Positions 1 to 64,000 of a DNA stretch of 64,000 nucleotides are shown piece by piece (the stretch's first letter is position 1; each line of letters starts with the position of its first letter). The stretch covers positions 62,001 through 126,000 of the forward strand of contig JANSWZ010000007.1 in assembly GCA_024743215.1 (NCBI GenBank), given 5' to 3'. Made by a program: the position numbers and the translations under genes. The notes beneath the pieces were generated by a model. It did no database searches and was not told the origin of the DNA. It was given only the letters and a program-made list of their open reading frames with translations. The DNA is from Alphaproteobacteria bacterium. GTDB taxonomy: Bacteria; Pseudomonadota; Alphaproteobacteria; Rhizobiales; GCA-2746425.

Positions 1-565
1 GATCAGGATGTCCGATTGAGCGTTCACCCAACGAACGCGCCTTGCCTGTTGTTGCAATCATCGCCTTGCTGGCCTCGACGCCGTCAAGTGCGCCCCGTTC
101 GGCTGCCGTGAAAACCACCAACAAATCATCCGAGGCTTCTGCTTCGACGGCGCGGGCGGCAGGCATGACAGCGTCGACCATGGTTTTGGCGCCCTCTTCC
201 ACCCCACCACGCTTCGATACGGCTTGCGCTGATTGGGCCAGGAAATCCGCAAACCGCGCCGCATCAAGCGTTTTTGCCTCTGCAAACGCTCCAGCGCCAC
301 CGCGAAAAAACGTACCAAACACTGCGCCTGCTGCGCCGCCGGTTTTCGACATGATTGCCATACCGGTTTTCTTGAACGCATCCTGCACCGAGAGACCCGG
401 AACCAGCCCCTCAAGCGCCGCTTCACAGCCCCTGCGCATACCAATTCCGTGATCCCCGTCGCCGGTCGCCAGATCGGCATCCGTCAGCACATCAACCTTG
501 TCAATCAACGCCTTTGACACTTCCCTGAGCATCTCAACGACCTGGCTTTCAGTCAGTTCCTTCAT
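1..565 (-). CDS. dhaL: Dihydroxyacetone/tetrulose kinase subunit DhaL (partial)
   Basis: Nucleotide-binding subunit of a two-component Dha-type ketose kinase. It is cut by the left window edge, so about 188 codons from the N-terminus are visible. The translation starts MKELTESQVVEM and carries the DhaL hallmark TGDGDHGIGMRRG (Mg-ADP-binding aspartates, near residue 34) and, close to the window edge, LGERSIGHPD, matching the family C-terminal motif. The ATG at 565 follows AAGGA at a spacing of 8 and lies 11 bases after the DhaK stop. It is the last visible gene of the polyol operon. A PTS-type DhaM phosphodonor is not visible but could lie beyond the edge; without it the kinase might use ATP directly. 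Confidence 0.88.
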   Translation of the reverse strand, partial: MKELTESQVVEMLREVSKALIDKVDVLTDADLATGDGDHGIGMRRGCEAALEGLVPGLSVQDAFKKTGMAIMSKTGGAAGAVFGTFFRGGAGAFAEAKTLDAARFADFLAQSAQAVSKRGGVEEGAKTMVDAVMPAARAVEAEASDDLLVVFTAAERGALDGVEASKAMIATTGKARSLGERSIGHPD

Positions 566-576
566 CGTCTGTGTCC

Positions 577-1584
577 TTACATGTTCGACAGGCCAACCGA
601 GCGCGCAGGCAGGTCCAGATAATGTTTCAACTCGTCATCGAGCTTCATCACCGTTATGGAAAAGCCGGCCATTTCCTGAACCGTCAGATAGGTTCCAACA
701 TCAGTGCGGTGCACGATGATTCCCCGATCCGCGAGGATCTGGCGCACACGGCGGTTCACAATCAGCATTTCCATCATGGTCGTTGCACCAAGATTATTGA
801 TCATCAGCGCAATCTCATCACCTTCGCCCAGTGATATATCCCCCAGGATCCGCTCCATGAGTTGATCAGCAACCTCATCAGCAGAGGTCATCTTCTGCTT
901 TGCAATGCCTGCCTCACCATGGGCGCCCATGCCAATCTCGATCTCATCGTCAGCAAGCTCGAATGTCAGCTTGCCGGTCTCGGGTATGGACCCTGCCGCA
1001 ACAGCAACCCCCATCGACCGCAGATTGCCGACAGCCTTGCGCGCAATACGCTCAACCTCATCCAGTGTGTCACATTCACCAGCAGCGCCGCCTGCAACCT
1101 TGATGGCATAGATGTCACCGGCTATTCCCCGCCTGTCATCAGCACGCTCTGGTGGCGCGGCGGCCACGTCATCATTGACGCGTACTGTGCGCACGTCGAT
1201 GTCCTCTTCCTCCAGCAGCTCTGAGGCAATGTCGAAATTCATATTGTCGCCAGCGTAATTGCCGTACAAAAACAGCACGCCCTTACCGCGATGCGCAGCC
1301 ATGGCAGCATCCACGATTGTGTCGGGTGAAGGGGCTGCAAAGACCTGTCCACACGCCGCTGCATCGCCCATATTCTTGCCGACAAAGCCATGGAAAATGG
1401 GCTCATGCCCACTGCCCCCGCCAATAAGCAATGTCACTTTGCTATCGGGAAGGTCAGTGCGGATTAAAATGTCCTTGCCGTCCAACCGTTCCACGCGCCC
1501 GTCATTTGCCAATGCCAAACCATCCAGCATCTCGGTGACAACATTTCGCGGATCGTTCAGGATTTTCTTGGGTACTTTCGCCAT
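577..1584 (-). CDS. dhaK: Dihydroxyacetone/tetrulose kinase subunit DhaK
   Basis: Substrate-binding subunit of a Dha-type kinase, 335 residues, close to the usual DhaK length. The phosphate/ketose loop GGGSGHEP is at residues 55-62, and the histidine that forms a hemiaminal with the ketone substrate is H222 in GMGAHGE. The ATG directly follows the TAG of the small membrane protein gene, with GAGGAGG upstream, so translation is coupled. Fused to a polyol-type ABC importer, the likely substrate is dihydroxyacetone or a C4 ketose such as erythrulose. The family cannot be split further by eye. The role in phosphorylating the product of an imported polyol or ketose is inferred from context. Confidence 0.9.
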   Translation of the reverse strand: MAKVPKKILNDPRNVVTEMLDGLALANDGRVERLDGKDILIRTDLPDSKVTLLIGGGSGHEPIFHGFVGKNMGDAAACGQVFAAPSPDTIVDAAMAAHRGKGVLFLYGNYAGDNMNFDIASELLEEEDIDVRTVRVNDDVAAAPPERADDRRGIAGDIYAIKVAGGAAGECDTLDEVERIARKAVGNLRSMGVAVAAGSIPETGKLTFELADDEIEIGMGAHGEAGIAKQKMTSADEVADQLMERILGDISLGEGDEIALMINNLGATTMMEMLIVNRRVRQILADRGIIVHRTDVGTYLTVQEMAGFSITVMKLDDELKHYLDLPARSVGLSNM

Positions 1585-1779
1585 CTATAGGTCCTCCTCA
1601 GTGACGGGTTTTTCCGGAATATGATCCAGGATCATAAACAGGATCACGCCAATCAACAGTACCGGAAACCCAAATGAAAACAGAAACAGGGAAACCGGTT
1701 GGCATAGCATCACGAAGCCGGCCACAATCATGAGTGTTGCAACCCGGTAGGCGTTACTGAGCATCTTGTTAAACCCCAT
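1585..1779 (-). CDS. Small two-helix membrane protein of the polyol transporter operon
   Basis: A 64-residue protein with two hydrophobic segments (about residues 14-32 and 36-52) and an acidic tail (PVTEEDL). The ATG at 1779 shares its A with the stop of the upstream ATPase (TGATG), and the stop is immediately followed by the DhaK ATG, so it is embedded in the operon with no free space. It may be a GlpU-like accessory membrane component, since rhizobial glycerol ABC transporters encode a small membrane protein; it is shorter than the DUF2160 protein at 57482-57790. I recognise no catalytic motif. A GTG one codon upstream (1782) is an alternative start. Confidence 0.6.
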   Translation of the reverse strand: MGFNKMLSNAYRVATLMIVAGFVMLCQPVSLFLFSFGFPVLLIGVILFMILDHIPEKPVTEEDL

Positions 1780-2882
1780 CACCGACCGCCTTCGCTCTGA
1801 TGTGATACCCGCGCACCGTTGGATTTTTCAAAAAGGAACCCGGCTCCTTCGGCAACGCGAAAACCGCAGGCTTCGCCTTGCTTGAGAAGCTGTCCCTCGT
1901 CCAGCACCTTGCGGAAAAGGCCCGCGCCATAATCAATCTGTACAGCACATTCAAAGCCACGATTATCCACGGCATAAACCGACGCGGAATTGGCACCAGA
2001 CCCCGCTTCTGTGATGCCGATATCCTCAGGCCATACGCCCAGTTCAAACGCGCCCCCGGCCTCTGATGCAAGCCCGAATTGGCCAGCTGGCAAGGTCTGC
2101 GCGCAGCCTTTGATCTTGATTTCATCACCGTCCAGCGCAGCATCGAAAAACGCCATGGCCGGACTGCCAATCAGCCTTCCGACAAAAGCGTTTGCCGGGC
2201 GCTCGAAAATCTCTTCGATCGTGCCGGACTGCAGGATGCGGCCATGATTGATGACCCCAATGCGGTCTGCGATTGATATGGCCCCGTGATAGTCATGGGT
2301 CGCATAAAGCATGGTTGAATTTTGTTCACGATGGATCTGGCGCAACTCAGACCGCAGGCCCTCGCGCAGTTTCAGATCAAGTGCGGAGAGCGGTTCGTCC
2401 AACAGGAACATCAATGGCTGACGCACAAGCGCACGTGCAATTGCGACCCGCTGCTTTTCACCACCCGACAATGTATTCACATCCCGATCAAGATGCTGCG
2501 CAATGCGCAACAATTCAGCTGTGTGCTGTACCCGTTTACGGATCTCGGCCTCATCCTCACGATAGGCGGGAGACCGCAATGCGAAGGCAATATTGTCAAA
2601 AACATTCAACACCGGCAGCAGGTTGAAGCCCTCAAACACAATCGACAAATCACGGCCGGCAGGATCGATGTCTGTAACGTCACGTCCATCCAGAACAACC
2701 TGTCCCGCTTCCAGATCCAGCAGACCTGCAGTGGCCTGAACCGTGCTGCTTTTACCCGCGCCGGTCGGTCCCAGCAGCGCAAATATCTCATTCGGTCGCA
2801 CGTCCAGATCGATGCCGCGCAAGGCAGTTTTGCCACGGTAGGATTTTTTAAGGCCCTTAAGTTCAAGCAATGAATCACTCAT
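1779..2882 (-). CDS. Glycerol/polyol-type ABC transporter ATPase A
   Basis: One of two non-identical nucleotide-binding subunits of the polyol importer, 367 residues. It has Walker A GPTGAGKSS at 38-46, a canonical signature LSGGE at 138-142, Walker B/catalytic FLLDEP with E163, H-loop H196, and a C-terminal regulatory/OB-like region of about 130 residues typical of CUT1-type ATPases. The Q-loop glutamine is replaced by glutamate (VFEGF, E84), which is unusual. Its start overlaps the stop of ATPase B by ATGA. Together with ATPase B it should form a heterodimer with one consensus and one degenerate ATP site. Confidence 0.87.
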   Translation of the reverse strand: MSDSLLELKGLKKSYRGKTALRGIDLDVRPNEIFALLGPTGAGKSSTVQATAGLLDLEAGQVVLDGRDVTDIDPAGRDLSIVFEGFNLLPVLNVFDNIAFALRSPAYREDEAEIRKRVQHTAELLRIAQHLDRDVNTLSGGEKQRVAIARALVRQPLMFLLDEPLSALDLKLREGLRSELRQIHREQNSTMLYATHDYHGAISIADRIGVINHGRILQSGTIEEIFERPANAFVGRLIGSPAMAFFDAALDGDEIKIKGCAQTLPAGQFGLASEAGGAFELGVWPEDIGITEAGSGANSASVYAVDNRGFECAVQIDYGAGLFRKVLDEGQLLKQGEACGFRVAEGAGFLFEKSNGARVSHQSEGGR

Positions 2883-3967
2883 GCTGCAACCTCATCTGTC
2901 GCAATACGGTGGCCAGTCTGCGCGTCAAAGAATTTCAGCCCTTCAGGGCGCAGGCCAATACTGGTCGCCGCACCTTGCGCTTCGGCCCGCACATCCACGC
3001 CCTGCGCCAGGCCATCGCCTATTTTGAAGGTGAAGTAACGCTCCCGCCCAACAGAAAAAATATCTTGTACCGGCAGCTTGATTTCAATCGGTGCTGCGCC
3101 ATCAACCAGTTGCACGTCTCGAGGACGCACGCCCATGCGGATGGGCCGCTTTGCATTTCGCACATGTTCGGGAACGGCCTCTGCCGGCAAAATGGCTTGA
3201 CTGTCACCCAGACGGAACCCCGGATCCACAGGTATCAAATCAACAAAATTCATACTGGGCGAGCCAATGAACCGACCGGAGAACTCGGAATTGGGTTCAA
3301 AGAACATGCTCTGCGGATCTGCAACCTGCACAATCTTACTATCATTCATCAGCACGATCCGGTCTGCCAGAGACATCGCTTCGCGCTGATCATGGGTGAC
3401 ATAGATTGTGGTCACGCCCAATTCGCGTTGGAGGTGTCCCAGTTCCCAACGCATCTCCTCACGGAACTGTTCGTCAATGGCCGATAGCGGCTCATCAAGC
3501 AGCAGCACTGCAGGGTTGCGTACAACAGCACGCGCAAGAGCAACCTTTTGTGTTGTGCCAGGCGGCAGCGCGCCGGGGTAGCGTTTCAGCTCATCGCCCA
3601 ATTTAAAAATTTCTACAACCCAATCCAGCTTGCGGGCGATATCGGCCTTGGCAACGCCGCGTGCCTTCAATGGAAAGATGATGTTTTCCCTGATGTTCAG
3701 GTTCGGGTAAAGCGAGACGAACTGAAACACCATCGCAATGTTACGCTCGCTCGGACTTTGGTCATTGACCCTTTGCCCGTCAAAAAGAATATCGCCTTGG
3801 GTCGCTTCCTGCAGCCCGGCAACGGCGCGCAGTGTCGTAGTCTTGCCGCATCCGGAAGGGCCAAGATAAACAGCAAACTCGCCATCCGCGACTGTCAGGT
3901 TCACATCATCGACCGCTTTGAACGCGCCGAATTCAATGGACAGGTTTTTCAGTTCGACCTTTGCCAT
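2879..3967 (-). CDS. Glycerol/polyol-type ABC transporter ATPase B, degenerate signature
   Basis: Second ATPase of the importer, 362 residues. Walker A GPSGCGKT is at 36-43, the Q-loop Q82 is intact, Walker B LLLDEP has E159, and the H-loop is H192. The ABC signature is degenerate, LPPGT at 134-138 instead of LSGGQ/E. The gene lies 2 bases after the upstream permease stop and overlaps ATPase A by ATGA. It is probably the GlpT/GlpS-like partner of ATPase A. The substrate is inferred from the operon (polyol or C3/C4 ketose) and not from the ATPase itself. Confidence 0.87.
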   Translation of the reverse strand: MAKVELKNLSIEFGAFKAVDDVNLTVADGEFAVYLGPSGCGKTTTLRAVAGLQEATQGDILFDGQRVNDQSPSERNIAMVFQFVSLYPNLNIRENIIFPLKARGVAKADIARKLDWVVEIFKLGDELKRYPGALPPGTTQKVALARAVVRNPAVLLLDEPLSAIDEQFREEMRWELGHLQRELGVTTIYVTHDQREAMSLADRIVLMNDSKIVQVADPQSMFFEPNSEFSGRFIGSPSMNFVDLIPVDPGFRLGDSQAILPAEAVPEHVRNAKRPIRMGVRPRDVQLVDGAAPIEIKLPVQDIFSVGRERYFTFKIGDGLAQGVDVRAEAQGAATSIGLRPEGLKFFDAQTGHRIATDEVAA

Positions 3968-3969
3968 GT

Positions 3970-4914
3970 TCAGTACTTCTCCCCCATTTTGTTCAGATGG
4001 CGGACAAGGATCATCGACAGACCGATAATGATAAACAGAAGGATCACCGCAAGTGCCGAAGCTTCGCCTGTGTAGAAATAGTTGAACGCTGTTTTCGCGA
4101 CGGCGAAAGAGACAGTCTCGGTACTCGACCCCGGACCACCGCCCGTGAGAGCAAAGAAAAGATCATATTGCTTGAAACTGTCGATAAGCCGCAGGATCAG
4201 TGCGATGAACAGCACAGGCGCGGACATGGGAAGGGTCAGGCGGAAAAACTTGTACGCCGGGCTTGCCCCATCAACTTCAGCCGCTTCATAGATGGTTTCA
4301 GGGATGCCACGAAATGCGGCGGTGGCCAGTAGAATGATGAATGGCGTCCACATCCAGGTATCTGCGGCAGCAGCGGCAAAAAGAGCTGGCGTGGCCTGGC
4401 TGAGCCAAAGGACTTTCTCCAGTCCCAGGCTGGAAATCAGATAATTCACGACGCCCCATTCAGAATTGAGCATGTACCGCCACAGGAAACCCACAACCAC
4501 CGGAGACAGCATCATGGGCATCATCAGCAAGGTGAAGATCACATCCCGGCCTTTGAACTTTTTCTGAAGTTGATAGCCCACGAATATGCCGATCACCATC
4601 TGGAGGCTGACGCAGACAAATACGAATTTGCCCGTGAAAATGAACCGTTGCCACAGGGCCTTGTCACTGAGCAGATAAGTGTAATTGTCCAACCCGACCC
4701 ATTTGTATCCCTCATGCGGGTTCAAGGCGGAGAAGTTGTAAAAACTGTAGCTGATCAACGAGATGATCGGATAAGCCACCATGAAAATGAGGATCAACAG
4801 CGTCGGCGACAAAAATCCGAAGATCATCAAACGGCCGCTGGATTTCTTCCTACCAGTGGCGGCTGAGCTGCGTCTGGTTGGTGTCGAGTTCTGGGATTGA
4901 TCGGTTACGGTCAT
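3970..4914 (-). CDS. Polyol-type ABC transporter permease (MalF-like)
   Basis: Inner-membrane permease of the CUT1 group, 314 residues, with six predicted hydrophobic helices and a Ser/Thr/Lys-rich cytoplasmic N-terminus of about 28 residues. The EAA loop reads EAAEVDGASP, followed by the family sequence TGGGPGSSTETVSF. It lies 3 bases downstream of the second permease gene and 2 bases upstream of ATPase B. It should pair with the permease at 4918-5790 to form the translocation pore. Confidence 0.88.
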   Translation of the reverse strand: MTVTDQSQNSTPTRRSSAATGRKKSSGRLMIFGFLSPTLLILIFMVAYPIISLISYSFYNFSALNPHEGYKWVGLDNYTYLLSDKALWQRFIFTGKFVFVCVSLQMVIGIFVGYQLQKKFKGRDVIFTLLMMPMMLSPVVVGFLWRYMLNSEWGVVNYLISSLGLEKVLWLSQATPALFAAAAADTWMWTPFIILLATAAFRGIPETIYEAAEVDGASPAYKFFRLTLPMSAPVLFIALILRLIDSFKQYDLFFALTGGGPGSSTETVSFAVAKTAFNYFYTGEASALAVILLFIIIGLSMILVRHLNKMGEKY

Positions 4915-4917
4915 GGC

Positions 4918-5790
4918 TCAGCTCCGTCCCAGCACACCGAAAGTCATACCCATAAGGAGATGCTTTCGGATGAGATAAAAGAAGATCAGAACCGGGATGA
5001 TCAATACGACACCCGCCGACATGATTTGGGTCCATTCGATGCCCGTCGCGCCGGACGCCGCGGAAATCTTCACCGGCAGTGTCTTGGCTTTCGTGGTCGT
5101 CAGGATCGAAGCAAATGCGAATTCATTCCATGCGAAGATGAAACAGAAGCCGGCAGTAGCGGCGATACCGCCCCGCACCATAGGCAAAACCAGATGAATG
5201 AAAGCATACATCCGACTGTACCCGCTGACCTGGGCAATCTGCTCGACTTCCTTGGGCACACCATCGAAGAAGCCCTTCATAATCCAGGTGGCCAGCCCCA
5301 CATTTGCAAAGATTGCCACCAGGACCAGTCCAATGCGTGTGTCCGCAAGGCCAAGCCGCGCAAACATCAGGTGATAAAATACAAGCACGGCCACCGGCGG
5401 CAACATGCGGGTTGATAAGACGAAAAACAGAAAGTCGCCTTTGCCTCTGAAGTCGTAGCGGGAACAGACATAGCCTGCGAGCGTGCCCAGAAAGACGGCC
5501 AGTACTGTGCCACTGGTGGACACAATGACCGAATTGATCAAAGCGTCGACAACACCATATGCCGAAGCAGTTCCAGCCGCCGCGCCAACACCAAAAACAC
5601 TCTCATAACCTGATGTGTTGATGTCGAAAACCCAGACGGGTGGCATCGCAAAAAGATCGGCCCGGCCCTTAAACGAAGAAATCAGAAGCCACAGGATCGG
5701 CCCGAGATTGTAGAATGTATAAGCTGCAAGCAGCACCAGAATAATCCATCTGGTCATGTTTGCCGATCTCGGTTGAGTAACTGCCGCCAT
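4918..5790 (-). CDS. Polyol-type ABC transporter permease (MalG-like)
   Basis: Second inner-membrane permease, 290 residues from the chosen start, with six hydrophobic segments and a variant coupling loop EQIAQVSGYS (EAA weakened, loop glycine kept). I chose ATG 5790 (MAAVTQPRS) because AAAGGG precedes it. An in-frame ATG at 5817 would add nine residues. It is the first gene after the binding protein, separated by a strong GC hairpin (5852-5891). Confidence 0.86.
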   Translation of the reverse strand: MAAVTQPRSANMTRWIILVLLAAYTFYNLGPILWLLISSFKGRADLFAMPPVWVFDINTSGYESVFGVGAAAGTASAYGVVDALINSVIVSTSGTVLAVFLGTLAGYVCSRYDFRGKGDFLFFVLSTRMLPPVAVLVFYHLMFARLGLADTRIGLVLVAIFANVGLATWIMKGFFDGVPKEVEQIAQVSGYSRMYAFIHLVLPMVRGGIAATAGFCFIFAWNEFAFASILTTTKAKTLPVKISAASGATGIEWTQIMSAGVVLIIPVLIFFYLIRKHLLMGMTFGVLGRS

Positions 5791-5851
5791 GTTTTCCGAC
5801 CCTTTGTCAAAATTCATCAATCGGCCGCACCAGGGCGGCTCGTAACAAAGT

Positions 5852-5891
5852 TTGCGGGCCGGAAACCGGGGAGGACCGGTCCGGCCCGCAA
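5852..5891 (-). promoter_or_regulatory. Intercistronic hairpin after the binding-protein gene
   Basis: An 11-bp GC-rich inverted repeat (5852-5862 pairing with 5881-5891), with a further ACCGG/CCGGT pairing inside it. It begins 20 bases past the binding-protein stop. There is no U-tract. Such hairpins commonly stabilise the upstream mRNA or attenuate readthrough so the binding protein is made in excess over the permeases; that role is inferred. Confidence 0.6.
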
Positions 5892-5910
5892 GGAAGATAC
5901 CGCGAAGGGG

Positions 5911-7323
5911 TTAGTTCACTGCAATGATTTCTTTGGTGCCGACAGGTGTAATTTCCTGATCCGGTACTTCAGGCGTGCTGTCACTCCGCGTGATCTCATA
6001 GCCTGCACGCTCCAATGTCCGCTCATGGCGCTTGGCAGCATCTGTCAATGCTTCTTCGACCGACTTGGTGCCGGTGATTGCATTGGAGATTTCTTCCTGC
6101 AACTGATCAAGCAGAACAGGATATTGCGGCAGATGCCAATAATCATTGAGGTACTGCAACGCGGTAGAGAATTGTGCGTTGTAGCTGTTAAGCCCTTGCC
6201 AATCGTCGCTTTCCAGAACCGCTTTCAAACCAGTCTGACACACGGCTGCATAGCGCTTCTGCTGTTCTGGCTGGAAATACCACTCCATGAAGGCTGTCAG
6301 TTCAGGCAGCTTTTTGGAGTATTTGTTAATGCCCATGCCCTGACCACCAACAGAAAACTGGCGGCGGAACATGCCATCGCGCCCAACGGCCCCTGGCAGA
6401 ATGCCAAACGCGGTGCCTTCGGCAAATTTGTTGACACTGGGATCAGCGTTAGAGCCATTGAAGTAGAACCATTGCATGGCCATGGCGAGTTGCCCCTGCT
6501 GAAAGGCAGCATTGACTTCGTCAAAACCCCAACTGCCCGAACCCGGGGGCGCAAAGTTGAACATGTCGACATAGGCCTGGACGCCATCAATGGAAGCAGG
6601 TGAATTCAGATAGCCCTGCACTTCGTAAGTTTCGGGATTATAAAGCTCGCCGCCAAAAGACCACAGGAACGAGTTGGATGCAGTTGTTGCAAAATCATAT
6701 TCGCGACCACCCATCTGGCCCCAGCCATAAAGCCCTTCATCAGGACGTGTGAAGAACTCAGCAACTTCTTTTGCTTCCTGATATGTTTGCGGCACGGCCA
6801 GTTCGCGGCCGTATTTCTCCTGAAACGCTGCCATCTCTGCAGGATCTTCAAACAGATCCCGACGATACATCATTCCATAGGCGTCCTGATTCATCGGCAA
6901 ACCATAGAAATTGCCGGAGTTATCGGGGTATTCTCCATATTGAGAAATCGATGCTGCCGGAAACAGCTCCGCTGACAAAAGTTCAGAACTTGCAAAGATA
7001 TCATTCAGCTTGACCGCATGGCCACCGCCCGCGAATTCTGCCGTTGATTGGCTGTCCCACATGGCGAAATCAAATCCATCGCCCTGAATTGCGAATTCGG
7101 ACGCAATCTTGTTGTGCCACTCAGGGCCGTAAGGCACGAGCGCAGGCACCAGCTTCACTGATTTGTCAGGATAATCCTTGGCAATTTCGACCAGCGCATC
7201 AGCGCAGGTTCCCGCATGCCAGACAAAGGTAAGCTCGGTTTCGGCCTGCGCAGACGTGCCCAAGAGGACCGCTGCAATCACCGAGACCGATGTAGTTGAG
7301 AGTAAACGTATTGAATTTTTCAT
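5911..7323 (-). CDS. Polyol/sugar ABC transporter periplasmic binding protein
   Basis: Extracellular solute-binding protein of the CUT1 type, 470 residues. A Sec signal peptide spans residues 1-27 (MKNSIRLLS... ending SAQA|ET). I chose ATG 7323 over an upstream ATG (7377) because GAGGAGGAA sits just before it. It is promoter-proximal in an eight-gene operon ending in DhaK/DhaL, which points to a polyol or ketose ligand. It is longer than typical maltose-binding-like proteins but similar in length to GlpV-type glycerol-binding proteins. Confidence 0.88.
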   Translation of the reverse strand: MKNSIRLLSTTSVSVIAAVLLGTSAQAETELTFVWHAGTCADALVEIAKDYPDKSVKLVPALVPYGPEWHNKIASEFAIQGDGFDFAMWDSQSTAEFAGGGHAVKLNDIFASSELLSAELFPAASISQYGEYPDNSGNFYGLPMNQDAYGMMYRRDLFEDPAEMAAFQEKYGRELAVPQTYQEAKEVAEFFTRPDEGLYGWGQMGGREYDFATTASNSFLWSFGGELYNPETYEVQGYLNSPASIDGVQAYVDMFNFAPPGSGSWGFDEVNAAFQQGQLAMAMQWFYFNGSNADPSVNKFAEGTAFGILPGAVGRDGMFRRQFSVGGQGMGINKYSKKLPELTAFMEWYFQPEQQKRYAAVCQTGLKAVLESDDWQGLNSYNAQFSTALQYLNDYWHLPQYPVLLDQLQEEISNAITGTKSVEEALTDAAKRHERTLERAGYEITRSDSTPEVPDQEITPVGTKEIIAVN

Positions 7324-7605
7324 TTCTTCCTCCTCGTTGGTACGGAGCTGACGTCCTCTCGCCGTTCCGCATCTCAACTCTAAACACTTTTTATGTTATA
7401 TCTACCATTTTTTTGATATTTTTGATGTGTTTAAATTTTTCAATTTAATTTCAATGCCTTAGTGCATAAGACTCCCCGAAAAATTTCTCGAAACCACGGA
7501 AACTGGGGTAAAACTTCGTAAATTGAATCAAAATTTGTTGGAAGTTCTTGTGTTTTTGGGGTTTTTAAGGTCATTTCGTGTCGAAAATATCATAATTAAC
7601 TTAGA
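7324..7605. promoter_or_regulatory. Divergent AT-rich promoter region, polyol operon / DeoR regulator
   Basis: About 280 bases with no gene, notably AT-rich with long T runs (for example 7400-7450). It separates the divergent binding-protein gene and the DeoR regulator, so promoters for both and the regulator's operator are expected here. I could not identify a convincing operator repeat by eye. Confidence 0.5.
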
Positions 7606-8388
7606 ATGTGTTATATGAACAAGCGTGTATCAAAGAGTGACGCGCGCCGAGCGCGGATCCTGGATCTGCTACTTGGCGGGCAGGAAGTGCCGATCAAGGA
7701 CATCGCCCTGAAGCTGGATGTCAGCCTGATGACAATACACCGGGATCTGGTGGAACTGGAGCAGAACGGCGCAATCACGCGTGTGCGCGGGGCAGTTTCA
7801 GCTGAGAAATCCGTACTGTTCGAAAGCAGTTACCTCTTCAGAAGCCAAAAGCAGATCGAAGAAAAAAAGCGCCTCGCCAAAGCGGCAATCAAGTTCATCG
7901 AACCGGGGAGCGCTTTGGCCTTTGACGACAGTACAACTGTCTATCAGATTGCCGATTACATTCAGGAGATCACGCCCGTTACGGTTCTGACCAACGGTCT
8001 TCCAATGGTCAATCGCCTGTCCACAGAGCCAGGCGTTGAGGTGATTGCTCTTGGGGGCAAATACCACCGCGGCTTCAGTGGTTTTTTCGGTCTCCAGTGT
8101 GAACAGGTCGCTTCGCGCTACATCGTGGATGTGGCGGTCATGTCTTCAACCACCATTCAGGGCACCTCCCTTTTCACGCAGGAGGAACATGTGGTGCGCA
8201 TGAAACGCATCATGCTCAAAATTGCCAAAAAGAGCGTGCTGCTCGTGGACTCCAGCAAATTCACCTATTCAGCACTGAACCACATTGCTGATTTATCCGA
8301 TTTCGACCATGTGATCGTCTCAAAGGATACGGAGGCCGACACCCTCAAGTCTTTACGCTCAGCGGGGATCGCATTTGAACTGGCCTGA
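7606..8388 (+). CDS. DeoR-family transcriptional regulator
   Basis: A 260-residue DeoR-type regulator. The N-terminal HTH covers about residues 13-60 (ARRARILDLLLGG, then IALKLDVSLMTIHRDLVELE). The C-terminal sugar-phosphate sensor domain contains FDDSTTVYQIADYI and VLTNGLPMVNRL. The family usually represses sugar or polyol operons and is released by a phosphorylated intermediate. Divergent placement suggests it controls the operon at 1-7323, with a phosphorylated product of DhaKL a plausible inducer. The start could also be the ATG at 7615; neither has a clear Shine-Dalgarno. Confidence 0.88.
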   Translation: MCYMNKRVSKSDARRARILDLLLGGQEVPIKDIALKLDVSLMTIHRDLVELEQNGAITRVRGAVSAEKSVLFESSYLFRSQKQIEEKKRLAKAAIKFIEPGSALAFDDSTTVYQIADYIQEITPVTVLTNGLPMVNRLSTEPGVEVIALGGKYHRGFSGFFGLQCEQVASRYIVDVAVMSSTTIQGTSLFTQEEHVVRMKRIMLKIAKKSVLLVDSSKFTYSALNHIADLSDFDHVIVSKDTEADTLKSLRSAGIAFELA

Positions 8389-8563
8389 CTACAAACGAGA
8401 AGCGAGACTTTGCGTCAGTTCCTCAAGCATATACCCGCTTTACTGGAACTGGGAACAATCCAAGCTGAAAGCGCCATAGACCACGATGTGCAAATAGGCA
8501 TGGTAGTCCACATAGCATTATCTGCGAAAACAGCATTGAGCTGACACGCCGCCGTGCCGAACG

Positions 8564-8596
8564 AAAAGCGCACCCCAATTATGGGATGCGCCTTTT
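8564..8596. terminator. Bidirectional hairpin terminator
   Basis: The stem is GCGCA-C-CCCA pairing with TGGG-A-TGCGC (one C/A mismatch, tetraloop), flanked by AAAA on the left and CTTTT on the right, so it can terminate both the DeoR gene (plus) and the Liv operon (minus). The rest of 8389-8563 shows no gene. Confidence 0.7.
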
Positions 8597-8601
8597 ATGA
8601 A

Positions 8602-9852
8602 TTATTGATCCAGTGCCAAAACCGCATCACCGTCGATCAACGATACGCGCTCAAGGTTCTCACCATCAGCCCAGCGGAAGATGCCGAAAATTCCGGCCAC
8701 AACGCCTGTGTCGGTATATTCCATTGATCCGGTCACACCGTCATAATTGATGTCTTTGCCAGCGCGAATGGCGGCGATTCCATCAGCGTAAGTGTACACA
8801 ACTTCGCCATCACCGCCGGTCACATTGTGCATCGCCTGGCTCCAACCATCGGCATTGGTGCCCCCGGACTTTTCGATTGCCAAAGCTGTTGCGACCAGAA
8901 GGTCATAGTACTGGATGGCATAGGAGTTTGAAACATCGCCGATCTTGCCAGCATGTTCCGATCCTTCAGCCTGTGGTTTGTAAAAGTCCCAAGCCGGACC
9001 TTCTGCGTTTGAAAAGGCAGCCAGTGTGACAGATTCGTGTTTAGCGACCGCGTCCGTGGTGGCCGTTTGAATAAAACCGGGTTCCTGCCACTCAGAAGTG
9101 CCAACGATGAACCAAGAATTGCCGGCTTCAGCTGCATTCTTTACGAACACACCTCCGTCTGATGGCGCTGAAAATACGATCACAGCATCCTTGTCCAAGC
9201 TGCCGATGCGGCTGACAACTGACCGGTAGTTTGGCTGGTTTGGTTGGATATCGATGGAATCAACGACTTCGATACCAAGCTTCGCAGCCGCGGAAATGGC
9301 CGCATTCTTTTGAAGCTGCGAACCGGCTGCTTCAGTCGCGACGAGCACAACACTTGATTTGCCAGCAGCTTGCGCGTGCAACAGGGCTGCAGAGCCTTGC
9401 GCGCTATCCATGGGTGAGCCGCGGAACAAGGGTTCTTTAGCGGTCCCACCAAACTCGGATTCAATCGCGCCACCATGGACAGAAGGCAACAAGGGACCCC
9501 CCTCACTTGCGGTCTGATCGAGAACATAGTCGCGATAGGACATGTAGTTATGGGCTGAGTTCAGCAGAATTTCCACACCATCACTGTCAACCAGTTTGCG
9601 GGCTGCACGTGCCTCACCAATCGTACCGATATCTTGGTGGATGGGTGTCAACTTCCGCCCCAGCGGTGGGTCTGCGTTGATCACTTCCAGCGACATGTCT
9701 GTCACTGCATCAAAGAATTCACCAAACCCGCCATATTCACCTGTATGATATGTCAGGTGTCCGACTTTGATGTCTTGCGCCCATGTAGTGCCGGCCGACA
9801 AAACCAGCGCGGTGGACACTCCCAATAGGGTCTTGAGTGAAGCTTTTTTCAT
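8602..9852 (-). CDS. Liv-type ABC transporter substrate-binding protein
   Basis: Periplasmic-binding-protein type I (LivK-like), 416 residues, with a signal peptide MKKASLKTLL... ending TTWAQ|D near residue 26. GGGAGTAC precedes the ATG. It is the last gene of a five-gene Liv operon (LivH, LivM, LivG, LivF, binding protein). The ligand may be a branched-chain amino acid, but this family also binds amides, urea and aromatic acids, and no specificity residues can be read here. Confidence 0.88.
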   Translation of the reverse strand: MKKASLKTLLGVSTALVLSAGTTWAQDIKVGHLTYHTGEYGGFGEFFDAVTDMSLEVINADPPLGRKLTPIHQDIGTIGEARAARKLVDSDGVEILLNSAHNYMSYRDYVLDQTASEGGPLLPSVHGGAIESEFGGTAKEPLFRGSPMDSAQGSAALLHAQAAGKSSVVLVATEAAGSQLQKNAAISAAAKLGIEVVDSIDIQPNQPNYRSVVSRIGSLDKDAVIVFSAPSDGGVFVKNAAEAGNSWFIVGTSEWQEPGFIQTATTDAVAKHESVTLAAFSNAEGPAWDFYKPQAEGSEHAGKIGDVSNSYAIQYYDLLVATALAIEKSGGTNADGWSQAMHNVTGGDGEVVYTYADGIAAIRAGKDINYDGVTGSMEYTDTGVVAGIFGIFRWADGENLERVSLIDGDAVLALDQ

Positions 9853-9909
9853 TTTGTACTCCCTAGATTTTGAGTTGCTTTATTGTCGTCGCGAACGCTT
9901 GCCGCGATA

Positions 9910-10602
9910 TCAAATGTGGTAAGCCTCCATAAGTTCGTTTCGATCGAGGTTTTTGGCATCCTTCAGCAGGTGCATTTCACCCAGACTGAGAACGAGTACG
10001 CGGTCGGCAATCTCAAGGGTCTTCAATGCGTTTTGTTCAGCAAGAACAATGGCGACCCCTCGGTTGGTGCGGGTGTTGGCAATTCTTTCAAACAGGATGT
10101 CTACGAACATTGGGGAAAGCCCGGCTGACGGCTCATCAAGGAAAATAATCTTCGGGTCTTGCATCAATGCTCGGCCAACGGCCAACATTTGCCCTTCCCC
10201 CCCACTAAGGCTGCCCGCCAATTGACCCGTGCGCTCTGCCAGTCGAGGAAACAGCTCGAAGACCTCTTCAAGCCTCTCTTTCTTGCTACGCTCTCCAACC
10301 AGCGCCCCAAGCGACAGGTTTTCTGCCACGCTCAGATCGGGAAAGACGTTGTGCTCCTGTGGTACATATGCGACCCCACGTCCTGTCAGATCAAACGCCG
10401 CAGTTTGGGTGACATCGTCGCCCATCCAAGCGATCGAACCCGACGAGACTGGCAAAAGTTTTGACAGAGTTTTCAGCAGCGTTGTCTTGCCTGAACCGTT
10501 GGCTCCAAGAACAGCAAAAATCTCGTTCTCGACGATGAAAGATATGTCGTGCAGTACTTCGACATCACCGTATCCACTGTGTAGGTTTTTGACCTCAAGC
10601 AC
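9910..10602 (-). CDS. livF: LivF-type ABC ATPase
   Basis: ATPase of 230 residues with Walker A GANGSGKTT, signature LSGGEGQ and Walker B IIFLDEPSAGL. The short length without a C-terminal extension is typical of LivF. It starts with GTG (10602), two bases after the LivG stop. It would energise the Liv-type importer with LivG. Confidence 0.88.
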   Translation of the reverse strand: MLEVKNLHSGYGDVEVLHDISFIVENEIFAVLGANGSGKTTLLKTLSKLLPVSSGSIAWMGDDVTQTAAFDLTGRGVAYVPQEHNVFPDLSVAENLSLGALVGERSKKERLEEVFELFPRLAERTGQLAGSLSGGEGQMLAVGRALMQDPKIIFLDEPSAGLSPMFVDILFERIANTRTNRGVAIVLAEQNALKTLEIADRVLVLSLGEMHLLKDAKNLDRNELMEAYHI

Positions 10603-10604
10603 GC

Positions 10605-11351
10605 TCAGACCCCCATGTACTTTTCAGCGACTACACGGTTATTCTTCACGTCGTCAGGCGTTCCGTGGAACAGAATTTCACCTTCTGAGAGGAAGTGAAC
10701 GTAAGAGCAATACTTCCAGATCAGATCCAGATCGTGCTCGACGATCACAACCGTCATATCTCCCGCTTCCACCTTGGCACCGACCAGATCCATCACCTCC
10801 TTGGTGATGTCGTCAGGCAGACCAGCCGTAGGTTCATCCATTAGCAACATGCGCGGCTTCAAGATCAGACAGCGTAAGATATCCAACAGTTTCTTTTCAC
10901 CACCGGACTTCGCAAACCCGTCTGGATCGGCAAATGAGAATTGGGACAAATATCTATCAATTTCCGCCTCGATTGCCTCATCCACCTGGTCGTCATCAAG
11001 CACGCCACGATAGGTCTCATCTATGGTTGACGTGGCAGCCAACCGCAGATTGTCGCGAATTGTCAGACTGGAAAATCCCTGAATGCGTTGGTTTGTTTTC
11101 ACAAGGCCAAGATTGGCAACTTGATGCGAACGGATCAGATTCAGCCGATGCGTCACGTCACCGTCTTCAAGCTTGATCGTGCCTGTCGACGGCTTGATCC
11201 GGCGCGTCAGCAATCCCATAAGCGTGCTTTTTCCAGCGCCATTCGGCCCGATCAACCCCTCAACACCATGGGTGCCAAGTGAGGCCTCTTTCACATTCAG
11301 AACGGGATGTGCGTGATAGGCCTTGGTCAGGTTTCGCATGTGAAGTTTCAT
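10605..11351 (-). CDS. livG: LivG-type ABC ATPase
   Basis: ATPase of 248 residues with Walker A GPNGAGKST, a signature region reading KSGGEKKLLDILRCL (KSGGE rather than LSGGQ), Walker B MLLMDEPTAGL and H-loop VEHDLDLIW. The start overlaps the LivM stop by ATGA. The C-terminal HGTPDDVKNNRVVAEKYMG tail is typical of LivG. Confidence 0.88.
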   Translation of the reverse strand: MKLHMRNLTKAYHAHPVLNVKEASLGTHGVEGLIGPNGAGKSTLMGLLTRRIKPSTGTIKLEDGDVTHRLNLIRSHQVANLGLVKTNQRIQGFSSLTIRDNLRLAATSTIDETYRGVLDDDQVDEAIEAEIDRYLSQFSFADPDGFAKSGGEKKLLDILRCLILKPRMLLMDEPTAGLPDDITKEVMDLVGAKVEAGDMTVVIVEHDLDLIWKYCSYVHFLSEGEILFHGTPDDVKNNRVVAEKYMGV

Positions 11352-12352
11352 GCATCATCCTCCGTCTTGCGACCATTTAATGCCCGATCAACGCCCTTGC
11401 TTATGGCATTTTTGGCCTCGCACAGTTCAGACCCAATAATTGCGATGCCGTGTCCCAGTACCGCTAAAACCTCATCAGCCTTCGAAGATTGACCCAGAAA
11501 TCCCTTGGGGCGATATACCAGAACGCCCACCAAAAGTGCCCCGTAGAGGAAGAGTTTTATATTTGGCACCAACACTGCAAACTGCGGCGAAACGGGCGCG
11601 TAGGTTTCGATCAGAATGTCGAACAACCCGAAGGTTACAAAGACACCCAGCATCGCACCAAGCGCGTGTTCCTTCCCCCCCAAAACCAGCGAAATCCAAA
11701 CAGCAAAGGTGATTGAAGGCACAATCATATTAGGGGTAAGAAATTGATTGAGCGGAGCAGATAATCCACCCAAAACACCCATTATTGTGCAGGTTAGTGT
11801 GAAGGCAATGATTTTGACACGGAAGGTGTTCTTCCCCAGACTTGCCGCCAATTCCTCGTTGTCGCGTATTGCAACCATCAAGCGGCCCAAACGCGATTTG
11901 TGCAGTTTAAGAAGATACACCTGCACGCCGATGATCAACACAAGCAAAAAGAAAAAGAACAGGATTTCCTCAAGTCCGAAAATGCGAAATGGCTGGCGGA
12001 TAGTTCCAAGACCAACCACACCCATCGTCATCCATTTCTCTGTCACGGCCAACAGGGCAATTATGGCGCTAAACGCAATGGTTGCGCATAAAATAGCTTG
12101 CCGTTCCAACCGTAAAATCAGCGCGCCAAGCACGTAGGATACAACAGCCACCAAAGCTGCTGTCAGGACCATGGAGTCGACGAATGACATGTCCAGTTGA
12201 ACCTTCATGACACCAACCGAGTACATGCCTAGGCCCCAAAAACCGACAACTCCGAAGTTGGGCACGCCAAGCAAACCGAATTGGACGTGCAGCATCTGGG
12301 CAAGGCCGATGTAGATCAGCAAAAGCGAAAGTGAAAAAATGAGATATGCCAT
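11348..12352 (-). CDS. livM: LivM-type ABC permease
   Basis: Inner-membrane permease of 334 residues from the chosen ATG at 12352 (MAYLIFSLSLLLIYIG). Longer open frames upstream run antisense-like through LivH in another frame and are not used. The start shares one base with the LivH stop (TAATG). The protein has multiple hydrophobic helices and a charged C-terminal tail of about 50 residues beyond the last helix, longer than usual for LivM. Confidence 0.86.
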   Translation of the reverse strand: MAYLIFSLSLLLIYIGLAQMLHVQFGLLGVPNFGVVGFWGLGMYSVGVMKVQLDMSFVDSMVLTAALVAVVSYVLGALILRLERQAILCATIAFSAIIALLAVTEKWMTMGVVGLGTIRQPFRIFGLEEILFFFFLLVLIIGVQVYLLKLHKSRLGRLMVAIRDNEELAASLGKNTFRVKIIAFTLTCTIMGVLGGLSAPLNQFLTPNMIVPSITFAVWISLVLGGKEHALGAMLGVFVTFGLFDILIETYAPVSPQFAVLVPNIKLFLYGALLVGVLVYRPKGFLGQSSKADEVLAVLGHGIAIIGSELCEAKNAISKGVDRALNGRKTEDDA

Positions 12353-13206
12353 TATGCCAACCGACCACCGCGCCGCCACAGGATTAAAATGAAGGCGGAC
12401 AGCAGGACAACCTCGGCATAAAGTGGCTTTGATACCAGCGTGATGAACGATGTCAGAATACCCGCTATGATGCTGGCAATCAGAGCGCCGCGAACCGAGC
12501 CGACTCCAGCCACAATCGACACCATTATGGTAATCAGGATCAGATTCCATCCCATCAGCGGATATGCAAGTGCGAAGACGCCGGAGAAAATGCCCGACAA
12601 TCCTCCCACAACCCCGGCAATAAACCACACACGGACAGACACTTTGTGAGGGTTGATGCCGCTAACTTGGGCCAATTCTTCATTGTTGGCTAAGCCGCGA
12701 ATAACTTCACCAAACCCGGTTTTGTAAACCAGCCAATAAAGGTTTAGCGCAATCAAAACCACAAGGATTAAGGCTATTAACTGGAGGTTCGTTGCACCCA
12801 TGCCTGCAAAGTTAAAAAAGGCAATTGGAGGCTCGGCCAAGTAAATGTTTTCCGCACCAACAATCAACACGAGCCCATAGCGCAACATGAATGATAATCC
12901 AACAGAGAGAATTATCATCTCGGAAGGCTGTACACCTCGCTTCAACGCCGGTTTAAAAATGAAAAGATAAGTGGCAACACTAAGCCCGCCCGTAAGCAGC
13001 GCCGCCGGTATGATAGAGAAGTAAAAATTGAACCCCAGCCCTACATTGAACAGCACCGCAAAATAGGCGCCAAATGTGATGCTTTCCCCATAGGCAAAAT
13101 TGATAAACCCATTGAGGTAGTAGATAAGCGTGAAGCCCATCGCGGCTAAAATCAAAGGCGAGGCCTCCAAAAGCCCGATGAAGATTGAATCGCGTATCAG
13201 CCACAT
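12352..13206 (-). CDS. livH: LivH-type ABC permease
   Basis: Inner-membrane permease of 284 residues, first gene of the Liv operon. The family sequence GFTLIYYLNGFINFAYGE appears near residue 24, and many hydrophobic helices follow. A GGGGGAAA stretch lies about 8 bases upstream of the ATG. It pairs with LivM to form the channel. Confidence 0.87.
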   Translation of the reverse strand: MWLIRDSIFIGLLEASPLILAAMGFTLIYYLNGFINFAYGESITFGAYFAVLFNVGLGFNFYFSIIPAALLTGGLSVATYLFIFKPALKRGVQPSEMIILSVGLSFMLRYGLVLIVGAENIYLAEPPIAFFNFAGMGATNLQLIALILVVLIALNLYWLVYKTGFGEVIRGLANNEELAQVSGINPHKVSVRVWFIAGVVGGLSGIFSGVFALAYPLMGWNLILITIMVSIVAGVGSVRGALIASIIAGILTSFITLVSKPLYAEVVLLSAFILILWRRGGRLA

Positions 13207-13473
13207 AGGCGCATTTCCCCCAACAAAGGTCGAGTGCTTCCCAAAGCCTCCAAGGCAGCACCCGACATTAAGTCAGCGTTGAGACTGCCGCGGGGAAAAA
13301 CAATTGCGCAGAATGGGCTGACATTGCGCTCGGTCTGATTAACGCACCACACAAATAGGCAAATGTAGCGCTTGATCTCTTCGCGTGACCTATCGTCGCA
13401 TTTTCTGAATTTACGGGGTGCCCAGATGGAAATTTAGCGGCAACGATACGCATGAGCAGCGGAGGAAACAATC
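13207..13473. other. Divergent intergenic region, Liv operon / repeat protein
   Basis: About 267 bases without a gene. It should contain the promoter of the Liv operon (minus) and of the repeat protein (plus). A clear Shine-Dalgarno for the latter (GGAGG, 13461-13465) lies at the right end. I see no other structured element. Confidence 0.4.
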
Positions 13474-14142
13474 GTGCAAGAAATTTGGAAAACTTACAAA
13501 GTGCCGGCCACAGTAACCTGTATCGGCTTAGTTTTTGCATTAATCTTGGGAGTGGTTCCCTTGTTTGACAAAAAGGACTCTTCGCCCCTCCAGCAAGCCT
13601 CCAATTCTCAGACTGCTGACCTCACGCGCGCTATGGAAGACTTAAAAATTTCCCACGCAACTGAGGTCGCCGAATTGAGGAAAACCATAGCCGCTCAGTC
13701 TCAATTATTCAGCAGCATCGACAACCGGCTGAACAACCTGGATCGTGGCGTCACGCGCACATTTTGGCGATCAAAGAAAACCGCTGAATTTGTGGAAACA
13801 CTGGCAGGTGCAAATCGAAAGATAAGCAATATCGAAAATCGGCTGAACAATCTGGATCGCGGTGTTACCCGCACGTTCTGGCGGTCAAAGCAAATTGCCG
13901 AATCCGTAGACGCTCTGGCTGGTGTAAATCGAAAGATAAGTAGTATCGACAACCGGCTGACCAACCTGGATCGTGGTGTTACACGCACGTTCTGGCGGTC
14001 AAAGCAGATTGCCGATTCGGTGGAAGCTCTGGCTGGTGCGAATCAAAAGATAAGCAATCTTGAAGCGCAGATGAACACTCTGAACGTCGCTGTTCCGCGC
14101 ATTTCAGGCCAAATCAGACAGCTTCAAATTGCATCCGAATAG
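13474..14142 (+). CDS. Membrane-anchored coiled-coil protein with 38-residue repeats
   Basis: A 222-residue protein of unknown function. GTG start, strongly supported by GGAGG eight bases upstream. One transmembrane segment (about residues 10-30, ATVTCIGLVFALILGVV) is followed by a charged helical region and then three near-identical 38-residue repeats (each containing RLNNLDRGVTRTFWRS) plus a divergent fourth unit. Spacing of hydrophobics and NRLxNLD patterns suggests a coiled coil. It could be a periplasmic spacer or a cytoskeletal/scaffold protein; I recognise no family. It stands alone between the Liv operon and an SDR gene. Confidence 0.7.
   Translation: MQEIWKTYKVPATVTCIGLVFALILGVVPLFDKKDSSPLQQASNSQTADLTRAMEDLKISHATEVAELRKTIAAQSQLFSSIDNRLNNLDRGVTRTFWRSKKTAEFVETLAGANRKISNIENRLNNLDRGVTRTFWRSKQIAESVDALAGVNRKISSIDNRLTNLDRGVTRTFWRSKQIADSVEALAGANQKISNLEAQMNTLNVAVPRISGQIRQLQIASE
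13717..14058 (+). repeat. Three tandem 114-bp in-frame repeats
   Basis: Units begin at 13717, 13831 and 13945, exactly 114 bp apart, each starting ATCGA(C/A)AA(C/T)CGGCTGA. A degenerate fourth unit starts at 14059. DNA-level conservation (shared GTCAAAG and GGATCG blocks) indicates fairly recent duplication or gene conversion, not only protein-level constraint. Confidence 0.85.
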
Positions 14143-14388
14143 GTCAGATCGTGAAGGCATAAACCCTGAACAAAGGGCCCGCATTTATGACCGCTTAGAT
14201 CCTGTCAAAACCCTCCCTTGTTTTCTCGCCAATTATGGCTGCACTTAAAATCAATACTGGCGCTCTGGACGCCGCCTCCTTGCTGGATAAGGCGTTCAGA
14301 CAGGCAACCGGAAATGCCGCATGCCAAACCGATCCCCACAAATCATCGTTTGCGGATCATCATCGTTCAAAGCTGCCCCGAAAGCCTG
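14143..14388. other. Convergent intergenic region without recognisable elements
   Basis: About 246 bases between the stop of the repeat protein (plus) and the stop of the SDR gene (minus). I see no convincing terminator stem with a T-tract and no gene. Confidence 0.35.
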
Positions 14389-15168
14389 TCACCTCGTGGT
14401 GTATCCGCCATCAATCACGAGAATGTCGCCCGTCACATAGCTTGAAGCGGGTGAGGCCAGGAAAAGCGCAGCCATTGCCACCTCCTCTGGTTGGCCAACG
14501 CGCTGCATTGGCGTCATGTCTCTCCAGATCGGGAACATCTCGGGATTATCGATCCCACCTTGTGCCATATCGGTTTGAATGTATCCGGGCGCGAGTGCAT
14601 TGACGCGGATATTTTCGAGTGCAAGTTCGCTGGCAAGACTTTTGGTCATCATGTGCACCGCAGCCTTCGAGGTGTTGTAAGCAACCTGATTTTGCGGGAT
14701 GTTGGAAGCAATGCCGGACATGGAGCCGACATTGACAATCGTTCCGCCGCCCTGCGCCCGCATGGCTGGAATGACCGCACGGCAGCACCGAAAAACCGCA
14801 TCCACATTCAACGACATCAACCTTTGCAGGTCCTCATCCGAAAACTCGGGCGTATCACCGTGAATGGCGACACCTGCATTATTCACCAGAATGTCGAGCC
14901 GTCCGGATTGGTCAAGCACGTCTGCAATAAGGGCAGAAGGTGCTTTGGGATCACTCAAATCAGACGTGATAAATGTAGCCTCATAGCCCAAATCACGTAG
15001 CATTTCCTCTGCTTCTGGGCCTCCACTACGCGCGCAGATAAAAAGCCGGGCACCTGCCTCTCCAAGAACTCTGGCTATGGCAAGTCCGATACCACGGGTC
15101 CCACCGGTGATGAGAGCAACCTTGCCGTCAAGCCTGAATCGGTCCAGCAGATTTTCGGTTTTTGTCAT
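14389..15168 (-). CDS. Short-chain dehydrogenase/reductase
   Basis: Classical SDR oxidoreductase, 259 residues. The NAD(P)-binding TGGTRGIG is at 21-28, NNAG at 96-99, and the catalytic set is S149/S151, Y164 and K168 (YNTSK). The C-terminal end LVIDGGYTTR is typical of the 3-oxoacyl-ACP-reductase/gluconate-dehydrogenase-like group. The substrate is unknown. It is separated by 405 bases from the large minus-strand operon, so it is probably its own transcript. Confidence 0.88.
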   Translation of the reverse strand: MTKTENLLDRFRLDGKVALITGGTRGIGLAIARVLGEAGARLFICARSGGPEAEEMLRDLGYEATFITSDLSDPKAPSALIADVLDQSGRLDILVNNAGVAIHGDTPEFSDEDLQRLMSLNVDAVFRCCRAVIPAMRAQGGGTIVNVGSMSGIASNIPQNQVAYNTSKAAVHMMTKSLASELALENIRVNALAPGYIQTDMAQGGIDNPEMFPIWRDMTPMQRVGQPEEVAMAALFLASPASSYVTGDILVIDGGYTTR

Positions 15169-15573
15169 CTCAAATTCCCAATCTTATTAATGCATTTTGC
15201 GGCTCTAAATGCCTGTTGCAGGCTCAGATATCACATCTATCTTCCGCCCGGTTCGAGCCACTCCCTAAGGATCGATCTAACAGCTCACGCGCAGTTCTGT
15301 CCGTGGGATGTTAGCAACCCGTGAATTAGCACGCTACTGCAGAACAGAGGCCAGACAGAAATTTTTATGCCGTTTTCTACAACTTTCAGGTTGGTTTCAT
15401 GCGTCTCAAGCCTGCCGACAGCCAAGCTGTCACATTGCATTTCGATAGACCATAAGCCTCATAAACGGCATAAGTTCGCGACGAGACCAAACAGTCCTGG
15501 CGCTCTCAAACCAAGGTCAGGGAGCGCCAGCAAACACGAAAATCATTGAGCGAAAGACCGATTGACTACGAAC
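15169..15573. other. Intergenic region with SDR promoter and operon-end hairpin
   Basis: 405 bases with no convincing gene. The right part holds a terminator-like hairpin (15497-15530) for the operon ending at 15574; the left part must carry the SDR promoter. A short open frame at 15367-15549 has no ribosome site and looks non-coding. Confidence 0.45.
15497..15530 (-). terminator. Hairpin downstream of the catabolic operon
   Basis: An 11-bp stem (CTGGCGCTCTC pairing with GGGAGCGCCAG, one G-T pair, 12-base loop) lies 44 bases past the last gene of the operon. The following minus-strand sequence is only weakly T-rich (ACTGTTTGG), so intrinsic termination is likely but not certain. Confidence 0.55.
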
Positions 15574-17010
15574 CTAAAGCGCAAACTCCGTCACGAATTT
15601 CGTTCTTTGAAAGGCTTCAAGGCCTTCAAGGCCACTTTCAGAACCAAAGCCGGATGCATTAACACCGCCAAACGGTGTTTCAGGGGTTGAGACCATCATG
15701 TGATTGACACCCACCATGCCCGCATCCAGAAGCGCCTCGGTTTTCATGGCCAGCGATGAACTGCTGGTGAAGCAGAATGATGCAAGGCCGTATGGCAATG
15801 CATTGGCTCGCTCGATCACCTCATCAAAACCGGAGAAAGGCATGATGGAGGCGATAGGACCAAAAGGTTCTTCAGACAGAATACGGGCCGATTCAGGAAC
15901 ATCTGCCAGCACGGTTGGGCTGAAGAAATACCCAGGGCCTTCCATTCGCTTGCCGCCAAGATTCAAACTGGCCCCCTTGTCCACCGCATCACCAATCAGA
16001 GCATCAAGAGCATCAAGCCGGCGTGGCGCAATCATGGGACCCATTTGAGTACCCTCATCCAGACCATTTCCGATCTTCAGCTTGCTCGCCCGCTCCACGA
16101 AACCGGTCACGAATGCATCATAGAGGCTTTCGTGAATGAAAAACCGCGTCGGCGACGTGCAAACCTGCCCGGCATTTCTGAACTTGAAAGCCACGAGCAT
16201 ATTCATGGCATGCTCCAGATCAGCATCGGCGTGCACGATAACAGGCGCATGGCCGCCAAGTTCCATTGTGCTGCGCATAATGGTTTCAGATGCTCGCTTT
16301 TGCAGAAGCCGACCGACCTCGGTGGAACCGGTCAACGACATCTTCTTGAAAACAGGCGAAGCCAGCAGCGTTTTTGAAATATGGTCCGGGGTTCCAAATA
16401 CGATGTTGATAACACCCGCCGGTACACCAGCATCCTGGAAACAACGGGCAAGGGCCACCGCAGTGCCCGGTGTTTCCTCAGATGGTTTGACCACCACCGA
16501 ACAGCCAGCACCCAGCGCACCGGCAATTTTGCGAATGACATTTCCCGACGGAAAGTTCCAGGCGGCAAACGCAGCAACAGGACCGACCGGCTCCTTGTAG
16601 ACCATCTGGCGCACATTGGCCTGACGGGCAGGCACAATGCGGCCATAGGCACGCTTGCCCTCTTCCGCATACCAGCGCGTGACTTCGGCAGCGAACTGAA
16701 CTTCCGGCACGCCCTCGGCAAGTGACTTGCCGTTTTCAATGGTCAGGTGACGGCCAATTCTTTCCTTGCGCTCTTCGATCAGATCAGCCGCTTTGGACAT
16801 GATCGCATAACGCTCAATCGCCGTCTTGTTCTTCCATATTCGAAAGCCCCGGTCTGCAGCATCCGCAGCTTCGGCAAGATCTGCATCTGTGCAAACAGGC
16901 ACCGTTGCCAAAACCTCTTCGGTTGCAGGATTTATCAAATCGGTCGTTTTGCTATCACCGGACTGACGCCATTTGCCATCGATCAGAAGTTCAATCTTCT
17001 CGTCATACAT
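15574..17010 (-). CDS. Aldehyde dehydrogenase (succinate-/oxoglutarate-semialdehyde type)
   Basis: NAD(P)-dependent aldehyde dehydrogenase, 478 residues. Catalytic glutamate E250 (MELGG) and nucleophile C284 (GQVCTS); cofactor-binding WNFPSGN near 151 and KPSEETP near 175. Similar to the GabD/oxoglutarate-semialdehyde group. In hydroxyproline degradation, 2-oxoglutarate semialdehyde dehydrogenase follows the DapA-like deaminase, and this protein or the one at 19775 could fill that step. It is last in the operon, 49 bases after the epimerase gene with a CAGA-repeat leader. Confidence 0.88.
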   Translation of the reverse strand: MYDEKIELLIDGKWRQSGDSKTTDLINPATEEVLATVPVCTDADLAEAADAADRGFRIWKNKTAIERYAIMSKAADLIEERKERIGRHLTIENGKSLAEGVPEVQFAAEVTRWYAEEGKRAYGRIVPARQANVRQMVYKEPVGPVAAFAAWNFPSGNVIRKIAGALGAGCSVVVKPSEETPGTAVALARCFQDAGVPAGVINIVFGTPDHISKTLLASPVFKKMSLTGSTEVGRLLQKRASETIMRSTMELGGHAPVIVHADADLEHAMNMLVAFKFRNAGQVCTSPTRFFIHESLYDAFVTGFVERASKLKIGNGLDEGTQMGPMIAPRRLDALDALIGDAVDKGASLNLGGKRMEGPGYFFSPTVLADVPESARILSEEPFGPIASIMPFSGFDEVIERANALPYGLASFCFTSSSSLAMKTEALLDAGMVGVNHMMVSTPETPFGGVNASGFGSESGLEGLEAFQRTKFVTEFAL

Positions 17011-17033
17011 CGCATAAACCTTTCAAAATCTAT

Positions 17034-17060
17034 CTGCCTGTCTGTCTGTTGTCTGTCTGT
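17034..17060 (-). repeat. Short tandem CAGA repeat in an intercistronic leader
   Basis: On the minus strand the sequence runs (CAGA)2-ACA-(CAGA)3-GCAG, between the epimerase stop and the aldehyde dehydrogenase ribosome site (AAAGG, near 17020). Such tetranucleotide tracts can slip; here slippage would change only intercistronic spacing. Confidence 0.75.
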
Positions 17061-18061
17061 CAGTTGCACAGAAAGCCGTCCGCGAGCGGATCGTCCTGGC
17101 TGCCAATAAAGCAGTGGGTACCGGTAATGTGGGCAAGGCCCTCAATCACGGGGTCATAGTGGGTTTTGGAGCTATTTCCGGCGTCTGAAACCGGCGTGGC
17201 CGACGCCATGAAATCGACATCCAGAATGTTGCGCGAGACAATGCGTTCCCCCGAGGAGATTTCACCGGCTTCAATCAGTTGGGCCAATCTCGCAGAGGTG
17301 CCGGTTCCACAAGGTGAGCGGTCAAATTTGTTGGGTGCCAGAACAACAAGCTGGCGGTTGATGAATTGACCGGCCTCTCGGTTTCCCCGATGGAACAGCA
17401 CACTATGAATGGCCTCAGCCATGTGCGGAACGTCGCCAGCATCGATGTACGCATTGATTGCAGACTTGATAGAGGAGCCAACATCCATCGCATGTCGCAC
17501 ACCATTGGGCGTTAAATCCACACCAACCGAACTCGCCTCGACCAATGCGTACCAATTGCCACCATAAGCCAGATCGAAGGACGCCGGAATGTCCGGGAAC
17601 ATCAGATCTGCTGCCACCACAAAGGCTGGAACATTCTTGAAGCCGACCGAAATGATCCGTCCGTTCTGATAACGAACACCAACGGAAATAATCCCCGCAG
17701 GAACTTCCAGGTTGAACTGAAGGCTTTCCCGTCCTTTGGGTTGGATCAACCCAAGATGATCCAGTGTTACCGCCAACCCAATGGTCGCGTGACCGCACAT
17801 GGGCAGGTAATTGTATGAACCCAGAAAAAACGCGCCGAAATCAGCCTTTGCGCTTTCTGTAAGGACAGCACCGACCATGGCCGCGTGACCGCGCGGTTCG
17901 TGAAGCAGAAATGTGCGCAGATGATCATGGTGCTGCGCAAAGTCATCCATCTTGTCTGCAACGGTTTCGCCGCGTAATTGCGGCAAGCCGCCCGTCACAA
18001 CACGTGTGGGATGACCGGCGGTATGGCTGTCGACGCTGGTGATGTTTGGAATGTCCGGCAT
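17060..18061 (-). CDS. Proline racemase/4-hydroxyproline 2-epimerase family enzyme (2)
   Basis: Cofactor-independent amino-acid epimerase, 333 residues. DSHTAGHPTR is at 11-20, and both catalytic cysteines are present: C89 in PMCGH and C251 in DRSPCGTGTS. The Cys/Cys pair indicates racemase or epimerase, not trans-3-hydroxyproline dehydratase (Cys/Thr). The reaction would be L- to D-configuration at C2 of hydroxyproline or a related imino acid. The start is 2 bases after the GMC stop (TAA-AC-ATG). It is the second intact paralogue in the operon; they are clearly diverged, suggesting different substrates. Confidence 0.87.
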   Translation of the reverse strand: MPDIPNITSVDSHTAGHPTRVVTGGLPQLRGETVADKMDDFAQHHDHLRTFLLHEPRGHAAMVGAVLTESAKADFGAFFLGSYNYLPMCGHATIGLAVTLDHLGLIQPKGRESLQFNLEVPAGIISVGVRYQNGRIISVGFKNVPAFVVAADLMFPDIPASFDLAYGGNWYALVEASSVGVDLTPNGVRHAMDVGSSIKSAINAYIDAGDVPHMAEAIHSVLFHRGNREAGQFINRQLVVLAPNKFDRSPCGTGTSARLAQLIEAGEISSGERIVSRNILDVDFMASATPVSDAGNSSKTHYDPVIEGLAHITGTHCFIGSQDDPLADGFLCN

Positions 18062-18063
18062 GT

Positions 18064-19782
18064 TTAACGCCGATGCCCTTCCTTGATGCTGTCTGCTATT
18101 TTCTCAGCAGCCATGATCGTTGTCAGCATGGTATTGCCGCTGATGACAGACGGCATGATGGACGCATCCACCACACGCAAACCATCCACCCCCACGACCC
18201 TGCCATCAGCATCAACGACCGCCATGGGATCCTGCTTATCTCCAATTTTGCACGTGCCGCTGGCATGCCAACTGCCGCAGGCATTCTCGATGATCCAGGA
18301 GCGCAGAACATTGGAGGAACCTCGAAGCGCTTGCACATCAATGTCTGGCACAATTGCATTTTCGATCATGAGTTTACGAGCCAGGGGACCACATTCCATT
18401 ACCCCCGCTGCAAGCGACGTCAGAAACCAGTTCTTGCGGCTGACCGCTCCAAGTTCACGAACACGTTCGGAGAAGGTTGCTGGAAATATCTCACCAATGG
18501 CAGACGACAGCGCCGGATCGTCAACCATTGCGAAAAGCCGGTGCATGCCATCCTCAAGCCGCTTGAGGTCCCGTTCATCGGACAATTGCCTGAAATTGAC
18601 ATCCGGGCCGTGCGCCGGATCGGCATGTCGAAGCTTGACCTCACCGGTCGAATAAGGACGGTTTACGCAAACGATGATTGAGGCAAGGCGCTTGCCAAGG
18701 GGGTGCCAGGCCGCGCGATTGGATGGTAGAATGAACATATCGCCCGGATTGGTGTCTGCCAGTTCCGAACTGTAACGATACCCCATCTGAATGTGGCGGC
18801 GCATGCTTTTCGGAAGCCTGGATTTCCGGGGCAGAAAACCAGCCAGGGCAACCATGGGATGGTCCTGCAAATTCTGACCTACACCCTTCCGATCAGCCCG
18901 CACGTCTATGCCCATCTGTTTCAGATGATCGGCAGGGCCAATGCCTGAGCGCATCAAAATTGCCGGAGACTGCAGCGCGCCGGCTGAAATGATAATCTCC
19001 TGGCCTTTTAGCAGCTTGTGGCCAGCGCCATCAGTAACCTCAATGCCACTGGCTTTGTGACCGTCAAACACAATGCTGTTCATCTCGGTCGACGCCAATA
19101 CCTTCAGATTGGGACGGGTACGCACATACCGGTTGAGATAAGCCACCGCCGCAGATACCCGCTTGCCATCAACATTGTTGATGGTCATGGGAAAATAACC
19201 GTCCCGAAAAATACCGTTGTGATCTTCGATATTCTCTACACCGCGCTTGTCCAAAACGCTGGCGGTTGCTTTGGCGATGGGCGACCACTCATCTTTCGGA
19301 ATGCGGCGCAGCGGTAAAGGGCCGCTGCCACCATGCAAGTCCGAAGTGCCATAATCCAGATCAGTCTCAAGTTTGCGAAAGTACGGCAGGACGCCATTCC
19401 AGTCCCATCCCCTTGCACCACCTTCAGCCCATTCATCGTAATCCCAGGGCAGCCCGCGAAAGGCGAATTGTCCGTTTATGGACGTGCCACCACCCATCAC
19501 CTTCGCCTGCTCATAGGTTCTGGGCAGCACATCAGATGATATTGGATTGTTCAGATGAACCTTGATGTTCTGCCAATGATAAGAGCTGTTGAAATAGGCA
19601 ACGATCGGATAGGAATCGAGAATGTCCTCCGGAACATTGTCTGGCGGCGTATCCGGTCCGGCTTCAACCAAAGCAACTTGCAAATTTGGGTCTTCAGACA
19701 AGCGGCTTGCGAGCACTGCACCCGCAGCACCACCACCCACGATGATATAATCAAATGCGGTTTCGCCGAGCCGCTCAGCCAT
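18064..19782 (-). CDS. GMC-family FAD oxidoreductase (choline dehydrogenase-like)
   Basis: FAD-dependent alcohol oxidoreductase, 572 residues. The FAD-binding GGGAAGAVLASRL lies near residue 16, and C-terminal catalytic motifs are GSWHASGTCKIG (His) and SGNTMLTTIMAAEK (Asn). I chose ATG 19782 (MAERLGETAFDYIIVGG), which overlaps the preceding aldehyde dehydrogenase stop by 8 bases; a longer frame upstream runs inside that gene. GMC enzymes oxidise primary alcohols to aldehydes, and two aldehyde dehydrogenases flank it. Its substrate in this imino-acid operon is unclear. Confidence 0.86.
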   Translation of the reverse strand: MAERLGETAFDYIIVGGGAAGAVLASRLSEDPNLQVALVEAGPDTPPDNVPEDILDSYPIVAYFNSSYHWQNIKVHLNNPISSDVLPRTYEQAKVMGGGTSINGQFAFRGLPWDYDEWAEGGARGWDWNGVLPYFRKLETDLDYGTSDLHGGSGPLPLRRIPKDEWSPIAKATASVLDKRGVENIEDHNGIFRDGYFPMTINNVDGKRVSAAVAYLNRYVRTRPNLKVLASTEMNSIVFDGHKASGIEVTDGAGHKLLKGQEIIISAGALQSPAILMRSGIGPADHLKQMGIDVRADRKGVGQNLQDHPMVALAGFLPRKSRLPKSMRRHIQMGYRYSSELADTNPGDMFILPSNRAAWHPLGKRLASIIVCVNRPYSTGEVKLRHADPAHGPDVNFRQLSDERDLKRLEDGMHRLFAMVDDPALSSAIGEIFPATFSERVRELGAVSRKNWFLTSLAAGVMECGPLARKLMIENAIVPDIDVQALRGSSNVLRSWIIENACGSWHASGTCKIGDKQDPMAVVDADGRVVGVDGLRVVDASIMPSVISGNTMLTTIMAAEKIADSIKEGHRR

Positions 19783-21247
19783 GTTGGAGCCACACATTTT
19801 TGAACCGCAGGAAACTTTCAAGCCCGCTACGACCCATCTCCTTGCCAAAGCCGGAGCCGTTGAAACCACCTTGCGGCGTTGCGTAATCCGGCTGGCGACC
19901 ATGGGCGTTCACCCAGACCGTTCCTGCCTCAATTTGAGAGGGAAGGCGCATCGCCTTGCTGAAATCATCCGTATAGACACTAGCCGCCAACGCGTAACTT
20001 GGATGGTTGGTCATGGCTATGCCATCCGCTTCATCCTCATACTCGTAAACCGACAGGACTGGACCAAAAAACTCGTCGCGAAAGCCCGTTGAGGTTTCCG
20101 GAACATTCCGCAGTATTGTTGGCTGGTAATAAGCGCCGGAATTCATGCTGGCATCACGGCCACCACCACAGATAACCTCAGCCCCGTCTGCCAGCGTCTG
20201 CGCCAGCATCTCGTCAATGCGTTTGGCCTGTTTTTCTGAAATGATTGGCGGCAGCGTGCAATCGGATTTCCATGTTGGAGCAGCCTTGCGCCCTGCTGCG
20301 ATTTCCATAACCCGTTCCAGCAGCTCTTCCGATTTACTACTTGGTACAATCAGACGTGTCCCGGCCGTGCAAACCTGACCGGAATTGGCAAGGAAACCAT
20401 TGGCAACATTCGTCGCCACTGCATTCATATCAGTTACATCTTTCAGCACCAGTTGCGGCGACTTGCCGCCCAGTTCCAGCGTCACAGGTTTTGTGCCGGT
20501 CGCAGCAGCATCTGCCATCACCCGTGCACCCGTCGCGGAAGATCCGGTGAAGGTTATCTTCCTGACAAGAGGATGGCGCACAAGATGCGAGCCAGACGGG
20601 CCCGCGCCCTGAATGACGTTCAACACGCCCTTTGGCAGTCCCGCCTCAAGTGCCAGTTCTGCAAAAACCAGAGCAGAATAAGGTGTGAGTTCCGAAGGCT
20701 TGAGCACCACAGAATTGCCGACGGCCAAAGCAGGCGCAGATTTCCAGATCGCATTGATGGCCGGGAAATTGAAAGGCGCAATGCCTGCGATGACACCATA
20801 GGGCTCAGGACGAACCATGGAGGTTGCGCTGTTGGTTCCGGCAATGATCTTGCCTTCAATCTTGTCGGCCCATTCAGCAAAGAACCGCAAGGCACCTGAT
20901 GCCCGTACCAGATCACGGTTGATGAGATCTGCAACGGGCCTGGTTGTTGATGCAGCTTCAATTCGTGCAATACGTTCGCGGTTTTCGTCTATCAGAGCGG
21001 CCCAACGATGCAGAACAGCAGCGCGGTCCAATGGAGAGGAATTGCGCCACTCCGCCGTCATGAACGCGCGATGAGCCGACGTCACAGCGCGGTCAACAAT
21101 CTCTTCATCTGCTATGGGAATGGGCGCTGTTTCAACCCCGTCAGACGGCCGAAACACTGGCAGTTTCACGCCATCAAAGACGCGCGCTCCATCAATCAAA
21201 TGCGCTGCGACGAGTTCTATGGAATTGGGATCGAAATCGTATGTCAT
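19775..21247 (-). CDS. Aldehyde dehydrogenase (betaine-aldehyde-like)
   Basis: NAD(P)-dependent aldehyde dehydrogenase, 490 residues. Catalytic E258 (LELGGKSP) and C293 (GQVCTAG), with FNFPAINAIWK near 159 and KPSELTP near 183. The sequence resembles the betaine-aldehyde/phenylacetaldehyde group more than GabD. It lies 19 bases after the epimerase stop and overlaps the GMC gene start, so the pair (GMC alcohol oxidation, then aldehyde oxidation) is probably functionally coupled. Confidence 0.87.
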   Translation of the reverse strand: MTYDFDPNSIELVAAHLIDGARVFDGVKLPVFRPSDGVETAPIPIADEEIVDRAVTSAHRAFMTAEWRNSSPLDRAAVLHRWAALIDENRERIARIEAASTTRPVADLINRDLVRASGALRFFAEWADKIEGKIIAGTNSATSMVRPEPYGVIAGIAPFNFPAINAIWKSAPALAVGNSVVLKPSELTPYSALVFAELALEAGLPKGVLNVIQGAGPSGSHLVRHPLVRKITFTGSSATGARVMADAAATGTKPVTLELGGKSPQLVLKDVTDMNAVATNVANGFLANSGQVCTAGTRLIVPSSKSEELLERVMEIAAGRKAAPTWKSDCTLPPIISEKQAKRIDEMLAQTLADGAEVICGGGRDASMNSGAYYQPTILRNVPETSTGFRDEFFGPVLSVYEYEDEADGIAMTNHPSYALAASVYTDDFSKAMRLPSQIEAGTVWVNAHGRQPDYATPQGGFNGSGFGKEMGRSGLESFLRFKNVWLQHG

Positions 21248-21266
21248 TGAAACTTCCGCCTTGAAA

Positions 21267-22274
21267 TCAAACGCCGGTGAGCCTGAACCCTTCCGGGAAT
21301 GGATCTCTGGGGTCCACGAAGAAATTAAATGAGCCGGTCAGATAGGCCGAGCCCGTTACCGTGCATGATATGGCAGGCAAGTCACCGACTTGGGTGGCGC
21401 CCGTCACTTTGCCTGTAAATACGGTGTCAAGAATGCCTGCATGGCGGAAACTATCACCGGGCTTCAGCTCACCTTTTGCAGCCAGCATGGCCATGCGTGA
21501 AGCTGTGCCGGTGCCGCAGGGCGAGCGATCGATTACTGTCGGTGGGCATACGACAACATTCTTGCCGTCGCAGTTTTCGCCATCCCCATCAGCGATAATC
21601 TCGATCTGATAGATTTCATTGACATGCTCCATTGTCGGGTGCTGCACCGGATGGTCGACCAGAGCATCGCGCAGCTCGGCTGCTGCGGTCACCACTTTCC
21701 AGGCATAGTCCGGCGTGAGTTCAAGGCCCAGATCACGAGCTTTCACCAACAGATAGAAATCCCCGCCAAAAGCAATATCGGCACGCACATCGCCATAAGT
21801 CTTGGTTTTGACCATAATTTCTTCGCGGTAGAGAAAGCTGGACGGCATTTCCAGCGTCACGTCCAACGCCACGCCATTTTCAACCCGCACCCGAGCGGGC
21901 ACAACGCCAGCCGGTGTATCTAGGCGGACCAATGTCTCACCTTCCACAGCATCCACATATCCTGCTTCAACCGCGATGGTTGCCACTGCCATGGCGCAGT
22001 GACCACACATGGGCGGATAAGTATCAGGCTCAAGAATGAGCATGCCGATATCGGCATCTTCCGAACAGGCCTCGGTCAGAACAGCGGCGGGCATATTGAA
22101 ACTGCCGCGCGGTTCAAACAGAACCAGTTTGCGCAGCCAGTCACGCGTCATCAGATCAGCGCGCTTTTCGACCATCGTCGAACCGCGAATGGGACCAAAA
22201 CCGGACGTGACCAAACGCAGGGGACAACCGGCGGTGTGGGAATCTATGCCCTGAATTATTCTGGAACTGCGCAT
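21267..22274 (-). CDS. Proline racemase/4-hydroxyproline 2-epimerase family enzyme (1)
   Basis: Epimerase of 335 residues with DSHTAGCPLR at 11-20 and both catalytic cysteines, C90 (PMCGH) and C253 (DRSPCGTGTA). The start shares one base with the DapA-like gene stop (TGATG), a coupling that fits sequential steps of hydroxyproline degradation. The family interconverts trans-4-hydroxy-L-proline and cis-4-hydroxy-D-proline, or L/D-proline; the exact substrate cannot be read from the motifs. Confidence 0.88.
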   Translation of the reverse strand: MRSSRIIQGIDSHTAGCPLRLVTSGFGPIRGSTMVEKRADLMTRDWLRKLVLFEPRGSFNMPAAVLTEACSEDADIGMLILEPDTYPPMCGHCAMAVATIAVEAGYVDAVEGETLVRLDTPAGVVPARVRVENGVALDVTLEMPSSFLYREEIMVKTKTYGDVRADIAFGGDFYLLVKARDLGLELTPDYAWKVVTAAAELRDALVDHPVQHPTMEHVNEIYQIEIIADGDGENCDGKNVVVCPPTVIDRSPCGTGTASRMAMLAAKGELKPGDSFRHAGILDTVFTGKVTGATQVGDLPAISCTVTGSAYLTGSFNFFVDPRDPFPEGFRLTGV

Positions 22275-23191
22275 CAGGCAAGCTCATCCAGGGAAGCAAT
22301 AAGAGCGGCAACATTATTGTCAGAAAGCAGTGTTTCCACCTTCGACATCTGCTCATCACTGAAAGGAAGAAGAGGTTTGCGTGGCTTGCCAACCGGCTGA
22401 TCCAGGCTGTTCATCACAGCTTTGATGCCGGCATAATAGCTGCCCTGCTTGAAGCACGAATAGATGGCAAACAGCGCTGGTTCAAGCTTGTCAATCACGG
22501 CTGTATTGTTCGCAGCACAGGCATCAAAATAGCGCCGAACCAAAGTGCCAGACAATTGATGTGCCATTGCAACGACACCAACAGCACCCACCGCAAGTGC
22601 GGGGCGGATCATGGTTTCATAGCCGACAAAAACGTTGATCTTATCGCCCAGTTTGCGCACCAGTTCGGTGACCTGAATAATATCGCCGGAGCTGTCTTTG
22701 ATCGCGACAACTGTAGGCAGTTTGGCAAGTTCTGAAACAATCCCGATATCCAGCGCCACACCAGCTCTCTTCGGCGAATTATAGAGCATGACAGGAAGCT
22801 GCGTTGCTTCGCAAAGGTCTTTGAAATACTGAATAATCTCCCGACGATCGGGAGCTGCATAGATCGGCGGCATGGCCAATATGCCATCAAGTCCGGCCTT
22901 CTCCGCTTCCTGCGCCAATCGGATTGCATTTGCAGGCAACAGATCTGAAACACCGGCAATTACGGGTACATCGCTTTTCGCTGCCGCCCGGGTACATTTG
23001 AAAAGTTCGATCCGCTCTTCCATTGTCATGGCGTAAAACTCGCCAGTGCTGCCGCAAACGATCACAGCATCTGCGCCATTGGAAACATTGGCATCGACCA
23101 GATCAATGTAGCGTTTGAAATCTATATTGCCGTTGTCGTCGAATGGTGTGACCAGAACACTTTGAATTCCAGACCAATTGGGGTTGAGCAT
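22274..23191 (-). CDS. DapA/NAL-superfamily lyase, candidate pyrroline-4-hydroxy-2-carboxylate deaminase
   Basis: Class I aldolase fold, 305 residues. GSTGE at 47-51, Schiff-base lysine K165 (VVAIKDSSGD) and Y137 (MLYNSPKR). In bacterial hydroxyproline catabolism a DapA-like enzyme converts 1-pyrroline-4-hydroxy-2-carboxylate to 2-oxoglutarate semialdehyde plus ammonia, and its coupling to an epimerase and aldehyde dehydrogenases fits. The expected preceding enzyme, a D-amino-acid-oxidase-like dehydrogenase, is not in the operon. Dihydrodipicolinate synthase itself is unlikely in this context. Confidence 0.84.
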   Translation of the reverse strand: MLNPNWSGIQSVLVTPFDDNGNIDFKRYIDLVDANVSNGADAVIVCGSTGEFYAMTMEERIELFKCTRAAAKSDVPVIAGVSDLLPANAIRLAQEAEKAGLDGILAMPPIYAAPDRREIIQYFKDLCEATQLPVMLYNSPKRAGVALDIGIVSELAKLPTVVAIKDSSGDIIQVTELVRKLGDKINVFVGYETMIRPALAVGAVGVVAMAHQLSGTLVRRYFDACAANNTAVIDKLEPALFAIYSCFKQGSYYAGIKAVMNSLDQPVGKPRKPLLPFSDEQMSKVETLLSDNNVAALIASLDELA

Positions 23192-23206
23192 TTTTGCTTC
23201 CTGTTT

Positions 23207-24034
23207 TTATTCAGATTTTATGAAGGGCTTCATCATCTCTGCGGTTTGATGAAAGCGGTTGACGAACCCTTTGACGCGCTCGTTCGGCGGGTTCATGAGA
23301 ATATCGGATGGCGGTCCATCAGCGCAGACAGTTCCCTGATCCAGAAACACAACCCTGTTCGCAACTTCCAGCGCAAAGCCAAGCTCATGGGTCACAACAA
23401 TCATGGTCATGCCTTCCTTGGCCAGTTCAATCATCGTGCTGAGAACCTCGCCAACAAGTTCCGGATCCAGGGCCGATGTCGGCTCATCAAAGAGCATGAC
23501 TTCGGGTTCCATGTTCAGCGCACGGGCGATGGAAACACGCTGCTTTTGGCCGCCTGACAGGCTTGACGGAGACCGGTCGGCAAAGTCAGCCATACCAACC
23601 TTTTTCAGGTAGCTCATCGCACGGTCACGGTTGGTGCTATGAGCCTCACCTTTCACTGTCTTCGGACCTTCCATGACATTGGCCAGAACTTTCATGTGCG
23701 GGAACAGATTGAACTGCTGGAATACCATGCCGATACGGCTGCGGATCGCGTTGGTTTGCGCGGCCGAAAGACCCAGCTCATCCTTGCCATTGTCAAAATG
23801 GAAGAATGGATCACCACTCAGCGAAATCTTGCCATGGCTCGGCTTGGCCAGAAGGTTCAGACAACGCAGAAGCGTGGTTTTCCCGGAACCGCTGGACCCG
23901 ATCAGCGCCACCACGTCACCGCGATTAACCGTCAGGTCAACGCCTGAAAGAACCTGCGCCTCCCCATAAGACAGACGGATATCTTCGACCGAAATGGCAG
24001 GCGTGGTCGGGGCGGCTTGCGTTTCGGAACTCAT
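23207..24034 (-). CDS. Polar amino-acid ABC transporter ATPase
   Basis: ATPase of 275 residues of the HisP/GlnQ type: Walker [10 protein letters not shown], signature LSGGQKQR, Walker [13 protein letters not shown], and H-loop VVTHELGFA. The start overlaps the permease stop by ATGA. It belongs to the uptake system for the operon's substrate, probably an imino acid or derivative. Confidence 0.9.
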
Positions 24035-24684
24035 GACTTCACCTCTTTCTGTTCGAGGCGACGTGCTATGTAGGTCAGCGGAACAAGTATCGCCAGGAAC
24101 ACCAGCGCAATGGTCGTGTAGACTTCCAACGGACGATAGGTGAATGATGCAATGTATTCAGCTTGATACAGCAGATCAGGCACAGTGATAACGGCAAGAA
24201 GCGTCGTATTTTTCAGTTGAATGATCATCTGGCCAGCCAGTGGCGGGATCATGCGGCGCAGGGCTTGTGGCAAGATAACCCGGACATTCATTTGTCGGTA
24301 GGACATGCCAAGCGCCACCGCAGCGTCGCTTTGTCCTGAATCGATGGATTGAATTCCGGCTCTGAAAATCTCAGCAAAATAGGCAGCGCCATAGAGGCTC
24401 AACGCCAGGATGCCAGCTGCTTCCTTGGAGATGTTGATGCCCATGAAGATCGGCAGCGCGTAATAAGCCCAAAGCAGCCAGACCAGCAGCGGAATATTTC
24501 GGAAAAACTCAACAAACAGTCGGCCAATCACCACCACGATCTTGTTGCTTGTCAACTGCATCAGGGCAACGATCAAACCGATTACCAGACCGATCAACGA
24601 GGTGATGACGGTATATTCAAGAGTAATCAGAACACCGGACCAAATCAGGTGCGAGTTCTGTGTAATGGCCGACCAGTCAAACAT
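24031..24684 (-). CDS. Polar amino-acid ABC transporter permease
   Basis: HisM/GlnP-type permease of 217 residues with an N-terminal hydrophobic helix, coupling region [25 protein letters not shown], and [19 protein letters not shown]. Only one permease gene is present, so a homodimeric channel is likely. Confidence 0.9.
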
Positions 24685-24713
24685 GATGAGTTCCAGATCT
24701 TGTTGGAAGTGCC

Positions 24714-24731
24714 GGCCCCGAAAACGGGGCC
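24714..24731 (-). promoter_or_regulatory. Intercistronic hairpin after the binding-protein gene
   Basis: A perfect GGCCCCG-AAAA-CGGGGCC hairpin sits in the 59-base gap between the binding-protein stop and the permease start. There is no T-tract. It occupies the same position as hairpins at 5852-5891 and 30398-30420. Confidence 0.65.
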
Positions 24732-24743
24732 GACGGTCTTGAA

Positions 24744-25586
24744 TCAGAAGCTGAAGTCACCTGGCAGGACAGACAGATCCAGTCCAGCGTCTTCAAAGGA
24801 CTTTGCCAGCTTGCCCTGGGCCAGACCCAGCGAACGCTGCTGGGACGTCCAGTTTTCAAGCCAGTTCAACCAACCCGCATTACCAGCTTCCCGGCGCACG
24901 CCGATCACAGCTGTGTTTACGAGTGCAGGGCTTGGAACAAAGACTTCGCCTTTGACTTCCGGAGCAACCTGCACAGCGTCAAAACTGGCAAGCAGCATGG
25001 CATCGGCACGATTGGAGTTGATTTCCAGAACGCCCAATGAGCGTGTGCCAACCACAATGATGTCAGCCTTCGGTGTCAGAGCTTCGGCAACAACCTGCAT
25101 GGTGCTGCCTTTCTGAACCGCAAGACGAACCGATGGATCGTTCAACTCTGCCCAGCTTTTCTTGTCGAAACCGGCTTTGGAAACAACGGTCCATGGACCA
25201 TAGAAAAGTGGAATGGACGTGTAATCAACCACAAGACCACGCTGTGGATTAGGGTTCAAGCCAATGGCGATATCGACCTTGCGCGCCTGAAAGTCAGCGG
25301 CAAGATTGCCCCATGTTGTTTCAACGAATTCAAGCTCGACACCCAGAATGGCAGCGATTTCCTGCCCCCATTCAACGTAGAAGCCACTCCATTCGCCTGT
25401 GGCAGGGTCCTTGATGTAGCTGGGTTCTTCGCCAATGATGACTGGGAATTTCAGAATGCCTGAGCTTCTGATGTTGTTCAGAACGAGCGAGGGATCGTCC
25501 GCCTGAGCCGGTTGCGTAAATGCACCAACTGTCATGAACAGAGCTGCAAAAGCGCAGATCCAGGTTTTAAACTTTCTAAAAGCCAT
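24744..25586 (-). CDS. Polar amino-acid ABC transporter binding protein
   Basis: Periplasmic-binding protein type II, 280 residues, with a signal peptide of about 29 residues ending QPAQA|DD. Internal features FYVEWGQEIAAILGVELEFVETTWGN and DIAIGLNPNPQRG match the family-3 layout. A strong AGGAGG precedes the ATG. The start is 30 bases after the fusion regulator stop. The ligand is unproven; operon context suggests a hydroxyproline-like imino acid. Confidence 0.88.
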   Translation of the reverse strand: MAFRKFKTWICAFAALFMTVGAFTQPAQADDPSLVLNNIRSSGILKFPVIIGEEPSYIKDPATGEWSGFYVEWGQEIAAILGVELEFVETTWGNLAADFQARKVDIAIGLNPNPQRGLVVDYTSIPLFYGPWTVVSKAGFDKKSWAELNDPSVRLAVQKGSTMQVVAEALTPKADIIVVGTRSLGVLEINSNRADAMLLASFDAVQVAPEVKGEVFVPSPALVNTAVIGVRREAGNAGWLNWLENWTSQQRSLGLAQGKLAKSFEDAGLDLSVLPGDFSF

Positions 25587-25616
25587 TTTATTACCTCCTG
25601 ATGAGAGTCAAAGAAA

Positions 25617-27509
25617 TTAAGAGCCGAGGAAGCCGCACTGCAATGGATCATCAGGCTCGAGCACGAGCGTGGAAATTCCATTGAGATGCGCACGTCCCGA
25701 AATTTTGGGGACGCATACGAGGCGTCCCTCGGGCGCCTTCGCAATACTGATGATTTGTCCAGACAGCTGACCGCCAAAAATGCTTTCAGCGTGGAATGTC
25801 TGCCCGGCTGCCAATTGGCCTGCAGCAACCTTCTGGACCATCCGCGCCGCAAGTCCGGTGACACCCGGTGAGCGATCAAATCGGTTGCGGTCAATGGACA
25901 GGAAAAGGCGTTCGGAGTTTTTTGAAACGGCTTGAAACAACAGAACCGATTCAATCAACTTGACCTCGGGACGATCAAGCTCCGTCAGGGCACTGCGCAG
26001 TTCATCTGCGGCCAGCAATATCTCATGCAGCGCATGGTCGTGCAGTTCAAGTCCCAGCGACGCTGCGTCAATAACGGCATGCGTGTTTCCGCCATATACG
26101 ATCGACAGCTCGACCGTTCGGCCACGAAATGGCACAGAAATATCATCAGCTGTCACATAAGCCTGCGGCAAAGCTACATCGATCTGATCACTTTTGGGGT
26201 GCACGGTAACGCCGACAGTGGAGCGCGGCATTTCGATGGTAAATTCTGTTCTACCATTTAACCGACCCATCGATTTCAGTGCTTTTGCATAGCCAAATAC
26301 GGCATGACCACACAGTTCGGGATAACCGTATGATGTGATGAAAAAAGCGCCAAAATCCGCCGTTTTGGAAGCGAACGGAACCAGGCCGAAAGAGCCGCTA
26401 TGCCCGCGCGGCTCTTGAAGCAGGAGTGACCGCATGTGATCGTGATGTTTCTCGAAGGATCGGGCTTTTTCCGTAGCCGTGTCACCTTCCAGTCCTGGGA
26501 GGGATTCAATCAAAATACGTGTGGGATGACCTGCAGTATGTGTTTCCAGAACCCTGAAGGTTTCTGCGCCTTCCGGGAGTTGTACGTCCAGCGTGCCTTC
26601 ACCCAGACCAGAACCGTGCGAGACACCAAGGCCAAAACGATTGCGCGGCTGATCAAATTGCATGGCGGAAACGCGTGCAGCATCCGTGTTGACCCAAAGC
26701 ACTTTCGCCGCCTCAGATCCCGGATTTCTCCAGCGGTGTTCCAGAGAACTGTTGAAATAGGCACTGTCTCCGGGTTGCAAAACAGCTGGTGGACGGCCAG
26801 CCAAGGTGATCTCTAGCTCACCCGACAGAATGTAAATGAGCTCCTCACCTTCGTGAGAATAGTAGCCATCGCTTTCAGACCCGCTTTCAATGGTCCACAC
26901 TTCCACGTCCATCAGCTTTTCAGCAACTGTGAGCTGCTCGACCGATACGCCCGGCCCGAAAGTTCCAACAACCCGGCCGGCGCCTCTTCGGACGATGGGA
27001 ACATGGTCGTGATGCGTGCCACCCAACAACTCTGCAAGAGAGCGCCCGAATGCTAAAGCAACACTGTTCAGTCTGGCCGGAGACAAAAAGGCGGTGCCAC
27101 GCTCGAACATACTCAGATGCGAGACGCCAATATCGGTTTTCTCCGAAAGAGCACGTAGCGACAAACCACTCTCTTTGCGCATTGTGCGAATACGCGCACC
27201 GATTTTACCGAAATCTACTGTCGTGCGCTCAATACCTGAATCCTGAGCGGCAGGTTTCAGCTCATCCTGTTCGCTATCAATCAATTCCTTGATCCTTGTC
27301 AGGCTGTAACCGGACAATCTGCGCATTTGTTCGATGTTGCGAATGCGATCCATATCGTCAGATGAAAACGACCGATGACCACTCGCGGATTTGAACGGAT
27401 GAATCAATCCGGCATTTTCCCATGAACGAAGCGTCGAAATGGACACGCCAATTACCTTGGCCACGTGCCCAATCGAATAGGGTTTTTTATCGTTTGACGG
27501 CTTCAACAT
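25617..27509 (-). CDS. MerR-XRE-cupin-proline racemase fusion regulator (catalytically degenerate)
   Basis: A 630-residue single frame with four modules. (1) MerR HTH at 11-80 (YSIGHVAKVIGVSISTLRSW). (2) XRE/Cro HTH at 103-163. (3) Cupin at 202-276, with EEL in the first motif and PGDSAYFNSSLEHRW in the second. (4) A full-length proline racemase/hydroxyproline epimerase domain at 318-630. The racemase domain keeps ETHTAGHPTR (322-331), C400 in PELCGH, and GGNTHAVID (473-481). The second catalytic motif DRSPCGTGT is replaced by DRSPGVTGL (545-553), so the cysteine is glycine (G549), and ordinary two-base racemisation should be impossible. It is first in the operon that encodes two active epimerases. 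I infer a DNA-binding sensor in which the dead enzyme binds the pathway substrate. Known family parts: XRE-cupin regulators are common; this fusion I do not recognise. Confidence 0.85.
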   Translation of the reverse strand: MLKPSNDKKPYSIGHVAKVIGVSISTLRSWENAGLIHPFKSASGHRSFSSDDMDRIRNIEQMRRLSGYSLTRIKELIDSEQDELKPAAQDSGIERTTVDFGKIGARIRTMRKESGLSLRALSEKTDIGVSHLSMFERGTAFLSPARLNSVALAFGRSLAELLGGTHHDHVPIVRRGAGRVVGTFGPGVSVEQLTVAEKLMDVEVWTIESGSESDGYYSHEGEELIYILSGELEITLAGRPPAVLQPGDSAYFNSSLEHRWRNPGSEAAKVLWVNTDAARVSAMQFDQPRNRFGLGVSHGSGLGEGTLDVQLPEGAETFRVLETHTAGHPTRILIESLPGLEGDTATEKARSFEKHHDHMRSLLLQEPRGHSGSFGLVPFASKTADFGAFFITSYGYPELCGHAVFGYAKALKSMGRLNGRTEFTIEMPRSTVGVTVHPKSDQIDVALPQAYVTADDISVPFRGRTVELSIVYGGNTHAVIDAASLGLELHDHALHEILLAADELRSALTELDRPEVKLIESVLLFQAVSKNSERLFLSIDRNRFDRSPGVTGLAARMVQKVAAGQLAAGQTFHAESIFGGQLSGQIISIAKAPEGRLVCVPKISGRAHLNGISTLVLEPDDPLQCGFLGS

Positions 27510-28120
27510 GTAGATATTTTCTTTATATATAGTTTTATTGAATTTTTTTGAGCGTAAGTTGATATTTTGAATATGTCAACGATCAATGGTCGTGATTTGA
27601 GGGCATAATTGACAATCGCGCTGCGCAATGAGGTCGCAATCGATGTTCTGGAAACAACGTCTCAAGCCATTCCTTCACGTCGAAACAGCAAATCCAAAAA
27701 AGGCAATTTTGAGTATTTTCAGTATCAATATCAGATGCTTAAAAAACAAACGAATTTGCAATTCACATGGATTGGATTTCATCAATCCCGTGAGCCATAC
27801 CTTGTTCCAGTATCCTTATTGTGAAAAACTACCGGAAATGATACTCCCCCGAACTTAAGCGCAATCTCCATTCAGGCTGATCGACAAAGCTGAATTCACG
27901 CATCGAAGAAGCTTGAACTCTGCTGCCACCATCAAGTTGCGAGTAAAAGTGCAGACGCATGTAAAGCGCAAATAACGACGCAGAAAAAATTGCCTCAAAA
28001 TTAATCACAGCCTGTAGTGCTGAAACTTTGGCACAACTCGCTATCAGATTGATGTTGCCAAACAAAAATCTGTATGCCTAAATTCCGTTCAGAGACAATC
28101 CAACTCCTTGGGAGTTCAAT
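27510..28120. other. AT-rich divergent intergenic region
   Basis: 611 bases between the fusion regulator (minus) and the PotA-like gene (plus). Two open frames (27609-27824 plus, 27829-28065 minus) have no good ribosome sites or recognisable motifs and I do not call them. It should contain the autoregulated promoter of the 12-kb operon and the promoter of the polyamine-type transporter. A candidate operator lies at 27558-27580. Confidence 0.5.
27558..27580. promoter_or_regulatory. Candidate operator of the fusion regulator
   Basis: An imperfect inverted repeat reading GTTGATATT-TTG-AATATGTCAAC (left arm one base shorter), 49 bases upstream of the regulator start codon. MerR and XRE proteins both bind inverted repeats near their own promoters. 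Assignment is by position only. Confidence 0.4.
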
Positions 28121-29215
28121 CTGACACAAGATACTTCAGGCGATGCCTTCGTCGAATTCGACAAGGTTCAGAAAAGCTACGACGGCGAAGCGCTGGTCGT
28201 AAAAAACCTGAATCTTTCCATGCCAAAGGGTGAGTTCCTTACAATGCTTGGTCCGTCAGGATCGGGCAAGACCACCTGTCTGATGATGCTGGCGGGATTT
28301 GAAACGGCAACCCGTGGCGAAATTCGTTTGGATGGCGCTGAAATCAACAACATTCCCCCGCACAAACGCGGCATTGGCATGGTGTTTCAGAACTATGCCT
28401 TGTTCCCTCATATGACTGTCGGTGAAAACCTTGCTTTTCCGCTGGAAGTGCGCGGCATGGGCAAGGCCGAGAGAGACGCCAAGGTGATCCGTGCCTTGGA
28501 TATGGTTCAGATGGGTGAATTCGGGTCTCGTCGGCCTGCGCAATTGTCAGGCGGCCAGCAACAGAGGGTCGCATTGGCGCGGGCTCTGGTTTTTGATCCA
28601 AGTCTGGTGCTGATGGATGAACCCCTTGGGGCTCTCGACAAACAGCTCCGCGAACACATGCAGTATGAAATCAAGCATCTGCATGAAAGCCTCGGCATTA
28701 CAGTTGTTTATGTGACACATGATCAATCAGAGGCGCTGACGATGTCAGACCGCGTTGCCGTATTCAACGATGGTGAGATTCAGCAACTTGCACCACCGGC
28801 GGAATTATATGAATGCCCTGACAATAGTTTTGTGGCGCAGTTTATCGGCGAGAACAACAAATTGAGTGGCACTGTCAGCGAGCGGTCCGGAGATGAAGTT
28901 TCTGTAAAACTGGAAAATGGTGGGCAGTGCAAAGCATTGGCTGTGAATTGTGGCGGCGTGGGTGATGAGACGCTGATTTCAATTCGTCCCGAACGGGTTG
29001 CCATCGGTGAAAGCGTCAGTGATAATTCGACAGAGGCCCTTGTTAAGGAGCTGATTTACCTCGGTGATCACATTCGCTGCCGGTTAGATGTCCATGGGAA
29101 TGACCAGTTTATTGTCAAAGTCTCTAACTCAGCTGGCCACAAACATCTGGTGGTCGGTGAAAAAACGCAGATTAACTGGGCAGCTCAGGATGCACGTGCA
29201 CTGAACCCTTTGTAG
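28121..29215 (+). CDS. Polyamine-type (PotA-like) ABC ATPase, probable CTG start
   Basis: ATPase of about 364 residues. Walker A is GPSGSGKTT, signature LSGGQQQR, Walker B LVLMDEPLGALD, H-loop VTHDQSEA, with a C-terminal TOBE-like region. The first in-frame ATG (28220) would delete the A-loop strand FDKVQKSYDGEALVVKNLNLS, which any ABC ATPase needs, so translation must begin upstream. The in-frame stop is at about 28080. The only ribosome-site-supported start is CTG at 28121, with GGGAG six bases upstream. Alternatives are ATT codons or a sequencing error in an ATG. It heads an A-D-B-C operon. Confidence 0.83.
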   Translation: MTQDTSGDAFVEFDKVQKSYDGEALVVKNLNLSMPKGEFLTMLGPSGSGKTTCLMMLAGFETATRGEIRLDGAEINNIPPHKRGIGMVFQNYALFPHMTVGENLAFPLEVRGMGKAERDAKVIRALDMVQMGEFGSRRPAQLSGGQQQRVALARALVFDPSLVLMDEPLGALDKQLREHMQYEIKHLHESLGITVVYVTHDQSEALTMSDRVAVFNDGEIQQLAPPAELYECPDNSFVAQFIGENNKLSGTVSERSGDEVSVKLENGGQCKALAVNCGGVGDETLISIRPERVAIGESVSDNSTEALVKELIYLGDHIRCRLDVHGNDQFIVKVSNSAGHKHLVVGEKTQINWAAQDARALNPL

Positions 29216-29315
29216 GTTTTGTTAATGCCGGAAAAACGCCATTAAAATAAACGATTGGGGCAAAAATATCGGCCCATTTCTATCTAAATCGCAACGTCCA
29301 TATGGAGAAAAAACA

Positions 29316-30389
29316 ATGAAAAGAACTTTGCTCATTGCTACAGCCATGACTGGGTTTGCTTTCGCAGCGCAAGCTGCCGAAGTGACGGTCCTTGGCTGGG
29401 GTGGCGCATACACCAAAAGCCAGTCCGAAGCCTATCACAAGCCATTCACAGCTGAGACTGGCATCACCGTGAACTCTGTTGATGCTGATAATCCTGCAAC
29501 ACCTATCAAAGCGCAGGTTGAGGCCGGCAACGTAACTATTGATGTTGCCAGTGTAGAATTTGCCGATGGTATTCGTCTGTGTGATGAAGGTCTGCTTGAG
29601 GAAATTGATCATTCAATTCTGCCGGCAGCACCGGACGGCACGCCAGCCACAGACGATTTCCTGCCTGGCTCACTGACAGAGTGCATCATCGGCACAGATG
29701 TATACGCCACTGTATTTGCTTTTAACGCGAGCAAATTTGACGGCAATGCGCCAACGTCGATTGCAGACTTTTTTGATCCAGCTGCCTTTCCTGGCAAACG
29801 TGGCATGCGCAAAACCGCGAAAGCAAACCTTGAAATGGCTCTGATGGCGGACGGTGTTCCCGCTGCTGAAGTGTATGATTTGCTTGGAACCGATGAAGGC
29901 GTTGATCGTGCATTCGCCAAATTGGACGAGATCAAAGATATGATCGTCTGGTGGGAAGCCGGCGCACAGCCGCCGCAACTTTTGGCCGATGGTGAAGTTG
30001 ACATGTCAACCGCCTATAATGGCCGCATCTTCAATGCAGTTGTTGGTGAACAACAGCCATTTGAAATCATCTGGGATGGTCAGGTATACGAGTTTGAAGG
30101 CTACGTGATTCCAAAAGGTGCGCCAAATATGGAAGAAGCAAAAGCGTTTGTGGCATTTGCTGCAGGCACAGAAGCTTTGGCCAAAGCTGCGGAATGGATC
30201 AGCTACGGTCCGCCCCGGGTTTCCTCCGGTCCATTGGTCGGCAAGTATTTTGACGGATCAATCGAGATGGGTCCAAACCTGCCGACAACGGCTGCAAACC
30301 TGACAAATGCCTTGGCTTCATCCAACGATTTCTGGGCAGACAAAGATACCGAGCTGAACGAGCGCTTTAACGCTTGGCTCGCGAACTAA
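29316..30389 (+). CDS. Polyamine-type ABC transporter binding protein (PotD-like)
   Basis: Periplasmic binding protein, 357 residues, with a signal peptide ending FAAQA|AEV near residue 20. The mature N-terminus VTVLGWGGAYTKSQSEAYHKPF and later motif VYATVFAFNASKF match the spermidine/putrescine-binding family. The gene has an upstream GGAGAAAAAAC site. The ligand could be a polyamine or another cationic compound; ATPase and permeases of the same class flank it. Confidence 0.87.
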   Translation: MKRTLLIATAMTGFAFAAQAAEVTVLGWGGAYTKSQSEAYHKPFTAETGITVNSVDADNPATPIKAQVEAGNVTIDVASVEFADGIRLCDEGLLEEIDHSILPAAPDGTPATDDFLPGSLTECIIGTDVYATVFAFNASKFDGNAPTSIADFFDPAAFPGKRGMRKTAKANLEMALMADGVPAAEVYDLLGTDEGVDRAFAKLDEIKDMIVWWEAGAQPPQLLADGEVDMSTAYNGRIFNAVVGEQQPFEIIWDGQVYEFEGYVIPKGAPNMEEAKAFVAFAAGTEALAKAAEWISYGPPRVSSGPLVGKYFDGSIEMGPNLPTTAANLTNALASSNDFWADKDTELNERFNAWLAN

Positions 30390-30397
30390 GACGTGAA

Positions 30398-30420
30398 TGG
30401 GGGCACCTTGCGTGCCCCCA
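30398..30420 (+). promoter_or_regulatory. Intercistronic hairpin after the PotD-like gene
   Basis: A perfect 9-bp stem TGGGGGCAC/GTGCCCCCA with a five-base loop starts 8 bases past the binding-protein stop. It is followed by CTTCATTC, with no T-run. It is the third such structure after a binding-protein gene in this window. Confidence 0.65.
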
Positions 30421-30484
30421 CTTCATTCGCAATTTACTTTTAAGATAAACACAAGCCTGACAGTTGTTTCTGGCAGTCGTTAAG

Positions 30485-31780
30485 ATGGGCAAACAGATGA
30501 CTGATACAGCAAACAGTTTAGACAACCGGCCCACGCAAGCAGAAATCGATCTCACAACGGTAGACGGAACACCGTTGAAAGCTGCGCTGGCCAATGCGCA
30601 AAAGCGCGCAAGACGGCGAGCTCTGTTTCTGGTTTTGCCCCTGTTGCTGTTCGTGCTGATAACGTTTCTTGCACCGATCGGGCAAATGCTGCTCCGTTCG
30701 GTCCACAATCCAAGTTTTTCCGATCATATTCCAAATCTGAGCGTGTGGTTTGACGAAAACCCCGCTGGCACAGAGCCGGGTGAAGCGGCCTATGAGGCGC
30801 TCGTACTGGATCTGCGTTCCATGCGCGCAGACAAAACCATGGGCATCGCCGGAACCCGCATAAATTATGATCTGCCCGGAAGCCGATCGCTGTTTACCTC
30901 GACCGCGCGCAAAGCCGGGGCGCTGGAGCCCCCATTTCAGGAAGCTGTTATAGCGACCAACGAAAAATGGGCCAATCCCAAGCTTTGGCAAGTCATGCGC
31001 GGCGCATCCTCGGCCTACACGGTTGATTTCTATCTGGCCGCACTGGATCGAACCCGAGATGTCAACGGTGATATCGTTGCGGTTGATGATGATCGAAAAA
31101 TCTATGCAGCCAATTTTCTGAAGACGTTGTTTTTGGCAGGGTTGATTACATTTTGTTGCCTGATCCTGGCGTTTCCCGTGGCCCATCTGCTGGCCACATT
31201 GCCGCTGCGCCAGTCAAATTTGCTGATGATTTTTGTATTGCTGCCATTCTGGACGTCACTACTGGTCCGCACCACCAGCTGGATTGTGCTGCTGCAATCG
31301 CAAGGCGTGGTGAATGACACATTGGTTGCAACCGGCATCGTGGCTGACGAAAGCCGTATTCAGATGATCTACAATCAAACCGGAACGATTGTAGCGATGA
31401 TCCACATCCTGCTGCCATTTATGATCCTGCCACTTTATTCTGTCATGCGGCCAATCAACCCAAGCTATGTGCGTGCAGCCCGGTCTTTGGGGGCAACAAG
31501 CTGGACAGCCTTCCGTCGGATTTACCTGCCACAAACCATCCCTGGCATGGGCGCGGGCGGATTGTTGGTTTTCATTCTGGGCGTTGGCTATTACATCACG
31601 CCGGCACTTGTGGGTGGAGCGAGCGGTCAATTGATCTCCAATTTCATTGCCTTTCACATGCAAAAATCATTGAACTGGTCGCTTGCAGCCGCGTTGGCAA
31701 CCTTGCTGCTGCTGATGGTTTTGCTGCTGTACTGGCTTTATGATCGCCTCGTTGGCATCGACAATTTGAAGTTAGGATAG
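30485..31780 (+). CDS. Polyamine-type ABC permease (PotB-like), long form
   Basis: Inner-membrane permease of 431 residues from ATG 30485 (an ATG at 30497 is equally possible). After the first helix (about 45-70) there is a hydrophilic stretch of roughly 120 residues before the five-helix core, which makes it longer than the 270-300 residues of E. coli PotB. The coupling loop reads RAARSLGATSWTAFRRIYLPQTIPG. It is 4 bases from the PotC-like gene. Confidence 0.85.
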   Translation: MGKQMTDTANSLDNRPTQAEIDLTTVDGTPLKAALANAQKRARRRALFLVLPLLLFVLITFLAPIGQMLLRSVHNPSFSDHIPNLSVWFDENPAGTEPGEAAYEALVLDLRSMRADKTMGIAGTRINYDLPGSRSLFTSTARKAGALEPPFQEAVIATNEKWANPKLWQVMRGASSAYTVDFYLAALDRTRDVNGDIVAVDDDRKIYAANFLKTLFLAGLITFCCLILAFPVAHLLATLPLRQSNLLMIFVLLPFWTSLLVRTTSWIVLLQSQGVVNDTLVATGIVADESRIQMIYNQTGTIVAMIHILLPFMILPLYSVMRPINPSYVRAARSLGATSWTAFRRIYLPQTIPGMGAGGLLVFILGVGYYITPALVGGASGQLISNFIAFHMQKSLNWSLAAALATLLLLMVLLLYWLYDRLVGIDNLKLG

Positions 31781-31784
31781 CGTC

Positions 31785-32720
31785 ATGGCTCTTCCAAAAC
31801 ACGCATCAACCTTGGAACGGGTTTGGCATTACACCTATCTGGTGATTTGCGGGCTGATCTTCCTGTTTCTGATTGCTCCAATTCTCATCGTCATTCCATT
31901 GAGTTTCAATGCCGAGCCCTATTTTACATTCACGCAGAAAATGATGTCCTTCGACCCTGAGGGATTTTCGACACGCTGGTATGATCTGCTTCTGACATTT
32001 GGCATGTCAGCGCCGGATGTGGCGCGAGATGGAAGCTGGTGGGCGGATGTCTGGCAGAATTCAGCCTGGGTACAAGCGGCCAAGAACTCGGTCATAGTGG
32101 GCGTGTTCGCGACAATCTTTGCAACCGTTCTGGGAACCATCGCAGCCTTGGGACTAAGCCGACCGGAAATGCCATACCGACGTTTAATCATGGCAATTCT
32201 GATTTCGCCCATGATTGTGCCGATCATCATCACGGCAACCGGATTGTTCTTTTTCTATTCATCAATCCAGATTTCAAAATGGGAATTGTTTGGATGGCAG
32301 ATCCCCTATCTTGGAATTATTCTGGCGCATGCGACTTTGGGCATTCCATTTGTGATCATCACCGTTACCGCAACCCTGGTGGGATTTGATCATTCTTTGA
32401 CACGTGCTGCCGCTTCGCTCGGCGCTAATCCAAGAACTACATTTTTCAAAGTCACGATGCCCCTCATTCTTCCAGGTGTGATTTCCGGAGCGCTTTTCGC
32501 TTTTGTCACATCCTTTGATGAAGTGGTTGCCGTGCTGTTTATCGGTGCCTTTGATGAGCAGACAATTCCGCGTCAGATGTGGAACGGCATCCGTGAGCAG
32601 ATCAGTCCTGCAATTCTGAGCGTGGCAACCATACTGGTGGTGATCTCCATATTGTTGTTGACGGTGCTGGAACTCTTGCGTCGGCGCTCCGAACGCCTCA
32701 GAGGTCTGTCCCCTGGATAG
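31785..32720 (+). CDS. Polyamine-type ABC permease (PotC-like)
   Basis: Inner-membrane permease of 311 residues. The coupling loop is RAAASLGANPRTTFFKVTMP, and the core ends with SFDEVVAVLFI, typical of PotC. It has a moderately extended periplasmic loop after helix 1. It is the last gene of the A-D-B-C operon; the neighbouring arginine deiminase gene converges on it. Confidence 0.87.
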   Translation: MALPKHASTLERVWHYTYLVICGLIFLFLIAPILIVIPLSFNAEPYFTFTQKMMSFDPEGFSTRWYDLLLTFGMSAPDVARDGSWWADVWQNSAWVQAAKNSVIVGVFATIFATVLGTIAALGLSRPEMPYRRLIMAILISPMIVPIIITATGLFFFYSSIQISKWELFGWQIPYLGIILAHATLGIPFVIITVTATLVGFDHSLTRAAASLGANPRTTFFKVTMPLILPGVISGALFAFVTSFDEVVAVLFIGAFDEQTIPRQMWNGIREQISPAILSVATILVVISILLLTVLELLRRRSERLRGLSPG

Positions 32721-32763
32721 CAGAAAGTTCAAAATCACCATGGTTCCGAATCTTAGCTGACTG

Positions 32764-33990
32764 TCAGTCAACAAGATCGCGCAGAAGTGGGCAGGTCATT
32801 CCATGGCCTCCACCCCGGTTGCGGCCAAGTTCCGCACCGTCAATTGTGATAACTTCAACACCGGCATCCTGCAGCCTTGAATTGGTACAAACATTGCGCG
32901 CATAGGCAATGACGACACCGGGTTCCAACGCGACAACCGTGTGGCCGTCTCCCCATTGTTCCCGCTCGGCCGCATAGTAATCACCGCCCGTTGAGACCAC
33001 ACGCAGCTTCTTTAAACCAAGAAGCTCGGCTACAGCTTCAGTGAAGGCGACATCAAGGCGTTTGCATATCAGATTGCCAATCCCCGCCCCCGGCGTAATT
33101 TGATAACTGACAAAAGCGTCAACGATGGGCGAGTAAACAGTCACCAGATCACGGTCACAGAAAGTGAACACGGTATCCAGATGCAGAATCTCGGGGGAGC
33201 GGGGCATGACCGCAACAAGAATTTCATCGGCAATGCCGCGGGCGAATAGCTGTGTCGCCAAATCCGTAACAGCCTGCGAGGTGGTGCGCTCGCTCATGCC
33301 AATGATGATCTTGCCATCGCCAACCGGCATGACATCTCCGCCTTCAAGACAGGTGCTGTAGCTATCGCGCTCATCGCATGTCCACAAAATATCAAAGACC
33401 TGCTGCTCAAAGGTCGGGTGGAAATGATAGATCGCAGCAACATTGGCGGTCTCCTCTCGGCGCGCTGGCGAATGCATCGGATTCAGCACGACGCCTGAAT
33501 AGATCCATGCCGAACTGTCTCGGGTAAAAAGCTGGTTGGGCAGCGGTGGAATGAGAAATTCATGCGGTTGCAGCACAGAGGTGACAAAAGAACTGGATTT
33601 GAAGGGCAACTTTGCCAGCGGCAAACCTCCGATGAGAATACGAGCAAGGTCTCGGGCTGGCATGTCATCAAACCATTGCTTCAGATCACAGGCGAGATCA
33701 GCCCCCATCTTTCTTGGATGAATGCGCCGCTCCAGAAGCCATTCCCGGGCATCCCCAAATTCCAGAGTTTCCGCCAAAAGCTCGGCAACCTGAAACACCT
33801 CGACACCACGGCCACGCATGACAGCAGTGAAAGCATCATGCTCCTGCTTGGCTTTTTTCACCCAAAGAACGTTATCAAACAGCAATTGATTGCAGTTTGA
33901 TGGTGTCAGATATTCCAGACTCAATTCCGGCCTGTGAACCAGAACTTTACGCAGTTTTCCGATTTCTGAATGGACACCGAATGCAGCCAT
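32764..33990 (-). CDS. arcA: Arginine deiminase
   Basis: Hydrolyses L-arginine to citrulline and ammonia, 408 residues. Family motifs: LFTRD (154-158), CLEGGD (214-219), ILHLDTVF (268-275), and the nucleophile C400 in [13 protein letters not shown]. The ATG at 33990 has GGTGAG at a good distance; longer frames upstream lack support. No arcB, arcC or arginine-ornithine antiporter is adjacent, so ATP yield by the full ADI pathway is not shown. A perfect FNR box at 34116-34129 predicts low-oxygen expression, which suits this enzyme. The polyamine-type transporter next door may be metabolically related. Confidence 0.92.
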
Positions 33991-34115
33991 AACGATCTCA
34001 CCAGGGTTCGACGATGTTGGCTTTTGCAGGATTTTCATACACCGCCATACATCCACCAAAACCCACTTTTTCAACGAATTTGATGAGAGGATGCGCGCTC
34101 AAAATGACCACGGCA

Positions 34116-34129
34116 TTGATGGCCATCAA
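34116..34129 (-). promoter_or_regulatory. Perfect FNR box upstream of arcA
   Basis: TTGATGGCCATCAA, a full 14-base palindrome matching TTGAT-N4-ATCAA, between the fnr stop and arcA. If it sits at -41.5, transcription would start near 34081, giving a leader of about 91 bases. Confidence 0.75.
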
Positions 34130-34144
34130 GAAAATGCCAGACCT

Positions 34145-34927
34145 TTACACTGGATAATCTTCCAGCCATTCCTCGTGATTTGCCATTTTTGCAAGACGCC
34201 CGGGATTGATGATTTCAAATGTATTTCCATCAATAATTTTCAGGATACGTGCTTTGGACATGGACTGAATTTGCCGCGAGATCGTTTCAATCGTCGTTCC
34301 CAGAAACAAGGCTATGTTTTTCCGGTTGATTGGAAAACGGATAGTCGGATTGGGAGGCAGGTCTTCTTTCGGGCAACCCGTCTGCAGGGAACGCCTCAAC
34401 AACATAAGCAAAAAACTGGCTATGCGTTCCCGTGCATTCTGACAGCCAAGCAGAACCATCCACTCACGCGTGGCATCAAGTTCGGTCAACACTTTCAACA
34501 GCAACTCATGCTGGATTTCAGGGTTGTTTTGTACCAACGTTTCGAAGGCCTTGCGATCAAAAACGCAAATTTCAACATCGCTCGCAGCCTCATAGGCAAA
34601 GCGAGTGTGATCAGAGAATATGTGACCCATAAAGTCTGACGGAAAGAGCAGGCCCACAATCTGCTGGCGCCCATCCTCCAGGGTCTTGGACAGCTTCACG
34701 ACGCCTGAGACAACATTGCCCACGAAATCAAGCGAATCCTGTTCGGTGACAATTGTCTGCCCGGCTGAAATTCGTCGTGTGCGGCTGATCATCGCCAGTT
34801 CCCTGGCAGCATCTTCTCCGGCAAATGCGCACATAGTCCGATTGTGAATTGGGCAAGTGTCACATTTTGATTGAAGTGAATTCTGATTGATCTGCACTAC
34901 ACGATCTCCAAAATCAAACTCTGCCAT
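34145..34927 (-). CDS. fnrN: FNR/FnrN-type oxygen-sensing Crp-family regulator
   Basis: Crp/Fnr regulator of 260 residues. The [4Fe-4S] ligands are readable: C22, C25 and C33 (C-x2-C-x7-C, the FnrN/FnrL spacing) plus C121 (VEICVFDRKAFE). The cNMP-binding fold is in the middle and the HTH near 200-230 contains IETISRQ, with the E-x2-SR recognition residues of FNR, which read TTGAT half-sites. This predicts activation at low oxygen. The nine FNR-box-like sites nearby, including one in its own promoter region (34997-35010), suggest it governs the surrounding island. FixK is excluded because it lacks the cysteine cluster. Confidence 0.92.
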   Translation of the reverse strand: MAEFDFGDRVVQINQNSLQSKCDTCPIHNRTMCAFAGEDAARELAMISRTRRISAGQTIVTEQDSLDFVGNVVSGVVKLSKTLEDGRQQIVGLLFPSDFMGHIFSDHTRFAYEAASDVEICVFDRKAFETLVQNNPEIQHELLLKVLTELDATREWMVLLGCQNARERIASFLLMLLRRSLQTGCPKEDLPPNPTIRFPINRKNIALFLGTTIETISRQIQSMSKARILKIIDGNTFEIINPGRLAKMANHEEWLEDYPV

Positions 34928-34996
34928 TGGTTAGACCATATATAGGAAGGGACAACCAGAGGTTCCTGATAGACCATGTGACTAGGCCCTCGAGAA

Positions 34997-35010
34997 TTGA
35001 TCCGCGTCAA
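34997..35010. promoter_or_regulatory. FNR box between fnr and hsp20
   Basis: TTGATCCGCGTCAA, one mismatch. Placed at -41.5 it predicts starts near 35045 (plus, 43-base leader to hsp20, with TAGAGT at 35032-35037 as a -10) or near 34962 (minus, 35 bases before fnr). It could act on both genes. Confidence 0.65.
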
Positions 35011-35087
35011 TGATCCGACAAGGGCGCGTTGTAGAGTCTGATTGTGCGGATGGGCCGCGACTTAAAATGAGCAAAAGGAGAGATAAG

Positions 35088-35576
35088 ATGACCCAGCAAG
35101 ATAAAGTTCCTTCTGTTTCCCAAACTGGAATGCAATCACTGCTGCCCTTGGGAAAATTGCAACGTGAAATCGACCATCTGTTCCACAGTTTCCAGTCCGA
35201 CCTCAGAATTCCCAATATTTTCGGCTCAAAAAATGAGAGCTTTTTCATGCCGAACATTGACGTTCATGAAGACGAAAAAACCATAAAGGTCTCCGCAGAA
35301 CTTCCTGGCGTGGACGAGGACAATATCGATGTCGAACTTCACGACGACATATTGACTGTTTCTGGCCAGAAAAAGTCGGAAACGGAAAAGAAGGACGGGG
35401 AATACTTCCACAGAGAATGCTCATACGGATCATTCTCCCGATCCCTGTCACTGCCATCTGGTGTTGATGAAAATGCGGTAGATGCCAAGTTCAACAACGG
35501 CGTGTTGACCATCACTGTTCAAAAGCCGGAGAACACAGAGCGAAAGACCAAGAAAGTACCCGTTCAGGCAAATTGA
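35088..35576 (+). CDS. Hsp20/alpha-crystallin small heat-shock protein
   Basis: ATP-independent holdase chaperone, 162 residues. The alpha-crystallin domain spans about 55-155 (PNIDVHEDEKTIKVSAELPGV, then the C-terminal GVLTITVQKP). The ATG at 35088 is preceded by AAGGAGAG. An FNR box lies 77 bases upstream, so expression should rise with oxygen limitation as well as or instead of heat. It is followed by a phasin gene, 52 bases away. Confidence 0.9.
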   Translation: MTQQDKVPSVSQTGMQSLLPLGKLQREIDHLFHSFQSDLRIPNIFGSKNESFFMPNIDVHEDEKTIKVSAELPGVDEDNIDVELHDDILTVSGQKKSETEKKDGEYFHRECSYGSFSRSLSLPSGVDENAVDAKFNNGVLTITVQKPENTERKTKKVPVQAN

Positions 35577-35628
35577 TGTGAATGGCTAAGGACATGGAAC
35601 GGCCTCACCACAGCAAAGGAATTTGACG

Positions 35629-36000
35629 ATGGCCACAACGAACAAGCGCAGCAATGCAAGCAGTCTGCTCGGACAATCTAACGCTGATATGATAAAGAGC
35701 GCCGAGAAACAATGGTTCGGCGCAGCGCATATGCACGGCATGATGCTGCGCTCGCTGCTCCAGTTTAATCTGGAGGCAACGCGCTTCTTGCAGCATCGGT
35801 TGGAAGAAGATTTGAAAACGGCAGAAGCATTTTCAAATTGCAAAACTTTTTCAGACCTGAATGACGCTGGCGAAAAATTCTGCAAACGCGCCATAGAAGA
35901 ATACGGCGAGGAAGCCGCAAAACTCACCAATCTTGGTGTCGGCCTGATGAGCAAGGCTGCCGAGGATGTGCAACAGGAAGCGATTAACGTCACCGCTTAA
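35629..36000 (+). CDS. Phasin-family protein
   Basis: Small helical protein of 123 residues resembling granule-associated phasins: amphipathic helices from about 25 to 115, with alanine/glutamate-rich blocks (IEEYGEEAAKLTNLG). The ATG at 35629 follows AAAGGAA. It probably shares a transcript with hsp20. Phasins coat polyhydroxyalkanoate granules; some members act as general stress chaperones. No PHA synthesis gene is in the window. Confidence 0.7.
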   Translation: MATTNKRSNASSLLGQSNADMIKSAEKQWFGAAHMHGMMLRSLLQFNLEATRFLQHRLEEDLKTAEAFSNCKTFSDLNDAGEKFCKRAIEEYGEEAAKLTNLGVGLMSKAAEDVQQEAINVTA

Positions 36001-36022
36001 CAGGGGACACGCCAAACCATGG

Positions 36023-36052
36023 ACGGCAATGTCGATCTCGTGCCATTGCCGT
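36023..36052. other. Hairpin downstream of the phasin gene
   Basis: A 9-bp stem ACGGCAATG/CATTGCCGT with a 12-base loop, 22 bases past the stop. No T-run follows, so it is not a classical terminator. It may mark the end of the hsp20-phasin transcript. The remaining bases to 36195 show no gene. Confidence 0.4.
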
Positions 36053-36195
36053 TGCAGGGCGCGGAACCGCAACGCCCACACGCTGTGCCAACTTGACTTC
36101 GTCAATTGGCCCTTTTGAAGCGAACGCCAGTAAATCAACCCGGAGGTTACTTTGCTGGCGTTTACATGAGCCTGAATTACAATCCCTATGCGAAT

Positions 36196-37404
36196 TCAAG
36201 TGGCATCAGCCCGGTTCTGAATTTTCCTTCCGTCTTCCAATTGATCGCTTGGAAACAGAATGACGGCGTCTCCTTGTTGAAGGCCATCCAGAACCTGTGC
36301 CATGGTCGCATTCATCTCTCCGATTTCAATCACCCGCAAATGGGCGCGATCCGCTTCAGCGACAAAGACGGCCCATGATCCGGAAGAGCGAAACAGAGCG
36401 CTGATCGGCACTTGCAATGTCTGATCTGATTCCCAGGCTGTCAGGCGCGCAAATACCCGGTATCCATGCCCCAGACCCTGCGGCGGGTCTTCCAGATCCA
36501 GGATAACATTGACACGTTGCTCTTCAATTCCCAGTGCCGAGACCTTTGTGAATGCGGCTGGTTCCACTCGGCGCACTTTCGCTGTCAGTTCCACCTCCTC
36601 GCCCCAATCCGAGATTGCCACACTGGCACCAGGAACAATACGAACGGCATCGCTGGATAGAAGATCCACCTTGATCTCGATCTCACCAAGGTCACCAATT
36701 TCAGCAATTTGCGCCCCGGTGATCACGGCCTGTTCGCTCTGTGCGCTGACTTTCAGGACCACGCCATCAATGGGCGACACAATTGCCACGCAACACTCTC
36801 CATTTGTGGGGGACGCGCCTGATGCATTTGGTTGGGTCAACTTTGCCTGTGCGCTGGCAAGCTCCGCTTGACGAAGTTCAATATTGGCTTTGGCGCTTGC
36901 CAATTGCGCAGTCTGAAGCTGGAACTCACTTTGGGCACGCTCGACCTGGCTTTCCGATACAATGTTTGTGATGCCAAGTTTTTGTGCCCGCTCATATTCT
37001 GATTGCGCAAGATTCAACGCGGTTTGAGCGCGTTGATGATCCACCTCTGCCATGAGAACACCAGCGCGGGCAGCCTCGATGGCGGCCTGCAATTCTGCTC
37101 GGGTACGGTCGTCCAGAAAGGGCGGTTCAAGCGGGTGGATGGAGGCGATCATCTGACCTTTGTTTACAAGATCACCCTCTTCAAGCTCTGTCCTGGCCAT
37201 ATGCCCGGCAATTGGCGCAGACACGTTGTAGACGTCCTTTACCTGGGTCACGCCTTCCTCATCTATGGTGACCTTCATGGGCACTGAAGCAACGTCCGCC
37301 AAGTCAACCAGAATGGGCTTCTCACGCAAAGCCACAAATGCGCCATAACCAACAAGACTGATGATGGCCAGCAAAACGATGCCTTTTACGAGTTTGCTCA
37401 GCAT
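36196..37404 (-). CDS. HlyD/MacA-like periplasmic adaptor
   Basis: Membrane-fusion protein of 402 residues. It has an N-terminal membrane anchor (about 8-27), a lipoyl-like half-motif pair (APIAGHMARTELEEGDLVNKGQMI and IVSPIDGVVLKV), and between them a long alpha-helical hairpin with repeated E/Q/A heptads (about 85-195). It lies 4 bases after the MacB-like permease gene. With the ATPase and permease it should form a tripartite efflux or outer-membrane export system; the outer-membrane factor is not encoded here. Confidence 0.88.
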   Translation of the reverse strand: MLSKLVKGIVLLAIISLVGYGAFVALREKPILVDLADVASVPMKVTIDEEGVTQVKDVYNVSAPIAGHMARTELEEGDLVNKGQMIASIHPLEPPFLDDRTRAELQAAIEAARAGVLMAEVDHQRAQTALNLAQSEYERAQKLGITNIVSESQVERAQSEFQLQTAQLASAKANIELRQAELASAQAKLTQPNASGASPTNGECCVAIVSPIDGVVLKVSAQSEQAVITGAQIAEIGDLGEIEIKVDLLSSDAVRIVPGASVAISDWGEEVELTAKVRRVEPAAFTKVSALGIEEQRVNVILDLEDPPQGLGHGYRVFARLTAWESDQTLQVPISALFRSSGSWAVFVAEADRAHLRVIEIGEMNATMAQVLDGLQQGDAVILFPSDQLEDGRKIQNRADAT

Positions 37405-37408
37405 GGCA

Positions 37409-39775
37409 TTATTCCCTTGTTTTCAAAACGCTGATGAGATCGAGACGGTCGACGCGCCGTCGCACCAACAGGGCAGACAGCACCCCTGCGGCGATAACGA
37501 CAAAACTTGAAATGGCATAAGTTGACTGATTGATGATCAGTGGAATGCGGAACAGGTCGCTCTCAAAACCTTTTGTAACAAGAACGGCAAACCCATAGCC
37601 AAGCAGCCAGCCCAAAGGCTGCGCAAGAATGACGATGATGCCCAGTTCGGTGAGCAGAACGCTGGAAACCTCTGACCGGGTAAACCCGAACACCCGCAAG
37701 CTGGCCAATTCGCGCGCACGTTCGGAAAGCTGAATACGTGCTGAATTGTAAATCACGCCAAATGTAATAATCACAGCCAGTGTCACGTAAACCATCACGC
37801 TGATGAGAATGTTTTCCTCAATGGTTGCTCGAAATCGCTCCCGTGAAAGTCCAAGCAGCGCAATGGACGCAATGCTTGGTGTCTCCTTGACCGCCGTATA
37901 AAGGGCGTCCAATTGATCATGATCAGTGCGTATATGTGCGCCATTCACCCGCGGGCCAGTCATCATGATCCGGTCAAACGCTTGCTCGTCAATATAGGCT
38001 GTCAAACCAACCATGCCTTGCACAACGCCCACAACGGGTATGTGCACCAAACGGTTTTGCTGTTCGAGCAACTCAAGTTCCAGAATGGTCCCAGGCCGCA
38101 CCGACATTTGCTCTGCAACACGTTCTGACAGCAATAGCCCGCCCGATGGGGGTGTGACCGGTAGTTCATCGACATCCAGAACGCGGGTCAGCAAGGCCGT
38201 TTTGGATTGGGAAGCCAGTTGCAGCGTTTTTTCCACATGCCCGTTGCGCATCAGCACCGCGCTTGTTCGAAACCCTTCGGCCTGCAGAACACCCGGCAAT
38301 TGTGCCGCAGCCAGAACAGCTTGCGGCGACAAGCTGCTGGAAAAAGTAAGAGTGGCGTCCTGACGCTGTGTTTGAAAAAAGATCGTGTCGATCATGTGAT
38401 CTATGGAATCGAAAGAAAACAGTGCCGTCACGAGCAAGCCCACCGACAAGGACGTGCCAAAAATCGTCAGGAATGACCGCAAAGGCCAACGGATAAGATG
38501 CCGCACCGCCATGGTTGTCAAAGGCGAGAAGAGCTTTAAGGAAGTTGCGCCAGTGTTCGCAAGACGACGATAGCGCGTGGGTGCCGGCGGCCGCATGGCC
38601 ACAGCGGGGGGCAGCGCGACCGTGGTCCAGATTGCGTTGGTTGCCCCCAGAAGCGCAGACGCGATGGTGACACAGGAAGCGATTACATAAAGATCAGCGC
38701 CCTGTGAGAACACCAGAAACGGAAAGGAGAAGAACTCTCCGTAAAGGCGTGTCATCCCGCGACCTAGCCACGTTCCGGCAACGGAACCCAGCACAATTCC
38801 GACACAGCAAATAGCCACCACCAGTTTGGCATAGTGCCACCCAACGGCGATATTGCTGTAACCGACCGCCTTCAACAGACCAATTTGCTCGCGTTCCAAC
38901 GCAATCAACCGCGACAGGATCATATTGACCAGAAATGCCGAGATGAACAAAAACACGGGCGGGATCACAGTTGCCATGCCTCTCAACTGCGACAGCTCAG
39001 CGTCCAGAAAGGCATGCGATGTCTGGTCGTCACGTTCGATCGCACCGGTGCCTCCATAGGGTTCCAGAAGTGCATCCAGGTCCTCAACGATGCTTTTCAG
39101 CCCTGCATCCTTGCGGGTTGTCGTGATGGCGTTGTTGAACGCCCCATCCAGATCGTAAATCGCTGACAGGACTTTCTGCGACATGAAAAAAATACCGAAG
39201 CGCCGTTCATCGGGAACCATGTCACCGGGACCGATTGCATAGATGTATTCAGCCGACAGAACGACGCCGACGATCTCCAATTCCCGTTTCTGGCCATTCA
39301 TAATCGCCTTGAAGCGATCGCCGGGAGTAAACCCATGCGCTTTGGCAAAGGTTTCAACAACAGCTACTTCGCGCGGTCTTGACGGGTCTGGCAGCCTGCC
39401 CTGACGCACATAAAGCCGGTTTACATTTGTCTCCCGATGATCTGGCAGGGAAACAACAATCCCACTGGCAGGCTCGCGCAGATCTTCCAGATCCAAAATG
39501 GCTTGTTTGACCACCCGCAATTCAACCGCCGCCACACCATCGATCGCCGCAATGCGGTTTTTCAGATGCAATGGAGCGCGTGTGACGGTTGCAAACACAG
39601 ATGCAAATTGCGAGCGCTCATAAAAAGCGGATCGGGTTTCTTCAAGCGAACGGGTGGACCCCAACGCAAGAATGAGCGTCATGACCCCACAGCCCATAAC
39701 AAGCGAAACAGCAATGATCTGGGCCCAAAGACGCCACAGATCACGCACCAGTTTGCGGTCCAATACGCTCAGCAC
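37409..39775 (-). CDS. MacB/FtsX-type ABC exporter permease
   Basis: A 788-residue permease with two FtsX-like halves. Hydrophobic helices occur near the N-terminus (LWRLWAQIIAVSLVMGCGVM), in the middle (two clusters) and at the C-terminus, separated by large periplasmic domains. The GTG at 39775 (VLSVLDRKLVRDL) is translationally coupled to the ATPase stop (TGATGTG). Longer frames upstream lie inside the ATPase gene. The substrate is unknown; the family exports lipoproteins, lipids, macrolides or peptides. Confidence 0.85.
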   Translation of the reverse strand: MLSVLDRKLVRDLWRLWAQIIAVSLVMGCGVMTLILALGSTRSLEETRSAFYERSQFASVFATVTRAPLHLKNRIAAIDGVAAVELRVVKQAILDLEDLREPASGIVVSLPDHRETNVNRLYVRQGRLPDPSRPREVAVVETFAKAHGFTPGDRFKAIMNGQKRELEIVGVVLSAEYIYAIGPGDMVPDERRFGIFFMSQKVLSAIYDLDGAFNNAITTTRKDAGLKSIVEDLDALLEPYGGTGAIERDDQTSHAFLDAELSQLRGMATVIPPVFLFISAFLVNMILSRLIALEREQIGLLKAVGYSNIAVGWHYAKLVVAICCVGIVLGSVAGTWLGRGMTRLYGEFFSFPFLVFSQGADLYVIASCVTIASALLGATNAIWTTVALPPAVAMRPPAPTRYRRLANTGATSLKLFSPLTTMAVRHLIRWPLRSFLTIFGTSLSVGLLVTALFSFDSIDHMIDTIFFQTQRQDATLTFSSSLSPQAVLAAAQLPGVLQAEGFRTSAVLMRNGHVEKTLQLASQSKTALLTRVLDVDELPVTPPSGGLLLSERVAEQMSVRPGTILELELLEQQNRLVHIPVVGVVQGMVGLTAYIDEQAFDRIMMTGPRVNGAHIRTDHDQLDALYTAVKETPSIASIALLGLSRERFRATIEENILISVMVYVTLAVIITFGVIYNSARIQLSERARELASLRVFGFTRSEVSSVLLTELGIIVILAQPLGWLLGYGFAVLVTKGFESDLFRIPLIINQSTYAISSFVVIAAGVLSALLVRRRVDRLDLISVLKTRE

Positions 39776-39776
39776 A

Positions 39777-40505
39777 TCACCACTCCACTTCGGAGGGCGC
39801 ACTGCGAATATCATTTTCCACAACAGACGATATCTTGCCGTCCAGAAAGGAAAAAACACGATGTGCGATTTTCTGTATCCCGGCATTGTGGGTAATGATC
39901 GCCGTAGACGTACCCAACTCAGTGTTGATCCGGTTGAGCGCTTCCAGCACGATGATTCCGGTTTGTGAATCCAGCGCGCCCGTAGGCTCATCGCAAAGCA
40001 GCACTTCGGGCCGTTTGGCAATGGCGCGGGCAATGGCCACCCTTTGCTGTTCACCCCCGGACATTTGCGCCGGGAAATGATCCATCCTGTCTTCCAGATC
40101 AACCATGGCCAAAGCATCTTCCGGCTTCATCGGTGCTGGCGAAACCTCGGTAATCAAGGCGACATTTTCCCAGGCAGTCAGGCTGGGGATAAGATTGTAA
40201 AACTGGAAGACAAAGCCGACATGATCACGCCTGTATCGCGTCAACTGGCTTTGACTGAACGATGACAGTTCCAGATCCTTAAACCAGATTTTCCCACTGG
40301 TCGGCTCGTCGAGCCCGCCGATAATGTTTAGTAAAGTCGACTTGCCACTGCCCGATGGGCCAAGCAGCACCGCCATCTCGCCCTCATAAAGATCCATATC
40401 AACGCCATTCAGAGCGCGCACTTCCACATCGCCGGTACGATACACTTTGGTAAGGTCTTCGACGTGGAACACGGGTTTGGTGCTATTCGGTGAATCCATC
40501 AACAT
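39777..40505 (-). CDS. LolD/MacB-type ABC exporter ATPase
   Basis: ATPase of 242 residues with Walker [10 protein letters not shown], signature MSGGEQQR, Walker [13 protein letters not shown], and H-loop IITHNAGI. Typical exporter motif [16 protein letters not shown] near the N-terminus. The start may be ATG 40505 or ATG 40499 (MDSPNST). A perfect FNR box ends only 34 bases upstream. It is first of the three-gene exporter operon. Confidence 0.88.
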
Positions 40506-40538
40506 GCCGGAAACCTAATCATCCTTCATGCAGGAGCA

Positions 40539-40552
40539 TTGATTTCAATCAA
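40539..40552 (-). promoter_or_regulatory. Perfect FNR box upstream of the exporter operon
   Basis: TTGATTTCAATCAA, all ten specified bases match. Its centre is 41 bases from the first possible ATG of the ATPase gene, so a class II start would fall on the start codon itself. Confidence 0.75.
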
Positions 40553-40780
40553 TAGGTATTGCCTGTTTGCGCTGATCGCGACCGCGTCTGCCAAACACCC
40601 GTTTGAGGAAAAGGCGGCATGAAAAAACCACCCGAAAACATAACAAATTGATGGGTCTGCAGCCCACATGCGCTGCTCTTCTGGACGCATTGCGGGGGCC
40701 AAGGGCATCCCGGTTCTGGAAATTCCGGAGAGGTTGGGTTTTTTGCTGATCAGATTTTCCAGACGAGCTGGACTGTCTCA

Positions 40781-40794
40781 TTGAGCCTCGTCAA
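40781..40794 (+). promoter_or_regulatory. Weak FNR-like box upstream of the M50 protease gene
   Basis: TTGAGCCTCGTCAA, two mismatches to TTGAT-N4-ATCAA. At -41.5 it predicts a start near 40829 and a 30-base leader, similar to the other sites, which is the main reason for listing it. Confidence 0.45.
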
Positions 40795-40858
40795 TTCCCG
40801 GTTGCTGCAGGTTTGCAATGATGAAACCCGATGATGTTCGCCCGCAAAGGAAGCCACC

Positions 40859-42046
40859 ATGTTCAAAAACGCCATCCCATTATTTGAGATATTCGGCTTC
40901 AAACTGCGCGTCGATCCAAGCTGGTTTTTGATTGCAGCGCTGATTGTCTGGAGTCTTTCCTCTTCATACTTTCCAGGCGTTCTGCCCGGATTGTCCAAGG
41001 GTGCCTATGTGGCGCTCGGCACAGTCAGCATGTTCGCCCTGTTCGCATCTCTGGTGCTTCACGAACTGTCACACTCTCTCGTCGCAAGATCGTTTGGCCT
41101 CAAGGTTGGCGGCATAACGCTGTTTGTTTTTGGCGGCGTTGCAGAACTGGAGCAGGAACCACACGATCCCCGATCTGAATTCCTCATCGCTGTAGCTGGG
41201 CCAGTGATGAGCTTTTTCCTGGCAGGGCTTTTCTTTGTCGCAGGTCAGATCACGATGAGCCAGGAAACCACATCCATCATATCAGCCGTGTTTATCTACC
41301 TGGCTTTGATCAATTTCATATTGGCCCTCTTCAACCTTGTGCCCGCGTTCCCGCTTGACGGTGGCCGGATGCTGCGCGCCTCAATTTGGCACTACACAAA
41401 AGACCTCTTGCGCGCGACGCGCATTGCCAGCCGCTTTGGCTCGATTTTTGGAATTTTCCTGATGATCAGCGGTGTCTTCGCGCTTCTTGGGAACCAGGGA
41501 GTAGGCGCCCTTTGGCAAATCCTGATCGGGTTTTTCGTCTTCAATGCTTCAAATGGAAGCTATCGCAGTCTTCTGTTCAAGACGATCTTGCACGACAAAT
41601 CAGCACGTTCACTCATGTCAAACACTGTCTGGACAGCGCAGGCAACAGATACGGTGGAAGACGTGGTCAACAATGTCATGCTGAAACATGGCATCAGCTT
41701 CATACCGGTTGTCAGCGGCGACAAACTGATCGGCTACATCGACACCGCCGCAACAAAATCCATTGATCGCAATGACTGGCACAAAACGGCTTTGTCGGAG
41801 GTCGTCATCACCCCGAATGATGCAATATGTGTGGCACCCGATTTGCCTTTGGACAAGGTGTTTGAGAATCTATCCCTGAACACCAAACGCAAGGTTCTCG
41901 TTGTTGATGGTCCCAAACTGTTGGGCGTTATCACCCTGTCGGATGTATTGAATTATCTAACCGTGCAACAGGATATCGGAGAAATGATTGGGTTAAAAAT
42001 ACCCCCCACGCATCTTCATCAAAGCAGCAGAACCTCATCAAAATGA
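40859..42046 (+). CDS. M50 site-2-protease-like membrane metalloprotease with CBS pair
   Basis: Intramembrane zinc protease of 395 residues. The zinc motif HELSH lies near residue 64, the third ligand region NLVPAFPLDGGRML near 160, and several hydrophobic helices span 15-230. The C-terminal half (about 250-380) carries two CBS units (IPVVSGDKLIGYIDTAATK and VLVVDGPKLLGVITLSDVL) that may bind adenine nucleotides and gate activity. GGAAG precedes the ATG. The 3' end overlaps the convergent host-attachment gene by 28 bases. The substrate is unknown. Confidence 0.88.
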   Translation: MFKNAIPLFEIFGFKLRVDPSWFLIAALIVWSLSSSYFPGVLPGLSKGAYVALGTVSMFALFASLVLHELSHSLVARSFGLKVGGITLFVFGGVAELEQEPHDPRSEFLIAVAGPVMSFFLAGLFFVAGQITMSQETTSIISAVFIYLALINFILALFNLVPAFPLDGGRMLRASIWHYTKDLLRATRIASRFGSIFGIFLMISGVFALLGNQGVGALWQILIGFFVFNASNGSYRSLLFKTILHDKSARSLMSNTVWTAQATDTVEDVVNNVMLKHGISFIPVVSGDKLIGYIDTAATKSIDRNDWHKTALSEVVITPNDAICVAPDLPLDKVFENLSLNTKRKVLVVDGPKLLGVITLSDVLNYLTVQQDIGEMIGLKIPPTHLHQSSRTSSK

Positions 42047-42456
42047 GAGGGCAGTTCTGCTGGCGGCGTGTTAACAAGGTTTTTCTGTACAGTGGCTCTG
42101 ACAGTCTCTCCCAGCATCGGATCAACAGATGTGACCAACGCAGACAGCATTTTGGGCCCTGCGCATAAGACAAGTTGATCGAAGTCACCGCCCTGGTGAG
42201 CCGCAGCAAGGCTTGTCGCAATCTTTGTTGCAAACATTTCCTCTTCATTCTGACTGTTGACATGTGGCTCCAGCGCACTTCGAGCAGAACTGAAACTGGC
42301 AAAACTGCGCCCGGGTTGATCGCTCGCACCCGAAGAAAAATCGGCCTTCCATTGAGCTTCTTTGATAGCTTTCAGACCACTACCTGGGCCGTTATGTACC
42401 ATCACGAAAGCGCGGCTGCGATCCGCGATGATGATCCATGTCGTTTTGGCTTTCAT
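42019..42456 (-). CDS. Host-attachment-family protein
   Basis: A 145-residue protein resembling the 'protein required for attachment to host cells' family: WIIIADRSRAFVMVHN at the N-terminus, a central FASFSSARSALEPH region, and FDQLVLCAGPKMLSAL in the C-terminal part. The name comes from Agrobacterium; the biochemical role is not established, and the fold resembles release-factor-like/baeRF domains. It is convergent with, and overlaps, the M50 protease gene. Confidence 0.78.
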   Translation of the reverse strand: MKAKTTWIIIADRSRAFVMVHNGPGSGLKAIKEAQWKADFSSGASDQPGRSFASFSSARSALEPHVNSQNEEEMFATKIATSLAAAHQGGDFDQLVLCAGPKMLSALVTSVDPMLGETVRATVQKNLVNTPPAELPSHFDEVLLL

Positions 42457-42535
42457 TTCTGCAAACTCCTATGCAGACCTGAGTAAAATATGCACGAAAT
42501 CCCAATAGGCAGACCACTTTGCATCTCAAACATGG

Positions 42536-44944
42536 TCAGCCAGATGTACTGTTCCCGGCCAGAGCCCGTTCAGCTTCTGCGACCTTTGTTTTTACGGCCA
42601 GAAAACTGTCCGGGGTCACTGAAATACTGTCAATTCCCGCATTGACCAGAAATTGTGCGTAGGATGGGTCATTGCTTGGTGCCTGACCGCAAAGCCCGAC
42701 CTTGATACCGCTCTCATGGGCACGATCTATGATCGTCTCAACCATCCACAACACGGCTGGATTGCTTTCCTCAAACAGGCCAGCAAGCTCCTCATTGTCA
42801 CGGTCGACACCGAGTGTCAGTTGGGTCAGATCATTGGAACCAATTGAGAAACCATCAAAGCGTTCAGCAAATTCGCTTGCGCGAATTGCATTTGATGGAA
42901 TTTCACTCATGACAAAAATCTCGAGCCCATTTTCACCGCGCCGCAAGCCGTTTTCTGCCATCACTTCCAATACCCGGTCAGCTTCCTCAGGCGAGCGGCA
43001 AAACGGCACCATTAATTTGATGTTGGAAAATCCCATGACTTCGCGCAAATAGTGCATGGCCCTGCACTCAAGGGCAAAACCATCGCGATACATATCGGAG
43101 TAATAGCGCGCGGCACCGCGCAGTCCGATCATCGGGTTTTCCTCTTCTGGTTCAAACTGCGCGCCGCCCAGAAGTTTTGCGTATTCATTCGTCTTGAAGT
43201 CGCTCATACGCACGATGACCGGCTTGGGATAAACTGCAGCAGCAATGCGCGACAGGCCACGCGAAAGCGTTTCCACAAAATAATCACCTCTTTCGGCATA
43301 GCTCTCGGTCAACAGACCAATTGCATCCTTGTCTGCCTGGTTCTCCAGCGTATCGAAGTGAGCAAGCGCCATAGGGTGGGCTTTCACTGCGGAGTTGACC
43401 ACAAATTCCATACGCGCCAGACCAACGCCATCACTTGGCAACCGCCACCACCGGAATGCCGCTGCTGGATTGGCCAGATTGAGCATGATTTTCGTGTTGG
43501 TTTTCGGGATATGATCAAGCTGGATTTGCTCAATTTCAAAATCAAGCAATCCCGCATAAACCTCGCCTTGCTCGCCCGAAGCACATGACACAGTGATGTC
43601 CTGATTGTCATGGAGCAATTGTGTTGCCCTGCCCGTGCCAACAATCGCTGGAATTCCCAACTCGCGGCTGACTATCGCAGCATGGGATGTACGCCCGCCG
43701 TGATCAGTGATAATCGCAGCTGCGCGCTTCATGATCGGCACCCAGTCCGGATCGGTCGTTGTTGTAACAAGCACGGCACCATCGACAAAGTTCTCGATAT
43801 CAGCAACGTCTTCGATCAGGCAGACCGTGCCCCTGGCAATGGCACTACCAACACTGAGACCTGTCAGAATAGGCTCCGCAGATGCGGTCAGCCGATAGGA
43901 TTTCATGGCATGAACGTCGATACGTGATTGCACCGTTTCGGGCCGCGCCTGGACGATGTAGAGCATCCCGGTTTCACCATCCTTGGCCCATTCCATATCC
44001 ATGGGCTGTCCGTAGTGCTGTTCAATGGTGACCGCCTGGCGCGCCAAGGCAAGAATATCGGCATCATCCAAAACGAAAGATTGGCGCTCATGCTTCGACG
44101 TGGGAACATTCTTCGTATCGCCGCCGGACTCGCCAGCGTAAATCATCTTCTGTTCTTTTTCACCGCATCGCTTTTCAAGGATCGGCACCAGCTCAAAATC
44201 CTCCAGAAACGGTTTGAAAACCTGATATTCATCCGGATTGACGGTGCCTTGGACCACGTTTTCGCCCAGACCCCAGGCCCCGTTGATCAAGACAACCTTG
44301 TCGAAGCCGGTTTCCGTATCGATGGAAAACATGACGCCCGAAGCGCCAATATCTGACCGCACCATTTTCTGAACGCCAATGGAGAGCGCCACTTTTCTGT
44401 GATCGAAGCCCTTTAATTGACGATAAGTAATTGCGCGATCGGTAAAGAGCGAAGCAAAGCAGCGTCGGCATGTCTCAAGCAGGGCTCGTTCGCCACGTAC
44501 GTTCAGAAAGGTTTCCTGTTGGCCAGCAAAACTGGCATCCGGCAAATCCTCAGCGGTCGCACTGGAGCGGACCGCCACTGACAGATCGTCAGAACCGGTT
44601 CGTGCGCCCAATTCCGCAAAGCAAGTCAAAATGTCATGCTTGATATCGGGCGGCCAATCCCCAGCGATGAAGGACCTGCGTATTTCGGTCCCCGCTTCTG
44701 CAAGCGTTATTTTACTGTCGTCCAGATCACCCAATACTCTTTCAAGCACACGATCCAGTTCATTGAATTCCACGTAGGCTCGAAACGCATCTGCAGTGGT
44801 AGCAAAGCCGGGCGGCACGAGGATATCGACTTGCGACAGCTCTCTCACCATCTCGCCAAGCGATGCGTTTTTGCCGCCAACAAGGTTCACATCACCACGC
44901 GACAAATCTTCGAACCACATTACACTTCCTGTTTTTGTTGTCAT
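42536..44944 (-). CDS. ppsA: Phosphoenolpyruvate synthase
   Basis: Converts pyruvate + ATP to PEP + AMP + Pi, 802 residues, close to E. coli PpsA. The N-terminal ATP-grasp part has LVGGKNASLGEM and VAVRSSATAEDLPDASFAGQQET. The phosphohistidine domain is GGRTSHAAIVSRELGIPAIVG. The C-terminal PEP-binding barrel ends GLCGQAPSNDPSYAQFL. I chose ATG 44944 after AGGA; ATG 44953 and ATG 44920 (MWFEDLS, after AGGAAG) are alternatives. A perfect FNR box lies 63 bases upstream. Confidence 0.92.
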   Translation of the reverse strand: MTTKTGSVMWFEDLSRGDVNLVGGKNASLGEMVRELSQVDILVPPGFATTADAFRAYVEFNELDRVLERVLGDLDDSKITLAEAGTEIRRSFIAGDWPPDIKHDILTCFAELGARTGSDDLSVAVRSSATAEDLPDASFAGQQETFLNVRGERALLETCRRCFASLFTDRAITYRQLKGFDHRKVALSIGVQKMVRSDIGASGVMFSIDTETGFDKVVLINGAWGLGENVVQGTVNPDEYQVFKPFLEDFELVPILEKRCGEKEQKMIYAGESGGDTKNVPTSKHERQSFVLDDADILALARQAVTIEQHYGQPMDMEWAKDGETGMLYIVQARPETVQSRIDVHAMKSYRLTASAEPILTGLSVGSAIARGTVCLIEDVADIENFVDGAVLVTTTTDPDWVPIMKRAAAIITDHGGRTSHAAIVSRELGIPAIVGTGRATQLLHDNQDITVSCASGEQGEVYAGLLDFEIEQIQLDHIPKTNTKIMLNLANPAAAFRWWRLPSDGVGLARMEFVVNSAVKAHPMALAHFDTLENQADKDAIGLLTESYAERGDYFVETLSRGLSRIAAAVYPKPVIVRMSDFKTNEYAKLLGGAQFEPEEENPMIGLRGAARYYSDMYRDGFALECRAMHYLREVMGFSNIKLMVPFCRSPEEADRVLEVMAENGLRRGENGLEIFVMSEIPSNAIRASEFAERFDGFSIGSNDLTQLTLGVDRDNEELAGLFEESNPAVLWMVETIIDRAHESGIKVGLCGQAPSNDPSYAQFLVNAGIDSISVTPDSFLAVKTKVAEAERALAGNSTSG

Positions 44945-45006
44945 GCTGGCCATCCTGAATGTGAAGATATTGGACCCAGCTTCGCGTCTTTTTACCAAGC
45001 GTCCAT

Positions 45007-45020
45007 TGATGCGCATCAAC
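45007..45020. promoter_or_regulatory. Perfect palindromic FNR box, ppsA / 45079 gene
   Basis: TTGATGCGCATCAA, a perfect 14-base palindrome. At -41.5 it gives a 28-base leader for ppsA (minus) and a 24-base leader for the divergent gene at 45079 (plus), so one site may drive both directions. Confidence 0.78.
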
Positions 45021-45078
45021 GCGGGAGTCAGTGCAATAGCAGACCATGCTCCCAATGCTTGCAACGGGTGAGGATGTT

Positions 45079-45450
45079 ATGAATACCAATGCACTGACAA
45101 TTGTCATCGAACAGGCCAGAGAGGCCAAAATTCTTGATACCGAATTGTTGGTGCAAGCCATTGGAGCGATGGAACAGGCTTTCCCGAACGAAAACTTTGC
45201 TGATGCAAAACAGCTTGTCGATTTCGAACCCACTGAAGCTGTATTGCATCTGATTGAAGAGCATTTACCGGAGTGGGCTATCACCCTGAAAGGGCGCGCA
45301 GATGAAGTGGATGGCAGCTGGACATGCGCCCTGCGCAAAACCGATGCCAGCGACGACGACGCATTTATCGGCATTGGATCAGGTCCAACACTGCCATTGG
45401 CACTGCTGACAGCTGTACTGAGAGCAAGTATACTGCACACCGCACGATGA
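45079..45450 (+). CDS. Uncharacterised 123-residue protein
   Basis: Start chosen at ATG 45079 (MNTNALTIVIEQ), with GAGGA five bases upstream. No signal peptide or helix-forming membrane segment. The C-terminal part WTCALRKTDASDDDAFIGIGSGPTLPLALLTAVLRA resembles small alpha/beta sandwich proteins with a GPT-x-A-x-A motif, but I cannot assign a family. It is divergent from ppsA across the FNR box and may be the first gene of a transcript continuing into the glycosyltransferase. Confidence 0.7.
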   Translation: MNTNALTIVIEQAREAKILDTELLVQAIGAMEQAFPNENFADAKQLVDFEPTEAVLHLIEEHLPEWAITLKGRADEVDGSWTCALRKTDASDDDAFIGIGSGPTLPLALLTAVLRASILHTAR

Positions 45451-45514
45451 AACCCACTCACCTGACTGCAAAACATGCAGAGCCCGGTGCCACATACGCG
45501 GAGTCCGTTGGCAC

Positions 45515-46807
45515 ATGAATGTGTTGATGTTCACCAATACGTTTACACCGCATGTCGGCGGTGTTGCTCGAAGTGTGAGTGAATTGGCACGCCAATTGCG
45601 CCAGGTCGGTGACCGCGTATTGATTGTTGCGCCCGAATTTGAAGGAATGCCCTCGCACGAAGACGGCGTGGTACGCATCCCCGCGCTGCAGAATTTTGGT
45701 GGCAGCGATTTTTCAGTACCGTTACCGCTCTCCACGAATCTGTCGACAATCATAGAAGAGTTTCAGCCTGATATCGTTCACAGCCATCATCCGTTCTTGT
45801 TGGGTGACAGTGCCTTGCGGGCGGCCAGTTCCATGGCAGCCCCCATCATTTTTACCTATCACACGCGCTATGAACTATATGGCCACTATGTCGCTCAGGA
45901 TTCTGATCTTCTGAAACGGCTCGCACAAAGTCTGTCGATTGGTTATTGCGATCTCTGCGACGGGGTCATCGCGCCCAGCGAGAGCATTAGCCATTTTCTG
46001 CGCGCGCATTCGGTTAAAACCAAAATTGCGACCATTCCAACAGGTGTCGATACCGACGTGTTCCGCAACGGAGTGGGCGCACATGCGCGTCAGAAACATT
46101 CAGTTCCCGAAAAGGCACCGCTTGTGGGGCATGTGGGGCGTCTGGCCCCTGAAAAAAACCTTGGCTTTTTGGCAGCATCATTGGCGCTTGTTCTCAACCA
46201 GAACAAGGAAGCCTATGCACTCATTGTAGGTGAAGGCACCTCGCGCTCCCATATGTTGGAGATTTTCCGATCGGTGGATGTTGACGACCGTGTGCGGTTT
46301 ACGGGCGTTTTACAGGGAACGGCATTGGTCGATGCTTACGCATCAATGGATGTCTTTGCCTTCTCCTCCCGTTCAGAAACGCAAGGTCTCGTCCTGGCTG
46401 AAGCAATGGCTGCCAGCGTCCCGGTTGTCGCTCTTGATGCGCCCGGTGCCCGCGAAATGGTGCGCGACGGCATAAACGGCAGATTGCTATCTGCAACAGC
46501 AGAAGAAACCGAGTTTGCGTCTGCCGTGGCAAGCCAACTCAGTTGGAACATGGAGACGCGCAAAGAACAACGACAAGCCGCGCGCCGGACCGCCGAGCGC
46601 TTTTCCATTTCATCCACCACGGATCAGGTGCGGTCCTTCTACAAAAGAATTGAATCCGGACATAAGCCCAGCGAATACAAACATGACAATCTTTGGGCAT
46701 CGTCAAAACGTGCGGTCTCGAATGAACTTGATATTATGGCGAATATTGCCCACGCTGCGAGCGATGCTTTATTCCCCTCACCAACAAAATCCAATGAGCA
46801 AAAATAA
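45515..46807 (+). CDS. GT4-family glycosyltransferase
   Basis: GT-B glycosyltransferase of 430 residues. The N-terminal domain has FTNTFTPHVGGVARSV and DIVHSHHPFLLG, the second domain GHVGRLAPEKNLGFL and the E-x7-E motif SETQGLVLAEAMA. The N-terminal FTPHVGG and HSHHP are typical of diacylglycerol glucosyltransferases and related lipid or polyprenol glycosyltransferases. The next gene, a DUF374 lipid acyltransferase, overlaps its end by 14 bases, supporting a lipid acceptor. The sugar donor is unknown. Confidence 0.87.
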   Translation: MNVLMFTNTFTPHVGGVARSVSELARQLRQVGDRVLIVAPEFEGMPSHEDGVVRIPALQNFGGSDFSVPLPLSTNLSTIIEEFQPDIVHSHHPFLLGDSALRAASSMAAPIIFTYHTRYELYGHYVAQDSDLLKRLAQSLSIGYCDLCDGVIAPSESISHFLRAHSVKTKIATIPTGVDTDVFRNGVGAHARQKHSVPEKAPLVGHVGRLAPEKNLGFLAASLALVLNQNKEAYALIVGEGTSRSHMLEIFRSVDVDDRVRFTGVLQGTALVDAYASMDVFAFSSRSETQGLVLAEAMAASVPVVALDAPGAREMVRDGINGRLLSATAEETEFASAVASQLSWNMETRKEQRQAARRTAERFSISSTTDQVRSFYKRIESGHKPSEYKHDNLWASSKRAVSNELDIMANIAHAASDALFPSPTKSNEQK

Positions 46808-47459
46808 TGGCTCGAATGCCATTGAGCGGTTGCTTGCCCGGATCATTGCCCTGCCAATCTGCCTGCTGTTGTCTGCCTGGTGCATGACATTGAACCGACA
46901 GGTGCAGGATTTGTCGAAACTCGACCAGATGACAAAAGACGGACATCGGGTTCTGGCGATGTTCTGGCATGGCGAATATCTGCCGTTATTCGCCCTTGCC
47001 AGGGGCAGAAATGTCGTTGTGGTGACCACGAACTCATTTCGCGGGAACGTTATCGCAAACATTTGCCATTGGTTCGGTTATCAACCCGTCAAGCTACCGG
47101 TAAGGGGGCGCGGAATGCATGTTCTGGCAGAGCATTTCAACCAGAATTATGGGCTCTATGCGGTTGCCCTGGATGGTCCTTTGGGACCTTATCATCGAAT
47201 CAAACATGGCGCTTTGCAGTTGGCCATTGAACAAGGAGTTCAACTTGTACCCATCGGGATTCAGAGCAAACGAAAAATAGTGCTTTCCTCGCGTTGGGAC
47301 AAACAGGAAATCCCGCTTCCGTTTTCACGCGTGTCGATCACCGTTGGCGATATGATTGACGGCAGGGAGACAGCAGCAGGACCAGACCATGCAATGCTCG
47401 ATCAAAAAATTGCGATCGCAATGGAAGAGCAAAGCCGCCTTGCCAAAGGCCTGCTGTAA
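46794..47459 (+). CDS. DUF374 lysophospholipid-acyltransferase-like protein
   Basis: A 221-residue protein starting at ATG 46794 inside the glycosyltransferase end. It has an N-terminal hydrophobic segment (about 13-32), the acyltransferase-like FWHGEYLPLF, TTNSFRGNVI, and DGPLGPYHRIKHGALQLA, matching the DUF374 family, which is related to LpxL/PlsC-type acyltransferases. Coupling to a glycosyltransferase suggests acylation and glycosylation of the same envelope lipid. The reaction itself is inferred. Confidence 0.82.
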   Translation: MSKNNGSNAIERLLARIIALPICLLLSAWCMTLNRQVQDLSKLDQMTKDGHRVLAMFWHGEYLPLFALARGRNVVVVTTNSFRGNVIANICHWFGYQPVKLPVRGRGMHVLAEHFNQNYGLYAVALDGPLGPYHRIKHGALQLAIEQGVQLVPIGIQSKRKIVLSSRWDKQEIPLPFSRVSITVGDMIDGRETAAGPDHAMLDQKIAIAMEEQSRLAKGLL

Positions 47460-47491
47460 CAGGCTTTTCACCAAGCTGGTGCAGGTCTGAA

Positions 47492-47505
47492 TTGATCTTT
47501 CTCAA
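47492..47505 (+). promoter_or_regulatory. Upstream FNR-like box of the BMP transporter operon
   Basis: TTGATCTTTCTCAA, one mismatch. Its centre lies exactly 41 bases upstream of the next box, so if the downstream site is at -41.5 this one is at -82.5, a distance at which class I FNR/CRP sites are known to work. Confidence 0.5.
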
Positions 47506-47532
47506 ATTTAATCGCCCCCAATTTATCGGCCA

Positions 47533-47546
47533 TTGACCGGCATCAA
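47533..47546 (+). promoter_or_regulatory. FNR box of the BMP transporter operon
   Basis: TTGACCGGCATCAA, one mismatch. At -41.5 it predicts a start near 47581 and a 34-base leader to the binding-protein ATG, in line with several other sites of the island. Confidence 0.65.
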
Positions 47547-47614
47547 TTGAAGTTCTGCCGCCTGCGCTAACCTTTTGACACACACGCACCAAAGCGTTTC
47601 AGGAGGTTATCATT

Positions 47615-48646
47615 ATGCATATCATAGCCAGAAGCTCCCGCATCGTGGCACTGGGCACAGCCATTCTCTTCAGTTCAGCGTTTGCTGCAACGGCATTCAC
47701 AGCCTGCCAGATAACAGACACCGGCGGCATTGATGACAACAGCTTCAACCAGACCGCCTGGAAGGGCGTTCAGGATGCAATGGAGCAACTTGGCATTGAA
47801 GGTCGCTTTTTGGAATCCCAAGCGGAAACCGATTATGAAGCAAACATCAACTCGCTGCTGGGTGGACAGTGCGATATCATCATCACTGTCGGCTTTTTGC
47901 TTGGCGATGCCACACAGACAGCTGCAAATGCAAATCCGGACCAGAAATTCTCCATAGTCGATTTTGCATATGACCCAGAAATTCCAAACATTCTGGGGCA
48001 AGTTTATGCCACGGACGAGGCGGCATTCCTGGCAGGCTATCTTGCCGCCGGCATGACGAAAACCGGCACGCTCGGCGTTTTTGGGGGCATCAACATCCCC
48101 CCTGTAACGATCTTCATGGACGGGTTTCATCGTGGGGCCGCATATTACAACGCGCAAAAAGACACATCGGTCATTGTGCTGGGCTGGAACCCGGACACAC
48201 GTGAAGGCCTGTTTACCAACAATTTTGACTCCTTGGATGACGGTCGCGCCTATGCCCAGAATCTTTATGATGAGGGAGCCGATATCATTCTCCCGGTCGC
48301 CGGTCCGGTGGGTCTTGGATCCGCAGCACTTGCAGATGAACTCGGGACAGAACAACTCAAGATCATCGGTGTTGATGCCGATCTTTACTTCACAGACCCC
48401 GCCAAAAAGCATGTCTATCTGACATCCGTTACCAAACGCATGGATGCCACTGTCTTTGATGTGATCAAAAACACCATGGACGGCGCTTTCAAAGGCGGTG
48501 TTCTGGTCGGCTCTCTGTCTAATGGCGGCGTTGATCTGGCCTCATTTCATGACATGGAGGCATTGGTTCCCGAAGATTTGAAGGCCGAACTTGCAGCCAT
48601 TCGGCAGGGCATTATCGATGGCACAATCAAGGTCGATGGCAACTAG
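47615..48646 (+). CDS. BMP/PnrA-like ABC transporter binding protein
   Basis: Basic-membrane-protein family binding protein, 343 residues. Signal peptide of about 30 residues (ALGTAILFSSAFAATAFTA|C). Mature N-terminus CQITDTGGIDDNSFNQTAWKG is the family hallmark; DIIITVGFLLGD and GFHRGAAYY follow. A cysteine begins the mature chain but the preceding residues are not a clean lipobox. Members bind purine nucleosides or other heterocycles. AGGAGG precedes the ATG, and two FNR-like boxes lie in the promoter region. Confidence 0.87.
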   Translation: MHIIARSSRIVALGTAILFSSAFAATAFTACQITDTGGIDDNSFNQTAWKGVQDAMEQLGIEGRFLESQAETDYEANINSLLGGQCDIIITVGFLLGDATQTAANANPDQKFSIVDFAYDPEIPNILGQVYATDEAAFLAGYLAAGMTKTGTLGVFGGINIPPVTIFMDGFHRGAAYYNAQKDTSVIVLGWNPDTREGLFTNNFDSLDDGRAYAQNLYDEGADIILPVAGPVGLGSAALADELGTEQLKIIGVDADLYFTDPAKKHVYLTSVTKRMDATVFDVIKNTMDGAFKGGVLVGSLSNGGVDLASFHDMEALVPEDLKAELAAIRQGIIDGTIKVDGN

Positions 48647-48682
48647 AACCAAACCCATTATTGCGCCAATGCAGGACCTGCA

Positions 48683-48712
48683 AAGGGAGGACGCATCAAG
48701 GGAGGACGCTTC
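48683..48712 (+). repeat. Tandem duplication of a Shine-Dalgarno segment
   Basis: Two 15-base units, AAGGGAGGACGCATC (48683-48697) and AAGGGAGGACGCTTC (48698-48712), abut the ATG at 48713 and differ at one base. Each carries a full GGGAGG, so the ATPase gene has two ribosome sites, at 8 and 23 bases from the ATG. Confidence 0.8.
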
Positions 48713-50224
48713 ATGAATGTCGAACTTCGCGGCATCACAAAAAGTTTCGGACCGGTGATCGCCAATTCAGATGTCACTCTTGACATCCGGGCTGGCGAAG
48801 TTCTCGGCCTGCTTGGCGAAAACGGCGCCGGCAAATCCACACTGATGAATGTCCTGTGCGGCCTCTATCAGCCAAATGCGGGCGAGATTCGAATAGATGG
48901 CAGGCCAGTAACATTCAACGGGCCCGGCGCGGCCATTGAAGCTGGCATAGGGATGGTGCATCAGCACTTCATGCTTGTGCCCGTTTTCACGGTTGCGGAA
49001 AATGTCGTACTGGGTGTTGAACCAGTGGGAAAACTCGATTTTCTGGATCTCAAAAAGGCCAGTGATCAAGTGCGCGCCATCAAAGACCAATACGGTCTGG
49101 AAGTTGATCCCGATGCGCTGATTGAAACTCTGCCGGTCGGCGTACAGCAGCGCGTCGAGATCATCAAAGTATTGTTCCGTTCCGCACAGGTGCTCATTCT
49201 GGATGAGCCAACAGCCGTCCTCACGCCGCAGGAAGTTGAAGAGTTTTTCCAGATCATCAAGGCCCTGCGCGATGCGGGCAAGGCCTTGGTATTCATCACA
49301 CACAAACTCAATGAAATTCTTCAGATTGCAGATCGCATAAGCGTTCTGCGCCAGGGCAGGATTACCGGGTCCGGCGATCCGAAAACAATGACCACGAAAG
49401 ACTTAGCCGAGATGATGGTCGGTCGCCCGGTTAGCTTCGATGTCACAAAGCAGCCTTTCGCACCAGGCAAGGATCTGCTGAAAATTGAAAATTTGACCGT
49501 CTTGCATGAAAACTCTGAGATCGCCGTAAACCAAATCAATTTCAGCGTAAGAAGCGGCGAGATCATTGGTATTGCAGGGGTTCAGGGAAACGGCCAGACG
49601 GCATTGGTCGAAGCCCTTGCCGGACTGCGTCATATCACATCAGGCACGGTCACTTATCAAGATCATGACATTACCCACAGTTCCGCCAGGGCCCGTCATC
49701 GCATGGGCATTGCCCATATTCCTGAAGATCGGCAACGCACTGGAATCATTCCCAGTTTTACAGTTGCGGAGAACATGGTGCTCGACACCTATTATGACAC
49801 GCGTTTTTCGTCACGTGGACAGATAAAATGGGACATTGTCAATGAAGCCGCCGCGCGTGGCGCTGTCGAGTTTGACGTGCGCACACCATCGGTTTTTTCC
49901 GCTGCGGGGCATCTTTCCGGCGGCAATCAGCAAAAGCTCGTCGTTGCACGCGAATTATCACGCGATACCGAAATGTTGCTGGCGGCCCAGCCAACCCGTG
50001 GGCTTGATGTCGGCTCGATCGAATACATCCATGAGCGTCTCATCCATGCCCGTGACGAAGGCGATGGAGTGCTGATCGTCTCTTCGGAGCTGGACGAAAT
50101 TCTCGCTCTGTCAGACAGGATACTTGTCATGTTCAAAGGCAACATCATTGCTGAATTTGAAAATGGGGACGGACAGGCGGACAAGAATGAAGTGGGGCTG
50201 GCAATGGCAGGAGCGGCCCCATGA
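48713..50224 (+). CDS. Nucleoside/simple-sugar-type ABC ATPase with two domains
   Basis: ATPase of 503 residues with two ABC domains in one chain. Domain 1: Walker A GENGAGKST, signature region reading LPVGVQQRVEIIKVL, Walker B VLILDEPTAVL. Domain 2: Walker A-like GVQGNGQTA, signature LSGGNQQKLVVAREL, Walker B-like MLLAAQPTRGLD (AAQP rather than LDEP, as is common in domain 2 of this family). The asymmetry is normal for RbsA/NupA-type ATPases. It overlaps the next permease by ATGA. Confidence 0.88.
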   Translation: MNVELRGITKSFGPVIANSDVTLDIRAGEVLGLLGENGAGKSTLMNVLCGLYQPNAGEIRIDGRPVTFNGPGAAIEAGIGMVHQHFMLVPVFTVAENVVLGVEPVGKLDFLDLKKASDQVRAIKDQYGLEVDPDALIETLPVGVQQRVEIIKVLFRSAQVLILDEPTAVLTPQEVEEFFQIIKALRDAGKALVFITHKLNEILQIADRISVLRQGRITGSGDPKTMTTKDLAEMMVGRPVSFDVTKQPFAPGKDLLKIENLTVLHENSEIAVNQINFSVRSGEIIGIAGVQGNGQTALVEALAGLRHITSGTVTYQDHDITHSSARARHRMGIAHIPEDRQRTGIIPSFTVAENMVLDTYYDTRFSSRGQIKWDIVNEAAARGAVEFDVRTPSVFSAAGHLSGGNQQKLVVARELSRDTEMLLAAQPTRGLDVGSIEYIHERLIHARDEGDGVLIVSSELDEILALSDRILVMFKGNIIAEFENGDGQADKNEVGLAMAGAAP

Positions 50225-51360
50225 GCACTCCGTCCAAAACCGACAAGGCGATTCAAGATCTGCTACGCCGCGCGGCGCCACCGCGCGCCGAGTTTGAAGA
50301 CCTTGTCATTGTTCCGATATTTGCGGTCGTTGCGGCACTCATCCTGGGCGCATTCACAATGCTGGCCACCAATGTGGAACTGGCCACCATAGGCCAGTCC
50401 TATATTGCCCTTCTCAAAGGCTCTGTCGGTTCACTCAATGCAATATCTGAAACACTAACGGCGGCCGCGCCCCTGATCCTTGCCGGTCTGGGACTTGCAC
50501 TCGGGTTTCGTGCTGGTCTTTTCAACATCGGTGCCGAAGGACAAATCCTGATGGGAGGCATCGCAGCCGTCATCACCGGGTTCAGCCTGCCCGGTCTGCC
50601 CTTCGTCCTGCTTCTGCCACTTTGCCTTCTGTCTGGTGCCCTGGTTGGGGCGCTTTACGCGGGCATTGCAGGCTGGCTGCGCGCAGCAACCGGTGCCCAT
50701 GAAGTCATCTCAACCATCATGCTGAACCTCATTTCATACCGCTTGCTGGACTATCTGCTGCGCCAGCCCTTCATTCAGCGAGAAGGGCGTGCCGATCCAA
50801 TTTCAAAATCCGTGCCGGACAATGCCGAATTGCCACGGTTGCTGGACTGGCTTGATCCCAATTTGCGGGTCCATGCCGGGATATTTCTGGCGCTGGCAGC
50901 AGTCCTCGTCGTCTATTGGATTTTATACCGGTCCAAAATCGGTTTTGAATTCAGGGCAAGCGGTGCCAGTCCCGATGCAGCACGGTTTGCAGGCATGCGA
51001 TCCGGACTGATCATTGTCGCGGCCATGGCAACAGCAGGTGCGCTGGCCGGGCTGGCCGGTGCCAATCAGGTTCTGGGTGTGTTGGACCGTGCCACGCCAG
51101 GCTTTTCGGCCGGGATAGGATTTGACGCTATCGCTGTTGCCCTGCTTGGCCGGTCGCATCCATTCGGGGTTTTGCTGGCAGGCCTGTTGTTTGGCGCATT
51201 GGAAGCCGGTGGCCGCCAGATGCAGGTTGATGCCGGAGTATCAATAGACCTGATCGGCATCATACAGGCACTCATCATTGTGTTCATAGCCGCACCCTTG
51301 CTGGTGCGGGCAATCTTCCCATGGGGCTTCAGAAAGCCCGCTGATGTGCGCAAGGAATAG
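50221..51360 (+). CDS. Nucleoside-type ABC permease 1 (NupB-like)
   Basis: BPD_transp_2-type permease of 379 residues with about ten hydrophobic helices. Family features: LGFRAGLFNIGAEGQILMGG near 95 and GFDAIAVALLGRSHPFG near 300. It pairs with the permease at 51367 and the BMP-type binding protein. A short hydrophilic N-terminus (about 30 residues) precedes the first helix. Confidence 0.88.
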   Translation: MSTPSKTDKAIQDLLRRAAPPRAEFEDLVIVPIFAVVAALILGAFTMLATNVELATIGQSYIALLKGSVGSLNAISETLTAAAPLILAGLGLALGFRAGLFNIGAEGQILMGGIAAVITGFSLPGLPFVLLLPLCLLSGALVGALYAGIAGWLRAATGAHEVISTIMLNLISYRLLDYLLRQPFIQREGRADPISKSVPDNAELPRLLDWLDPNLRVHAGIFLALAAVLVVYWILYRSKIGFEFRASGASPDAARFAGMRSGLIIVAAMATAGALAGLAGANQVLGVLDRATPGFSAGIGFDAIAVALLGRSHPFGVLLAGLLFGALEAGGRQMQVDAGVSIDLIGIIQALIIVFIAAPLLVRAIFPWGFRKPADVRKE

Positions 51361-51366
51361 ATCACC

Positions 51367-52638
51367 ATGGCAATCAGTGACCAGACAACACCAAACATTC
51401 CCATGAAACTGGACATAGGCGAACAGCGTCAGGCACGCATTACGGGCACCGTCCTCATTGGACTTTCAATCCTGGTTGCACTCGTATTTGCAATGGACAG
51501 TGACGGTCTGGCTGTCTTCAGACTGTCTCGCACCACCGATGCGTTGCCCCTTCCCAACCTTGCGGTTCCCGCACAGTCCTTCAACTATCTGGTCTCCGCT
51601 GTGCTGGCTTTTCTGGGCGTGCGGCAATTCGCGCGCGGTGGTGCACGATGGACATCCCTGTCGCTTGGTATTGGCATGGCAATTGCCGTTGCTGCATTTT
51701 TGGTCTGGGCGACCGCTGGAAAATCATTCTCCCTGACAGGCATGTTGCAGGCAACTGTAGTGCGCGCAGTGCCAATCGCTCTGGGTGGATTGGCTGGTGT
51801 TTTGTGCGAGCGCGTTGCGGTGGTCAACATCGCCATTGAAGGCATGCTTCTGGCTGGTGCCTTCACCGGCGCACTGGTCGGGTCCTTGCTCGGCGGGATA
51901 CCGGGATTGGCGGCAGCCATCGCAATTGGCGGATTGTTCGGTTTTATTCTGGCCGCTCTTGTCGTCAGCTATCGGATGGATCAGATCATTGCGGGGGTGG
52001 TGATCAATCTGTTTGTTCTGGGCCTCACATCCTATGTCAGCAGTCAGGTGTTTCAGGAATACCGAACGCTGAACAATGCGCCGGTATTTCGCGCTTACAA
52101 AATTCCTTTACTGGGAGATATCCCGGTCATCGGGCCCATGCTGTTTCAGCAAAACCTGTTTGTCTATGGCGCGCTGATCATGGTGGCCGTTTCAACATAT
52201 TACCTGTTCTACACACGCCGAGGATTGCGGGCACGCGCTGTGGGAGAACACCCGCGCGCTGCCGATACGCTGGGGATCAATGTCTATCGCATCCGCTACA
52301 TCAACGTCACACTTGGCGGCATGGTTGCCGGTTTTGGCGGCGCCTGGTTCACACTTGGATCTGTTGGACGGTTTGATGAGAACATGACCGGAGGACGCGG
52401 CTATATCGGGCTGGCGGCCATGATTTTCGGACGCTGGCATCCGGTCGGTGCCCTATTGGCGGCTCTGGTGTTCGGCTTTGCAGATTCCATGCAACAAAAG
52501 CTGGCACTTCTTCAAACGCCCATCCCGTCCGAATTTCTGGCAATGGCGCCCTACATTGCCACAATCATTGTCGTTGCAGGCTTTGTCGGGCGCGCGCGGG
52601 CACCGGCGGCAGATGGAAAGCCTTACATCAAGGAATAG
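51367..52638 (+). CDS. Nucleoside-type ABC permease 2 (NupC-like)
   Basis: BPD_transp_2-type permease of 423 residues, longer than its partner because of an N-terminal part with extra hydrophobic helices (about 20-110). Family features: GVLCERVAVVNIAIEGMLLAGAF and GRGYIGLAAMIFGRWHPVG. It is last in the four-gene transporter operon, 6 bases after permease 1. Confidence 0.87.
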   Translation: MAISDQTTPNIPMKLDIGEQRQARITGTVLIGLSILVALVFAMDSDGLAVFRLSRTTDALPLPNLAVPAQSFNYLVSAVLAFLGVRQFARGGARWTSLSLGIGMAIAVAAFLVWATAGKSFSLTGMLQATVVRAVPIALGGLAGVLCERVAVVNIAIEGMLLAGAFTGALVGSLLGGIPGLAAAIAIGGLFGFILAALVVSYRMDQIIAGVVINLFVLGLTSYVSSQVFQEYRTLNNAPVFRAYKIPLLGDIPVIGPMLFQQNLFVYGALIMVAVSTYYLFYTRRGLRARAVGEHPRAADTLGINVYRIRYINVTLGGMVAGFGGAWFTLGSVGRFDENMTGGRGYIGLAAMIFGRWHPVGALLAALVFGFADSMQQKLALLQTPIPSEFLAMAPYIATIIVVAGFVGRARAPAADGKPYIKE

Positions 52639-52649
52639 GCGCGGCAAAT

Positions 52650-52663
52650 TTGATCGCCGTCAA
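52650..52663 (+). promoter_or_regulatory. FNR box upstream of the DUF2267 gene
   Basis: TTGATCGCCGTCAA, one mismatch, 11 bases past the permease stop. At -41.5 it predicts a start near 52698 and a 32-base leader to ATG 52730. Confidence 0.62.
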
Positions 52664-52729
52664 CACCTGCATTCCTCAACCGGCTGACAGTGCAGAAGAG
52701 TTGGATTGCCCGATTTCAAGGAGACACAC

Positions 52730-53167
52730 ATGTCTGCGACCGGATTACACACACTTGATGATGCCCCGCGTGTTGTGGGGATATGGCTGGAAGAACTGCG
52801 CGAAGCGGTTGGCTTTGAAGACACCCAGCGCAGCTATAATCTGCTGCGCACGGTTTTGCATACCTTGCGCGATTGGTTATCAACCGATGAAGCGGCACAA
52901 TTGTCTGCGCAATTACCAATGCTCATGCGTGGCATTTACTTTGAGGGCTGGAACCCATCGCAAACCGTTTCGCGCCCGCGCGGAAAGCCTGAATTCATCA
53001 AGCGCATTGATACCGCTTTTGAAGAGGCGCCACTTCATGACACCGATGCCTGCGTTTCTGCGGTCTTTGCCTTGCTGGAGCGACATGTTTCCAGTGGTGA
53101 AATGCGCGACGTAATGGGCTCGATGCCAAAAGATTTGAAACCCTTATTTTCCCAGGCCCTGGACTGA
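52730..53167 (+). CDS. DUF2267 protein
   Basis: A 145-residue soluble protein of the DUF2267 family: SYNLLRTVLHTLRDWLSTDEAAQLSAQLPMLMRGIYFEGW (about 34-73), then a second helical half. The ATG at 52730 follows AAGGAGAC. Function unknown; family members often sit among stress or CBS-domain genes in proteobacteria, as here. An FNR box precedes it. Confidence 0.82.
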   Translation: MSATGLHTLDDAPRVVGIWLEELREAVGFEDTQRSYNLLRTVLHTLRDWLSTDEAAQLSAQLPMLMRGIYFEGWNPSQTVSRPRGKPEFIKRIDTAFEEAPLHDTDACVSAVFALLERHVSSGEMRDVMGSMPKDLKPLFSQALD

Positions 53168-53198
53168 ATTTGGGATGAACTACAGAAGGAGCCAACAA

Positions 53199-53519
53199 AT
53201 GGTGGATGAAAAAAAAGCTGACGGCCGCACAGTCTTTGAGGAAATCGAAGTTGCAGGCGACCAACTCGTGGCAAAAATCAAAGAGCTGGCAAAAGAAGGC
53301 AGCGTCCGAAACCTGAAAATCATTGCTGATGATGGCGATGTGTTTCTGGAAACCCCTTTGAATATCGGCCTAGTTGTTGGCGGTGTTGTTGCGCTCGCCG
53401 CGCCGTGGCTTGCCATTATAGGCGCGATTGCGGCCATGGCCACCAAAGTCAGGATTGTTGTGGAGCGTGATGAGGACGACAGTTCCGCCGAGACGGGCAC
53501 AGCTGATAAAAATTCATAA
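53199..53519 (+). CDS. DUF4342 small membrane-associated protein
   Basis: A 106-residue protein: an N-terminal VFEEIEVAGDQLVAKIKELAKEGSVRNLKII segment, a beta hairpin with EDG-like turn (DDGDVFLETPLNIG), then a hydrophobic segment (about 55-85, VVGGVVALAAPWLAIIGAIAAMA) and a charged tail. This matches the DUF4342 layout. The ATG at 53199 follows AGAAGGAG. It is 31 bases after the DUF2267 gene, so likely co-transcribed. Function unknown. Confidence 0.78.
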   Translation: MVDEKKADGRTVFEEIEVAGDQLVAKIKELAKEGSVRNLKIIADDGDVFLETPLNIGLVVGGVVALAAPWLAIIGAIAAMATKVRIVVERDEDDSSAETGTADKNS

Positions 53520-53652
53520 GTGCAAGACCCAATAACGCTCCTCTGCAGCTTTCCAGGATCGTTGCGGCTACGCGACCAGTGCTGTGTCTGCTGTCTCGAC
53601 CGCCGATATTATCCCGAAGGAACACAAAAACGCGTCAGCAAACAGGTGTGAT

Positions 53653-54147
53653 ATGGCAGCACAAAACAAAGAAGAACTGCTTGATGTGTCCAAAAGGGAA
53701 TTCGAAAAACTCAAAAAGCTGATCAGTACGGTCAACTCTCCATCAGCTTTGATCAAGGACGATGAAGATACATCCATCAAGGATGTCGTTGCGCATCGAG
53801 CGCACTGGATTGACCTGTTCCTCGGCTGGTATTTTGATGGTCTGGCTGGAAAACCCGTGTTTTTTCCCGCAGAAGGCTACAAATGGAATGAGCTGAAACG
53901 ATACAACGCAAATCTCAGGGCGCAACAGACGGATTTGGGCTGGGATGAAGCTGTGGAGATGCTGCAGGAGTGCTATGTGAGGCTGATCCGCTTCATTGAG
54001 AGCAGTACAAACGAAGAGCTCTACGGCAGCCCGATGAAGGGGGCAAACAACAATTGGAAGCCAGGTCGCTGGGCCGAGGCTGCAGGTCCAAGCCACTTCA
54101 GGTCGGCTGCGAAATACATCCGTTCCAGGTTGAAATCAGCGTCATAG
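53653..54147 (+). CDS. ClbS/DfsB-family four-helix protein
   Basis: A 164-residue protein of the DfsB/DUF1706 type: TSIKDVVAHRAHWIDLFLGWY near 38, FPAEGYKWNELKRYN near 74, and a C-terminal SHFRSAAKYIRSRLK. ClbS hydrolyses the colibactin warhead in pathogenic E. coli; most relatives are uncharacterised and belong to the DinB-like fold. Start chosen at MAAQNKEE (53653), after an AGGTG site; the frame stays open 69 bases further upstream. The 3' end is convergent with the antiporter gene. Confidence 0.78.
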   Translation: MAAQNKEELLDVSKREFEKLKKLISTVNSPSALIKDDEDTSIKDVVAHRAHWIDLFLGWYFDGLAGKPVFFPAEGYKWNELKRYNANLRAQQTDLGWDEAVEMLQECYVRLIRFIESSTNEELYGSPMKGANNNWKPGRWAEAAGPSHFRSAAKYIRSRLKSAS

Positions 54148-54183
54148 CGCTAGTCCACAAACGTCGGATTTGTCCGATCAATT

Positions 54184-55362
54184 TCAATCAGCTTCAGACA
54201 CTTGCGACTCTTTCACCTTTGACAGTGCAATCTGTGTGCACAAGGGACCAAACAGTTCGAAAATCACGGTGGTTCCGATGGCGATAGCCAAAATCGATCC
54301 TGCGCGGTCTGGAAATGTGCTGGCGGCAACCAGCGCCATACCCATCGCAACACCGGCTTGCGGCATCAATGCGGCACCGATCCATCGGCTCTCAAGTCGG
54401 CCCATACCGCTGGCACGACCACCTGCCCAGCCGCCCGCAACACGTCCGATGGCACGCAAAACCACGTATGCAAGGCCAATCAGACCGATCTCCATAACGG
54501 CAGCAAATTCAAGTGATGCACCGGCGAGAATGAAAAACAACACCATGAAAGGCCATTCAATACTTTCAATTTCATGAAACGGACGGGTGTGATGGCGCGC
54601 CGTGTTGGCAATCACAGCACCGCAAATCATGGTTGACAGCAGGAAAGACGCACCAATTTCAAGCGCGAGCCCACCACATAAAAAAACAACACCAAGAGCT
54701 TCAATCATGGAGGGTTCGCCCGGCTTCAAACGCCCGGTCAAATAGGCTGCGGGCAAGCCGACCAAGAATCCCAGAACGACCGCCCCACCAATTTCTGTGA
54801 CCACATGGCTTACTACCTGAGTGGCATCACCGCCCTGAAGCGCGTGACCCGCAGCCAGCATAAGACTGAACACAATCAGGGCCCATGCATCATCTATGGC
54901 AACGGCACCCCGCAAAATTCTCGGAAAAGCCCCCTGAAGCCCTGAATTGCGCACAACATCTTCGGTTGCAGCCGGTGCTGTAGCACACGAAATACCGGCA
55001 AAGACAAGACATAGAACCGGATCAATTCCGAGCGCCCAAAGTCCCAACCCGACAATCGTGGATGTCAGGAAAACAGCCCCTAGTGATACACCCAGAATAT
55101 GCCGTCCGTCTCTTGTGATGACAGATCGCGTCAAATGGCCGCCCAGCAGAAAAGCAACCATAACCAGCGCAAATTTGGCGACCAGAGGATACCAGTCATT
55201 GGCGGCCAGAGGTATGAGGTTCAGAACTGACGGACCAGCCAATATTCCAAATGTCACAAGCAATGTAACCCTTGGAAGCCGTGTCCGCCTGCCCAGAGCA
55301 TCCAATGCCAAACCTGCCAGCAGCAGCATACCGAGCGTGATTAGAATTCTGGAATGTTCCAT
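54184..55362 (-). CDS. CPA2-type Na+(K+)/H+ antiporter
   Basis: Monovalent cation:proton antiporter of 392 residues with about twelve hydrophobic helices. A DD pair lies in the helix GAVAIDDAWALIVFSLM, and CATAPAATEDVVR precedes it. No C-terminal RCK domain. Its start is 59 bases from the P-type ATPase stop, so both are probably transcribed from the FNR-box promoter at 57405. Confidence 0.86.
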   Translation of the reverse strand: MEHSRILITLGMLLLAGLALDALGRRTRLPRVTLLVTFGILAGPSVLNLIPLAANDWYPLVAKFALVMVAFLLGGHLTRSVITRDGRHILGVSLGAVFLTSTIVGLGLWALGIDPVLCLVFAGISCATAPAATEDVVRNSGLQGAFPRILRGAVAIDDAWALIVFSLMLAAGHALQGGDATQVVSHVVTEIGGAVVLGFLVGLPAAYLTGRLKPGEPSMIEALGVVFLCGGLALEIGASFLLSTMICGAVIANTARHHTRPFHEIESIEWPFMVLFFILAGASLEFAAVMEIGLIGLAYVVLRAIGRVAGGWAGGRASGMGRLESRWIGAALMPQAGVAMGMALVAASTFPDRAGSILAIAIGTTVIFELFGPLCTQIALSKVKESQVSEAD

Positions 55363-55421
55363 AGTGTCATCTTTCGCAACGGTTTTGGTCTGACGACCTG
55401 TTAAAGTCTCTGGCAGTGATT

Positions 55422-57266
55422 TTACGCTTCGAGTGGCACCGTATTCAGAACCCTCAACGCATTCAGGATCACCGCCACATCAATCACTTCCTGCAGAACA
55501 GCGCCCTGCACCGGCGCGAGATAGCCCAGTGCGGCGGCAATCATTCCAACGAATGACAAACCAATCCCAATACCGACACTTTCCAGCGCTATGCGCCGAG
55601 ATCTGCGCGCAATTTCCAATCCGGGCAGCAACCGATCCAGTTGATCAACCAGCAGGACGACTTCCGCAGCTTCTGCCGAAGCCGCCGTACCACGTGCGCC
55701 CATGGCCACACCAACATCAGCAGCGGCCAAGGCCGGGGCATCATTCACACCGTCGCCGACCATCATCACGGGTCCATTCTTTCGCTCGCTCAGAACCAGC
55801 AGCACTTTTTGATCGGGCGTCAGGTCGGCACGCACACCGTCCAGATCAAGGCCATCAGTCACAGCCTCGGCGACTGAGAGGCGGTCACCGGTCGCAAGCA
55901 GAATACGTTTCATACCAATCCGGCGCAGACCTTTCAGAAAAGCAATTGTGCCGCCGCGCAGCGTATCTGCCATTTCGATATGCCCAACCAAACGGCCATC
56001 CACGGCCAACGCGACCATAACCGCGCCGTTTTGTTGGGCCGAGCGGGCCATCCGGGGACCATCTGCAAGGCGCATGACAAAATCCACACCGCCAACCACG
56101 ACATCATGCCCTTCAATCCTGCCGGTCATGCCTTCACCAGGGAATTCCACCAGATCGGTGGGGACCGGAAGATGCGTGCCCCTTTGCTGCGCCGACGCGA
56201 CAATGGCCTGCGCAACAGGGTGCTTTGACCCTTGATCAAGTCCAGCGGCAAAGAACAGCATCTCGTCAGGCGTCAGATCGGTCAGCGCGTCGATTGACAC
56301 GATTTTAGGCCGCCCCTCAGTCAACGTGCCCGTCTTGTCAACGATCATGGTCTCAATTCGTGCCAGAGCCTCCAGCGGCTTTGCCCCCTTGATCAGCACA
56401 CCGTAATGCGCCGCCCGTGATAGCCCCGCCACCAAAGCCACCGGTACGGCCAGAATAAGCGGGCAAGGCGTTGCAACCACAAGCACAGCGACCGCTCTGA
56501 TAGGATCGCCACTTGACCACCAGGCCAGAATTGCCATCGCCACTGTAACGGCCAGGAACAGAAGGGAATACCGATCCGCCAACCGCACCATTGGTGCTTT
56601 TGACTTTTGTGCTGCTTCCACCAGCCGCACAATTCCGGCATAGGTGCTATCGGCTGCCAGATGAGTAGCACGCAGATCAAACGTTTCGCCGGCATTGGTG
56701 GAACCGCTCATCACGGCCTGGCCTTGTTCCAGCCGGACTGGCATCGATTCACCGGTCAGCGCCGACTGATCCAGCAGCGCCCGACCGCTCTCCACCGCGC
56801 CATCCACAGGCGCAATGTCACCTTGCCGTATCAACAGCAGATCGCCGGGCGCCACATCATCCAGCGGAATGTCTTCCAAGGTGCCGTTGTGATGAATTGT
56901 TGCCGTCCGGGGAACGCGCGAAAGCAGATCGCTCATCTCCCGGCGGGCCCGCACCTCTGCGAAGCTTTCAAGAAGGGTGCCACCGGAATACATCAGCGCA
57001 ACAACGGCTGCAGCCAGTGTTTCCCCAAAAAACAGCGCGGCGGACATCGAAAGCGCTGCCACTATGTCGAGCCCAAAATCGCCTCGCTTCAGACTTCGGA
57101 TGATCTCAACGATGAGGGCTGCCAGAATCGGAATGACGCCGCCAGCCCAGACAAAATCTGCCAGATCCGAATACCCGGCTGCCCACAGGCCAATACCAGA
57201 CACAAGTCCGATAAGCGCAATGGCCAGCAAAGCTACATTCCAACGATCTGGAGACAGCAAATTCAT
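55422..57266 (-). CDS. P1B-type heavy-metal ATPase, TPC variant
   Basis: Metal-exporting ATPase of 614 residues. Actuator motif LTGESMPV, transmembrane metal site TPCPLIL, phosphorylation site DKTGTLTEG, SKHP motif GSKHPVAQA, and hinge MVGDGVNDAPALAAADVGVAMG. It has no N-terminal metal-binding CxxC domain. The transmembrane motif is TPC instead of the CPC of Cu/Zn/Cd pumps, so metal specificity cannot be stated. A perfect FNR box lies 139 bases upstream, giving a predicted 104-base leader. Confidence 0.87.
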   Translation of the reverse strand: MNLLSPDRWNVALLAIALIGLVSGIGLWAAGYSDLADFVWAGGVIPILAALIVEIIRSLKRGDFGLDIVAALSMSAALFFGETLAAAVVALMYSGGTLLESFAEVRARREMSDLLSRVPRTATIHHNGTLEDIPLDDVAPGDLLLIRQGDIAPVDGAVESGRALLDQSALTGESMPVRLEQGQAVMSGSTNAGETFDLRATHLAADSTYAGIVRLVEAAQKSKAPMVRLADRYSLLFLAVTVAMAILAWWSSGDPIRAVAVLVVATPCPLILAVPVALVAGLSRAAHYGVLIKGAKPLEALARIETMIVDKTGTLTEGRPKIVSIDALTDLTPDEMLFFAAGLDQGSKHPVAQAIVASAQQRGTHLPVPTDLVEFPGEGMTGRIEGHDVVVGGVDFVMRLADGPRMARSAQQNGAVMVALAVDGRLVGHIEMADTLRGGTIAFLKGLRRIGMKRILLATGDRLSVAEAVTDGLDLDGVRADLTPDQKVLLVLSERKNGPVMMVGDGVNDAPALAAADVGVAMGARGTAASAEAAEVVLLVDQLDRLLPGLEIARRSRRIALESVGIGIGLSFVGMIAAALGYLAPVQGAVLQEVIDVAVILNALRVLNTVPLEA

Positions 57267-57404
57267 ATTATGTGCAGCGAACTTTCATTGATCACGAACC
57301 AACAGGCCAATTTGGACATTGGCTGGATATCCCGACAGAAATGGAACTGCAGATCTTCGACCTGTTTTATGCTGCAAGTGTCTGGATAAAGCTCAGAACT
57401 GTCA

Positions 57405-57418
57405 TTGATTTTGATCAA
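57405..57418 (-). promoter_or_regulatory. Perfect FNR box upstream of the P-type ATPase gene
   Basis: TTGATTTTGATCAA, all ten specified bases match. It lies between the P-type ATPase start (57266) and the end of the next transporter operon (57482), and is the rightmost site of the island. Confidence 0.72.
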
Positions 57419-57481
57419 GAGGGGCCGAATGGCGCTTAGCTGCCATTAGCCCGGATTGATCAGGTTCCGCATCACTTTCCC

Positions 57482-57790
57482 TTAGCGGGAAGCCGTCAAA
57501 TACAGGATATAGCCATACGCAGCGGCCGAAGCCAAAAGTGCCATTACCAACAAAATGGCCACAACCCAGCCCACTCCGGTCAGCAGTTTTCGTCTGGGCG
57601 TTCCCTCTGTGCAAAAGGGCATGATGTTGAACACCAGACCACCACAGATGACCCCAAGGCACCCGACGGAAAACAGGGTCAGGGAAAATGGTTGGAATAC
57701 GAAGATCAATGACAGAATGCACAGCCCGAGAATGGCAAAACGATAATTACGTGCTTCTCGCGCGCCCATAAGCGTTGGATTGTCACTCAC
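57482..57790 (-). CDS. DUF2160/GlpU-like small membrane protein
   Basis: A 102-residue protein with three hydrophobic segments (about 16-34, 38-56, 70-96). It starts with GTG overlapping the ATPase stop (GTGA); an ATG at 57769 is an alternative. The DUF2160 family is typically encoded within glycerol-type ABC operons (GlpU position). It is the last gene of the operon. Its role in transport is not known. Confidence 0.78.
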   Translation of the reverse strand: MSDNPTLMGAREARNYRFAILGLCILSLIFVFQPFSLTLFSVGCLGVICGGLVFNIMPFCTEGTPRRKLLTGVGWVVAILLVMALLASAAAYGYILYLTASR

Positions 57791-58884
57791 ACCATATCTC
57801 CAATCCTGTTGCCATCGGCATGGAACAATCGGTAACTGCCCTGCGCAAACCGAACATGAATGGTTCCGCCTTCTTTCAAACCCTGTCGGTCAGTCACGAT
57901 GGCCCTGATCTGACCTGCCGGATGTGCAATGCGCAGCAGCGTTTCAGCGCCCATCGGCTCAATCAATTCGCAAGTTCCGGACAGAATCCCCTGCCCGCTC
58001 TCACTCTCCAGGCTTGCACTTCTTGGGCGCATTCCCAATGTCACGGCATCCCCAAGCTTAAGACCATGTCCGGGTTGCGCCAGTTCCCCGGTCAGCTCGA
58101 TGACATCCTGTCCAATTGAAACAGCTATTGCGCCACCGATTCCAGAGACAATACCGCCCACAAGGTTCATCTGCGGGGTGCCGATAAAACCGGCGACGAA
58201 AATGTTCGCAGGATTGTTGAACACATCCTGCGGCGCGCCAATCTGCTCCACTTTGCCGTCCCGCATGACTGCAATTCTGTCTCCCATGGTCATGGCTTCC
58301 AGTTGATCATGCGTGACAATCACGGTGGGACGCGACAAACCCGAAAGGACTTTTTTGATGTCGCTGCGCATCTCCTCGCGCAATTGTACATCCAGACGAC
58401 TGAGCGGCTCGTCGAACAGAAAACAATTGGGCCGGCGAATAATGCAGCGTCCGACAGCAACCCGCTGTTTTTCACCTTCCGAAAGCTGGTGGGGAAAGCG
58501 GTCCAGCACATGATCCATTTGCAGCACTTGCGCAATGTCACGCAACTTGGCCGCAATATCTGCAGTGCTGTCGCCCTCGGCATGCAGCGGATAAGCCAGA
58601 TTATCGCTCACCGTAAGGTTTGGATAAAGCGCGTAGAACTGAAAGGCCATCGCCACATTGCGCGCACGCGCAGGCAAATGGGTCATATCCTGACCACTCA
58701 AATAAATCTCACCATCTGTTGCGTTTTCAAGGCCGGCAATCATCCGCAAAGTTGTGGTTTTACCGCACCCGGATGGCCCGAGCAGGCACAGCACTTCATC
58801 ATCGGCAACATCAAATGTGACTGCATCCACTGCGGTCAGATCACCAAATTGCTTGGTTATGCTTTTCAGCGAAATTCCACTCAT
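57787..58884 (-). CDS. Glycerol-type ABC transporter ATPase C, degenerate signature
   Basis: ATPase of 365 residues. Walker A GPSGCGKT 36-43, Q82, Walker B FLFDEP with E159, H-loop H192, but signature LSEGE at 134-138 instead of LSGGE. Both ends overlap neighbours (ATGA with the upstream permease, GTGA with the DUF2160 gene). Closely similar in layout to ATPase B of the left operon. It pairs with ATPase D at 62238. Confidence 0.88.
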   Translation of the reverse strand: MSGISLKSITKQFGDLTAVDAVTFDVADDEVLCLLGPSGCGKTTTLRMIAGLENATDGEIYLSGQDMTHLPARARNVAMAFQFYALYPNLTVSDNLAYPLHAEGDSTADIAAKLRDIAQVLQMDHVLDRFPHQLSEGEKQRVAVGRCIIRRPNCFLFDEPLSRLDVQLREEMRSDIKKVLSGLSRPTVIVTHDQLEAMTMGDRIAVMRDGKVEQIGAPQDVFNNPANIFVAGFIGTPQMNLVGGIVSGIGGAIAVSIGQDVIELTGELAQPGHGLKLGDAVTLGMRPRSASLESESGQGILSGTCELIEPMGAETLLRIAHPAGQIRAIVTDRQGLKEGGTIHVRFAQGSYRLFHADGNRIGDMV

Positions 58885-59756
58885 TTGCGGATGGTCCCGA
58901 ATGTAACGCCGCGCAGCAATTGTTTTTGCAGAACAAAGGTGACGATGAAAACAGGTATCAAGAACAGGCTGACAATGGCAGACAGCAGGCCCCAGTCGAC
59001 GCCAATTTCCCCTCCGATTGTGTTGGCCATGGCCACGGGAACCGTGCGGGTATCAGAGCCGGTCAGCAACAAGGCAAACAGGAATTCATTCCAGGTCAGA
59101 ATAAGCGCAAACACCGCCGTTGCGGCCAGACCGGCCAGAACCTGGGGCAAGCAAATCCGGAAAAAGACCTTCCAGTCGTTTGATCCATCCAATCGTGCGC
59201 TATCCTCGATCTCCGGATTGAGATCATCAAAAAAGCTTTTCATCATCCAGATGGAAAACGGCAGATTGAACGCCGTATAAAGCAGAATAATGCCAATATA
59301 ACTGCCTGACAGACCGGTCACACGGAACATCAGAAAGATCGGGATGATGACCACAATAGGCGGCAACATCCGTGTTGTCAGAATGATGAACATGTAAGTG
59401 TCATTGCCCTTGAGCGGATAGCGCGAAAAAGCATAGGCAGCCAATGTTCCAATGATAAGAGCCAGAATGACGCTGCTTCCGCCGATAAAAGCTGAATTGA
59501 CAAAATACTGCACAAAGCCCGTGGCAACGGCGTCGCCCGCCTGGGTATCGCGGAAGAACACGGATTTGAAATTATCCAGGGTCGGCGTGAAAAACAGCTT
59601 TGGCGGAATGGCCAGCGCATCAGAGCGCGTCTTGAACGCAGTCAGGATCATCCACAGGACCGGGAAGAAATAGATCAACGCAATCACGCCCGTCACCAGA
59701 CTATAGAGCCACCCGGCTTGGCCCGGTTTACGGAAGGCAGCTTTACGATATGCCAT
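58881..59756 (-). CDS. Glycerol-type ABC transporter permease (MalG-like)
   Basis: Inner-membrane permease of 291 residues with six hydrophobic helices. The coupling loop reads EIEDSARLDGSNDWKVFFRI, and ATTAYAFSRY-like sequence AYAFSRYPLKG lies near 107. It lies 2 bases after the partner permease and overlaps ATPase C by ATGA. Confidence 0.88.
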   Translation of the reverse strand: MAYRKAAFRKPGQAGWLYSLVTGVIALIYFFPVLWMILTAFKTRSDALAIPPKLFFTPTLDNFKSVFFRDTQAGDAVATGFVQYFVNSAFIGGSSVILALIIGTLAAYAFSRYPLKGNDTYMFIILTTRMLPPIVVIIPIFLMFRVTGLSGSYIGIILLYTAFNLPFSIWMMKSFFDDLNPEIEDSARLDGSNDWKVFFRICLPQVLAGLAATAVFALILTWNEFLFALLLTGSDTRTVPVAMANTIGGEIGVDWGLLSAIVSLFLIPVFIVTFVLQKQLLRGVTFGTIRK

Positions 59757-59758
59757 GA

Positions 59759-60712
59759 TCAGCCCTCCTCATTGCGTCGGTTGACGATGTAAAGATAAAT
59801 GCTTGTCAGCACGATCACGACAAACAGGATCAGATAGGCCAACGCGGATGCCTGACTGGTTCTGAAGAACTGAAAGCCCAACCGGTATGCATAGATTGCA
59901 ACTGTTTCGGTAGACGCTCCGGGGCCACCGCCAGTGATCAAAAAAGACAGGTCAAACAGCTTGAATGTTTCGATCGTCCGAAACAAAAGCGCCAATAATA
60001 AAAGGCTCTTGATGTAAGGGAATGTGATTGTTCGAAAGCGCCGCCAGGGTGATGCCCGGTCAATTTCGGCAGCTTCGTAAAGGTAAGTTGGCACCGACAC
60101 CAAACCAGCCAGCACCAGCAACATGACAAAGGGTGACCACATCCATGCATCCGCGATCACAATGGCCGCAATGGAACCTGCCGGTGTGGCCAACAGGATA
60201 AACGGTTCACCGGTGAAAAGCCCAATGGCCCAACTCAACAATCCCAGCGTAGGGTCATAAAACAGCTTGAAAAAGATCGCGACGGATACAAAAGACAGCA
60301 TCATCGGCGCGAGCACCAGCATCAGCAGAATGCGGCGCAACGGAAATGTCTTGGCAAACAGCAATGCCAACAAAAATCCGAAGATCAGTTGCAGCGTTAC
60401 CGAAGCACCGACGATGATACCCGTCGTTTGAAAGCGTTCCCAGACCACCGGGTCGGTCAGAACCTTTTCGTAATTATCAAGCCCCTTGAATGAAGGGACG
60501 GTCAGCCGATTGGCGCGGTAATTGAAAAAGCTCAATCCGAAAGACCACAGAAGCGGAAAAATATTCATCACGAACAATGTGATAAGAGCAGGCGCGACCA
60601 GTAAAGGGCCGCGCCGCTCAGGCGCATTCAGCCAGGCTAACAAGCCACCAGACTTGGCAACAGATCCGGCACCAGAGACAGCACCAGCGCCAGATGTGTT
60701 GAGATCAGCCAT
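59759..60712 (-). CDS. Glycerol-type ABC transporter permease (MalF-like)
   Basis: Inner-membrane permease of 317 residues with an alanine/glycine-rich cytoplasmic N-terminus (about 30 residues). The coupling loop is YEAAEIDRASPWRRF, where the usual glycine is arginine, followed by TGGGPGASTETVAI. I chose ATG 60712, which has AAGGAG about nine bases upstream, over ATG 60733. Confidence 0.87.
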   Translation of the reverse strand: MADLNTSGAGAVSGAGSVAKSGGLLAWLNAPERRGPLLVAPALITLFVMNIFPLLWSFGLSFFNYRANRLTVPSFKGLDNYEKVLTDPVVWERFQTTGIIVGASVTLQLIFGFLLALLFAKTFPLRRILLMLVLAPMMLSFVSVAIFFKLFYDPTLGLLSWAIGLFTGEPFILLATPAGSIAAIVIADAWMWSPFVMLLVLAGLVSVPTYLYEAAEIDRASPWRRFRTITFPYIKSLLLLALLFRTIETFKLFDLSFLITGGGPGASTETVAIYAYRLGFQFFRTSQASALAYLILFVVIVLTSIYLYIVNRRNEEG

Positions 60713-60739
60713 GGCAGAACGCTCCTTCGTCATTTCAGA

Positions 60740-62212
60740 TCAATCTTCGATCCGACCGGCGTCACGCAGCAATTCATCCTGGAATGCAGCTACATTATCC
60801 AAAGCTTCCTGTGCGGAGATCTGCCCCGTGATGGCTTTGTCAAACTCTTCCTGCTGCTGTGTCAGCAACTCGAAGAATTCAGGCACGTGCCAAAGGTCTT
60901 TCTGCCACTCCAGCATCGCCTTGTGCTGCGCATTCCAGGGTGCCCAGCTTTCATAGTCCGGGTTGTTCAGAACACTGACCAGGCCGGATTGTCCGCCTGC
61001 TTTGACCGCAGCAATCTGGGTCTCTTCAGACAACCACCATTTCACCACATCAAGCGCTTCCTTGATGACTTCATCATCATTCCACGTGGTCAGAACAAAT
61101 GGTTGCCCGCCCAGATTACCGGTCCGATCAATCTTGCCGTCCCGCATATTGCCCGGCGGCACCGCAAAAGCGGCACGATCATGGACCTTGGATGTGGCCG
61201 GATCGATAACAGGTGCTCCCAAAGCAACCCAGTCAACGATGGCTGCAATTTTGCCCTGCATGAACAGGTCCTGGATTTCAAAAATACCCATCTGACCTGT
61301 TTTGGCGATGGGCGGTGCATATTCCAGCAAATCAAGGAAGCGTTGGAACCCTTCCACATTCTCTGCTGAATTCACAACGCCCAGTGCCGGGGAATTCGGC
61401 TGCGTGGTTTCATCCCAGATGCCACCACCAAATTGCCAGAAAAACGCATTGATCTGCATGGTTGAGAAATCAAGCGGTTTGGCTGCCTGATAGGCGATGC
61501 CATAAAAGTCACCATCGGCAGTCCCACTGCCAAGCTTCTCACCGCTTTTGCGGGCAAAATGCTTTCCGAAATTCTCCCAATCATCCCATGTGATGCTTTC
61601 CCAATCATCGGGATTACATGGCAGATCGCTTCCGTACGCAGCCTTGAACGTGGCATTTTCACCTTCATCACAGAACAGATCAGTTCGGTAATAAGTCACA
61701 TAGGTGTCAGGGAATTGCGGGAATCCATAGTAATTTGCATCTGGATGCGGATAACCGGTTTTCTCGATATCTGCGGCAGAGACATTCGGGTAAGTCGAAT
61801 AGCCAGAGACCAAAGCCGGGTGCAGATTGTTCATGATCGCCTGCAATTCCGCATCGGCTGCAATCAGATCATTGAGCTTCAGGAAGTGGCCACTTTCAAT
61901 GAAAGTTCCAAGCCACTGACTGTCAGAGACAATCATCTGGTATTTCTGCTCGCCGGAATTGAGCGATGCATTCACCCGATCAAAAAAGTTTGGCCATGGA
62001 ATGAAGTCAATTTCGAGCTGAACATTGTTGCCAGACGGGGCCTTGTAGGTCGCATTGGCATGTTCCTGCATAAAGCGCGTCGGACCCCAATCAGGCGCCG
62101 CCATGCGGATTGTAATATCCTTGGCCCAGGCACTTTCGGCAACCAGAAACGGGGCTGCAGTCAGAGCCAGAACCGACAGGGTTCTTTTAAGTGTCATTGG
62201 CTTATGTTCCAT
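60740..62212 (-). CDS. Glycerol-type ABC transporter binding protein
   Basis: Solute-binding protein of 490 residues with a signal peptide ending ESAWA|KD near residue 30. Start at ATG 62212 (MEHKPMTLKRTL) after GGGAGG. Its size and operon (two ATPases, two permeases, DUF2160) match the GlpV group. The ligand may be glycerol or another polyol or sugar; nothing in the sequence proves it. It is separated from the ATPase D gene by 25 bases. Confidence 0.87.
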   Translation of the reverse strand: MEHKPMTLKRTLSVLALTAAPFLVAESAWAKDITIRMAAPDWGPTRFMQEHANATYKAPSGNNVQLEIDFIPWPNFFDRVNASLNSGEQKYQMIVSDSQWLGTFIESGHFLKLNDLIAADAELQAIMNNLHPALVSGYSTYPNVSAADIEKTGYPHPDANYYGFPQFPDTYVTYYRTDLFCDEGENATFKAAYGSDLPCNPDDWESITWDDWENFGKHFARKSGEKLGSGTADGDFYGIAYQAAKPLDFSTMQINAFFWQFGGGIWDETTQPNSPALGVVNSAENVEGFQRFLDLLEYAPPIAKTGQMGIFEIQDLFMQGKIAAIVDWVALGAPVIDPATSKVHDRAAFAVPPGNMRDGKIDRTGNLGGQPFVLTTWNDDEVIKEALDVVKWWLSEETQIAAVKAGGQSGLVSVLNNPDYESWAPWNAQHKAMLEWQKDLWHVPEFFELLTQQQEEFDKAITGQISAQEALDNVAAFQDELLRDAGRIED

Positions 62213-62237
62213 CTTATCCTCCCTAAGTTGATGGCAG

Positions 62238-63311
62238 TCAGTTTTGAACGGGCGACATATCAAGGCGCAGCCCGGTCTTAGTGTCGAAGTACAAAAGGCG
62301 ATTGGCGTCGAAATTCAGCGGCAGAAGATCGCCAGGCTTTGCCTGCCCGACTTGCGCCCCTCTAAGAGCAACCTTCAGTTCATTTCCCGAAGTTTCAACA
62401 TCGACAATTTCCAGGTCACCAAGGGGTTCGGTCACAATGACCCGTCCCTGCAGAAGTGCGGTCTTGGCAGTATCCGCAACCTGAATATCAAAGGGCCTCA
62501 ACCCCAATGTGAGCGCACCCTGGGCGCGATGATCGGACGGAATTTTCGCAAATCCCAGATCAAGTTCCGCGCCGGTGCCTGTCGCTTCAATGAGATTGAT
62601 TGGCGGAGAGCCAACCAAACGCGCAACGCCAATGGAACCCGGCGTTGCATAGAGCGCATCCGGCGTTCCAATTTCAGTAATCTGGCCATTTTGCAAAACG
62701 CCAATCGTGTCGGCCATAGTCATGGCTTCCAGCTGATCGGGTGTTGCGTAGACCATGGTGATGCCGAGATCACGATGCAGCCGCTTGAACTCAGCACGCA
62801 TCTCGTCGCGCAGCTTGGCATCCAGATTGGTCAATGGCTCATCCAGCAACAACAGTTTTGGCCGTCGGATAAGCGCCCTGCCAATGGCAACACGTTGTTG
62901 CTCACCACCGGATAATTGTGTGGTTTTCCGACCCAGCGCATGGCTGATGCGCAACAGTTCTCCCATTTCCCCCACGCGAGACTTGATCTCCGCAGACGGC
63001 AGTCCAGCTTCGCGCAGCGGATAGGCAAGATTCTGTTCGGTGGACAAATGCGGATAAAGGGCAAAGGATTGAAAAACCATTGCCAGATCGCGCCCCTGAA
63101 CCGGTGCCTGTGTCACGTCTTCCCCATCGACAGATACAGTGCCACGATCCGGTCTATCCAAGCCACAGATCGTTCGCAAACAAGTTGTCTTGCCAGCCGC
63201 ACTTGGCCCAAGAAGCGCAAAGAACGCGCCCTCCGGAACATCAAAGCTCAGACCATCAAGCGCTTTCACGCGACCAAAGCTTTTCTCAAGTGATCGGCAA
63301 GACAGTTTCAC
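62238..63311 (-). CDS. Glycerol-type ABC transporter ATPase D, H-loop variant
   Basis: ATPase of 357 residues. Walker A GPSAAGKTT at 35-43, Q81, canonical signature LSGGE at 133-137, Walker B LLLDEP, but the switch histidine is proline (VYATPDQLEA, P191). I chose GTG 63311 because AGGAGG sits six bases upstream and it overlaps the UPF0261 stop; a longer TTG-started frame is unlikely. It pairs with ATPase C. Confidence 0.87.
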   Translation of the reverse strand: MKLSCRSLEKSFGRVKALDGLSFDVPEGAFFALLGPSAAGKTTCLRTICGLDRPDRGTVSVDGEDVTQAPVQGRDLAMVFQSFALYPHLSTEQNLAYPLREAGLPSAEIKSRVGEMGELLRISHALGRKTTQLSGGEQQRVAIGRALIRRPKLLLLDEPLTNLDAKLRDEMRAEFKRLHRDLGITMVYATPDQLEAMTMADTIGVLQNGQITEIGTPDALYATPGSIGVARLVGSPPINLIEATGTGAELDLGFAKIPSDHRAQGALTLGLRPFDIQVADTAKTALLQGRVIVTEPLGDLEIVDVETSGNELKVALRGAQVGQAKPGDLLPLNFDANRLLYFDTKTGLRLDMSPVQN

Positions 63312-63312
63312 A

Positions 63313-64000
63313 TCATGCCTCCTGCTTGTCCGCAATCAGGGCAAGCAAGGCATCCACAGCCTGATCGACAAAAACAGTGTCTTCTGCACCAGCATCGATC
63401 TCAGTCACCTCATGGGAAACATGCTTGTGCAAAGCGGCAATCAGGCGCGCATCAGCCTCATTGTCTTCCAAAGGGCCACCGGGAACAGAATAACTGGACA
63501 GACCCTTGGTCGGCACCAGAACACGTGTCGGCCCTGTTGCATTGCGCAAACGGTCGCCGATCGTCTTGGCCAGTTGCTCCATCTCGTCACCAGATGTGCG
63601 CGGCACCAGAATGACCGGGTTATGAAATGTCACTTTCCGGTCTGCATACTTGTCCGGAACACTGTTTGGCTCATCCACCAATATGCCCAGATGATCAGTG
63701 CCACCTGGAACAACCACCTGCGACAGACCCAAGGCGCCCGCAACCGTCAAACGGTCTTTGTCAGCGGCGCGAATACCGCCGCCAATCTCATCCATCAAAT
63801 CCCCGAGAGCGAAATCAAAGACGGCTTGAATAATACCATCGCGCATCAATTGCTCCATGGCACGACCACCAGAGCCAACAGCGTGAAACACCATGGTTTC
63901 AAAGCCCTGATCAGACAGGCGCTTCATGGCGTGGATGGTGCCCTGTGTCAGAACCCCAAGATTGGTCATCCCGATCACCGGTTTGCCGGGTGTAAAGCTG
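63313..64000 (-). CDS. UPF0261/Tm-1-like ATP-binding protein (partial)
   Basis: The C-terminal 229 residues of a gene that continues past the right edge. KPVIGMTNLGVLTQG, FHAVGSGGRAMEQLM, a central LVVPGGTDHLG-like sequence (QVVVPGGTDHLGILV) and a C-terminal GLSSYSVPGGPLEDNEADA match the Tm-1-like/UPF0261 family, an atypical ATP-binding fold named after a tomato virus-resistance protein. Bacterial members often adjoin TIM-barrel or transport genes; their reaction is unclear. It is translationally coupled to the glycerol-type transporter, so a role in using the imported compound is inferred. Confidence 0.82.
   Translation of the reverse strand, partial: SFTPGKPVIGMTNLGVLTQGTIHAMKRLSDQGFETMVFHAVGSGGRAMEQLMRDGIIQAVFDFALGDLMDEIGGGIRAADKDRLTVAGALGLSQVVVPGGTDHLGILVDEPNSVPDKYADRKVTFHNPVILVPRTSGDEMEQLAKTIGDRLRNATGPTRVLVPTKGLSSYSVPGGPLEDNEADARLIAALHKHVSHEVTEIDAGAEDTVFVDQAVDALLALIADKQEA

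Follow-up and report, generated by a model that had tools for sequence, protein, structure and literature searches.

Why should a transcriptional regulator carry a whole proline racemase domain, and what could this domain do when one of its two catalytic cysteines is replaced? These questions are raised by a gene in the window, by which is meant here the whole stretch of 64,000 nucleotides that was analysed. From the DNA alone, it had been predicted that a single 630-residue frame joins MerR, XRE, cupin and racemase domains, and that the racemase part is an enzyme fold converted into a ligand sensor. The present analysis suggests that the fused protein is probably a local one-component regulator of an operon for imino-acid uptake and catabolism, in which the epimerase-derived domain would serve as the sensor of a pathway ligand.

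The fused gene and its operon

The four-domain frame is borne out by both the open reading frame (ORF) and Pfam; its strand, the minus strand, was absent from the original prediction. The minus-strand ORF of 25617..27509 starts with ATG and encodes 630 residues without an internal stop, and the plus-strand reading of the same interval contains stops. The features of the gene are as follows, the coordinates of the first three domains being computed from their residue ranges.

25617..27509, minus strand: fused regulator gene, MerR-XRE-cupin-racemase, 630 aa (ORF and Pfam; same frame in 17 further genomes)
27276..27482, minus strand: MerR_1 helix-turn-helix, residues 10-78 (Pfam)
27030..27194, minus strand: HTH_3 (XRE), residues 106-160 (Pfam)
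26694..26903, minus strand: Cupin_2, residues 203-272 (Pfam)
25632..26555, minus strand: Pro_racemase, residues 319-626 (Pfam and similarity to solved racemases)

All four domains score above their gathering scores (MerR_1, PF13411, 64.1; HTH_3, 46; Cupin_2, 68.3; Pro_racemase, 200.6 bits). The Pro_racemase match (PF05544) covers positions 1-324 of the 325 in the profile, so that the domain is full-length, and its closest solved racemase is 6j7c (E 2.3e-41). Structure prediction from the three racemase-bearing proteins of the window gave a mean pLDDT of 47.1, and the model was unusable. Separate translation of the racemase part from an internal start was also considered. An in-frame ATG lies 36 codons 5' of the racemase domain motif in 14 of the 18 fused genes known (see below), at -32 in two and at -42 in the genome G089; in G087, the stretch searched contains no such ATG. 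This candidate was set aside, since none of the 18 genes has a good ribosome-binding match at such an ATG (best, 4 of 6).

The full-length fusion was found in 18 genomes, the window's included, and the other 17 proteins are 44-93% identical to the window protein; a Pfam scan of seven of the 17 recovered the four domains in every one. Matches passing E 1e-60 to 1e-100 were taken as fused, and the best three or four candidates per genome were scored, so that the number of genomes is at least 18. In the census, the fusion occurs in 2 of 5 genomes of the genus (which is the whole family sampled), 8 of 397 of the order and 2 of 385 of the class (one being the window's own), with further counts of 1/87, 2/3, 1/1, 10/296, 1/5 and 1/20; these counts overlap and give 18 distinct genomes. 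Because 10 of the 18 come from one genus of family f36, a count such as 16 against 2 does not stand for 18 independent events. Outside the class, the fusion was sought in plasmid records, a viral collection and one genome_contigs scan. The viral collection held no relative of the fused protein, and the sole result of the genome_contigs scan was a partial match in Enterococcus that covers residues 9-63. No fusion was found among the 910 plasmid records with a match, where only Ruegeria has a single place covering more than 80% of the query; its genes are separate there, with an XRE-cupin gene on its own and adjoining DapA-like and racemase genes. An unfused precursor in the same operon was sought among the plasmid matches. 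In a similar operon of Rhizobium sp. ACO-34A, a GntR-FCD regulator adjoins the racemase. On a plasmid of Mesorhizobium sp. AR10, a ProR2-like racemase gene with a broken frame lies at 6043-7166 of L021, where the plasmid table has no gene.

The fused regulator is gene 1 of ten co-directional minus-strand genes, in agreement with its predicted place at the head of an operon. The other nine follow it in this order.

24744..25586, minus strand: solute-binding protein (SBP_bac_3; ORF, Pfam, neighbourhood comparison)
24031..24684, minus strand: ABC permease (BPD_transp_1; ORF, Pfam, neighbourhood comparison)
23207..24034, minus strand: ABC transporter ATPase (ORF, Pfam, neighbourhood comparison)
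22274..23191, minus strand: DapA-like lyase, DHDPS family (ORF, Pfam, neighbourhood comparison)
21267..22274, minus strand: ProR1, free-standing racemase-family enzyme with both cysteines (ORF, Pfam, motif)
19775..21247, minus strand: aldehyde dehydrogenase (ORF, Pfam, neighbourhood comparison)
18064..19902, minus strand: GMC oxidoreductase, longest ORF (ORF, Pfam, neighbourhood comparison)
17060..18061, minus strand: ProR2, the other free-standing enzyme of the racemase family, likewise with both cysteines; its group is the nearest to the fused domain (ORF, Pfam, motif, tree)
15574..17010, minus strand: second aldehyde dehydrogenase (its best NCBIfam model, succinate-semialdehyde dehydrogenase, scores under the cut-off)

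The true start of the GMC oxidoreductase is probably further in, because its longest ORF overlaps the preceding gene. ProR1 and ProR2 had been called active epimerases; the presence of both cysteines was confirmed in each, and activity is what these motifs would suggest. Known hydroxyproline pathways consist of an epimerase, a D-amino-acid oxidase, a DHDPS-family deaminase and a semialdehyde dehydrogenase (PMC4113996). The gene set of the operon resembles these pathways, and its substrate would by analogy be an imino acid of the hydroxyproline kind. In all 18 operons, a GMC-family oxidoreductase (18064-19902, minus strand, in the window) replaces the usual D-amino-acid oxidase of hydroxyproline operons. 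Elsewhere in the window, positions 13717-14058 of the plus strand, within the ORF 13474-14142, hold three tandem copies of a 114-base unit with 82% matches, and the frame across this unit repeats NRLNNLDRGVTRTFWRSK.

All 18 fused genes head the same operon, and the 17 other neighbourhoods have the gene order of the window, G089 being the sole exception. There (L043), the GMC gene (4354-6045) and the aldehyde dehydrogenase gene (2874-4505) have no ProR2 between them, and the operon is otherwise identical. ProR2 was searched for through 11 of the 18 whole genomes, and an orthologue of at least 57% identity was found in ten. In the G089 genome, the search met nothing but the fused domain itself (46%) and paralogues of at most 35%; this assembly, of about 60 contigs, has a listed completeness of 100% and a contamination of 5%. 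The seven genomes outside this search have ProR2 in the operon, so that ProR2 is present in 17 of the 18 operons.

The active site of the fused racemase domain

In HyPRE, a hydroxyproline epimerase, a change of either cysteine to serine abolishes epimerisation (PMC1964878). In a solved epimerase, the ring nitrogen is held by the His and the Asp found in the two motifs (PMC4113996), and dehydratases of the superfamily carry Thr at the second site (PMC4113996; PMC4364671). As had been predicted, the window protein keeps the first cysteine, C400, within LCGH, and has G549 in place of the second, in DRSPGVTGL as against DRSPCGTGT in both ProR1 and ProR2. The Thr of trans-3-hydroxyproline dehydratase is likewise absent from this site, which is occupied by Gly549. 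The codons concerned are the following.

26310..26312, minus strand: C400 codon (first catalytic cysteine; present in all 18 fused genes)
25860..25865, minus strand: codons of G549-V550, at the second catalytic cysteine and its glycine; Gly-Val in 16 of 18

C400, H402 and D545 are invariant in all 18 fused proteins. Positions 549-550 are Gly-Val in 16 of them and Cys-Gly in two, G089 and G087, the latter having CAH instead of CGH in its first motif. The Cys-to-Gly change is thus not universal among the fused copies. The change reaches beyond this site: out of 47 positions conserved in at least 15 of 16 Cys-Cys racemases (reference sequences of our own choice from 49 free-standing rows), 26 are shared by every one of the 16 Gly-Val fusions, 14 by some of them and seven by none. 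Four of these seven (322, 537, 549 and 550) are unchanged in both Cys-Cys fusions. Val occupies position 550 in all 16 Cys/Gly fusions, and T551 is lost in 13; since G550 and T551 lie on the carboxylate side, their alteration could impair not only catalysis but also binding.

Among the racemases of the loci examined, 18 fused and 53 different free-standing, the Gly-Val pair is found only in fused ones. Three of the 53 free-standing racemases are Cys/Gly and one is Ser/Gly. The three come from A. deltaense (two genes) and R. acidisoli (one gene), they keep GTG after the site, and the R. acidisoli protein scores above the NCBI equivalog cut-off for 4-hydroxyproline epimerase (582.8 vs 376). Free-standing racemase-family genes of the Cys/Gly kind, with MCGA and DRSPGGTG, were seen at L062 1931-4017 and L064 3019-4017, and one is annotated as 4-hydroxyproline epimerase. 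The existence of such proteins means that Gly at the second site is not in itself proof of inactivity. Of the earlier description of the domain as catalytically dead, what stands is that the second cysteine is gone in 16 of 18. At the level of sequence, it is the Gly-Val pair, not Gly alone, that sets the fused group apart. The fused domain also matched six NCBIfam models of the proline racemase superfamily and fell short of the cut-off of each, the best equivalog score (proline racemase / 4-hydroxyproline epimerase) being 150.7 bits against a cut-off of 376. Since the Cys-to-Ser changes abolish epimerisation in HyPRE and dehydratases carry Thr at the second site, it is a good prediction that the fused Cys/Gly domain likely no longer epimerises, although chemistry with one base is possible.

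Such chemistry is the basis of an alternative in which the protein would be a bifunctional regulator-enzyme, with C400 as the single base of a one-sided reaction, e.g., dehydration. It is in line with the dehydratases, which are active with Thr as their second-site residue (PMC4113996; PMC4364671), with the free-standing Cys/Gly members, one of which exceeds the epimerase cut-off, and with the purifying selection described below. However, the dehydratases and the free Cys/Gly members keep Gly-Thr-Gly, in contrast to the fusions with their Val550 (16 of 16) and frequent lack of T551 (13 of 16). Moreover, the domain is below the cut-offs of the six superfamily models, and the operon already has ProR1, plus ProR2 in 17 of 18 genomes. 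Persistence as an enzyme is therefore regarded as unlikely.

History and selection

A tree was built from 67 racemase rows. All 18 fused domains fall into a single clade (100/99), and ProR2 is the sister group of this clade (92/87, on an unstarred branch). The tree was midpoint-rooted, with several long rows among the free-standing ones; its 14 other free-standing racemases were chosen by us, and Microvirga, L010 and L013 were left out. Within the fused clade, the 16 Gly-Val members fall on one side (100/100) and the two Cys-Cys members on the other (100/98). The regulator half was compared with six standalone MerR-XRE-cupin regulators, that of S. meliloti being left out because the coordinates taken for it extended beyond its stop codon; in the resulting tree the fused proteins are again one clade (99/98), with the same division into Gly-Val and Cys-Cys members (96/98 and 86/70). 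Because the trees of both halves agree, the simplest history would be one fusion with an intact racemase, followed by one loss of the cysteine.

The standalone regulators bear on a second alternative, in which the racemase domain is a dimerisation or stability module and sensing falls to the cupin, as it does in ordinary XRE-cupin regulators. Standalone MerR-XRE-cupin proteins are common and work without a racemase, and racemase-family enzymes can be dimers, as known from a human relative (PMC9309405). However, the invariance of C400, H402 and D545 in 18 of 18 goes beyond the needs of a scaffold, and the fusion stays in a racemase-bearing operon in all 18 cases; a purely structural role appears quite improbable.

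The fused racemase domain is maintained under purifying selection. In seven close pairs its omega is 0.058-0.149, lower than that of ProR2 (0.118-0.211) in all seven and mostly higher than that of ProR1 (0.039-0.088). In the distant pair G340/G504, where dS is above 1, the fused domain has 0.266 and ProR2 0.182, and in the distant pair G087/G089 the fused domain has 0.288. Over long times, the fused domain evolves faster than ProR1; branch lengths give no clear signal of a rate increase after the cysteine loss. An assembly artefact was rejected and a decaying fusion has hardly any chance of being true: loss of a catalytic residue could be the start of decay, but the fusion is present in the same open frame in 18 genomes, for which reason the fusion is neither chance nor artefact, and the low omega of the close pairs and a Gly-Val state common to the whole clade also speak against decay.

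It is known that enzyme folds have been reused as sensors of transcription factors. To our knowledge, intermediate stages of such a change are seldom at hand. Tentatively, the fused protein may have begun as a regulator-epimerase, as which it would persist in the G089 lineage; the other branch would have been disarmed once, from Cys-Gly to Gly-Val, in the presence of free ProR2, and have become a receptor of the substrate. The G089 fusion is the only ProR2-type racemase there and has both cysteines, and this transcription factor may itself be a pathway enzyme. The kept cysteines may be tied to the missing ProR2, a link that rests on one genome, since G087, the other Cys-Cys genome, does have ProR2. 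The same fusion, operon and promoter block (see below) exist in two states, one with both catalytic cysteines and the other with a single one, and the operon also encodes a related free enzyme. Since both states occur in natural proteins, the step from enzyme to sensor is testable with natural proteins, and a novel type of cyclic imino-acid sensor may come of it.

The promoter block and known regulators

Upstream of the fused gene lies a conserved block.

27551..27579 (pattern match 27553-27579), minus strand: conserved promoter block (predicted; anchor in 18 of 18 upstream regions)

By eye, it reads TTGACA, a 17-base spacer and TACGCT, with the inverted arms TTGA/TCAA; promoters of the MerR family have a long spacer of 19-20 bases. 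The anchor TTGAC-N3-TTCAA is found in all 18 upstream regions, the rest of which has diverged, and the block contains 1.46 bits per column against 0.30 in the preceding 28 columns (clade-weighted, seven effective clades). A longer operator pattern matches the window once and 100 shuffles not at all; finding it again is not independent proof, because it was drawn from the same sites. A stricter pattern has exactly one match in 16 of 17 neighbourhoods and none in that of G061 (L040). A consensus promoter scan did not report the block. In several family f36 genomes (L041, L046-L054), a second inverted repeat, CATACCG...CGGTATG, was seen by eye downstream of it.

The following mechanism may be drawn from these data. 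A single fusion would have joined a MerR-XRE-cupin regulator to a ProR2-like racemase, which two concordant trees support, and the sequences show that most of the descendants found have lost the second proton-transfer cysteine and kept the first cysteine, the His and the Asp. The racemase domain would then bind a pathway imino acid without epimerising it, and binding would shift the position of the DNA-binding half on the conserved block, which covers the -35 box of the operon, the cupin being a second possible sensor. By analogy, the likeliest form of control is repression relieved by the ligand. Repression is the first guess because XRE-cupin regulators repress neighbouring genes via palindromic sites beside their own genes (PMC7901475). 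The predicted conversion of an enzyme fold into a ligand sensor is thus favoured by the conserved fusion, the three invariant residues, selection and the promoter block, with the qualification that the cysteine loss extends to 16 of 18 only.

How does the fused protein compare with known systems? Its three N-terminal domains and their order recur in the standalone MerR-XRE-cupin regulators, as a Pfam scan of one of these proteins showed, and the identity over them is 34-37%. The six in the tree, from plasmids of Shinella, Agrobacterium, Sinorhizobium and Paracoccus, have 267-280 aa; they stop at about residue 275 with an NTPPTF-like tail and lack the racemase domain, and none of the six has a racemase gene beside it in the annotated surroundings examined. 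XRE-cupin regulators had been described as known, rightly, and the MerR-XRE-cupin part is not new either: 127 plasmid records have a place covering at least 80% of it. Since such proteins without a racemase are common, the racemase is the new part of the architecture. The original prediction named no published fusion of the four domains, and the titles and abstract beginnings examined among openly licensed papers likewise describe no racemase joined to a DNA-binding regulator. At L055, L096 and L099 (Shinella, Agrobacterium and Sinorhizobium plasmids), standalone regulators lie beside genes for an electron-transfer flavoprotein, folD and purU, and look as if they control demethylation pathways.

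ErfA, PsdR, PauR (PMC7901475) and PuuR have HTH_3, Cupin_2 and metabolic neighbours in common with the fused protein, and a site with inverted arms beside their own gene, as has the block here, a candidate site. Unlike the fused protein, the XRE-cupin architecture of PMC7901475 has no MerR domain, and that paper nowhere uses the word racemase. ProR, 4HypE and t3HypD share with the fused domain the full-length domain, the first-cysteine motif and the nitrogen-site His and Asp; they carry Cys-Gly or Thr-Gly at the second site, whereas the fused domain has Gly-Val and is joined to a regulator. Lacking the second cysteine and scoring below the cut-offs, it is not an ordinary catalytic racemase. 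The working precedent for an enzyme fold as sensor is MocR/GabR. Its winged helix (GntR-type) and aminotransferase fold are both absent from the Pfam matches of the fused protein, to which it is unrelated; the analogy lies in the way of working, in which a DNA-binding domain is combined with an enzyme fold as the sensor.
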